Shown one piece after another: positions 1 through 36,436 of a stretch of 36,436 nt of DNA. The stretch is from Bacteroides sp. GTDB lineage: Bacteria > Bacteroidota > Bacteroidia > Bacteroidales > Muribaculaceae. The translations under genes were made by a program, and so were the position numbers. Location of the stretch: the NCBI GenBank assembly GCA_014802105.1, contig JAAVCX010000009.1, positions 1-36,436 on the forward strand. Direction: 5' to 3'. Numbering within the stretch: the first letter of the stretch is position 1; the number at the start of each line of letters is the position of its first letter. A model generated the notes under the pieces. That model saw only the letters and a list, made by a program, of their open reading frames with translations, was not told where the DNA came from and did not search any database.

Positions 1-68
1 CTCCCACCCCCACCAAGGAGGAGGAGCTCCTCACCGAGATCCCCGATCTTCCCAAGGAGAAGCATTGA
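1..68 (+). CDS. mscL: C-terminal end of a large-conductance mechanosensitive channel (MscL), partial
   Basis: The third reading frame is open from the window edge to a TGA at 66-68 and gives 21 residues containing PTPTKEEELLTEIPDLPKEK. This closely resembles the cytoplasmic C-terminal helix of MscL, which in E. coli reads [20 protein letters not shown]. MscL is an inner-membrane pentamer that opens under membrane tension and protects against osmotic down-shock. Only the tail is visible, so the identification rests on one short motif. Two proline replacements (IPDLPK for IRDLLK) would be unusual in a helix. No U-rich intrinsic terminator follows directly; the next structured DNA is the palindrome at 127-206. 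Confidence 0.68.
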   Translation, partial: PTPTKEEELLTEIPDLPKEKH

Positions 69-126
69 TCACGCTATCAGTCTGACTTTCCGGGAGGACT
101 CCGGGATATGTCATGATCTGATGTCT

Positions 127-206
127 TTGCAGGGACGCACGCTTCGTGCGTCGGCTCTCCGTATCAATGTGACAGCGACCGGCTCACGAGTCGCGCGTCC
201 CTGCAA
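127..206. repeat. 80-bp REP-like palindromic element
   Basis: The two ends are perfect 12-bp inverted copies (127-138 and 195-206, TTGCAGGGACGC and its complement). Extended to 21 nt, the arms (127-147, and 186-206 on the other strand) agree at 18 of 21 positions. Each arm can form its own small hairpin: 135-140 with 146-151, and 175-179 with 190-194. A more diverged copy of the 21-nt arm occurs at 7177-7197. Paired palindromes in an intergenic gap resemble REP/BIME elements. No U-tract follows, so a terminator role is less likely. Confidence 0.6.
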
Positions 207-284
207 GTTCATTTGTGACATAGCCTCGAGTGTACCCTCTTTTCATAGTGTATGCAAATATTTTAACCTTATTCTGATATTATA

Positions 285-719
285 ATGAAAACCAAATTGC
301 TTGCGCTCGCCATGATGATGAGTGCGACAGCCATGGCCGGAGCCCATAAGCTCTCTATCGACGGGGTACCTGTTGATAAGACTGTGGCTACCATTACGTT
401 TGAGGGGGATAAAGCTATTCTCACGTTTGGCGACAACACTTCTTCGACCCATGATCTTGAGTCGGTGAAGCTCGATTTTAATTCAACCAGCTCTCTTACC
501 GATCTCCGCATCGGCACTCTCTCGGTCACCGTAGGCTCATCTATCATTGTGAGTGGCGTTGACGAGGGGACACTCATGCTTGTCTATGACATGCGTGGAG
601 TGCAGGTCAAGTCTCAGCGGGCCGATGGTTCGGAGTGTGAGGTCTCGCTCGAAGGTCTCGATGCCGGTGTCTATATATTCAGAGCCGGTAATGAAGTAGT
701 GAAATTTGTAAAACGTTGA
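285..719 (+). CDS. Secreted mini-protein with T9SS type A-like C-terminal sorting tail
   Basis: This 144-residue protein starts with a signal peptide (MKTKLLALAMMMSATAMAGA). The middle (about 25-65) is a short beta-rich stretch of the kind that often precedes sorting tails in Bacteroidales (VATITFEGDKAILTFGD). The end (about 95-144) matches the type A T9SS tail pattern: VYDMRGVQV, then LDAGVYIFRAGNEVVKFVKR. No catalytic or binding domain is left between signal peptide and tail, so the cargo is nearly absent. It lies 6 bp upstream of the 955-aa pectate lyase and is probably co-transcribed with it. That lyase contains a similar beta-rich module at about residues 203-270. It may be a degenerate remnant or a genuine accessory surface protein; I cannot decide. 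No consensus -7 box was seen upstream. Confidence 0.75.
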   Translation: MKTKLLALAMMMSATAMAGAHKLSIDGVPVDKTVATITFEGDKAILTFGDNTSSTHDLESVKLDFNSTSSLTDLRIGTLSVTVGSSIIVSGVDEGTLMLVYDMRGVQVKSQRADGSECEVSLEGLDAGVYIFRAGNEVVKFVKR

Positions 720-725
720 AATGCC

Positions 726-3593
726 ATGAAAAATACTTTGCGCTACGTTTTCCTGGTTGCTTTCATGGCCTCATTCATGGCCTTGGGAGCATCGGCTCAG
801 GGCAACTGGGCCTTCTCAAATATTTCTCAGACCGACATCGACAATCTCACTGCCGACAGCTCAAACTGGGATCATGAGTTGACCGACTCCAACAACCGTT
901 TTAAGAACTCAACCAACATCTCGGCTACACCACTCCGAGCCAACGGAGCTGATCTCGAGGTCACCAAGGGGCTGATCTTCGAGGCTACGGGCGCCGATAT
1001 TGTACGTATAGATATTAAGGGCAACCGTCTGGCTATGAATAAGGCCGGTAAGATCGTGATCCCTTCGCTCAAAGCCGGTATGATAGTCACGGTGAAGTGT
1101 CAGTCATCGTCAAAGACCGAGGCCCGCGGCTTCAATGTCACCAATCTTACCCCCTTGAGCGGCTCGTTCAACTCTACCTCTCTCGATGCTCAGACCAATG
1201 TTGCCTCTGTGATTACCGACGGTGATGTGGTGCTCGCCAACACCGGCGGTATATATGTCACTTCGATCACTGTGGCCGAGGAGGGGGGAGAGATACCCTC
1301 ACTGCCTACTCCCGGAGGGGGCACTTCACTCAATCTCGGTGTCCATCAGATGAATCTGGCTCTGAAAAACGGAGACATGAAATATTTCAATATCGCCGAT
1401 ATATCCTCGGTGGTCATCGATGGTGATAAAGTCACGGTCAACGAGAAGGCCGAGGGCTCGGTTCCCGTGGTGCTCGAAAATCTGGTCGGCACCATGTCGT
1501 TCCGCAAGGCTCAAGGCGCTGAAGGCCCTGAGATCGAAAATCCTGCTGGCAAGGTGGTGATCAAGGAGGCCAAAGGCTGGCAGGAGTCGGCCTATATCAC
1601 CTGGGAGAATTTCGGCGATGCCGATGATTATAAGGTGTATGTCAAGGGTGGCCAGTTTGACGACTGGAGCGAGATCGATGCTCCTCTGGTGCGTGACTAC
1701 GGCACATACGGACGCGCCGATGTGGTCGGTCTCATGGCCGGTAGCTATTCTCTCCGCGTGGTTCCCGTCACCGGCGAGGTTGCCCACACCGAAGCGGCCA
1801 ACGAGGTCAGCGGTCTCTCCGTAGTCAACTATGACCGTTCGGGCTATGCCCATAAGGATTTCTCGGGAGGTGTCGGTGCCTATAACAACGACGGCACCCT
1901 CAAGGCCGGAGCCAAGGTGTTCTATGTCACTACCGACAATTTTGCCACCGTGACCATGGATGTAGTCAATAACAACAAGGGGGGCACAGTAGCCTGCACC
2001 GGTATCGGCGAGATCTTTGCCGCCATGCAGAAGGGCTTCAATACCACCCCGGTGGCTGTGCGCTTCATAGGCACCGTCGACGGCTCCAAGATACCGTCGT
2101 CGCAGCTTTTGACTGATCAGGGCGGACTGCTCCTCAAGGCCAACAATAATACCACCGACCTGCAGGTGACAATCGAGGGTATCGGTGACGACGCCGCTAT
2201 CACCAATTTTGGCATCGGTCTGGTCAACGGAGCCGGTGTCGAGGTGAGAAATATCGGCGTGCTTCTCGTTCCGGCCGCCAAAGACTGTATGGAGATCAAG
2301 GGCACCAATCATGTCTGGATACATAACTGCGACCTTTTCTATGCCCACAAAGGTTCGGGCGACCAGGTGAAGGGCGATGGAACCATGGACTGCAAGGACG
2401 GATGTTCCTACGCCACGTTCTCCTACAATCACTTTATCGATGCCGGCAAGTCGTTCCTCTGCGGCATGAAGAAGGAGACTGTCGACAATCTCATCTGCTA
2501 TCACCACAACTGGCTCGACCACTCCGACTCGCGCCATCCTCGCATACGCACCTCGACAGTTCATATCTGGAACAACTACTATGACGGTTGCTCCAAGTAT
2601 GGAGTGGGTGCTACGATGGGTTGCTCGGTGTTTGTCGAAGGCAACTATTTCCGCGGCACCAAGCGCCCCATGATGTCGTCGAAGCAGGGCACCGACGCCA
2701 CCGGCGACGGCACCTTCTCGGGTGAAGACGGCGGTATCATCAAGAGCTTCGGCAACGTGATGGCCGAGCGCAGCAAGAATTTCAGCTACATCACCTGGCA
2801 GGAAAACAACACCAGCTTTGACGCATACGAGGCCTCTACGCGCGATGAGCAGGTGCCCTCGTCGGTGAAGACCCTCGCCGGCGGCACTACCTACAATAAC
2901 TTTGACACCGATCCTGCACGTATATATGACTACACGCCTCTGCCTGCCTCTGAAGTGCCGGCTGTGGTGCTCGGCTATTACGGAGCGGGACGTCTCAACC
3001 ACGGCGATATAAGTTATAAGTTCAATAATGCTGTCGACGATGACGACTATGCCCGCAACGCCGAGATCGACGCTCTGCTCAACAGCTACAAGACCAAGCT
3101 CGTCGGTTTCTACAAACCGTTGCCCGGCGGCTCGGTGACAGGCCCCGGCGGAGAGGAACCCGATCCCACTCCGGGCACTGATCCCGATCCGGCTGTTCCC
3201 GAGGGCAGCGTGATCGTCAACTTCCTCGGTTCGAAGCCCTCGGTCGATTTCGTGACCGTCACCGGCAACTACTCCACCTCAAAGGGCACTGCCACATACG
3301 GCGGTGACAGCTATGGCACTTGTGTCAAGATGGAGTCGTCGACCTCTATATCGGTGTCGCTCGGTGACAAGAAATACAAGGTCACTCTCGTCTTTGCCGA
3401 CACCGAGACCGGCAGCATCAATCTCGACGGAACCAAGCTGTCGTCGACGGCTTCAACCCTCGTGATCCCCGAGGCTACCGGCACCATTAATCTCAAAAAA
3501 GACAAGGCGGTCAATCTCTTCCTTATAGTCCTCGAAGAGATCACAGCCGAAGACAATCGTCTGCCCATCGTGATCTCGCCCGAAATCAAGTGA
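726..3593 (+). CDS. Secreted multidomain pectate lyase, polysaccharide lyase family 1
   Basis: The 955-residue protein has a signal peptide (cut near GASAQ, residue 25), an N-terminal beta-rich region (about 26-185), a short NGDMKYFNIADI-type module (about 203-270), a fibronectin III-like domain (about 275-370), a right-handed parallel beta-helix PL1 domain (about 400-660), a P/D/T-rich linker (about 800-825) and a C-terminal beta domain. PL1 signatures are VWIHNCDLF, GDQVKGDG, YHHNWLDH and DSRHPR (601-606), which carries the expected catalytic arginine region, then NNYYDG. PL1 enzymes cleave alpha-1,4-polygalacturonate by Ca-dependent beta-elimination. The flanking beta domains are probably carbohydrate-binding (inference). 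It is paralogous to the lyase at 19615-21435 but much longer, and it lacks an obvious T9SS tail. It follows the mini-protein after 6 bp and ends before a strong terminator. Confidence 0.92.
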   Translation: MKNTLRYVFLVAFMASFMALGASAQGNWAFSNISQTDIDNLTADSSNWDHELTDSNNRFKNSTNISATPLRANGADLEVTKGLIFEATGADIVRIDIKGNRLAMNKAGKIVIPSLKAGMIVTVKCQSSSKTEARGFNVTNLTPLSGSFNSTSLDAQTNVASVITDGDVVLANTGGIYVTSITVAEEGGEIPSLPTPGGGTSLNLGVHQMNLALKNGDMKYFNIADISSVVIDGDKVTVNEKAEGSVPVVLENLVGTMSFRKAQGAEGPEIENPAGKVVIKEAKGWQESAYITWENFGDADDYKVYVKGGQFDDWSEIDAPLVRDYGTYGRADVVGLMAGSYSLRVVPVTGEVAHTEAANEVSGLSVVNYDRSGYAHKDFSGGVGAYNNDGTLKAGAKVFYVTTDNFATVTMDVVNNNKGGTVACTGIGEIFAAMQKGFNTTPVAVRFIGTVDGSKIPSSQLLTDQGGLLLKANNNTTDLQVTIEGIGDDAAITNFGIGLVNGAGVEVRNIGVLLVPAAKDCMEIKGTNHVWIHNCDLFYAHKGSGDQVKGDGTMDCKDGCSYATFSYNHFIDAGKSFLCGMKKETVDNLICYHHNWLDHSDSRHPRIRTSTVHIWNNYYDGCSKYGVGATMGCSVFVEGNYFRGTKRPMMSSKQGTDATGDGTFSGEDGGIIKSFGNVMAERSKNFSYITWQENNTSFDAYEASTRDEQVPSSVKTLAGGTTYNNFDTDPARIYDYTPLPASEVPAVVLGYYGAGRLNHGDISYKFNNAVDDDDYARNAEIDALLNSYKTKLVGFYKPLPGGSVTGPGGEEPDPTPGTDPDPAVPEGSVIVNFLGSKPSVDFVTVTGNYSTSKGTATYGGDSYGTCVKMESSTSISVSLGDKKYKVTLVFADTETGSINLDGTKLSSTASTLVIPEATGTINLKKDKAVNLFLIVLEEITAEDNRLPIVISPEIK

Positions 3594-3620
3594 CAGCGAT
3601 AGCTCGTGATTAAACATTAG

Positions 3621-3661
3621 CCGCCCCGCCCGATAAGTCAGAATGCTTTCGGGCGGGGCGG
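3621..3661 (+). terminator. Intrinsic terminator after the pectate lyase
   Basis: A perfect 13-bp GC-rich stem (3621-3633 with 3649-3661) encloses a 15-nt loop and is followed by TTGTATATT. It lies 27 bp after the lyase stop codon. Confidence 0.85.
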
Positions 3662-3793
3662 TTGTATATTCAAGATTTTATGGTCGATGCAACGACAGCC
3701 GGGGGGATGATTGCCGGAATACTTAGGTTATGATTTTTACTTTCTGTGATAAGTTTAAATCAGTTGATTAAATAGTTTTTAGAAAAAAATAAC

Positions 3794-3801
3794 TACCTTT
3801 G
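3794..3801 (+). promoter_or_regulatory. Bacteroidota -7 element (TACCTTTG) for the barrel gene
   Basis: The octamer fits TAnnTTTG. The T-rich run at 3776-3780 is too close to be an ideal -33 element. Transcription would begin near 3808, giving a G-poor leader of about 57 nt before the ATG at 3865, as is usual for abundant outer-membrane proteins in this phylum. Confidence 0.55.
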
Positions 3802-3864
3802 TGGCGCAGTACAAAATCATAACTCCAACAAATTTATCTATTATCACATTCAACTAATTAAGTT

Positions 3865-4413
3865 ATGAAGAAATTCTTAGCACTCGCAGCTGCAGCTGTT
3901 ATCGCTCTTGGTGCATCTGCACAGAACTGGTATCTCGGCGGTTCAATCGGTTTTGACCAGACCAAGGTTGACGGTTATAAGACCACCACTATCGACTTCA
4001 TGCCCGAGATTGGCTACAATCTCAGCGAGACCTGGGCTATCGGTACCACTGTTGGTGTTGACTACACCAAGCAGGACGAAGCTAAGCTCACCCTCGTGAA
4101 CTTCGCTCCCTATGCCCGTTACACTTTCCTCCGTGCCGGTATCGTAAGCCTCTTCTGCGACGGTGGTGTTGATCTCGGTTTCGGCAAGGCTAAGGTTGGT
4201 GACGAGAGCAGCGACACCGCTGTTTCTTATGGCATCGGCATCAAGCCCGGTGTATCTCTGACTGTTAACGAGAAGTTTGGTTTCGTAGCTCACGTAGGTT
4301 TCCTCGGCTACAACGGTGCCAACAACGCTGCCAAGGATGCCGGCTATCCCACCAAGGCCGGTTTCAACCTCGACGGCAACGACCTCTCTATCGGCTTCTA
4401 CTACAACTTCTAA
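3865..4413 (+). CDS. Small outer-membrane beta-barrel protein (porin/OmpX-like)
   Basis: The protein has 182 residues. It begins with a clear signal peptide (MKKFLALAAAAVIALGASAQ) followed by about eight alternating beta strands with aromatic girdle residues (WYLGGSIGF, PEIGYNLSETWAIG, FAPYARYTFLRAG, SIGFYYNF) and ends in the C-terminal aromatic residue typical of barrel proteins. Length and pattern fit the OmpX/OmpW-like outer membrane beta-barrel families. Codon use is restricted (GGT, AAG, GCT favoured), suggesting high expression. It is transcribed alone from the promoter at 3794 and ends at a bidirectional terminator. Specific function is unknown; such proteins usually have structural or adhesive roles. 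Confidence 0.85.
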   Translation: MKKFLALAAAAVIALGASAQNWYLGGSIGFDQTKVDGYKTTTIDFMPEIGYNLSETWAIGTTVGVDYTKQDEAKLTLVNFAPYARYTFLRAGIVSLFCDGGVDLGFGKAKVGDESSDTAVSYGIGIKPGVSLTVNEKFGFVAHVGFLGYNGANNAAKDAGYPTKAGFNLDGNDLSIGFYYNF

Positions 4414-4466
4414 TCAGTCGATCTCCTATTTTAAATAGAGAGATTATTTGTACTGTCTGATATTCT

Positions 4467-4505
4467 GCGGCCCGGAAGTTCCTCGTCAGGAACCTCCGGG
4501 CCGCA
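4467..4505. terminator. Bidirectional terminator between convergent genes
   Basis: A long imperfect stem pairs 4467-4483 with 4488-4505 around a CGTC loop, GC-rich at the base. It lies between the barrel gene (plus, stop 4413) and the ATPase/TOPRIM gene (minus, stop 4564), so it probably ends both transcripts. The flanks are AT-rich but lack a long U-run. Confidence 0.75.
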
Positions 4506-4563
4506 CTATTTATCTTGAATGACTGACCGGGTCGGCGTCAGAGCCGGTTCCGGCGGAGAGACA

Positions 4564-6147
4564 TCATTCGGGGAAGGTGGAGCGGATGGCGGCGCGTATC
4601 TCGTCAGCACCTCGATAATTATAGGTGAGGATGTTGAGCACGGTGGCTATGTAATTGTCCTTGTCGTCGCGCCTAAGCCCTACATGGGAGGCCACGTGGC
4701 TCTCCGAGAGCATGGTCTTGCGGTTGTAGACTCTCAGGACAGCTGCGTAGTCGTCATTCTGGAGGTAGCTCCTGAACTCTCGGCACAGATCCTCATAGAC
4801 GCGCCGGGGTGATAGCTCGTCGGCCAGCGAGGCTATGTGTTGTTCGAGCTGGGAGATATTGGCGAAGCGTCCGTCGATGCGATGTTCCACGCCTCGTTTC
4901 ATGCGATGGCGTGTGTGTTGCAGTGCCTGCTGATGGAGATCGGCCTCAAAGAGCCGCATGATATTTCGTTTCACCTTAGCAAAGGCTACCTCGGGATCTC
5001 GATGATTGAGACGCGCCATGACACGTATCACCGGCTCGAGCATGAATATGTTCTCGATCTCGGCAACGTCGGGCACATGCACCTGTTTGCGTCTCAGATA
5101 GGCAACCTCGCCCTCGTCGCGCCTGTCGCGGTCGACGATGCCCCAGGCGTTGAGCGAGTGAAACGCCCTCAGCGAGTTGAAGGTGCGGGTGGCTTCGATG
5201 ACACGGTCGCATCCGCCAAGCGATTTGACTGTATAATCATTGAATATCAGCGGATAGAGTCGCGCATCGATAGAGTTGACGCCGTCTCCCTCGATAAAGA
5301 GCACTGGTTTCCGCGCTCCGATGATAGCGAGATATATCTCGTCGGAGATACCGTCGGTAGAGGTCAGGAAGTCATAGTCCCAGCATCCGCGCTCAGGGTC
5401 ACAGTTCTTGACCCAGATGGTGCACCCCTGCCCCCGGGTGGAGGCAAACTGCAGATCGTGAGTCAGATAGATGAATGTGCAGTCGGGACGCATGGTCTCG
5501 ATGATATTCCAGAGCGAAGCGATAGATGACGGATGGAGAAACATCCCCGGAGAGTCGACGATCACCACTCCCCCCCGAGGCGCGTAGGTGACGGCTCCGA
5601 GATAATAGAGTACAGTCTTCTCTCCGTCGCTCAGACGCGAGGCTGAGTAAGTGTCGCCGGAGGTTCCTCCGGGGGTGGCTGTGCGGTTGAACAGCATACG
5701 GCCGTTTTCGAGCAACACTTTGTTGTCGGGAAAGACCTTCTGCCACTCGTCGATAACCTTTTCAAGCCGTGAAGGGGTTTCACGCCCCTGAGAGAGTGGT
5801 TTGTCGTGAAACTTCTGCTTTATCAGCGAGAGCAGCTCGTCGTTTATCAGCAACGCCATGATCTGCTCGAGCTCGCTCTTGAGGTCGGGTCTCAGCAGAG
5901 AGGTAGGGCCGGTAGCCTTGCGGTAGAGGTCGCCTATCGAGCCGGGCGAGGGCTCTTCGTTGCGCGGAGCATAGAGTCCTCGCAGTGCCGAGAGTCGGAA
6001 GGCTTTGTCGCCGAGATCGGCGGCGATACGGTCGGCAAAACGGGTCTTGCCCGAGCCGTTGGCTCCTATTACCACTATGTGGCGCAGGGAGGAGATGTCA
6101 ATGCAAAGTGGCTCTGAATCGAGGCGTGGGGGTAGGGTGATAATCAT
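4564..6147 (-). CDS. Compact ABC-type ATPase fused to a TOPRIM-like DUF4435 domain
   Basis: The protein has 527 residues. The ATPase half has Walker A GANGSGKT (28-35), signature LSDGEK (172-177), Walker B VVIVD (194-198) and switch histidine LTHD (H230). Only about 137 residues separate Walker A from the signature, so no long coiled-coil arm is present. The residue after the Walker B aspartate is Ser199 (DSPGMFLHP), where most ABC/OLD-type ATPases have the catalytic glutamate. The second half (about 279-400) looks like DUF4435/TOPRIM: LFIEGD (E286, D288), GIVDRDRR (D339, D341) and AEIENIFM (361-368). The same two modules occur in OLD nucleases and in PARIS immunity (AriA ATPase plus AriB DUF4435). 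Here they are fused and short. The gene starts 37 bp after the AraC stop with no promoter between, so the two are probably co-transcribed. A defence role is inference; a housekeeping role in this phylum is equally possible. Confidence 0.8.
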   Translation of the reverse strand: MIITLPPRLDSEPLCIDISSLRHIVVIGANGSGKTRFADRIAADLGDKAFRLSALRGLYAPRNEEPSPGSIGDLYRKATGPTSLLRPDLKSELEQIMALLINDELLSLIKQKFHDKPLSQGRETPSRLEKVIDEWQKVFPDNKVLLENGRMLFNRTATPGGTSGDTYSASRLSDGEKTVLYYLGAVTYAPRGGVVIVDSPGMFLHPSSIASLWNIIETMRPDCTFIYLTHDLQFASTRGQGCTIWVKNCDPERGCWDYDFLTSTDGISDEIYLAIIGARKPVLFIEGDGVNSIDARLYPLIFNDYTVKSLGGCDRVIEATRTFNSLRAFHSLNAWGIVDRDRRDEGEVAYLRRKQVHVPDVAEIENIFMLEPVIRVMARLNHRDPEVAFAKVKRNIMRLFEADLHQQALQHTRHRMKRGVEHRIDGRFANISQLEQHIASLADELSPRRVYEDLCREFRSYLQNDDYAAVLRVYNRKTMLSESHVASHVGLRRDDKDNYIATVLNILTYNYRGADEIRAAIRSTFPE

Positions 6148-6184
6148 GGGCGAGGGGGAGATGAACAGGTGGATGTGGCGCGTC

Positions 6185-7117
6185 TCAGGAGCGCTGATAT
6201 TCCGAGGGGGACATGCCTGTGAGGTGTTTGAAGTATTTTCCGAACGACGATTGATTGGAGAAGTTTAGCTCGTAGGCTATCTGCTGGATATTCTTGCCCG
6301 AAAATCTCAGGAGATTCTTGGCTTCGAGTATCACGTAGGAATCGATGATTTCAGTGGCCGAGTGGCCGGTGGCTTCCTTGATGATCAGCGAGAGATATTT
6401 GGGAGAGATGAACAGCCGGTCGGCATAGAATGAGAGCGATCTCTCGCGCGAATGGTGATCGTGTACCAGGTGCATGAAATTGTGCACGTATGTGATGCGG
6501 CGTGAGCGTGGAGCAGAGGTCGAGACGGAGTGTTCGATGCTGTTGGCGAGTATCTTCATGACCTCGTAGGTGAGGGCGGCGATGAGGTTGCGGGCGATGG
6601 ATTTGGTGTAGATGTCGTCCCCCTCGCCGGTCGAGTTCTTGTGGAGCAGTCTGAAATACTCGCTGATGGTCGAGGCCTGGGAGTCGTTTATCTGCAACAG
6701 ATTGCCTGGTCTTCGATAAGGCTCTTTATGGCCCATGGAGGCCAGAACGTTGGGATCGAAATTGATGTCTTTAATAAACGTCGAGGAGACGAAGAGCAGA
6801 TAGAAATCGAGTCCTTCCGAGTCGATGGATTTGATTTCTACCATTGAGCCGGGGGTAGTGATCACCATGCAGTTGGAGGTCAGGGTGCAGGGCGACAGGT
6901 CGATTTCAAGTTCGATCTTACCGCCGAGACACAGCATCCAGGACATGCCGTCGATGCGCAGAGGGCCGGTGTTGGCCTGACGCGACGATGCGTTCCTGAC
7001 ATTCTCGATGTCGCTCGAGACTATGCGTGTGAAGAGATAGTCGTCGCTCAGAGCTGAAAATTCGGTGGAGAATTTTTCAAGCGAGGCCAGTTGGCGCAGG
7101 TTGAGGATCGTGTTCAT
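6185..7117 (-). CDS. AraC/XylS-family transcriptional regulator
   Basis: This 310-residue protein has a beta-rich N-terminal sensor region (about 45-140) and a C-terminal AraC DNA-binding domain (about 215-308). The first helix-turn-helix is near SFYADRLFISPKYLSLIIKE and the second near IQQIAYELNFSNQSSFGKYF, followed by the family ending GMSPSEYQ. There is no signal peptide or membrane segment, so it is cytoplasmic. The ligand cannot be read from sequence. It heads an apparent two-gene transcript with the ATPase/TOPRIM gene. It lies across a 559-bp gap from a divergently oriented candidate small RNA, and that gap also holds repeated GGTGAAA motifs that could be operators. Confidence 0.9.
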   Translation of the reverse strand: MNTILNLRQLASLEKFSTEFSALSDDYLFTRIVSSDIENVRNASSRQANTGPLRIDGMSWMLCLGGKIELEIDLSPCTLTSNCMVITTPGSMVEIKSIDSEGLDFYLLFVSSTFIKDINFDPNVLASMGHKEPYRRPGNLLQINDSQASTISEYFRLLHKNSTGEGDDIYTKSIARNLIAALTYEVMKILANSIEHSVSTSAPRSRRITYVHNFMHLVHDHHSRERSLSFYADRLFISPKYLSLIIKEATGHSATEIIDSYVILEAKNLLRFSGKNIQQIAYELNFSNQSSFGKYFKHLTGMSPSEYQRS

Positions 7118-7313
7118 GGTCTTTGCCGGTAGTGGGGTGAGAGCTTGGGCCTGGGAGACTGTGTCATTACTGCACTTGTAGGGATGCGCAGCTCGTAAAT
7201 CCGATCAGGTTATCTGTGGGTTAGCAGTTGATTTATGAGTTGTTTGTCACTACAGGTTTTAAATATCGGATTATGACACGCCCTCCTCTTTGAGAGATAG
7301 AGTGGTGATAATG

Positions 7314-7321
7314 CAAAGTTA
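7314..7321 (-). promoter_or_regulatory. -7 element (TAACTTTG) for the araC-ATPase operon
   Basis: Read on the minus strand the octamer is TAACTTTG, an exact TAnnTTTG match. No clear -33 TTTG lies at the expected distance. Transcription would start near 7307, leaving a leader of about 190 nt before the araC start at 7117. Confidence 0.5.
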
Positions 7322-7351
7322 GTCAAATATTCCATATTTTGGCATTTTGGG

Positions 7352-7377
7352 GGTGAAATTTTGGTGAAAAGGTGAAA
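7352..7377. repeat. Three GGTGAAA direct repeats, candidate operator
   Basis: GGTGAAA occurs at 7352-7358, 7363-7369 and 7371-7377, with starts 11 and 8 bp apart. The cluster lies roughly 45-70 bp upstream of the presumed araC start site and about 60 bp upstream of the -33 element of the divergent small-RNA promoter. AraC-family proteins often bind direct repeats, so this may be an autoregulatory site. The motif is short and AT-flanked, so chance is possible. Confidence 0.3.
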
Positions 7378-7435
7378 TTTATGTGCAAATAAGCTATTTT
7401 GGTTGGAGACGAAAAAATAATTGTGATAAAAAAGA

Positions 7436-7466
7436 TTGGCAGGGTAAAAATTTTTTTGTACTTTTG
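7436..7466 (+). promoter_or_regulatory. Promoter of the candidate small RNA
   Basis: TTGG (7436-7439) and TACTTTTG (7459-7466) are separated by 19 bp, the standard Bacteroidota spacing. The -7 element is an exact TAnnTTTG match. No protein-coding gene follows on this strand before a strong terminator. Confidence 0.65.
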
Positions 7467-7471
7467 CAGTA

Positions 7472-7559
7472 CCATCATCCCCAATCCCAACTTCACTTGA
7501 TTCCCCTATAACAAGTGATTAAGCCGTTGCAGTTCGTGAGAACAGCGCGGCTTTTTTTT
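7472..7559 (+). ncRNA. Candidate small RNA, about 88 nt, C-rich with two hairpins
   Basis: The predicted transcript begins about 6 nt after the -7 box. Its first 20 nt are unpaired and C-rich (ATCCCCAATCCCAAC). Hairpin 1 is a perfect 7-bp stem (7493-7499 with 7512-7518) with a 12-nt loop containing CCCC. Hairpin 2 is 7522-7526 with 7548-7552, continued by 7528-7530 with 7545-7547 and 7532-7535 with 7540-7543, capped by a GUGA (GNRA-type) tetraloop and followed by eight T (7552-7559). Promoter, two stems and terminator together make a complete small-RNA unit. The C-rich unpaired segments could pair with G-rich ribosome-binding regions (inference). I do not recognise it as a named family. It could also be a terminated leader of a lost gene. 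Confidence 0.6.
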
Positions 7560-7578
7560 CAGATGATTGAAAAAAGTA

Positions 7579-7614
7579 ACGAGAGAGCCTCCTTTTCACA
7601 AGGAGCTCTCTCGT
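7579..7614 (-). terminator. Terminator of the etfBA-acyl-CoA dehydrogenase operon
   Basis: A 10-bp perfect stem (7579-7588 with 7605-7614) continues with TCCT/AGGA (7590-7593 with 7601-7604). On the minus strand it is followed by TACTTTTTT. It lies 62 bp beyond the stop codon at 7677. Confidence 0.85.
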
Positions 7615-7676
7615 CTGATTTTCTTGATTGGGAACTGTGTCGGAAATGTCTTTTGATACAGCCTTTTTGAGAACGA

Positions 7677-9380
7677 TCAATCTACCTTATACTCGGCTAC
7701 CTCGGCAGGAGAGAAGGAGTTGATGAAGGTCTCGTGTTTGGCTATCTCGGCGGTGGCATAGTTGAGATATACCTCGGCCGAACGCTTGAATGAGTCGTTG
7801 CGCTGGGCATCGAGCATGAGCAGGGAGCTCATCACGAGCACTCCGGCCATTTCGACGAGTCGGCGGGCCATGAAGTCGCCGTAGGTGGCGTCGTCGACGC
7901 TGCCCACTTTCTCTACCGCGCTCTTATAGGTTGTGAAGAGGGCGGCGATGCGGTCTTTGAGGCTCTGGAGCTCGGGCTTGACTTCGTTGGCCAGATAGCT
8001 CTCGATCAGCGAGGTGTAGGTGCCGGTGGTGACGTGGCGTATAGCCGCTACAACCTGAAGCTGAGTAGTGCCTTCATAGATGGAGGTGATGCGTGCGTCG
8101 CGATAGAGACGTTCGCAGGCATAGTCCTTCATGAAGCCTGAGCCGCCATGGATCTGGATACAGTCGTAGGCGTTCTGGTTGCAATATTCGCTACCCATGC
8201 CTTTGGCCAGGGGAGTGAGGGCGTCGGCCTGGCGCGAATAGAGTTTTGCTTCCTTACGCTCCTCGGGGGTGAGAGTGCGCTCTTTGGCAATGTCGTCATA
8301 GATCTTGTAGATGTCGACGAAGCGGGCACATTCATAGAGCAGCGAGCGCGAGGCATCGAGCTTGGCCTTCATCAGCGAGAGCATCTCGAAGACGGCGGGG
8401 AACTCGATGATAGCCTTGCCAAACTGTTTGCGGTCGCGGGCGTAGGCGAGAGCCTCGCGATAGGCGAGCTCGCTGACACCTACACTCTGGGCGGCGATGC
8501 CCAGACGGGCACCGTTCATCAGGGCCATCACATACTTGATGAGGCCGAGACGGCGCGAGCCGCAGAGCTCGGCTTTGGCGTTCTTGTAGGTGAGCTCACA
8601 GGTGGGAGATCCCTTGATACCCATCTTGTTCTCGATACGGCGCACATTGACACCGCCGTCGCGCTTGTCATAGATGAACATCGACAGGCCTCGTCCGTCC
8701 TTGGTGCCCCCTTCTGAGCGGGCAAGTACCAGGTGGATGTCAGAGTCACCGTTGGTGATGAAACGCTTCACTCCGTTGAGACGCCAGGTGCCGTCGGGCT
8801 GCTCGGTGGCGCGGAGCATCACGCTCTGGAGATCGGAGCCGGCGTCGGGCTCGGTGAGGTCCATCGACATGGTCTCGCCCTGGCAGACGCGCGAGATGAA
8901 GCGCTGTTTCTGATCCTCGTCGGCAAACTCGTAGATAGTCTCGGCACAGTCCTGAAGGCCCCAGAGGTTCTCAAAACCAGTGTCGGCACGGCTGACGATG
9001 TCGGCGGCCATGATGTAGGGGGTGATGGGGAAGTTGAGACCTCCGTAGCGACGGGGCATAGCCATGCCCATGAGGCCGGCCTTGCGGCAGGCGTCGAGGT
9101 TGATCTGAGTGGCGGGAGCGTAGGTGACGCGGCCGTCGGCCACCGAGGGGCCGTCGTGGTCGACACTCTCGGCGTTGGGGGCGATGATGTCGCCACAGAT
9201 TTCGCCTACGATCTCAAGCACCTTGTTATAGGAGTCCTGGGCGTCGGCATAGTCGAGGGGAGCGTAGTCGTATTTCTCGGCGTCGGTGTAGTTGCGTTCT
9301 TTGAGAGCCACGATCTTCTCCATCAGCGGGTGGGTCAGATGGTGCTTGAGATCGGGGTTGTCGGTATAGAAGTTAGCCAT
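7677..9380 (-). CDS. Acyl-CoA dehydrogenase family flavoprotein
   Basis: This 567-residue protein has the acyl-CoA dehydrogenase order: N-terminal helical domain, middle beta domain with MSMDLTEPDAGSDLQ and RFITNGDSD, then the C-terminal helical FAD domain with RKQFGKAI and IHGGSGFMKDYACERLYRDA. IYEGTTQLQ contains Glu436 at the usual position of the catalytic base. It oxidises an acyl-CoA to the 2-enoyl-CoA and passes electrons to ETF. A C-terminal extension of about 100 residues makes it longer than the classical 380-400-residue enzymes, as in the long ACADs common in Bacteroidales. It follows etfA by 3 bp, so its electron acceptor is encoded next to it. Chain-length specificity cannot be read here; a short-chain or branched substrate is plausible. 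Confidence 0.93.
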   Translation of the reverse strand: MANFYTDNPDLKHHLTHPLMEKIVALKERNYTDAEKYDYAPLDYADAQDSYNKVLEIVGEICGDIIAPNAESVDHDGPSVADGRVTYAPATQINLDACRKAGLMGMAMPRRYGGLNFPITPYIMAADIVSRADTGFENLWGLQDCAETIYEFADEDQKQRFISRVCQGETMSMDLTEPDAGSDLQSVMLRATEQPDGTWRLNGVKRFITNGDSDIHLVLARSEGGTKDGRGLSMFIYDKRDGGVNVRRIENKMGIKGSPTCELTYKNAKAELCGSRRLGLIKYVMALMNGARLGIAAQSVGVSELAYREALAYARDRKQFGKAIIEFPAVFEMLSLMKAKLDASRSLLYECARFVDIYKIYDDIAKERTLTPEERKEAKLYSRQADALTPLAKGMGSEYCNQNAYDCIQIHGGSGFMKDYACERLYRDARITSIYEGTTQLQVVAAIRHVTTGTYTSLIESYLANEVKPELQSLKDRIAALFTTYKSAVEKVGSVDDATYGDFMARRLVEMAGVLVMSSLLMLDAQRNDSFKRSAEVYLNYATAEIAKHETFINSFSPAEVAEYKVD

Positions 9381-9383
9381 GGC

Positions 9384-10409
9384 TTATTTGGAGTTTTTCT
9401 TGTAATATTTGATCAGCTTGGGCACGACCTCTTCGAGATTGCCGGTGATAACATAGTCGGCGATAGTGTTGATGGGAGCTGCGGGGTCGTTGTTGATCGA
9501 GATGATGATTGAGCTCTCCTGCATTCCGGCGATGTGCTGGATCTGGCCCGAAATGCCACAGGCGATATAGAGCTTGGGGCGCACGGTGACACCGGTCTGT
9601 CCGATCTGACGGGCATGTTCGGTGAAGCCTGCGTCGACGGCGGCGCGCGAGGCGCCTACCTCGGCTCCCAGGGTGTCGGCCAGGTCGTGGAGCAATTGGA
9701 AGTTCTCTTTAGAACCTACGCCATAGCCACCGGCTACGATGATGGGGGAGTTCTTGATATTGATCTTGGACTTCTCGATGTGACGGTCGATGATCTCGAC
9801 TACGAAGTCGCTGTCAGAAACATATTTGGCGGGATCGAGATCGATTACCTGGCCCTGATAGGCGGGATCGACGATCTCTTTCTTCATCACGCCCTCGCGC
9901 ACTGTGGCCATCTGCGGACGGCACTCGGGATTGACGATGGTGGCCACGATGTTGCCGCCGAAGGCGGGACGGATCTGCAGGAGCAGGTCTTTATATTCGG
10001 CTTTGGTGCGGGCATCGGTGTGGTCGCCGATCTCAAGGGCGGTACAGTCGGCGGTGAGGCCCGAGTGGAGGCATGAGCTGACGCGGGGGCCAAGGTCACG
10101 GCCTATACAGGTGGCACCCATGAGGCAGATCTGGGGCTCGATCTCGCGGAAGAGGTTGATGAGCACTGCGGCGTGGGGGTTGGAGGTATAGGGCGAGAGG
10201 CGCTTGTCGGCCACTCGGTAGAGGCGGTCGACACCGTAGGGGAATACCTGCTCGGCCACTGTGTCGAGGTTGTCGCCAACGGCTATGGCCTCGAGTTTGA
10301 CACCGAGACGGTTGGCCAGGACGCGGCCTTTGGTCAGGAGTTCGAGGCTCACGTCGGCTACGCGGCCATCCTCGATTTCGAGATATACTATGAGATTGTT
10401 CCTATCCAT
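9384..10409 (-). CDS. etfA: Electron transfer flavoprotein, alpha subunit
   Basis: The protein has 341 residues, close to the normal EtfA length. The N-terminal half holds the ETF fold seen in MGATCIGRDLGPRVSSCL and SGLTADCT. The C-terminal FAD-binding domain has the family signature YIACGISGQIQHIAGMQES, followed by IIISINNDPAAPINTIADY. EtfA binds FAD and carries electrons from acyl-CoA dehydrogenases to a membrane or soluble acceptor. It sits between etfB (5 bp upstream) and the dehydrogenase (3 bp downstream), and translation of all three is probably coupled. Whether this ETF is bifurcating cannot be decided from what I can see. Confidence 0.96.
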   Translation of the reverse strand: MDRNNLIVYLEIEDGRVADVSLELLTKGRVLANRLGVKLEAIAVGDNLDTVAEQVFPYGVDRLYRVADKRLSPYTSNPHAAVLINLFREIEPQICLMGATCIGRDLGPRVSSCLHSGLTADCTALEIGDHTDARTKAEYKDLLLQIRPAFGGNIVATIVNPECRPQMATVREGVMKKEIVDPAYQGQVIDLDPAKYVSDSDFVVEIIDRHIEKSKINIKNSPIIVAGGYGVGSKENFQLLHDLADTLGAEVGASRAAVDAGFTEHARQIGQTGVTVRPKLYIACGISGQIQHIAGMQESSIIISINNDPAAPINTIADYVITGNLEEVVPKLIKYYKKNSK

Positions 10410-10414
10410 TGGGC

Positions 10415-11287
10415 TTATCCGATTGTGTGGTTGGTGATGAGTTCTTTGACGAGGTCTTCGATAGCGGCGTCGCTGTCATCGAGCACACGGCTCTCTTTGG
10501 CCGAGAAGACTACGTTCTCGACATTCTTGACCTTGGTGGGCGATCCGGGCAGACCGATCTGCTCGGGGTCGGCGTCGACATAGGCGGCGCTCCATTCCTG
10601 AAGCTTGAGATAGGGGCGCTTCTCGAGCAGGGCCTGGCGCTCGGGGCTCAGGGCGGCAGCCTCTGAGGGGGAGGCCGCATATTTGTACTTCTGGACTCTC
10701 ATAGCGTTGCGTGGACGGCAATCGGCGGCGGTGCCGTTGACGGTGACCACGCAGGGGAGGGGAGCCTTGACGGTCTCCACGCCATTCTCGAGGCGACGCT
10801 TGACTGTGACGGTGCCGTTGGAGAGATCGAGGATCTCCTCGGCGTAGGTCACCTGGGGGAGATTGAGCTTCTCGGCAATCTGGGGGCCTACCTGGGCGGT
10901 ATCGCCGTCGATAGCCTGGCGTCCGCCGAGGATGATGTCGAAGTCACCGATCTTCTTCACGGCCTGAGCCAGGGAATAGGAGGTGGCCAGAGTGTCGGCG
11001 CCTCCGAGGGCGCGGTCGGTGAGCACTATACCGGTATCGGCTCCGCGATAGATGGCTTCGCGGATGATCTCGGCTGCACGGGGAAGTCCCATGGTGAGCA
11101 ATGTGATGGTAGAGCCGGGATTGGCGTCCTTGAGTCGGAGGGCCTGCTCAAGAGCGTTGAGATCCTCGGGGTTGAAGATGGCGGGCAACGCGGCTCGGTT
11201 GATTGTGCCATCCTCTTTCATTGCATCTTTGCCCACGTTGCGGGTGTCGGGCACCTGCTTGGCGAGCACGATGATGTTGAGTCTCAT
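10415..11287 (-). CDS. etfB: Electron transfer flavoprotein, beta subunit
   Basis: I chose the start at 11287 (MRLNIIVLAKQVPDT), giving 290 residues, because EtfB proteins begin directly with this strand. The longer open frame up to 11374 runs through the promoter region and its extra residues do not resemble the family. Signatures are VLAKQVPDTRN, FNPEDLNALEQALRLK, GGADTLATSYSLAQA, GRQAIDGDTAQVGPQIAE and LPQVTYAEEI. EtfB binds the AMP/nucleotide and, with EtfA, forms the heterodimer that accepts electrons from the dehydrogenase encoded downstream. It is the first gene of the etfB-etfA-acd operon. Confidence 0.95.
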   Translation of the reverse strand: MRLNIIVLAKQVPDTRNVGKDAMKEDGTINRAALPAIFNPEDLNALEQALRLKDANPGSTITLLTMGLPRAAEIIREAIYRGADTGIVLTDRALGGADTLATSYSLAQAVKKIGDFDIILGGRQAIDGDTAQVGPQIAEKLNLPQVTYAEEILDLSNGTVTVKRRLENGVETVKAPLPCVVTVNGTAADCRPRNAMRVQKYKYAASPSEAAALSPERQALLEKRPYLKLQEWSAAYVDADPEQIGLPGSPTKVKNVENVVFSAKESRVLDDSDAAIEDLVKELITNHTIG

Positions 11288-11354
11288 TTTGTTATAGTTT
11301 AAGGTTTCGAAGATTTTCCGATAGGAGTAGCTGACGGGGCCTCGGGTAATGAAA

Positions 11355-11405
11355 CGACCCCGTTCAAGCCACAAATATAATAAAATTCGGGCTAAAACGG
11401 GGTCG
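11355..11405. promoter_or_regulatory. Promoter and flanking inverted repeat upstream of etfB
   Basis: On the minus strand TATATTTG (11372-11379) matches the -7 consensus, with initiation near 11365 and a leader of about 78 nt. A perfect 10-bp inverted repeat (CGACCCCGTT at 11355-11364, its complement at 11396-11405) brackets it, and a partial third copy, ACGGGG, lies at 11334-11339. A regulator bound to both arms would cover the promoter. The same repeat read on the minus strand lies just after purL and could be a weak terminator, although its 31-nt loop is long and no U-run follows. Confidence 0.5.
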
Positions 11406-11444
11406 GGAATTGCAAATTAATGTGAAAGAAGCTATTGCTCTACA

Positions 11445-14400
11445 TTATTTATGAGCTTCTACCCACTTGCGGGCATTGATGAAAGCGTCGATCCAGGGGG
11501 TCACCTCGGCCGTGGAGCGGCTGGCGGGCCAGTAGCCACACTGCCAGGGGAAGATGGCGCGCTCCAGGTGAGGCATCATGGCCAGGTGACGGCCGTCGGC
11601 CGAGGCGATACCGGCCACAGCCGAGCGGGAGCCGTTGGGATTGGCGGGATAAGCCGAGTAGGAGTAGCGGGCCACTACGTTATAGTTCTCGAGGGGCAGG
11701 GGAAGGTGGAATTTGCCCTCGCCGTGGGCCACCCAGATACCCAGCTTGGAGCCTGAGAGCGAGCCAAACATCACGGAGTTGTTGGTCGGAATGGTGACAC
11801 CGAGGAACTGCGACTCAAACTTGTGGGAATCGTTGTGGAGCATGCGGGTCTTCTTCTCGTGCTCGGGGTTGATGAGACCGAGCTCGATCATGAGCTGACA
11901 GCCGTTGCAGATACCCAGCGAGAGGGTGTCGGGGCGCTCATAGAAGTTCTTGAGTGCGCGCTTGGCGTTGTCGTTGTAGAGGAAGCCCGATGCCCAGCCC
12001 TTGGCCGAGCCAAGTACGTCGGAGTTGGAGAAGCCGCCACAGAACACTATCATGTTCACGTCGCTGAGATCCTCGCGTCCGCTCATGAGGTCGGTCATGT
12101 GGACATCCTTGACGTCAAAACCGGCCAGATAGAGCGAGTAGGCCATTTCGCGATCGCCGTTGACACCCTTTTCGCGGATGATGGCTGCGGCGGGGCGATC
12201 CTCGGAACGGGCGCCTTCGCGACGCAGGGAGATGCCGCGGCTGGCGAGCTTGCCGTCAAAACCGGCGGGGAAGCGATAGCGTATGGGCTGTTTCTTGTAG
12301 TTCTCGAAGCGCTCGCGGGCTTTGACCTCGCCGCTCTGGAGCGAGTCGAGCAGATAGGAGGTGTGCATCCACACATCGCGCAGGTGGTCGATGCCGAGCA
12401 TACGTTCGGTGCCGCGGTGGCTGATGGTGAGGGTGCGCTCCTCGATGGGCGAGCCTATATGGAGATACTTCACGCCGGCTTTGTCGAGGATAGCGTCTAC
12501 GCGCTCTTTCTTGGTGTCGTCGACCTGAAGTATGAGTGCCGGATTTTCGCTGAAGAGGATCTTGACAAGATCATAGTCCTTGCCAAAGGCGTCGGCGTCG
12601 AGGGCGATACCGCCGTTGATATTGGCGAAAGTCATCTCGAGCAGGGTAGTCACCAGACCGCCGGCCGAGATGTCATGGCCGGCGAGAACCATGCCTTTTG
12701 ACACGAGTTGCTGCACGGTGTTGAAGGTGTTGACAAATGCAGCCGCGTCCTTGACGGTGGGAGCCTCCGAACCGAGAGTTCCGAGGGTCTGAGCCAGGGC
12801 CGAACCACCAAGACGGAGCTCGTCGCCCGAGAAGTCAATATAATATAAGGTGGAAGCCTTGGCACGGAGTACGGGCGAGAGGGTCTTGCGCACGTCGCTG
12901 ACCTCGCCGGCGGCCGAGATGATGACGGTGCCGGGGGCATAGACCTTGTCGTCGCCATATTTCTGGGTCATCGACAGGGAGTCCTTGCCGGTGGGGATAT
13001 TGATGCCGAGGGCACATGCAAAGTCGCTGCAGGCCTCTACCGCGCGATAGAGGGCCGCGTCTTCACCGGGGTTCTTGCAGGGCCACATCCAGTTGGCACT
13101 CAGTGACACAGCCGAGAGGCCGCCTTCGAGGGGTGTGCCGACGATGTTGGTCAGAGCCTCGGCTACAGCCATTACCGAACCCTTGGCCGAGTCGATGATG
13201 GCTACCTGGGGAGCGTGGCCGATAGAGGTGGCGATACCCTTGGTGCCGGAGTAGTCGAGCGCCACGACACCGCAGTCGCTCAGCGGGAGCTGTATCTCGC
13301 CCTGACACTGCTGACGGGCTATCTTGCCGGTCACCGAGCGGTCGACTTTGTTGGTGAGCCAGTCTTTGGAGGCTACGGCTTCGAGAGCCAGCGTCGAGGC
13401 TACATATTCCTCGATGAGGGCCTCGTTATATGGAGCGTCCTTGAATGTCGAGATAATGGTGGTGTCGGTGAGAGTGGTCTTGGGCGATGAACCGAACATG
13501 TCGCTCATGGCCAGATCGATGGGCTTGACACCATCGGGCTGCTCAAACACGAAGCGGTGGTCGCCGGTGGTCTCGCCGACAACATACATCGGGGCACGCT
13601 CGCGGTCGGCGATGGAGCGTACATAGTCGAGATCCTCGTTGCGGAGCACCATACCCATGCGCTCCTGGCTCTCGTTGCCGACGATTTCCTTGGATGAGAG
13701 GGTCTTGTCGCCGATAGGAAGGGCTCCTATCTCGATCTTGCCACCGGTCTCCTCGACAAGCTCCGAGAGGGCGTTGAGATGACCGCCGGCACCGTGGTCG
13801 TGGATAGAGACGATGGGGTTGTCGTCATTCTCGGCCAGAGCTCGTATCACGTTGGAGACACGCTTCTGCATCTCGGCGTTGGCACGCTGCACGGCGTTGA
13901 GCTCGATGCCCGAGGCATACTGGCCGGTCTCGACCGACGAGACTGCACCGCCACCCATGCCGATGCGGTAGTTGTCGCCACCCATCACCACTACTGCCTG
14001 ACCGGGCTCGGGCACACCCTTGATGGCGTCCTTGGCAGCAGCATAGCCTACACCGCCGGCGAGCATGATCACTTTATCGTAGGCATACATCTTGCCGTTC
14101 TCGTCGTGCTCAAAGGTGAGCAACGAGCCGCAGATGAGGGGCTGGCCAAACTTGTTGCCGAAGTCAGAGGCACCGTTGGAGGCCTTGATGAGGATTTCGG
14201 CAGGTGTCTGATAGAGCCACGCACGGGGATTCATCATGAGCTCCCAGGGGTGGGCCGACAGACGGGGATAGGAGGTCATGTAGACAGCCGTACCTGCCAG
14301 GGGGAGCGAAGCGCGTCCGCCACCCAGACGGTCGCGTATTTCACCACCGCTACCGGTGGCTGCACCGTTGAAGGGCTCGACAGTGGTGGGGAAGTTGTGG

Positions 14401-15149
14401 GTCTCGGCTTTGAGAGAGAGCACTGTAGGAAGGTCGCGCACCTCAAAGAAGTCGGGACGCTCGGGATGGGTGGGATAGAACTGGGCTACGGTGGGGCCCT
14501 CGACAAAGGCTACGTTGTCCTTGTAGGCCGACACGAGGCGACCGGGATTTTCTTGAGATGTCTTCTTGATGAGCTTGAAGAGCGACAGAGGTTTCTCCTC
14601 GCCGTCGATGACGAAAGATCCGTTGAAGATCTTGTGGCGGCAGTGTTCGGAGTTGACCTGAGAGAAGCCGAAGACCTCGCTGTCGGTGAGTGGACGGCCC
14701 AGACGCTCGGCGAGCTGACGCAGATAGTCCTCCTCCTCGGCCGAGAGGGCCAGACCCTCACGCTTGTTATACTCTGAGATGTCGGCTATATGCTCGATAG
14801 GAGCGGCAGTGGTAGAGGTGCTGAATACTCGGGAGTTGAGACCCTGATAGACGCGCGAGAGCATCTTGTCGTGGGCGGGGGCTTCCTCGCCGCGCGGGGC
14901 GCGGTGGAACTCCTCGATGCGGGTGATACCCTCGATGCCCATATTCTGGGTGATTTCAACAGCGTTGGTGCTCCAGGGGGTGATCATCTCCTTGCGTGGA
15001 CCGACGAACACTCCTTTGACCGAAGTGGAGCTCAGCGGGGTGGCTCCGTCAAAGAGCCAGGTGAGTTTGGCGACTTCCTCGGCCGAGAACTTGTGGTTGG
15101 TCTCGACGGCGTAGATCAGGTTGGCGCCTTTCTTGAAAAATACGACCAT
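11445..15149 (-). CDS. purL: Phosphoribosylformylglycinamidine synthase (large, single-chain PurL)
   Basis: The protein has 1234 residues, the size of the fused PurL found in Proteobacteria and Bacteroidota. It catalyses the glutamine- and ATP-dependent conversion of FGAR to FGAM in purine synthesis. Visible parts are the N-terminal PurS-like domain; the first AIRS-type half with SEHCRHKIFNG, KAETHNFPTTVEPFNGAATG and GGEIRD; the second half with PTGKDSLSM and GHDISAGGL; and the C-terminal class I glutamine amidotransferase with the nucleophile in GICNGCQLM (Cys1081), then HNDSHKFE and MMPHLERA. It is cytoplasmic and transcribed alone. Its promoter faces that of the membrane regulator at 15261. 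Confidence 0.97.
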   Translation of the reverse strand: MVVFFKKGANLIYAVETNHKFSAEEVAKLTWLFDGATPLSSTSVKGVFVGPRKEMITPWSTNAVEITQNMGIEGITRIEEFHRAPRGEEAPAHDKMLSRVYQGLNSRVFSTSTTAAPIEHIADISEYNKREGLALSAEEEDYLRQLAERLGRPLTDSEVFGFSQVNSEHCRHKIFNGSFVIDGEEKPLSLFKLIKKTSQENPGRLVSAYKDNVAFVEGPTVAQFYPTHPERPDFFEVRDLPTVLSLKAETHNFPTTVEPFNGAATGSGGEIRDRLGGGRASLPLAGTAVYMTSYPRLSAHPWELMMNPRAWLYQTPAEILIKASNGASDFGNKFGQPLICGSLLTFEHDENGKMYAYDKVIMLAGGVGYAAAKDAIKGVPEPGQAVVVMGGDNYRIGMGGGAVSSVETGQYASGIELNAVQRANAEMQKRVSNVIRALAENDDNPIVSIHDHGAGGHLNALSELVEETGGKIEIGALPIGDKTLSSKEIVGNESQERMGMVLRNEDLDYVRSIADRERAPMYVVGETTGDHRFVFEQPDGVKPIDLAMSDMFGSSPKTTLTDTTIISTFKDAPYNEALIEEYVASTLALEAVASKDWLTNKVDRSVTGKIARQQCQGEIQLPLSDCGVVALDYSGTKGIATSIGHAPQVAIIDSAKGSVMAVAEALTNIVGTPLEGGLSAVSLSANWMWPCKNPGEDAALYRAVEACSDFACALGINIPTGKDSLSMTQKYGDDKVYAPGTVIISAAGEVSDVRKTLSPVLRAKASTLYYIDFSGDELRLGGSALAQTLGTLGSEAPTVKDAAAFVNTFNTVQQLVSKGMVLAGHDISAGGLVTTLLEMTFANINGGIALDADAFGKDYDLVKILFSENPALILQVDDTKKERVDAILDKAGVKYLHIGSPIEERTLTISHRGTERMLGIDHLRDVWMHTSYLLDSLQSGEVKARERFENYKKQPIRYRFPAGFDGKLASRGISLRREGARSEDRPAAAIIREKGVNGDREMAYSLYLAGFDVKDVHMTDLMSGREDLSDVNMIVFCGGFSNSDVLGSAKGWASGFLYNDNAKRALKNFYERPDTLSLGICNGCQLMIELGLINPEHEKKTRMLHNDSHKFESQFLGVTIPTNNSVMFGSLSGSKLGIWVAHGEGKFHLPLPLENYNVVARYSYSAYPANPNGSRSAVAGIASADGRHLAMMPHLERAIFPWQCGYWPASRSTAEVTPWIDAFINARKWVEAHK

Positions 15150-15183
15150 AGACTGATGGCAAATGAATGGTTTTTATCTGAGC

Positions 15184-15191
15184 GCAAAATT
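15184..15191 (-). promoter_or_regulatory. -7 element (TAATTTTG) for purL
   Basis: On the minus strand this octamer is an exact TAnnTTTG match, with initiation near 15177 and a leader of about 28 nt. The same octamer on the opposite strand at 15236-15243 serves the divergent gene. No conserved -33 box or PurR-like palindrome was recognised. Confidence 0.5.
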
Positions 15192-15235
15192 AATCAAATT
15201 TCGCGACATTCTATCTATGTTAGAGATATAATGAT

Positions 15236-15243
15236 TAATTTTG
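15236..15243 (+). promoter_or_regulatory. -7 element (TAATTTTG) for the membrane regulator
   Basis: An exact TAnnTTTG match. Initiation would fall near 15250, leaving only about 10 nt before the chosen ATG at 15261. An AGGAG at 15246-15250 sits 10 bp before that ATG and supports the start, but it would lie right at the transcript 5' end. Another promoter further upstream may therefore be used. Confidence 0.35.
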
Positions 15244-15260
15244 TGAGGAGAATGACAACC

Positions 15261-18200
15261 ATGAAAAAACTTATAGTCCATATATTTGCACTTCTCGCGG
15301 TCGTGTTGTCACTGCCGGCCGAGTCGGCGGGGGCACTCCAGGGCCGGCGATATGATTTCGCGGCTACGTCTCAGGCTCTTCAGAGTCATATATCTAACGC
15401 TCAGCAGGATCCGGCCGGTTTTCTGTGGTTTGCCACCTGGAACGGCCTGGTGCGTTTCGACGGATATAATTTCCACACGTTTCATCCCGTGGCTCTCTCT
15501 GACGGCTCGATAGTGAGCAACCGCATTTATAGTCTCAGGGTAGGCTCGACGGGCAATATCTGGTGTCTGTCGTCAGACAATCATGTGTTTTACTTCGACC
15601 ACTCGGGGATGAAGTTCATCGACATCCAGGGGCTCATTCCTGAGATCTCGGGGCTTAAGACCCACACTATGGCAATGTTGCGCAACGGGTATCTATGGGT
15701 GTTGTTTCGCGACGATGCCGCCATACGCATGAGTGATGTCGATCCGCTCGCCTATCACACGTTCTATCGCGCGGGGGAAGGAATTCTGTCGGGAGCGAAG
15801 AAGATTAAAAACGTGAGCCACACCGAACTTGGCGAGGAGTGGATCATCACCGACGTAGCGGCTGTAAATGTTTCGAGCGGCAAGAGTGTCAAGGGCAATT
15901 TCCGTAATGTGGTGGCTGCCGGTGGCATGAATGTCGCCCTGACAGCTGACGGTAAGGCTGTGATACTCAATCGCAATCTCGGCAAGACGGGCGAGGAGTA
16001 TCTTTTTGACGACGATGATGTCAAGGTGACTAACTGCACTACGGTCAACGACCGCATCTTTGTGTCGTCAAACAGCGGCCTCTCGGCCCTCGATGCACGC
16101 ACCGGGGTAGTGACCTCTTTTCCGGTGGGTGGAGTGGTGAGTATGTTTCAGGATTCACGCAACCGTCTGTGGTGTTTCGGCGACAAGGGGGAGCTCTGGC
16201 TGGTAGAGTCGGGCTCGCGAGGAGATGTAGTCACCCTCTCGGGGGCGGCGCCGCGGTTGGATAAACCGCTCAAACGCCCTCAGTTGATCTTTGAGAACAA
16301 ATCGGGACGGGTGATAGTCAAGACAGTAGGCTCGTTGCTCTCGGTATATGACGAGGACACGCGCTCCCTTCAGGAAGTGAGGATGAACGGGTCTGTCACC
16401 GAAGGCCCTCTGGCTCCCGACATCAAGAAATATATGGCTGACAATGCCGGCAATCTGTGGATATTTTATGACCGTGGAGCCGATTGTCTCACTTTTACCG
16501 AAGATCATTTCAATCATCTGGCAAATCCTTCTCTACTGGAGACCAGAGCCATGATGGCCGACTCGCGTGGGCGCCTGTGGATAACCGACCGTTCCAACAC
16601 TGTGGCGGTCAAGGATGGAGGCTCGATGCTGTATCTCGACCGTAACGGCCGGTTATCGGCTGTTCCCTCGGGATTCACTTCCTCGTCGATTTATACCGTG
16701 CGTGAAGATGCCGGGGGTAATGTGTGGATGGGCACCAAAGGTGACGGGCTCTATCAGCTCTCTCCGGCCGGAGGCGACGGAAAGAGTTACGACGTGAGAC
16801 ACTACACGTGTCAGTCGGGCAATCTGACCCTGCCGAGCGATACTGTATATGACATCGTCACTCATCGTGGAGAGGTGTGGCTGGGGTCGTATGGCGGAGG
16901 TCTGAGCCGTGGAGTGAAGGATGCCGACGGCTGTTATCGGTTCAGCTATGTCAAGGGACAGCCTCAGGGCATGAAGGTGCGTGGCCTGATGGTCGACGAG
17001 CCGAGCGAGACTCTGATGGTGGCCACTACCGACGGCTTGGTGACGTTAGACATCTCGTCGGACGATCCTGAATTTTTTGTCAATCGTTTCAGTCCCGACT
17101 CCTGGGGACTGAAGGGCAACGACGTGATGGAGATTATCCGCACCGATGACCGTTACTATGTCTGTGTCTTCGGAGTCGGAGTGAGCCGCATCGACTCTGA
17201 CAATCTGTTGACCGACACTATTCATTTCGAGAACTACCCTCTGCCTATGGGGGCGGCGGCAGCCCAGATACGCACAGCCGTGTGCTCGGGCAATGATATA
17301 TGGATCATGTCGGAACGCACGGTCAGCAGGTTTTCAACACTGACGGGTATCTATGCGACCCGTTTCATAGGATCGGACACTGACCGTTATATTCTCTCGG
17401 AAGCTGACCCGGTTGTAACCGACGGCTATATCATGGCCGGCACTTCTGACGGTGTAGTCACCTTCAGGCCCTCTGACCTGATAACTGAGGGAGCGACTGC
17501 GTCACTGCCGATAGTGACGGGAGTGCAGTATCAGAATGATCTCGAGGTGTATCCGCTCAACGATTTGGCTGATCTGACGATCACTCCCGAGCAGCGCACT
17601 TTCACTCTGTTTCTCTCGCCCATGACATTTGACACTTCGCTACATGAGGGGGAGCGTCCGCAATTCCGCTACATGATGGACGACTATGACAAGGGCTGGA
17701 ACTATACTTCTGCCGTGCGACCGTCGGTCAATTACAGTAATATTTCGCCCGGCCGATACACTCTTTACATCGAGACGCTCAATCCCGATGGCAGTTGGAG
17801 CGAGGCCCGCCAGATCGATGTCAATGTCGTGGCCAGATTTACCGAGACACTGCTGTTTCGTTTCATGACGGTGTTTATAATCCTGGCGTTGCTGTTTGGC
17901 ATGACGATAGCAGCGTTCCGTTTCAAGCGTATGCGCAATGAGATACAGCAGAAGTATTCGCTGTTGATGAGTGTCGACAATATCAGCAGTTCCCTGACCC
18001 CCGACCGGCTGGTGGCCCGTCAGGCTGAGACGGGCGAGGATAAGGATCGCCGGTTTCTTGATGACTCGGCGGCTTTTATCGCGGCAAATATCGATAATCC
18101 CGATCTCGTGGTGGAGGATCTGGCGCGCAATTCCGGCATGAGCCGCACGGCCTATTATACCCGACTGAAGCAGATCACGGGTCTGACCCCTGTCGATTTC

Positions 18201-18410
18201 ATCAAGCAGATGCGTATCAAGAAAGCGCTCAAACTCCTTGAAAGCGGATCTCTCTCAGTGACTGAGGTGGCATACGGAGTAGGGTTCACCGATCCGAAGT
18301 ATTTCTCGCGCTGCTTCAAGGCTGAGATGGACATGACTCCGACTCAATATATCGAAAGCCGTCGCAATAATGCCGGGGGTGATACCTCTGAAGTTCAGGC
18401 CGACAGTTGA
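15261..18410 (+). CDS. Membrane-anchored AraC-type regulator with HTCS sensor domain but no kinase or receiver
   Basis: I start at 15261 (MKKLIVHIF) because a signal sequence begins there and AGGAG lies 10 bp upstream; the longer frame is antisense to purL. The protein has 1049 residues: signal peptide (1-25), periplasmic Reg_prop beta-propeller repeats (about 30-780, for example QDPAGFLWFATWNGLVRFDG and DAGGNVWMGTKGDGLYQLSP), a Y_Y_Y domain (about 782-860, FRYMMDDYDKGWNYT), one transmembrane helix (about 865-890), a 45-residue linker and an AraC DNA-binding domain (about 934-1040, two helix-turn-helix motifs). Hybrid two-component systems have histidine kinase, ATPase and receiver domains between helix and HTH and reach about 1350 residues; all three are absent here. 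It would signal directly across the membrane. Its ligand is unknown. The nearby PL1 gene at 19615 suggests a pectin-derived glycan (positional inference). Confidence 0.88.
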   Translation: MKKLIVHIFALLAVVLSLPAESAGALQGRRYDFAATSQALQSHISNAQQDPAGFLWFATWNGLVRFDGYNFHTFHPVALSDGSIVSNRIYSLRVGSTGNIWCLSSDNHVFYFDHSGMKFIDIQGLIPEISGLKTHTMAMLRNGYLWVLFRDDAAIRMSDVDPLAYHTFYRAGEGILSGAKKIKNVSHTELGEEWIITDVAAVNVSSGKSVKGNFRNVVAAGGMNVALTADGKAVILNRNLGKTGEEYLFDDDDVKVTNCTTVNDRIFVSSNSGLSALDARTGVVTSFPVGGVVSMFQDSRNRLWCFGDKGELWLVESGSRGDVVTLSGAAPRLDKPLKRPQLIFENKSGRVIVKTVGSLLSVYDEDTRSLQEVRMNGSVTEGPLAPDIKKYMADNAGNLWIFYDRGADCLTFTEDHFNHLANPSLLETRAMMADSRGRLWITDRSNTVAVKDGGSMLYLDRNGRLSAVPSGFTSSSIYTVREDAGGNVWMGTKGDGLYQLSPAGGDGKSYDVRHYTCQSGNLTLPSDTVYDIVTHRGEVWLGSYGGGLSRGVKDADGCYRFSYVKGQPQGMKVRGLMVDEPSETLMVATTDGLVTLDISSDDPEFFVNRFSPDSWGLKGNDVMEIIRTDDRYYVCVFGVGVSRIDSDNLLTDTIHFENYPLPMGAAAAQIRTAVCSGNDIWIMSERTVSRFSTLTGIYATRFIGSDTDRYILSEADPVVTDGYIMAGTSDGVVTFRPSDLITEGATASLPIVTGVQYQNDLEVYPLNDLADLTITPEQRTFTLFLSPMTFDTSLHEGERPQFRYMMDDYDKGWNYTSAVRPSVNYSNISPGRYTLYIETLNPDGSWSEARQIDVNVVARFTETLLFRFMTVFIILALLFGMTIAAFRFKRMRNEIQQKYSLLMSVDNISSSLTPDRLVARQAETGEDKDRRFLDDSAAFIAANIDNPDLVVEDLARNSGMSRTAYYTRLKQITGLTPVDFIKQMRIKKALKLLESGSLSVTEVAYGVGFTDPKYFSRCFKAEMDMTPTQYIESRRNNAGGDTSEVQADS

Positions 18411-18451
18411 GAGCAGTTTTTTCGACGTGATTTTCGTGTCGTTGCAGGCTC

Positions 18452-19357
18452 TTATAATGTGTAGGAAGCCCCGGTCTGAATGAATGGGGCGGGTTTCTGG
18501 CGGCACTCGACATATCGCTCGGTGCCGGTGACGCCGTTGATGCGACACGACATTTTGAGCGAGACTCCGCCGCGGAGATAGAAGTAGAGGTTGGGAGCGA
18601 GGCGGCGGCGGTAGTTGACCATCGGGCGGAAAGAGGTCGAAGTGAACCTGCATTTGGTCGGTAGCGATTTGTCGCCGGGCTTGAAATAGAAAGACTTGAC
18701 GTTGATGTCGGCTCCGAGGTTGATCATGTCGGAGGGGGTCGGTGTATAGTCAAATCCAAATGTCGCGCCCGAGAGGTTGACACACCATTTTTCGTTGAAG
18801 ACATGACGGTACATGAAGACAGGGAAAATGGGTATCCTTGAACTGGTGTTGATCATGGCGAGCGGACCGAGGCCAAACTGAGTGGTGCGTGTGGTTTTCA
18901 GCATGATCAGACCCATCGCGATGCCTGAAACTCTGGCAAAACCGCCCTGACCCCACTCGGCGTTGACGAGACCTATGGCAAACAAGGGTTTGCCCAGGAG
19001 TGTGGATCGGAAAGTAGAGGTGAAGCCTGTCTGACCGAACACGTGTGTGCCGTTGAGCCCGATGGCATCGGGGTCGAAACCGTGGTTCAGATCTCCTGGG
19101 GTCATGGATAGTTGGGTCGAGGCATATCGGGCGTTGGCTGTGACGGTGAATTTCCTGTCCCTGAAAAATCTATAGGATACGCGTGCCGAAAAGCCGTCTT
19201 TCATTGTGCCCCAACCGTGGTCGTAGTCTACTCCTATATTGGTTTTCAACAGTGCGTTGCCACCTTCGCTGATGTTAACCACCGCCATAGACTGGGCTGA
19301 GGCTGACAGCATGGTGAGAAGAAGACATATAAGTATCAGAGCCGATTTTTTGAACAT
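18452..19357 (-). CDS. Predicted outer-membrane beta-barrel protein, DUF6268-like
   Basis: The protein has 301 residues with a signal peptide (MFKKSALILICLLLTMLSASAQ). The mature part shows alternating hydrophobic/aromatic beta strands throughout (FSARVSYRFFRDRKFTVTAN, FTSTSFRPMVNYRRRLAP, LYFYLRGGVSLKM) and ends in SYTL. This fits a 10-14-stranded barrel of the uncharacterised DUF6268 type, though I make that assignment from memory of the family pattern. It is convergent with the membrane regulator (41 bp between stops) and transcribed alone from the promoter at 19389. Function is unknown. Confidence 0.7.
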   Translation of the reverse strand: MFKKSALILICLLLTMLSASAQSMAVVNISEGGNALLKTNIGVDYDHGWGTMKDGFSARVSYRFFRDRKFTVTANARYASTQLSMTPGDLNHGFDPDAIGLNGTHVFGQTGFTSTFRSTLLGKPLFAIGLVNAEWGQGGFARVSGIAMGLIMLKTTRTTQFGLGPLAMINTSSRIPIFPVFMYRHVFNEKWCVNLSGATFGFDYTPTPSDMINLGADINVKSFYFKPGDKSLPTKCRFTSTSFRPMVNYRRRLAPNLYFYLRGGVSLKMSCRINGVTGTERYVECRQKPAPFIQTGASYTL

Positions 19358-19388
19358 GCTTTTCGGGAGGGATTGTACATAAATGATG

Positions 19389-19396
19389 CAAAGTTA
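19389..19396 (-). promoter_or_regulatory. -7 element (TAACTTTG) for the gene at 18452-19357
   Basis: An exact TAnnTTTG match on the minus strand. Initiation near 19382 gives a leader of about 25 nt. No -33 element was recognised at the expected place. Confidence 0.5.
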
Positions 19397-19524
19397 CGAT
19401 ATTAACTCTTAGCTTTGGTAGAAGTGACCGCTAAAATAATAGTGAAATTTTCCATCATGGTAGTCAAAAGGTTCAAAAATCGACGCGGGGGAGAGGAGAC
19501 TGTAAAGACGATATATCGAAGTGA

Positions 19525-19571
19525 GAGTGTCGCCGTATCTGTGGCATATCGACACAGGTAGGGCGACACTC
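19525..19571 (-). terminator. Stem-loop after the second pectate lyase, probable terminator
   Basis: A 10-bp perfect outer stem (19525-19534 with 19562-19571) and an inner CTGTG/CACAG stem (19539-19543 with 19553-19557) lie 44 bp beyond the lyase stop codon. There is no U-run on the minus side, so termination efficiency is uncertain. Confidence 0.55.
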
Positions 19572-19614
19572 CCATTAACGTTTTGTATTGGTAACTCTCG
19601 TGTAGGAGATAGGC

Positions 19615-21435
19615 TTATCTTACAATTGTTTTTGTGACGTTGTTGCCGCGGCGGATGATGTAGAGACCCGCGGGAAGCTGATCGACAGGTGTGTCGATGA
19701 GGCGTCCGTGGAGATCATAGACTTCGGCAGTGGCATCGGTGGCGTCTTTAGCGATTTCGATTATGGCCGACATAGCGAAGCCGTTTTCACCCTGGATTGC
19801 CGAGAGGGTAGGGATGTAGGAGGTCAGTTTGTCTTTGAGCGGCTGGTTGATGTCGTGGTGCTCGTCATCGACCGAGTTGTCGAAGCTCCAGGTGATGTCG
19901 CCCCCTTCGAGACGGCCGGCTGTGGTCTTGAGTATTTCGGGAACGTCAGAGGCATTGTCGGGTGTATAGGCATACATGTCGTCGGCGGTGTCGAAATTGG
20001 TGTGGGCCCAACCGCCACGTAGACTTTTGGCAGTCTCGGGCACTTTCTCGTCGCGCGAGTCCACTACCCATGCGTCAAACTGTGTCTCATAGTCATTCTG
20101 AGTCAGGAATTGCACTTTGGGACTCTCGGCTATCACGTTTCCACAGGCTTTGTTGATTCCGCCGTCCTGGTTGGAGAAGGTGCCTTTGAGCGAGGAGTCG
20201 AAGGTGAGTTTCTCTTTGTCCCAGATGTCGGTGCCTTGACCTGCTATCATCATGGGGCGCTTGATGGCACGGAAGTAGTTGTTTTCGATCAGGGCATTTG
20301 ACTCGGAAGTGTTGCCGATACCGTAGACCGAAACGCCGTCATAATAGTTGTTGTAGATATGGGCATCGACATAATGCAGGCGCGGACAACGCGAGTCACA
20401 GTGGTCAAACCAGTTGTGATGATAGGTGATGTTGAGGTTGATGCTCTCGCCTGTAGCGCCACCGCATCCCATCACTTTGCCCGAGTCGAAGAAGTGATTG
20501 TTGGAGATTGTGATGTTGGTCGAGCGTGTCTTCATGTCTATGCTGCCGTCGCCTTTGACCTGGTCGGCGTCTTTGCCCGGCTTGCCATAGAAGAAGTCGA
20601 CGTTGTGTACCCAGATGTTTGAGTTGTCGGTGTCCATGGACACTCCGTCGTCGCCAAACAGGAGAATTGCCACGTTGCGTATCTCGATATTGTGTGCCCG
20701 TTTCAGGCATACACCGTAGCCATAGAGGGCGGCATCGTTTCCGATACCCTCGAGGGTGATGTTCTCAATCATGCGATCGGAGGTGTTGTTGCCTTGAAAG
20801 TTAAGGTAGTTACCGTCTTTGAGCGCGTCCATCTGAGTGTCGGTGACTGCTCCGATGAAGCGGATTGCAAGCGGACGTTTTTCATATCCCTTGCTGCATA
20901 GCTCGAGGATATTGCAGATACCTGTACGTGTCTCCTTATTACCTTTTTTGTCTTTGACGACATCAAAGGTTATGGCTTTGGCATTGTCGGAAGTGACGTA
21001 GAGTATCTCGGCATTGTCTTTGAGAGTTCCGTCGGCTTTATATGCTCCCGGGATTTTCCCTCCGGCAAATGCAAAACCCTCTCGGGTGTGAGCCTTGACC
21101 TCTATCCGGCTTGTCTCTGCCGACTCGAGCAGATTATCGTTCCGGTCAAGCGCGCTGATGGAGAGTGTGTAACTGCCGGCTTTGAGTCCGGGGATGTCAA
21201 CCCTGAGTCCATCCGGGTAGCGACGTATCAATTGATAGTCGACAGGCTGATCGGAGAGTCCCTCTCCTGAGTATTTTACTATGTATTTAGCGGCATTGGC
21301 TACAGGCTGCCATCGGGCGGTAGCTGTCTCGAGCCATCCGTCAGCCCGGTCGATTGTGAGAGCTGCTGTGTAGAGCGGATTTGCGGCCAGAGTGGCGATT
21401 GCTCCGAGGTGTAAGATGAGGTTGAGTTTTTTCAT
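19615..21435 (-). CDS. Secreted pectate lyase, polysaccharide lyase family 1, with T9SS-like tail
   Basis: The 606-residue protein has a signal peptide (first ~26 residues), a fibronectin III-like domain (about 28-115), a PL1 beta-helix (about 130-500) and a C-terminal sorting-type tail (about 568-606: AEVYDLHGRLIDTP, LPAGLYIIRRGNNVTKTIVR). PL1 motifs are IWVHNVDFFYG, DADQVKGDGSID, YHHNWFDHCDSRCPR (DSRCPR at 347-352, the catalytic arginine region) and HIYNNYYDG. It should cleave pectate by beta-elimination outside the cell or on its surface. It is a paralogue of the lyase at 726-3593 with the same FN3-PL1 core but without the flanking beta domains. It is transcribed alone from a full-consensus promoter at 21464-21494. 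The kinase-less sensor at 15261 is a candidate regulator by position. Confidence 0.93.
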   Translation of the reverse strand: MKKLNLILHLGAIATLAANPLYTAALTIDRADGWLETATARWQPVANAAKYIVKYSGEGLSDQPVDYQLIRRYPDGLRVDIPGLKAGSYTLSISALDRNDNLLESAETSRIEVKAHTREGFAFAGGKIPGAYKADGTLKDNAEILYVTSDNAKAITFDVVKDKKGNKETRTGICNILELCSKGYEKRPLAIRFIGAVTDTQMDALKDGNYLNFQGNNTSDRMIENITLEGIGNDAALYGYGVCLKRAHNIEIRNVAILLFGDDGVSMDTDNSNIWVHNVDFFYGKPGKDADQVKGDGSIDMKTRSTNITISNNHFFDSGKVMGCGGATGESINLNITYHHNWFDHCDSRCPRLHYVDAHIYNNYYDGVSVYGIGNTSESNALIENNYFRAIKRPMMIAGQGTDIWDKEKLTFDSSLKGTFSNQDGGINKACGNVIAESPKVQFLTQNDYETQFDAWVVDSRDEKVPETAKSLRGGWAHTNFDTADDMYAYTPDNASDVPEILKTTAGRLEGGDITWSFDNSVDDEHHDINQPLKDKLTSYIPTLSAIQGENGFAMSAIIEIAKDATDATAEVYDLHGRLIDTPVDQLPAGLYIIRRGNNVTKTIVR

Positions 21436-21463
21436 GGTGGTAAGATGTTGTTTGGAGGCCGTG

Positions 21464-21494
21464 CAAATATACGACCTTTCGGTTGTGTCGCAAA
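21464..21494 (-). promoter_or_regulatory. Full-consensus promoter of the second pectate lyase
   Basis: Reading the minus strand, TTTG (complement of 21491-21494) is followed after exactly 19 bp by TATATTTG (complement of 21464-21471). Initiation near 21457 gives a leader of about 22 nt. Confidence 0.75.
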
Positions 21495-21593
21495 GTTATT
21501 GACTATCCTCGGTCTCAAAGTAGTATATTTCGTTAAACTTTGGTGGACTTTTGCAATCAGGCCCGATTTTGCTTACAAACTGCTTCTTGTAAA

Positions 21594-21624
21594 AACGGCC
21601 GGAAGCCCAATGCTTCCGGCCGTT
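21594..21624. terminator. Strong bidirectional intrinsic terminator
   Basis: A perfect 13-bp stem (AACGGCCGGAAGC at 21594-21606 with 21612-21624) and a CCAAT pentaloop. On the minus strand it is followed by TTTTTACAAG counting the last stem bases, and on the plus strand by GATTTTCATTT. It insulates the lyase promoter from minus-strand transcription arriving from the right. Confidence 0.85.
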
Positions 21625-21995
21625 GATTTTCATTTAAGTTGAAAATGTGTTTTTCTCTGACGAGTAATACATCGAGATCCGTCGCGAAATATATTTAAAT
21701 GTATCGTATCTTGATTTGTTAAACTTATCTCTACAGCAATTAATTATAATAGGTCAACATCAGGTTAACGGAATGTAATTTTTAAATAAGCTACCTCGCG
21801 GCGGTTTCCCGGTGTATCGGTGTGATAGTATTTAGCTTTCTTGATTTCTTCGTCACAAAATTAGCCGTAGAGCACCTGTGGAAAGGGTGAAAAATTATCA
21901 TAAAGAGGTGGAATAATTGGTGGAAAGGACTGTTTTAACGCCACAGAACGCATATAAATCAAATAATCCACTTTCTTGCGACCGCCATGGAAAAG

Positions 21996-22892
21996 CTATG
22001 GTAACTGATGTTGATGATAGGGCTCGACATGGACGGTGATGATCGAGTCGAAACCCAGAATGGCACGGAGAGCAATCTCGACGGCCGTCGAGATTGCGTG
22101 GCCTTGAGTGACGGTAATGTCAGGATCGACTTTGATATGTACCTCCACCAGATAGGAGTGGCCGTTGCGTCGCGAACGCAGGTGGTGGAAGGCTTTGACG
22201 CCGGGCACTGACGTGATGGCCCTGCTCAGGCGGTCGAGTGTCTCTGACGGAAGTGATTTCTCGAGCAGTTCATTGACCGAAGGACGTGCGATTTCGAGTG
22301 CGGAGATAGCGATGAATACAGCGATCAGTATTGATGCTATGGGGTCGAGTATGCGCCAGCTTTCGCCCAAGAAGTAAGAGATGCTCACGCCGACGAGAGT
22401 GGCTATAGAGGAGATAGCGTCGGAGCGGTGATGCCAGGCGTTGGCGATGAGTGAGGGGGAGTCGATGATGCGTCCCTGATGGAGAGTGTAGCGGTAGAGG
22501 ATTTCCTTGGCAGCAATAGCGACTATGGCTACGATCATGGTGAGCATGTCGGGGCGCGGCAATACTTCGCCTCTGAGGGCCCGGATGACGGAGTCGATAC
22601 CTCCCCAGCCTATGCCTGCGGCTACTATGATAAGTATGATTGCTATGAGCAGGGCTCCGAATGTCTCGTATTTTCCGTGACCGTAGGGGTGATCCGAGTC
22701 TGCTCCCCGATAGGCTATGCCGACGAGTGCAAGCACTATGAAGTCGGTTGCGAAGTCGCTGAGCGAGTGTATGCCGTCGGCTACGAGGGCGTCGCTCTTG
22801 CCGGTGATACCTACCACGATCTTGATGATCATGAGGGCGGCGTTGACCCAGAAGCCAACCCACGTGACGTGGCGGATGACGTTGACTGACAT
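21996..22892 (-). CDS. Cation diffusion facilitator (CDF) family metal transporter
   Basis: The 298-residue protein has about six transmembrane helices and a cytoplasmic C-terminal domain (about 210-298), the CDF layout. Metal-site motifs are ADGIHSLSD (38-46; H42 and D46 in helix 2), HPYGHGKYE after helix 2, and AWHHRSDAISS in helix 5. These proteins export divalent metals (Zn, Fe, Mn, Co or Cd) from the cytoplasm in exchange for protons. The helix-2 H-x-x-x-D pair differs from the D-x-x-x-D of E. coli FieF, so the metal cannot be assigned. The histidine-rich end (EPYHQHQLP) may bind metal. It lies downstream of the M3 peptidase gene across a long hairpin. Confidence 0.93.
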   Translation of the reverse strand: MSVNVIRHVTWVGFWVNAALMIIKIVVGITGKSDALVADGIHSLSDFATDFIVLALVGIAYRGADSDHPYGHGKYETFGALLIAIILIIVAAGIGWGGIDSVIRALRGEVLPRPDMLTMIVAIVAIAAKEILYRYTLHQGRIIDSPSLIANAWHHRSDAISSIATLVGVSISYFLGESWRILDPIASILIAVFIAISALEIARPSVNELLEKSLPSETLDRLSRAITSVPGVKAFHHLRSRRNGHSYLVEVHIKVDPDITVTQGHAISTAVEIALRAILGFDSIITVHVEPYHQHQLP

Positions 22893-22925
22893 TGTTGATG
22901 AATTGAGGAGATTGACAGTTATAGA

Positions 22926-22978
22926 AATGTCTTTAAGGCGGGGACGTGAAGTGGAGGGCCCCGATCCTTAAAGACATT
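22926..22978. terminator. Long hairpin between the M3 peptidase and CDF genes
   Basis: A perfect 13-bp stem (AATGTCTTTAAGG at 22926-22938 with 22966-22978) is extended by CGGGG/CCCCG (22939-22943 with 22959-22963). It starts 30 bp after the peptidase stop and ends 34 bp before the CDF start. No U-run follows on the minus strand, and I find no -7 element between hairpin and CDF start. It may be a terminator, an attenuator, or an mRNA-processing or stability element. Confidence 0.6.
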
Positions 22979-23007
22979 GATTTATGCGGGATTATAAAAG
23001 AGTGCTT

Positions 23008-25134
23008 TTATTTGGTCAGGCCACGGTGACGCAAGAGGGCATCGACCGAAGGTTCGTGACCGCGGAAGCGCTTGTAGAGCACATTGGGATCTTCGCTGCC
23101 ACCCATCTCGAGGACATTCTCTTTGAATGATTTGGCAGTCTCGGGATCGAAGACACCTTTCTCCTTGAAGAGTTCGAAGCCGTCGGTGTCAAGCACTTCG
23201 GCCCACAGATAGGTGTAGTAGCCCGAGGCATAGCCGTCGCTACCGAAGACATGCTTGAAATAGGGGGAGCGATAGCGATAGGTGATTTCGCGGGGCATGC
23301 CGAGCTTTTCTGATACCTGCTGTTCGAAGGCGTCGACATCGATGGTGTCGCCCTCGGCGGGATTGAGAGCTCCCCAGCAGAGGTCGAGGAGGGCGGCTCC
23401 CACGAGTTCGGTGGTGCGGAAGCCCATATTGTGGGTTGAGGCTGCGTTAAGTTTCTCTACGAGAGCGGCAGGAATGACTGAATCGGTCTGATAGTGACGG
23501 GCGTAGACATTGAGCAGCTCGGGCTCCATAGCCCAGTGCTCGGTGATCTGAGAGGGAAGCTCGACAAAATCGCGGTCTACACCTGTGCCTGACTGTGAGC
23601 GGAGTTTGGCTCGTGAAAGCATGCCGTGGAGGCCGTGGCCAAACTCGTGGAACATGGTCTCGACCTCGTCCATAGACAGGAGAGCGGGTTTGTCGCCGGC
23701 AGGGCGTGAGAAGTTACCTACATTATATATGATGGGACGACCCACGGTGCCGTCGGGATCGATAAACGAACCCTTGATCTCGTCCATCCATGCGCCCTGA
23801 CGCTTGGTGGCGCGGGGGAAGTAATCGCTCATGAACACGGCTATGTGTTCGCCTGTGTTGGCGTCGGTCACCTCATAGACTTTGACTTCGGGGTTGTATT
23901 TGGGAGCGTCGGGAAGCTCGGTGAATTTTACGCCATAGAGACGCTCAGCGAGTGTGAAGATGCCTTTACGCACATTCTCGAGAGGGAAGTAGGCTGCTAC
24001 TTCGTTGGAGTCGATGTTGTATTTGTTGACTCTTACTTTCTCGTTCCAGTAGTAATAGTCCCAGGGTTCGATAGTGATGTCCTGACCCTCGGCTTTGGCC
24101 AGGGCGGTCATCTCGGCGATCTCCTCGTTGGCACGCTTGACGGCGGGTGTCCAGATCTGCATGAGCAGAGAGTTGGCAGCCTCGGGAGTCTTGGCCATGA
24201 CGTTGGCGGTCATGTAGGAAGCAAAGTCGGGATAGCCGAGCAGAGCAGCCTTGCGGGCGCGTAGTTTCACGATGTCGCCGATCACGGGGCGGTTGTCGTT
24301 GGGAGCCTGGGTGGCCAGATTGACGTAGGCCTTGTACATTCTCTCGCGTAGATCGCGTGAATCGGCATAAGTGAGCACAGGGAGACGGCTGGGAGCGTGA
24401 AGGGTGAATACCCATTTGCCCTCCTTGCCTCTCTCCTTAGCCTCTACGGCGGCCTGGGCCACGGTGGCCTCGGGGATGCCGGCGAGCTGGGCCTCATCCT
24501 CGACGATTATCTCGGTCTCGTTGGTGGCGTTGAGAAGGTTTTTGTTGTACTTGAGATAGAGGTCGGTGAGCTGTTTGTTAAGCTCGGTGAGAGTGGTTTT
24601 GTCGGCATCGGAGAGCAGGGCACCGCTACGCACGAAATCCTGATAGCTCAGCTCGATGGCGCGTACCTGATAAGGCTCCAGTCCGAGCGAGTCGCGAGTG
24701 TCATAGAGGGTCTTGACACGCTCGAAGAGGGCGGGGTTCATGGAGATTTCGTCAGAGATAGCCGAGACCATGGGGAGGAGCTGCTCGGAGATCTGTTCCA
24801 TCTCGGGAGTGTTGTCGGTCTCGGCGAGAACGCTATACACTCTCATCACTCTGTCGAGAGTGGCACCCGATTTCTCGAGGGCAAGGATGGTGTTGTCGAA
24901 GGTGGGAGCTTCGGGGTTGTTGACGATTTTGTCGACATCGGCGCGCTTTTCGGCGATACCGGCTTCCACGGCGGGAAGATAGTCGGCATAGGTGATTTCC
25001 TCGAAAGGAGGAATTTCAAACTCGGTTGTGTAGGGTGAGAGGAACGGGTTGGCCCGTTTCTCGCCACACGAGGTTGTGACCATAGCGGTGGTGGTGATGG
25101 CTGCCGCGAGGGCGAGGGTTAATAATGGTTTCAT
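23008..25134 (-). CDS. M3 family metallopeptidase lipoprotein (peptidyl-dipeptidase Dcp-like)
   Basis: The protein has 708 residues. The N-terminus is a lipoprotein signal ending in TTSC (Cys23), so it is exported and lipid-anchored. The zinc motif is FHEFGHGLHGM with H496, E497 and H500, and the downstream glutamate region follows. DYFPRATKRQGAWMDE and DGYASGYYTYLWAEV are typical of the M3A oligopeptidase A/Dcp branch. It would cleave dipeptides or short pieces from oligopeptides in the periplasm. E. coli Dcp is not a lipoprotein, but lipid-anchored M3 enzymes are common in Bacteroidales. It follows the EEP-family gene by 29 bp and is probably the last or second-to-last gene of the rhomboid operon. 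Confidence 0.93.
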   Translation of the reverse strand: MKPLLTLALAAAITTTAMVTTSCGEKRANPFLSPYTTEFEIPPFEEITYADYLPAVEAGIAEKRADVDKIVNNPEAPTFDNTILALEKSGATLDRVMRVYSVLAETDNTPEMEQISEQLLPMVSAISDEISMNPALFERVKTLYDTRDSLGLEPYQVRAIELSYQDFVRSGALLSDADKTTLTELNKQLTDLYLKYNKNLLNATNETEIIVEDEAQLAGIPEATVAQAAVEAKERGKEGKWVFTLHAPSRLPVLTYADSRDLRERMYKAYVNLATQAPNDNRPVIGDIVKLRARKAALLGYPDFASYMTANVMAKTPEAANSLLMQIWTPAVKRANEEIAEMTALAKAEGQDITIEPWDYYYWNEKVRVNKYNIDSNEVAAYFPLENVRKGIFTLAERLYGVKFTELPDAPKYNPEVKVYEVTDANTGEHIAVFMSDYFPRATKRQGAWMDEIKGSFIDPDGTVGRPIIYNVGNFSRPAGDKPALLSMDEVETMFHEFGHGLHGMLSRAKLRSQSGTGVDRDFVELPSQITEHWAMEPELLNVYARHYQTDSVIPAALVEKLNAASTHNMGFRTTELVGAALLDLCWGALNPAEGDTIDVDAFEQQVSEKLGMPREITYRYRSPYFKHVFGSDGYASGYYTYLWAEVLDTDGFELFKEKGVFDPETAKSFKENVLEMGGSEDPNVLYKRFRGHEPSVDALLRHRGLTK

Positions 25135-25163
25135 TTCGCAGTGGTTTTAGATTGAGGGTTAAA

Positions 25164-26336
25164 TCATTGGCTTAGGGTAGGAGAGGTGAGGAGAAATTCA
25201 CCCATCAGGGGGAAATGGTCGCTGGAGTAAATGTTGCCGCGCCGGCAGCTCACGGCTTCGAGATCGCCGCCATAGAGCATCTGGTCGATGCGGAAATAAA
25301 ATCGGTTGCCGTGATAGGTGATACACGGGCCCAGAGCCCGGTCGGCGTAGGCGTCGTGCATATCGTCACCGAGGATTGTGCGGACAGCGTAGGAGTCCTG
25401 TATGTCGTTGAAGTCGCCTGCCACGATGAAGTTTCCTCCGATCGAGTCGATGGTTTGGCGTATGAGTTCCGCTTGTTCGGCTCTTTTGCGGAACGCTACG
25501 GCAAGTTTGGAGATCAGATGGGACTTCACTTCTTTAACGCGGCGTTTGAGGGCGCGTTCGCTCTGGGGTGCTTTCTTGAAGAGATCTTCATAGAGAGTCT
25601 TGTCGGCCATGCTGAGGCCTATCGACTCGAGATGGACGTTAAACAGATGAACGGTCTCACCCTTGATGTCAAACCTGAAGAGAGCCATGCGTATGGCGTG
25701 TTCCTCGGGCATGTCGAGGTGTACCTGTGTGAAGGGGTAGCGCGAGAGCACCGTGAGCTCGTAGGAGGCGTTGACGGCTCGATAGGGATAGCGTTGCTCG
25801 AGTTCGCTGATCTGTTCGGGGGTGATCTTCCATAGCGGCCAGGTCTGCACAGCCTCGAGTTCCTGCATCGACACTATGTCGGCATCGGTCGACAGTATAT
25901 AGTCAAGGGTGGCGTTGCGGGAGAGTGTGTCGATCTCGCCTCTGAAGTCGTAGAGATGGAGGACGTTGTAGGTCAGCAGGGTGAAGGTCTTATCCTCTTC
26001 CTCGGGAGTGAGCTTGCGGGATGATAGATTGACGGGCGAATAGTCGAGCAGGGGGGAGAGCGAGACCAACCATGAGGCCACGATGATGAGGCTCCAACGG
26101 CCGCGAAGCGAGGCGAAATCGATGAGTATAAGCAGGAGGTCGCCTATCAGGATGCCGGGCAGCAGCATGGACAGCAGTGCCGGCAGGATGGTGAGCTGGG
26201 GATCGAAGATGCCTCCGTAGGCCGACGTGACAGTGATTACGGCCGCCAGGATGTTGACTCCCAGAAGCAACGACCGGTATGCCTTGGCCACCGGACGGGT
26301 GAGGAAACGTGAGGTTATGGTTCTGGCGTCTGCCAT
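25164..26336 (-). CDS. Membrane-anchored endonuclease/exonuclease/phosphatase (EEP) family protein
   Basis: The protein has 390 residues. Residues about 21-98 form three hydrophobic segments, and an EEP-fold domain follows (about 115-385). Catalytic landmarks are TYNVLHLYD (N124), DIVSMQELE (E159), IVAGDFND (D308, N310), RIDQMLY (D351) and SSDHFP (D373, H374), all metal- or phosphate-binding positions of this superfamily. The fold covers DNases, sphingomyelinases and inositol phosphatases, so the substrate is not assigned. It is 40 bp downstream of the second rhomboid and 29 bp upstream of the M3 peptidase. The rhomboid-rhomboid-EEP order is, to my knowledge, recurrent in Bacteroidota. Confidence 0.9.
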   Translation of the reverse strand: MADARTITSRFLTRPVAKAYRSLLLGVNILAAVITVTSAYGGIFDPQLTILPALLSMLLPGILIGDLLLILIDFASLRGRWSLIIVASWLVSLSPLLDYSPVNLSSRKLTPEEEDKTFTLLTYNVLHLYDFRGEIDTLSRNATLDYILSTDADIVSMQELEAVQTWPLWKITPEQISELEQRYPYRAVNASYELTVLSRYPFTQVHLDMPEEHAIRMALFRFDIKGETVHLFNVHLESIGLSMADKTLYEDLFKKAPQSERALKRRVKEVKSHLISKLAVAFRKRAEQAELIRQTIDSIGGNFIVAGDFNDIQDSYAVRTILGDDMHDAYADRALGPCITYHGNRFYFRIDQMLYGGDLEAVSCRRGNIYSSDHFPLMGEFLLTSPTLSQ

Positions 26337-26376
26337 TAGCTTGGGTTGAGCGTGAAAATTGAGTTTTGGGCTCGGT

Positions 26377-27261
26377 TTATTTGATCTGGCGGCTGACTTT
26401 GAAGAGTCGGTCGCGCTCTGAAGCGGTCAGCGATGTATAGCCCGACTTCTTGATTTTATCGAGTATCATGTCGAGCTCCTCGCGCTCCTCGACGGTGAGC
26501 CCCGAGGGCACGGAGTGAGGTCGGTCAGTGGTGCAGGCAGATCTTGTCTTGCGACTAAACATTTCTTTCAGTCGTGAGGGCAGTCTCTCCAGCGGGGCCA
26601 ATATGTCAGTGCCCCTGCGTCGGCACAATCCGTAGGCTGCTCCAACGGCTATGCCGCCGAGATGGGCCACTTCGCCTCCGCCATTCTCGCCGGTGACTCC
26701 TATGAGCACCAGGAAGATAGTGGCCAAAGCCACCCACCTGAGCTCTACGCTACCGAGCAGGAAGAGCATCATTCTGAAGTGGGGCATCAGCAAGCCAACG
26801 GCGGTGACTATCGCCATGACTGCGGCCGACGAGCCGAGTAGGTAGTGGCCCGGGCCGAGCACCCCGGAGGGGAGTGACGCGCTTCCGGCGAGGAAGAAAA
26901 GAGCACCCCCCAGACCGCCGGCGATATATAGCGACAGGAGTCTGCCGGAGGTTGAGATCGTGAGAAACACTGTGGCAGACCAATAGAGCCACAGCATGTT
27001 GAAAGCGACATGCAGAAGATCCCACTGGGTGAACATATAGGTCAGCAGAGTCCAGGGTCTATGCAGAAACACTCCGAAGTCGGCCGGAAGTTCAAGCCAT
27101 TTATCGACGATGTCAATCCACTCCGGGTGACCCGAGAAGACTCCGGCGATAGCTGTCAGCCTGAGCATCACGAAGACACCGATATTGACCCACACGATGC
27201 GCATCAGCGTCGAGGTGTCTCTGACGGCTCTGAATATACGGTCAATACCCGCCATAGCCAC
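26377..27261 (-). CDS. Rhomboid family intramembrane serine protease with C-terminal tail domain
   Basis: The 294-residue protein has six predicted transmembrane helices. Active-site signatures are DLLHVAFN (H84, N88), LLGSSAAV (catalytic Ser145 in G-x-S-x) and EVAHLGG (H200), so it should be an active inner-membrane protease. After the helices comes a basic linker and a conserved tail (about 255-294, LDKIKKSGYTSLTASERDRL) seen in many Bacteroidota rhomboids. Its start overlaps the end of the first rhomboid by 20 bp, which implies translational coupling; Met3 at 27255 is an alternative start. Substrates are unknown. Confidence 0.92.
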   Translation of the reverse strand: MAMAGIDRIFRAVRDTSTLMRIVWVNIGVFVMLRLTAIAGVFSGHPEWIDIVDKWLELPADFGVFLHRPWTLLTYMFTQWDLLHVAFNMLWLYWSATVFLTISTSGRLLSLYIAGGLGGALFFLAGSASLPSGVLGPGHYLLGSSAAVMAIVTAVGLLMPHFRMMLFLLGSVELRWVALATIFLVLIGVTGENGGGEVAHLGGIAVGAAYGLCRRRGTDILAPLERLPSRLKEMFSRKTRSACTTDRPHSVPSGLTVEEREELDMILDKIKKSGYTSLTASERDRLFKVSRQIK

Positions 27262-28006
27262 CGGTCGAGATAGTGCCTTTCTTCTTCCAGTACCAGATCA
27301 TGAAGAAGCCGAAGATCATGCCTCCGAGATGGGCGAAATGGGCCACGCCGTCAGATCGGCCGGCGGCCTCGCTGAGTCCGATCAGCAGCTCGATCACGAT
27401 CATGCCTGTCACCATCCATTTGGCTTTGATGGGAATAGGCACGAAAAACAGATAGAGAGGCACATTGGGGTAAATCATGCCGAAAGCCAGCAGGATGCCG
27501 TAGATAGCTCCCGAGGCGCCGATTGTCACGAAGATATTGAGATACTGTTTGAGCTGAGAGTCCATGGCAGGCGAGTTGAGCACCTCGCGGGCTTCAGGGA
27601 AGTCGATGTGAGCGGCATTGGCAAAGAGCGGCACCAGAGTGGATTCCCAGGTGAGCATCCACACCACCTCCTGCACCAGAGCGGCCCCGATGCCACAGGC
27701 TACGTAATAGAACAGAAATCTCGCGCTGCCGAGAGTGCGCTCCAGGGTCATGCCAAACATCCAGAGGGTGAACATATTGAAAAATATGTGGGCAAATCCT
27801 CCCGTGGAGTGCATAAACATATAGGTCAGAAGCTGCACGGGGTTGAAATCGCTCGCTCCCCAATAGTGGAGTCCGCCTAAGCTCTCGAGGTTGGTGCCTA
27901 TCTTGGATGGGAGCACAAACATCGCGAGCCACACTATAAAATTGATGATCAGAAGATTTTTAGTCACCGGCGGCATACCGGAAAATATCGATCCGCGTGA
28001 ATTCAT
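27242..28006 (-). CDS. Rhomboid family intramembrane serine protease
   Basis: I place the start at 28006 (MNSRGSIFSGMPPVTKN), giving 254 residues. The open frame extends to 28111, but those 35 extra residues are basic, unlike the family, and cross the promoter at 28045. Signatures are FAHIFFN (H73, N77), TIGASGAIYG (Ser165) and HFAHLGG (H226), with six transmembrane helices and a long loop at about 120-155. It heads the operon rhomboid, rhomboid, EEP, M3 peptidase. The gene end overlaps the next start by 20 bp. The C-terminus is glycine/tyrosine-rich (STGGYGGY). Confidence 0.92.
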   Translation of the reverse strand: MNSRGSIFSGMPPVTKNLLIINFIVWLAMFVLPSKIGTNLESLGGLHYWGASDFNPVQLLTYMFMHSTGGFAHIFFNMFTLWMFGMTLERTLGSARFLFYYVACGIGAALVQEVVWMLTWESTLVPLFANAAHIDFPEAREVLNSPAMDSQLKQYLNIFVTIGASGAIYGILLAFGMIYPNVPLYLFFVPIPIKAKWMVTGMIVIELLIGLSEAAGRSDGVAHFAHLGGMIFGFFMIWYWKKKGTISTGGYGGY

Positions 28007-28044
28007 GAGGTAGTGTTGATGAGGTGAATAGGGGTATCGAGTCG

Positions 28045-28052
28045 CAAAATTA
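28045..28052 (-). promoter_or_regulatory. -7 element (TAATTTTG) for the rhomboid operon
   Basis: An exact TAnnTTTG match on the minus strand. Initiation near 28038 leaves a leader of about 32 nt before the chosen start at 28006, which supports that start over the longer frame. It faces the polygalacturonase promoter about 45 bp away. Confidence 0.55.
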
Positions 28053-28072
28053 CGAAAAATCCTTCTGATATG

Positions 28073-28104
28073 TTTCTTAATTATGTGGAAAATCTTTAAC
28101 TTTG
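28073..28104 (+). promoter_or_regulatory. Promoter of the GH28 gene
   Basis: TAACTTTG at 28097-28104 is an exact -7 match; TTTC at 28073-28076 is a near-match to the -33 TTTG with 20-bp spacing. Initiation near 28111 gives a short G-poor leader of about 43 nt. Confidence 0.6.
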
Positions 28105-28153
28105 ACCACAAGTTTCACACTTATCTCTACATTTAACACCTTATTTATATATC

Positions 28154-29572
28154 ATGAACAAGATCTTACTCTCAGCGTTGAGTCTGTGTCTGACCTCGCT
28201 CGCTGCTCTGGCCGCGCCCAAGGCTCCCGTCACTCCCGCTGTTGCCTGGGACAGTATCTATCCCTCGGTCGAGGCCCGCATAAAGGCTCCTCAGTTCCGC
28301 GACAAGGATTACCGTCTGCTCGACTACGGCAAGCGTGTCGAGACTCCCGGATTTCTCTACACCGAAATGATCAACTCTCTTATCGATCGCTGCTCCAGTG
28401 AGGGTGGCGGCCGTGTCATCATTCCTGCCGGCACCTGGTTCACCGGCCCAATCACTCTCAAGAGCAATGTCAACCTCCATCTCGAGGAGGGTGCTACCCT
28501 GCTGTTTACTTCCGATCTAAGGGAATATCCCATCGTGCTCACCCGCTGGGAGGGTATGGACTGCTACAACTACCAGCCTATGATCTATGCCTATGACCAG
28601 GAGAACATAGCCCTGACCGGTAAAGGCACTGTCGACGGCGGTGCTGAAAACGCCAACTGGTGGCGCATGTGTGGTGCAGTCAAGTATGGCTTCGAGCCTG
28701 ACAAGGGGATCATCTCCCAGCGCATAGGCCGTCCGCAGCTCATGGAGTGGAACGAGGCCGGTGTGCCCGTCGAGAAGCGTCTGATGGGCGACGGCTACGG
28801 AATGCGCGTTCAGCTCGTCAATCCTGTCAAGTGCAAGAATGTGCTCATCGAGGGTGTCACCCTCCTGCGCTCTCCTTTCTGGGTGATCCACCCCCTGCTC
28901 TGTGAAAATCTTACCGTGCGCGGCGTCCATATCCAGAACGATGGCCCCAACGGCGACGGCTGTGACCCCGAGAGCTGCAACTATGTGCTCATCGAGGATT
29001 GCTACTTCGACACCGGCGACGACTGCATAGCCATCAAGAGCGGACGCAACCGCGACGGCCGCCGCTGGAATATCCCCACCCAGAACGTCATCGTGCGCAA
29101 CTGCAAGATGAAGAACGGCCACGGCGGCGTAGTGGTAGGCTCGGAGATCTCGGGCGGCTTCCGCAACCTCTTTGTCGAGAACTGTGAGATGGATTCCCCC
29201 ATGCTCGACCGCGTCATACGCATCAAGACCAACTCCTGTCGTGGCGGCGTCATCGAGGATATCTTCGTGCGCAACGTCACCGTCGGCCAGTGTAAAGAGG
29301 CTGTGCTCAAGATCAACCTCGTCTATGAGGCCCGCGAGAAGTGTGACCGCAGCTTCCCTCCCACGGTTCAGAATGTCTTCCTCGAGAATGTCACCTGCAA
29401 GAAGAGCAAATTCGGCGTCAAGATCGAGGGCTTCGAAGATCTCTGCAACGTCCGTAATATCGAGGTCAAGGACTGCGACTTCTCGGGCGTAGAGACCGGC
29501 GGTAACTCCATCACCGGCCAGACCGAGGATGTACGCTTTATCGATCTCACTATCAACGGCAAGAAGATCTGA
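28154..29572 (+). CDS. Secreted polygalacturonase-type glycoside hydrolase, family GH28
   Basis: The protein has 472 residues with a signal peptide (MNKILLSALSLCLTSLAALA). A pectin_lyase-like right-handed beta-helix covers most of the mature chain. GH28 motifs are all present: NGDGCD (266-271, first catalytic aspartate D268), TGDDCIAIKSG (D289, D290), NGHGGVVVGSE (H323) and RIKT (356-359). It hydrolyses alpha-1,4 bonds in galacturonan by inversion, probably releasing galacturonate from oligomers. The replacement of Thr by Gly in the NTD motif suggests an exo-type or rhamnogalacturonan-active member (inference). It sits immediately upstream of susC/susD on the same strand but is separated by a strong terminator and has its own promoter. 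Confidence 0.94.
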   Translation: MNKILLSALSLCLTSLAALAAPKAPVTPAVAWDSIYPSVEARIKAPQFRDKDYRLLDYGKRVETPGFLYTEMINSLIDRCSSEGGGRVIIPAGTWFTGPITLKSNVNLHLEEGATLLFTSDLREYPIVLTRWEGMDCYNYQPMIYAYDQENIALTGKGTVDGGAENANWWRMCGAVKYGFEPDKGIISQRIGRPQLMEWNEAGVPVEKRLMGDGYGMRVQLVNPVKCKNVLIEGVTLLRSPFWVIHPLLCENLTVRGVHIQNDGPNGDGCDPESCNYVLIEDCYFDTGDDCIAIKSGRNRDGRRWNIPTQNVIVRNCKMKNGHGGVVVGSEISGGFRNLFVENCEMDSPMLDRVIRIKTNSCRGGVIEDIFVRNVTVGQCKEAVLKINLVYEAREKCDRSFPPTVQNVFLENVTCKKSKFGVKIEGFEDLCNVRNIEVKDCDFSGVETGGNSITGQTEDVRFIDLTINGKKI

Positions 29573-29603
29573 TCTCCATCTCCGTTATCTGACTTTATCA
29601 TTT

Positions 29604-29638
29604 CCGCTCTGCGCCTCTGATCAGGGGGCGCGGAGCGG
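29604..29638 (+). terminator. Intrinsic terminator after the GH28 gene
   Basis: CCGCTC (29604-29609) pairs with GAGCGG (29633-29638), a T-G wobble follows, then GCGCC (29611-29615) pairs with GGCGC (29627-29631). The 11-nt loop contains the palindrome CTGATCAG. The run ATTGATTTTTTA follows. Confidence 0.85.
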
Positions 29639-29695
29639 ATTGATTTTTTATGCTCTAAAACATGTTTTTAAAAATCGAAATTTTCAGTGCGAAAT

Positions 29696-29726
29696 TTTGT
29701 CGTTTTTATGAAAAATTGTAACTTTG
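29696..29726 (+). promoter_or_regulatory. Full-consensus promoter of susC/susD
   Basis: TTTG at 29696-29699 and TAACTTTG at 29719-29726 are separated by exactly 19 bp, a perfect match to the Bacteroidota promoter. Initiation is expected near 29733. Confidence 0.8.
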
Positions 29727-29850
29727 CATATAGTATGTATACGTGCCTGCGGACACGTCAGTTGCATACGCCTTGAATCGCACAATATTTCTAATCGTAT
29801 AACTATCTAATTACTAATTACCTAAAACACAATTAATCTCTCCCTAAACA

Positions 29851-29949
29851 ATGCTTAGACGACAACAAGACTATTTCAGAACAACACAGACAACACACAC
29901 TGCAATCCTATTGCAAACACAATCAACTACAATCAATATTATCATTTAA
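29851..29949 (+). CDS. Possible 32-codon upstream ORF in the susC leader
   Basis: ATG at 29851 opens a frame of 32 codons (beginning MLRRQQDYFRTT) closed by TAA at 29947-29949, only 9 nt before the susC ATG at 29959. No Shine-Dalgarno sequence precedes it, as for susC itself. The peptide is rich in T, Q and I and resembles no known leader peptide. Because the region is G-poor, TAG and TGA stops are unlikely by composition, so the frame may be chance. Confidence 0.2.
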   Translation: MLRRQQDYFRTTQTTHTAILLQTQSTTINIII

Positions 29950-29958
29950 CCAAATCTC

Positions 29959-32900
29959 ATGAAAGACTTCAGCTCAGCCGGCGCAAGTCGGCTCCTTTCC
30001 GGTTTTGCTCACTGGAAAGCCCTGCTCCTCATGATGGTGCTCTGTGTGGGACTTCCCCTTCACGCACAGAATATCACCGTCAACGGAGTTGTAGAAGACA
30101 GCTCCGGCGAACCCATGATCGGCGCGACAGTGCTCGTTCAGGGTTCCAAGGAAGGCGTTGCCACTGATATTGATGGCAACTTCACTCTCAAATGTTCCCC
30201 TAAGGCCAGCCTTCTTGTCAGCTACATCGGCTACAAGACCCAGACAGTCCCTGTCAATGGCCAGACTGAGCTTAAGATCACTCTTCTCGAAGACTCCGAG
30301 GCCCTCGACGAAGTGGTAGTCATCGGTTACGGCGGCACCCGTGCCCGTCGCGACCTCACCGGTTCCGTAGGTTCTGTTTCGGGCGTCAAGCTCGCCGCAG
30401 TGCCCGTGACCTCGGCTGCCGTAGCCCTTCAGGGTAAGGTTGCCGGTGTGCAGGTCACTACTGTCGACGGTCAGCCCGGTGCCGACATCAATATCCGTGT
30501 GCGTGGTGCGACGTCAGTGACCCAGGCCAACGATCCTCTCTTCATCGTCGACGGTTTCCAGGTTGACAACATCAACGACATCCCCCCGAGCGACATCCAG
30601 AGCATCGACATCCTCAAGGATGCCTCCCTCACCGCTATCTATGGTGCCAAGGGTGGTAACGGTGTTGTGATCGTGACTACCAAGAGCGCCCAGGAAGGCA
30701 AGACTCAGGTCAACTTCAACGCTCAGGGCTCGATCTCCCACATCTATAAGAAGCTCGACCTCATGAACACTCCCGAGTTCGTGGCTTATCAGTGGGACCT
30801 CGCCGCTACCCGCAGCAAGTACAACACTTCTGAGGTTAACCAGTGGCGTTACTACTTTGGTAACCCCCACGATATGGACCTCTACAACTTGGCTCCCAGT
30901 CGTGACTGGCAGGATGAGGTGATGGGCGGCAACCCCTTCTCCTACTCCACCAACCTCTCGATCGGCGGTGGTAACGACAAGACCCGCTACAACGTCTCGT
31001 TCACCCAGAGCGACGACCGTGGTATCATCATGGGCACCGGTGTGCGTCGTACCACTATCTTCACCAAGCTCTCCACCAAGATCCTCCCCAACCTGACATT
31101 CCAGTTCAACCCCAAGGTATCCTATCGTCGTGACGAGGGTGCAGGTGGCGACAACGTAGGTACAGGCGGTATCATCGATGTGCTCCGCTTCCGTCCAACA
31201 AACGGTATCCGTGACCTCGGTCTTGTTTGGGCTGAAGGCGTGGTTGACCCCACTGCCGAGGAGACCTTCACTCAGGTTAACCCCGTCAGCGATATCAATC
31301 AGAACCTCCGCAAGAAGCACACCTACACCATCACCAACCAGGCTTCTCTCGAGTATAAGCCCATCGACAAGCTCACTCTCCGTACCGAGGGAGTCTACAA
31401 CTTCTCGTTCTATGACGACAACCGTTTCTACGGTCCTCTGACCTCCACCGGTAAGAAGCACAACAACCTTCCCGTGGCTCAGATCACCAAGCGTCAGACC
31501 AACTCCTACACCTGGACCACCACCGCTTCCTACGACTGGACCATCAAGGAGAAAAACAACTTCTATGCTCTCGTAGGTTTCGAGCTCTACAACAAGCAGT
31601 ATCAGCAGACCTACATGCAGAACCGTTACTTCCCCAAGGACATCACCGCTGATCGTGCCTGGGATAACATGGGTCTCGGTACTGCCTATCAGTCCACTTC
31701 CGAGAAGTCCACAGCCGACCGCACCACTTCCTACTTTGGTCAGCTCAACTACAACTACGATCACAAGTACCTCCTCTCGGCTACATTCCGTGCCGACGGT
31801 TCTTCGCTCTTCGCTCCCGGCAACCAGTGGGGTTACTTTCCCTCTGTTTCGGGTGCTTGGGTAATCTCCGAGGAGAACTTCCTCAAGGATGTGACCTGGG
31901 TCAACGAGGTTAAGTTCCGTGCCGCTATCGGTAAGGCCGGTAACAACCGCATCGACTCTGACCAGTGGCGCTTCCTCTATTACAACAACTCGACTTCGGG
32001 TCCTGCCTATGGTGAAGCTCTTGTCGACGGCGAGCTCTGGATGGACACCGGTTCCAACCTCGTGAACCCCAACCTCAAGTGGGAGACCACTCTTACCCGC
32101 AACTTCGCCTTTGACCTCTCGTTCTTCAACAACCGTCTGCGCATCAACCCCGAGTACTACTGGAATACTACCAGCGACCTTATCTATCGTGCCGACGTGC
32201 TCTCTGTAATGGGTTATGCCAAGCAGTACCAGAACATCGGCCAGGTGACCAACCGCGGTTGGGAGCTCTCCGTCAGCGGCGACATTCTCCGCGGCAAGGA
32301 CTATGTCCTCTCTGCCAACTTCAATATCGGTGCCAACAAGATGAAGGTTGACAAGCTCACCGGTGACGAGGATTACCTCGAGATCCGTCACAGCCGCGCC
32401 AACTCTTCTGCCGGAAACAACTACCGCCTCCAGGTAGGTGGTGAGGTAGGTCTCATCTACGGTTATGTTTATGACGGTCTGTACAGCTTTGATGAGTTCA
32501 AGGCTGAGGGCTATGGCTTCACTCCCTGGGACGGCAAGATGGTCGACGACGAGGGCAATGTACGCCCCGCCACTGTTGATATGAACGGTATTTTCGACTC
32601 CAACCGTGCCGGTAACGCTACCCTTCCCGGTAAGCCCAAGTTCAAGGACCTCAACGGCGACGGCAAGATCGACGAGAATGACCGCACTGTCATTGGTCGC
32701 ACTACTCCCAAATTCCAGGGTGGTTTCGGTCTCAACGGTCAGTGGAAGAACTTTGACTTCGTAGCCAACTTCACCTACTTCCTCGACTTCGACGTTTACA
32801 ACGCCACCGCTTACTATCTTTCATCTTCGATCGGCAATACCAACGGTACTTATAATAATGTGTTCTCTAAGTACACTAACCGTTGGAACTATACTCTCGG

Positions 32901-33282
32901 AACAGAGCATACCTTCAACAACCAGCAGTTTGAGGAGGGTCGTCTCCACAAGTATTATACTACCGAGCAGAATGCCGGTCAGACCCAGTGGAACCCCGCC
33001 GACCTCCGCAAGGACTACACTATCGACAAGTTTGTTGAGGATGGCTCCTTCCTCCGTTGCTCAGATATCACTCTCGGCTACTCGCTTCCCTCCAATATTA
33101 TCAAGCATGCAGGTATGAGCAAGTGCCGTTTCTACGCTTCGGTGACCAACCCCTTCATTATCACCAGCTACTCGGGCTTCGACCCCGAGGTTGACGTTCA
33201 GAGCGGTCTCACCCCCTCCTACGACTTCAACCGTTATCCCCGCTCGCGTTCCTACGTGCTCGGCATCAACCTCTCCTTCTAA
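29959..33282 (+). CDS. SusC/RagA-family TonB-linked outer-membrane transporter
   Basis: The protein has 1107 residues: signal peptide ending PLHAQ (37), a carboxypeptidase-regulatory-like domain (about 38-115, VNGVVEDSSGEPMIGATV), the TonB box DEVVVIGYG, a plug domain (GKVAGVQVTT, VDGFQVDNINDIPPSDIQSI, IYGAKGGNGVVIVTTKS) and a 22-stranded barrel that ends in aromatic LGINLSF. SusC proteins import oligosaccharides captured by the partner SusD lid using TonB energy. It lies 35 bp upstream of susD and downstream of a GH28 gene, so the likely substrate is a pectin oligosaccharide. Codon use is strongly biased to C- or T-ending codons, consistent with high expression. No SusR or HTCS regulator adjoins it in this window. 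Confidence 0.97.
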   Translation: MKDFSSAGASRLLSGFAHWKALLLMMVLCVGLPLHAQNITVNGVVEDSSGEPMIGATVLVQGSKEGVATDIDGNFTLKCSPKASLLVSYIGYKTQTVPVNGQTELKITLLEDSEALDEVVVIGYGGTRARRDLTGSVGSVSGVKLAAVPVTSAAVALQGKVAGVQVTTVDGQPGADINIRVRGATSVTQANDPLFIVDGFQVDNINDIPPSDIQSIDILKDASLTAIYGAKGGNGVVIVTTKSAQEGKTQVNFNAQGSISHIYKKLDLMNTPEFVAYQWDLAATRSKYNTSEVNQWRYYFGNPHDMDLYNLAPSRDWQDEVMGGNPFSYSTNLSIGGGNDKTRYNVSFTQSDDRGIIMGTGVRRTTIFTKLSTKILPNLTFQFNPKVSYRRDEGAGGDNVGTGGIIDVLRFRPTNGIRDLGLVWAEGVVDPTAEETFTQVNPVSDINQNLRKKHTYTITNQASLEYKPIDKLTLRTEGVYNFSFYDDNRFYGPLTSTGKKHNNLPVAQITKRQTNSYTWTTTASYDWTIKEKNNFYALVGFELYNKQYQQTYMQNRYFPKDITADRAWDNMGLGTAYQSTSEKSTADRTTSYFGQLNYNYDHKYLLSATFRADGSSLFAPGNQWGYFPSVSGAWVISEENFLKDVTWVNEVKFRAAIGKAGNNRIDSDQWRFLYYNNSTSGPAYGEALVDGELWMDTGSNLVNPNLKWETTLTRNFAFDLSFFNNRLRINPEYYWNTTSDLIYRADVLSVMGYAKQYQNIGQVTNRGWELSVSGDILRGKDYVLSANFNIGANKMKVDKLTGDEDYLEIRHSRANSSAGNNYRLQVGGEVGLIYGYVYDGLYSFDEFKAEGYGFTPWDGKMVDDEGNVRPATVDMNGIFDSNRAGNATLPGKPKFKDLNGDGKIDENDRTVIGRTTPKFQGGFGLNGQWKNFDFVANFTYFLDFDVYNATAYYLSSSIGNTNGTYNNVFSKYTNRWNYTLGTEHTFNNQQFEEGRLHKYYTTEQNAGQTQWNPADLRKDYTIDKFVEDGSFLRCSDITLGYSLPSNIIKHAGMSKCRFYASVTNPFIITSYSGFDPEVDVQSGLTPSYDFNRYPRSRSYVLGINLSF

Positions 33283-33317
33283 TCCCCTCTGTTCATTAAT
33301 ACCAACACAGTAGAACA

Positions 33318-35402
33318 ATGAAATTACGTAATATATTCATCGCGGGACTCTCGGTGCTGGCTCTCTCGGGCTGCAACGATTATCTTGAGGTGGACGCTCC
33401 CTCGAAGAACCTTCCTCAGGACGTCTTCACCGATGCCCGCGCTATGCAGCGCGCTCTCAACGGCGTGTATGCGAGCCTGCTCACCAGCAATATGTTTGGC
33501 GACAAGCTCATCAACACCTTCGTGCGTAACTCTGACGTAGAGTATGCTACCAACTCTTCCGAGTACACTTCCACCAATAAGTATTGCCGCTTTGACTGCG
33601 ACCCTGACGGTGGTGACCTCAAGAGCACCTGGGAGGACTGCTACCATGCTATCGAGCTCTGCAACCTCTTCATCGAGGGTGCAGAGGCTTCTCCTGCCTA
33701 TACTAAGGAAAATCCAGATCCCGAAGTGGTTCAGATGCTCGGTGAGGTTAAGGCCATCCGCGGTATCATCTACCACGAGCTCATCTGGAACTGGGGTGAC
33801 GTGCCCTTCTCCTTCAACTCCTCTCAGACTACTGAGACCACCATCTATCCTATCACCGACCGTATCGAGATCCTCGACAGATGTATCAAGGATATCGCTG
33901 CTATCGCTGATGATATGAAGGATCCCGGCGAGCTCTCCGAGCGCGTTGAGCGTGTGAGCCGTCAGGCAGCCTACGGTATCATTGCCCGTCTCGCCCTCAC
34001 TGCCGGTGGCTACTATCTCGCTCCCGAGGGTAACACCTATGGCAAGATGGTTCGCGCTGACAACTATGAGGATTATCTGAAGATCTGCCGCGAGTATGCC
34101 GATAAGGTGATCCAGTCAAACGTTCACTCCCTCACCAAGGATTACTATCAGGTATTCGTTGACGAGTGCAACAATATCGTAGCTTCCAACGACGACCCCA
34201 TGTTCGAGATCCCCTTCGGCAAGGAGTCGACCGGTAATATCGGTTATATCCACGGACCCAAGATGGATCAGTATCAGGGTGCTACTCCCCATCCCTACGG
34301 AAAATCTTCGGGCGGTGCCAAGCTCAGCGCTTTCTATCGCTTCCAGTATGACGAGGAGGATGAGCGTCGCGACTTTGTCAACCAGCTTATGACCTACTCT
34401 GCCAACGACCAGGGCTATGAGGTTACTGCCAAGAGCCACTACAATGTCTATAACGGCAAATGGTCAAAGCTATGGGTAAATGGTGGTCTCGGTTCCATCA
34501 CCGAAGGTAATACCGGTATCAACTATCCTTACCTCCGTTATGCCGACGTTCTCCTCATGTTTGCCGAGGCTGACGTGAAGCTTGAGGGTACTGTCACTCC
34601 CCAGGCTGAAGAGTGTCTTGCCAAGGTGCGTGACCGCGCTTTCCGTAACACCAATCCCGCCAAGGTCTACGACTATCCCACCGATCCCGAGGGCTTCCTT
34701 AAGGCTGTCCTCAAGGAGCGTAAGTTTGAGTTTGCCGGTGAGGGTCTCCGTTGGCGTGACCTCGTGCGCAATAATCTCTACAGCGCCGAGATCTACTGGA
34801 CATTCTTCCGCTATCTCGAGAAGGCTGATCCCTCCGGCAACCTCTCTGAGGTTTCTATGCGTGACTTCGACGGTAACGATGAGGGCTATGATAACATGCC
34901 TGACATGATCTACTGCCTCACCACTACCGACAATGCTTTCTCTCAGGATTTCGTTAAGGATGGTGTTGTGTATGCTCAGAAGGGTCAGCGCATCATGCCC
35001 GACAACCAGTTCCCCAACAACGATATCAAGATCGTATGGATGCTCAATCCCTACTGCCGCTCTAATAAGATGTCGCCCACATTCAACGAATGGCAGGCTG
35101 CTTTCCCCAACATTCCCAAGGCTTCATGGGTTAAGGACAACTATCAGTATTCCTGGGATAGCGACGGTAATGTCAAGAACGAGATTCGCTACTCGCTTCG
35201 CGGTTATATCTACCTGAATGACCTCGATCAGCAGCGTCTCATCGACGGAAACGGTAACGAAATCTCCGTGCCCATGCCCGACTCGAGCGTCAGCGACGAG
35301 GAGCTTGTTAAGCAGCTTCCTGTGGTTCGTTACATCGTTCCTATTCCCCGCACTACCATTGCCCGCTCGCAGGGTAAGTATGAAAACAAATACGGTTACT
35401 AA
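33318..35402 (+). CDS. SusD/RagB-family glycan-binding lipoprotein
   Basis: The protein has 694 residues with a lipoprotein signal (LSGC, Cys19). The SusD layout is visible: N-terminal CNDYLEVDAPSKNLPQ, TPR-like helices (DCYHAIELCNLFIEGA, EVKAIRGIIYHELIWNWGDVPF), the PYLRYADVLLMFAEAD motif and ERKFEFAGEGLRWRDLVRN near the C-terminal third. It forms the surface lid on the SusC barrel and binds the glycan. It lies 35 bp after susC, so the two are co-transcribed. The length is somewhat greater than the usual 500-650 residues. Confidence 0.96.
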   Translation: MKLRNIFIAGLSVLALSGCNDYLEVDAPSKNLPQDVFTDARAMQRALNGVYASLLTSNMFGDKLINTFVRNSDVEYATNSSEYTSTNKYCRFDCDPDGGDLKSTWEDCYHAIELCNLFIEGAEASPAYTKENPDPEVVQMLGEVKAIRGIIYHELIWNWGDVPFSFNSSQTTETTIYPITDRIEILDRCIKDIAAIADDMKDPGELSERVERVSRQAAYGIIARLALTAGGYYLAPEGNTYGKMVRADNYEDYLKICREYADKVIQSNVHSLTKDYYQVFVDECNNIVASNDDPMFEIPFGKESTGNIGYIHGPKMDQYQGATPHPYGKSSGGAKLSAFYRFQYDEEDERRDFVNQLMTYSANDQGYEVTAKSHYNVYNGKWSKLWVNGGLGSITEGNTGINYPYLRYADVLLMFAEADVKLEGTVTPQAEECLAKVRDRAFRNTNPAKVYDYPTDPEGFLKAVLKERKFEFAGEGLRWRDLVRNNLYSAEIYWTFFRYLEKADPSGNLSEVSMRDFDGNDEGYDNMPDMIYCLTTTDNAFSQDFVKDGVVYAQKGQRIMPDNQFPNNDIKIVWMLNPYCRSNKMSPTFNEWQAAFPNIPKASWVKDNYQYSWDSDGNVKNEIRYSLRGYIYLNDLDQQRLIDGNGNEISVPMPDSSVSDEELVKQLPVVRYIVPIPRTTIARSQGKYENKYGY

Positions 35403-35474
35403 TCATCTCTCAGGATTAGTTTCTCTCCTCAACCTTATTTCTACAATCAATCAATTCAAACCAAAAACGACACA

Positions 35475-36436
35475 ATGAAAAAATTCATATATTTTCTTGC
35501 GGCGCTCATGGCTCTGACAGTCACCTCGTGTAAGGACGATGACACCACGTTTAACATTACCGAGGACCTCGATCGTCTTCCCATGCCTATGTTCCGTCGT
35601 AAGTTCAATACCAACATTGCTGAGGAAAACGATATGTATTCTTGTAAGCTCGTGGAGGGCTACCAGAACCGTATCCAGCTCCACTGGTATGGCATCGAGG
35701 GTGCAGCCGGTTATGAGATCCGTTACATGATCAGCGGTAACGGCCGCGACCAGGAGTCTGACTGGCATGGAACCAATGTGACCTATGTAACAGTTCCCGC
35801 CGACCAGCTCAGCCTCGTTATCAAGGACCTCCAGTACAACGCTACTCCTTACATCTTCTGTATCCGTGCCCTCCATCCCGACGGCAAGGAGGAGCATCAC
35901 TCCAAGTGGTACGGTATGGGCGGTGGCCGCGAGTGGGAGGATTACCTCATCATCCCCACCGGCGAGCGCTATGCTACTCCCAGCATTCTTCAGATCGACG
36001 GCGAGCGCACCGGTCTCGACGAGTTTACTCTTATGGTTGATCCCACCTGGAACTACGGTTCACGCTCGCGTGCCGCTTCCATGAACCAGCAGGATATCGA
36101 CACTATCGAGAGCCGCTTCAACATCGTTAACGGTAAGTTCACCTTCACCCACATCGTTGTGCAGCCCACTTCGGCTAACCCCAACGCTAAGGTTTCTGAC
36201 GAGTATCGCAACGGTCACCTTCTCACCGAGGAGGAGCTGACTCCCTGGGAGGATGGCTATATTCGCATTCGTGTCACCGGTCTTGACCAGTCTTCACTCT
36301 ACAGTGTGACCCTCCGCGACGACAGTAACCCCAAGGCTACTGCCGACGCTGACCGCTACTACACTTTCGAGACTGTTCGTACCAAGGGTATTCCCGGTGC
36401 TCCTATACTTATTAAGCACAGAGTCGCTTCCTCTAT
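35475..36436 (+). CDS. Surface glycan-binding lipoprotein of the SusCD locus, partial
   Basis: An open frame starts at 35475 and runs off the window after 320 codons. The signal peptide ends in VTSC (Cys19), followed by KDDD, the acidic pattern that directs lipoproteins to the cell surface in Bacteroidota. Residues about 35-155 look like a fibronectin III-type domain (RIQLHWYGIEGAAGYEIRYM, LQYNATPYIFCIRALHPDG), and a second beta domain follows. The visible end, TKGIPGAPILIKHRV, resembles proteins in pectin PULs that continue into a DUF4957/DUF5123 beta-helix, but that part is outside the window. It is the third gene of the susCD transcript, 72 bp after susD. Confidence 0.85.
   Translation, partial: MKKFIYFLAALMALTVTSCKDDDTTFNITEDLDRLPMPMFRRKFNTNIAEENDMYSCKLVEGYQNRIQLHWYGIEGAAGYEIRYMISGNGRDQESDWHGTNVTYVTVPADQLSLVIKDLQYNATPYIFCIRALHPDGKEEHHSKWYGMGGGREWEDYLIIPTGERYATPSILQIDGERTGLDEFTLMVDPTWNYGSRSRAASMNQQDIDTIESRFNIVNGKFTFTHIVVQPTSANPNAKVSDEYRNGHLLTEEELTPWEDGYIRIRVTGLDQSSLYSVTLRDDSNPKATADADRYYTFETVRTKGIPGAPILIKHRVASS

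Follow-up and report, generated by a model that had tools for sequence, protein, structure and literature searches.

The gene at 15261..18410 (+) of the window (the whole 36,436-nucleotide stretch of Muribaculaceae DNA analysed here) encodes a 1049-residue protein, and we consider it probable that this is a functional one-component, membrane-tethered transcription regulator, with a sensor of the hybrid two-component system (HTCS) type that signals directly, without phosphorylation, and with pectin genes as its target. The short form of the protein recurs in relatives and arose more than once, as judged from unrooted trees.

Domain layout of the regulator

Pfam, hydropathy, an AlphaFold model and profiles derived from HTCSs together define a kinase-less protein in which a putative signal peptide (residues ~1-25, 15261..15335, from hydropathy and sequence) is followed by two beta-propellers (residues ~26-760, 15336..17540; Pfam Reg_prop, E 2.4e-15), a Y_Y_Y domain (residues 797-856, 17649..17828; E 1.2e-13), one transmembrane helix (residues ~864-888, 17850..17924), some 40 residues, and an AraC-type DNA-binding domain (residues 930-1036, 18048..18368; HTH_18 match 954-1031, E 2.7e-20), all on the plus strand. 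The intervening residues comprise a juxtamembrane motif (889-904, 17925..17972 (+)) and a linker (905-929, 17973..18047 (+)) that is unconserved in the alignment. Hydropathy exceeds 1.5 in two segments only, the N-terminus and the 19-residue windows with starts 856-872. The AlphaFold model, built on an alignment seven sequences deep, has a single helix at 860-901, then an irregular stretch, then the AraC helices from 925; pLDDT falls below 50 at residues 891-923, so that the linker and the juxtamembrane helix are of low confidence. The sensor (~25-860) aligns structurally with the HTCS sensors BT4663 (4a2l) and BT3049 (3v9f), which, with Pfam, places the propellers. The preliminary description had given this same layout, with the helix at about 890, the AraC domain at about 934 and 45 residues between them; the layout is confirmed and the positions are correct to within a few residues.

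The same description had held that kinase, ATPase and receiver are missing from a continuous frame, and both statements stand. No HisKA, HATPase_c or Response_reg match was found in the regulator by Pfam at E<=1, nor by profiles made from the HisKA, HATPase_c and receiver parts of 25 long relatives at E<=0.01; as a control, Pfam recovers all three domains in 25/25 of those long relatives. The frame is open throughout from 15261 to 18410, and a frameshift or a hidden diverged kinase is ruled out by this together with the two sets of searches. The frame is also open upstream, back to 14790. We favour the start at 15261, because it gives a signal-peptide-like N-terminus, because the N-termini of orthologues agree with it, and because the stretch 14790-15261 overlaps the start of purL on the opposite strand.

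Conservation of the short form

Whether the short form is conserved in orthologues had been put forward as a check, and the answer is that it is. A search of 61 genomes (its own, 26 of the same genus and 34 others) found full-length short orthologues, 38-45% identical to the regulator by alignment, in six of the 26 other same-genus genomes and in no genome outside the genus. No long orthologue was found in the 61 genomes, where sensor identity to the closest long or intermediate relatives is 25-29%. An internal deletion private to one genome is ruled out, as the six orthologues have the same short form. A wider search of the family, in which at most five candidates were scored per genome, passed E 1e-100 in 3/149 genomes, its own included, all of the same genus.

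In three orthologue pairs, all of them excluding the window copy, NG86 dN/dS values were 0.080/0.900 (L035-L036), 0.182/1.708 (L034-L035) and 0.235/0.975 (L038-L039). Synonymous changes thus exceed amino-acid changes 4- to 11-fold, the sensor too having dN below dS, and on these counts the short form is kept under purifying selection in the three pairs.

Short, intermediate and long forms among relatives

From loci that matched the regulator, the Y_Y_Y domain or the short module we extracted 78 proteins with both Y_Y_Y and AraC domains; since the loci were selected by match, the proportions of short and long forms among the 78 are not rates. A transmembrane segment lies ahead of the linker in 78/78, and thus in all 51 short proteins. 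Between the Y_Y_Y/transmembrane part and the AraC domain, 51 proteins have 32-80 residues, two have 295 and 310, and 25 have 423-471; a full relay is present in 25 of the 78.

Pfam found HTH_18 in all 51 short proteins, and Reg_prop and Y_Y_Y in 50 each. None of the three relay domains is among the best 25 of the 82 Pfam families matched in this set, a list that reaches down to families with two members, so none of them is frequent; HisKA, HATPase_c and Response_reg were absent from seven short forms at Pfam E<=10 and from four at E<=0.01. The profiles from the 25 HTCSs gave the same division, the ATPase profile matching 0/51 short, 0/2 intermediate and 25/25 long proteins. At a per-sequence E of 0.01 the histidine profile matched 1/51 (L127, 0.0032), 2/2 and 25/25, and the receiver profile 2/51 (L124, 0.0048; L142, 0.0083), 2/2 and 25/25; these few matches in short forms are little above chance level. 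An H-box pattern was present in 0/51, 2/2 and 20/25, respectively. A search at the level of the order (119 genomes) gave at least 21 full-span rows in at least 13 genomes, its own included, and one at the level of the phylum (148 genomes) gave, among the matches listed, its own genome, G179 (elsewhere in the class, 8-287) and G212 (47-283). A separate arrangement is seen at L100:2510-5896 (-), a Reg_prop/Y_Y_Y histidine kinase whose frame stops past the ATPase domain and in which an AraC domain was not found.

The two intermediates, L040 (4693-8610, -) and L042 (7206-11135, -), constitute an HTCS-like form without ATPase: they have the sensor, transmembrane segment, HisKA with its histidine, receiver with its aspartate, SHIP, DK and AraC, and are 80% identical from the transmembrane segment to the end. 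HATPase_c was found in neither, by Pfam at E<=10 or with the HTCS-derived profile. The family search over 149 genomes extended this form to a second genus (L184:1492-4329 (-), with H-box, receiver and SHIP read from the translation) and, probably, to a third, where L185 appears to be a copy cut by the contig end. In open-licence papers we found no description of HTCSs that lack the catalytic (ATPase) domain.

Repeated origin of the short form

AU tests rule out a single origin of the 51 short forms whichever tree is used: p is 6.9e-7 for AraC, 0.0065 for Y_Y_Y and 3.1e-5 for the tree of both domains joined. Branches with good support by themselves require at least four changes of form on the AraC tree; the joined tree requires only two and the Y_Y_Y tree only one, which counts against repeated origin, as do some long branches in these unrooted trees of short domains. 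On the AU tests the short form arose more than once, by loss or gain of the relay.

In the joined tree the window clade of seven, that is the regulator and its six orthologues, has support of 100/100. It lies within a 33-row clade (98/96) together with a 16-row short clade (the neighbour clade), other short forms, the two intermediates and three HTCSs; a shared origin of the window clade and the neighbour clade is compatible with the AU test (p 0.158, joined tree). The short form L129 nests among HTCSs in the AraC tree (an 11-row group, 99/87), and relay loss would therefore be the simpler reading in its case. In the same tree nine short forms with divergent AraC domains (L086, L088, L132, L134, L136 and L138-L141) make a separate deep branch (100/99), and SusC-like genes lie near four of these nine.

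Given the conservation and the repeated origin of the short form, sensors of this type appear to work without a kinase. A fuller scenario, which we offer tentatively and hold to be somewhat less probable than its negation, is that glycan sensors of the Bacteroidales shed the phosphorelay repeatedly and partly stepwise (the ATPase domain first, or the whole relay at once), and that a conserved juxtamembrane helix then took over as the dedicated mechanical device by which the sensor dimer switches the AraC pair. If this is true, sensor and output could be exchanged directly between hybrid and one-component proteins. Between two HTCSs, BT1754 and BT0366, such parts have been swapped (PMC3404733).

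Pectin genes and candidate targets

The likely target of the regulator is a pectate lyase gene (Pectate_lyase_4; 19615..21435 (-)), proposed from Pfam and gene order, which stands tail to tail with the regulator gene with one gene between them. That gene (18452..19357 (-)) encodes a 301-residue protein with a DUF6268 match below the cut-off and possibly belongs to the same unit. Between this gene and the lyase gene, at 19522-19574, lies a 22-base inverted repeat (86% complementary, 9-base loop), perhaps a minus-strand terminator. GH28, SusC-like and SusD-like genes at 28154..35402 (+), by Pfam and gene order, and a pectate lyase gene with CBM77 at 726..3593 (+), by Pfam, may be part of a wider pectin regulon. 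Elsewhere in the window, the frame at 4564-6147 (-) encodes a protein with AAA-type and DUF4435 matches, a layout that we take to be that of candidate defence genes.

Lyase homologues are found near the regulator in two of the six orthologue loci. At L037 the homologue (59% identity) is adjacent and tail to tail, with a CE8 protein encoded further out beyond three intervening genes; at L038 a Pel9A-like protein is adjacent, followed by the lyase homologue (62% identity over 390 residues) and the contig end. Pectin genes thus accompany the window clade in three of its seven loci, and seed matching found none in the fetched flanks of the other four (L034, L035, L036 and L039). In the neighbour clade, 9/16 members are near CE8-type and/or SGNH esterase genes, as matched to seeds from L045, and Pfam confirms four esterase-type proteins in three of these loci (two at L045, one each at L087 and L047). 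Three HTCSs of the 33-row clade also adjoin CE8-type genes, with Pfam confirmation for two. The neighbourhoods of the short clades and of these three HTCSs therefore point to pectin as the ligand class. The regulator probably senses pectin fragments and controls the nearby lyase at 19615; the link between the two is drawn from gene order, in the window and in the two orthologue loci.

SusC-like genes were matched by seeds in 9/50 other short loci versus 12/25 long or intermediate loci, flank lengths differing between the sets, which hints that a short form is more often dedicated to one enzyme. A GH95-type catalytic domain (Pfam) was found in the large protein beside the short form L095 and a GH95-type N-terminal match beside L089; the short forms L092 and L097 have GH95-type neighbours by weak seed match only. 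Such neighbours suggest a second substrate class for kinase-less regulators.

Words common to the lyase promoters of the window and L037 were at chance level. Upstream of the lyase, at 21488..21521 (-), the repeat search found an imperfect direct repeat, ACTTTGNGA, with 25 bases from start to start; no other was found in that region (shuffle mean 0.40), which was one of eight regions tried. With up to three mismatches it has 21 matches in its own genome against 15 for a control pattern, and the sole perfect match in the genome is its source site. We regard it as a weak lead, a candidate site for the regulator only.

Proposed signalling across the membrane

We infer a dimer, the ligand, the target, and activation rather than repression, and our best inference for what connects them is direct transmembrane signalling. 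The periplasmic sensor (two propellers and Y_Y_Y) would bind an oligosaccharide, most likely one derived from pectin; the resulting change in the sensor dimer would pass via the single transmembrane helix into the juxtamembrane helix, which would set the spacing or orientation of the two AraC domains; and the AraC pair would bind, near the membrane, to promoters of pectin genes, for example that of the lyase at 19615. The route would include no phosphorylation step.

Of the regions compared across the seven orthologues, residues 889-904, on the cytoplasmic side right next to the membrane, show the highest conservation, with ten of 16 positions invariant. Mean pairwise identity is 79% there, 68% in the AraC domain, 46% in the propellers, 44% in Y_Y_Y, 39% in the transmembrane segment and 27% in the linker (taken as the 25 residues past the motif), the region borders having been set after the alignment had been inspected. 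The segment may belong to an unbroken helix that carries the signal and holds two AraC domains in position. A regular expression for the motif, composed after the sequences were seen, matches 4/7 of the window clade, 12/16 of the neighbour clade, 0/28 other short forms, 0/2 intermediates and 3/25 HTCSs; as a general mark of short forms the motif is ruled out by the 0/28.

In HTCSs the unphosphorylated receiver is described as blocking the AraC domain through contact with an aspartate (D) in helix 6 and a lysine (K) in helix 8 (PMC11253607). With the two columns located by their 39-residue spacing, both residues are present in 20/25 HTCSs and 2/2 intermediates, and in 0/7 of the window clade, where the lysine is replaced by arginine or methionine in all seven; the window protein retains the aspartate. 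Across the short forms as a whole, 24/51 keep both residues despite the absence of a receiver, which rules out their loss as a general mark of the short form.

Regulated proteolysis, in which the ligand would trigger cleavage in or near the membrane and a freed AraC domain would reach its targets, is an unlikely alternative that the same region of the protein bears upon. Beyond the single transmembrane helix lies a linker, unconserved and of low confidence in the model, where cleavage could occur, and a rhomboid-domain protein is encoded in the same window at 26377-27261 (-), adjoining the GH28/SusC/SusD genes. However, the segment next to the membrane is the best conserved and the transmembrane segment itself is poorly conserved; and among ten scanned orthologue neighbours two peptidase-type proteins, FtsH and an S15-type hydrolase, were found, each of them next to L034, although frames of FtsH-like length (by length only) do occur near L035 and L036. 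A second frame beside the rhomboid-domain gene, at 27242-28111 (-), also adjoins the GH28/SusC/SusD genes.

Another unlikely alternative is that the regulator depends on a separate signalling protein, for example in a mixed dimer with an HTCS of like sensor. In its favour, the sensors of short forms, ATPase-less forms and some HTCSs share the 33-row clade (98/96). Against it, no HTCS was found by Y_Y_Y, HisKA and Response_reg searches of its own genome (G000), which is 77% complete, so that an HTCS or partner may have been missed. Y_Y_Y matched two proteins, the regulator and a 565-residue protein without an AraC match; HisKA matched two, in frames of 491 and 480 residues; and Response_reg gave four matches above cut-off in frames of 255-517 residues and one weak match in a 1049-residue frame on another contig. 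In 18/26 other same-genus genomes there is at least one Y_Y_Y frame of at least 1280 residues. No HTCS partner is therefore evident in this 77%-complete genome, which may encode no other regulator with this type of sensor, and we judge such cross-talk marginally less likely even than proteolysis.

That the protein is a decaying or constitutively active HTCS remnant, as might be supposed because loss of the receiver should remove the described inhibitory clamp on the AraC domain (PMC11253607), is very improbable given the open frame, the six orthologues of the same form, and values of dN that are much lower than dS in the three pairs compared, also over the sensor.

Comparison with known systems

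The regulator has in common with the HTCSs of the Bacteroidales an N-terminal signal segment, Reg_prop, Y_Y_Y, a single transmembrane segment and a C-terminal AraC domain, but differs in being without HisKA (and its phospho-acceptor histidine), HATPase_c and receiver; it is not an HTCS, because these three defining domains were tested for and are absent. Membrane-bound AraC regulators linked to pectin genes also occur in Bacillus (the YesS type), with a sensor and topology that probably differ from those of the regulator described here. A sensor fold like that of our protein is also present in BT4673, of which the extracellular part only has been solved; its entry 3ott is titled a ‘putative one component system’, and the title of 3va6 calls the same protein a hybrid two-component system.

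SusR is described as a membrane protein that senses in the periplasm, binds DNA in the cytoplasm and needs no kinase to activate glycan genes, its DNA-binding domain being reported as unlike those of other known regulators (PMC3878776); on that published description, the standard AraC domain sets the present regulator apart from SusR-like ones. By its predicted anatomy the regulator is a transmembrane transcription regulator, a single protein that combines a DNA-binding domain with one or more transmembrane regions, as that class is defined (PMC10269533). The class is established and rich in Bacteroidota, with Y_Y_Y reported in 7.7% of members (PMC10269533). The main text of that survey has 0 occurrences of the word AraC, and it does not appear to treat the Reg_prop/Y_Y_Y/AraC architecture, its repeated origin or the juxtamembrane motif (PMC10269533). 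In open-licence papers generally, we found no description of the kinase-less Reg_prop/Y_Y_Y/AraC form.

How membrane-bound regulators act on DNA is described as still poorly understood (PMC10269533), and HTCSs are thought to need the receiver clamp to silence their tethered AraC domains (PMC11253607). A conserved family, found in nature, that shares this sensor and output but has no relay puts directly the question of what the relay is for, and such a regulator could also be a small building block for switches that respond to sugars in gut bacteria. The kind of protein is already known, as a transmembrane transcription regulator, and ours is a variant of it built from HTCS parts; what the present analysis adds is that forms with and without the relay have replaced one another more than once, that a juxtamembrane motif is conserved, and that the ATPase-less HTCSs make another reduced form.
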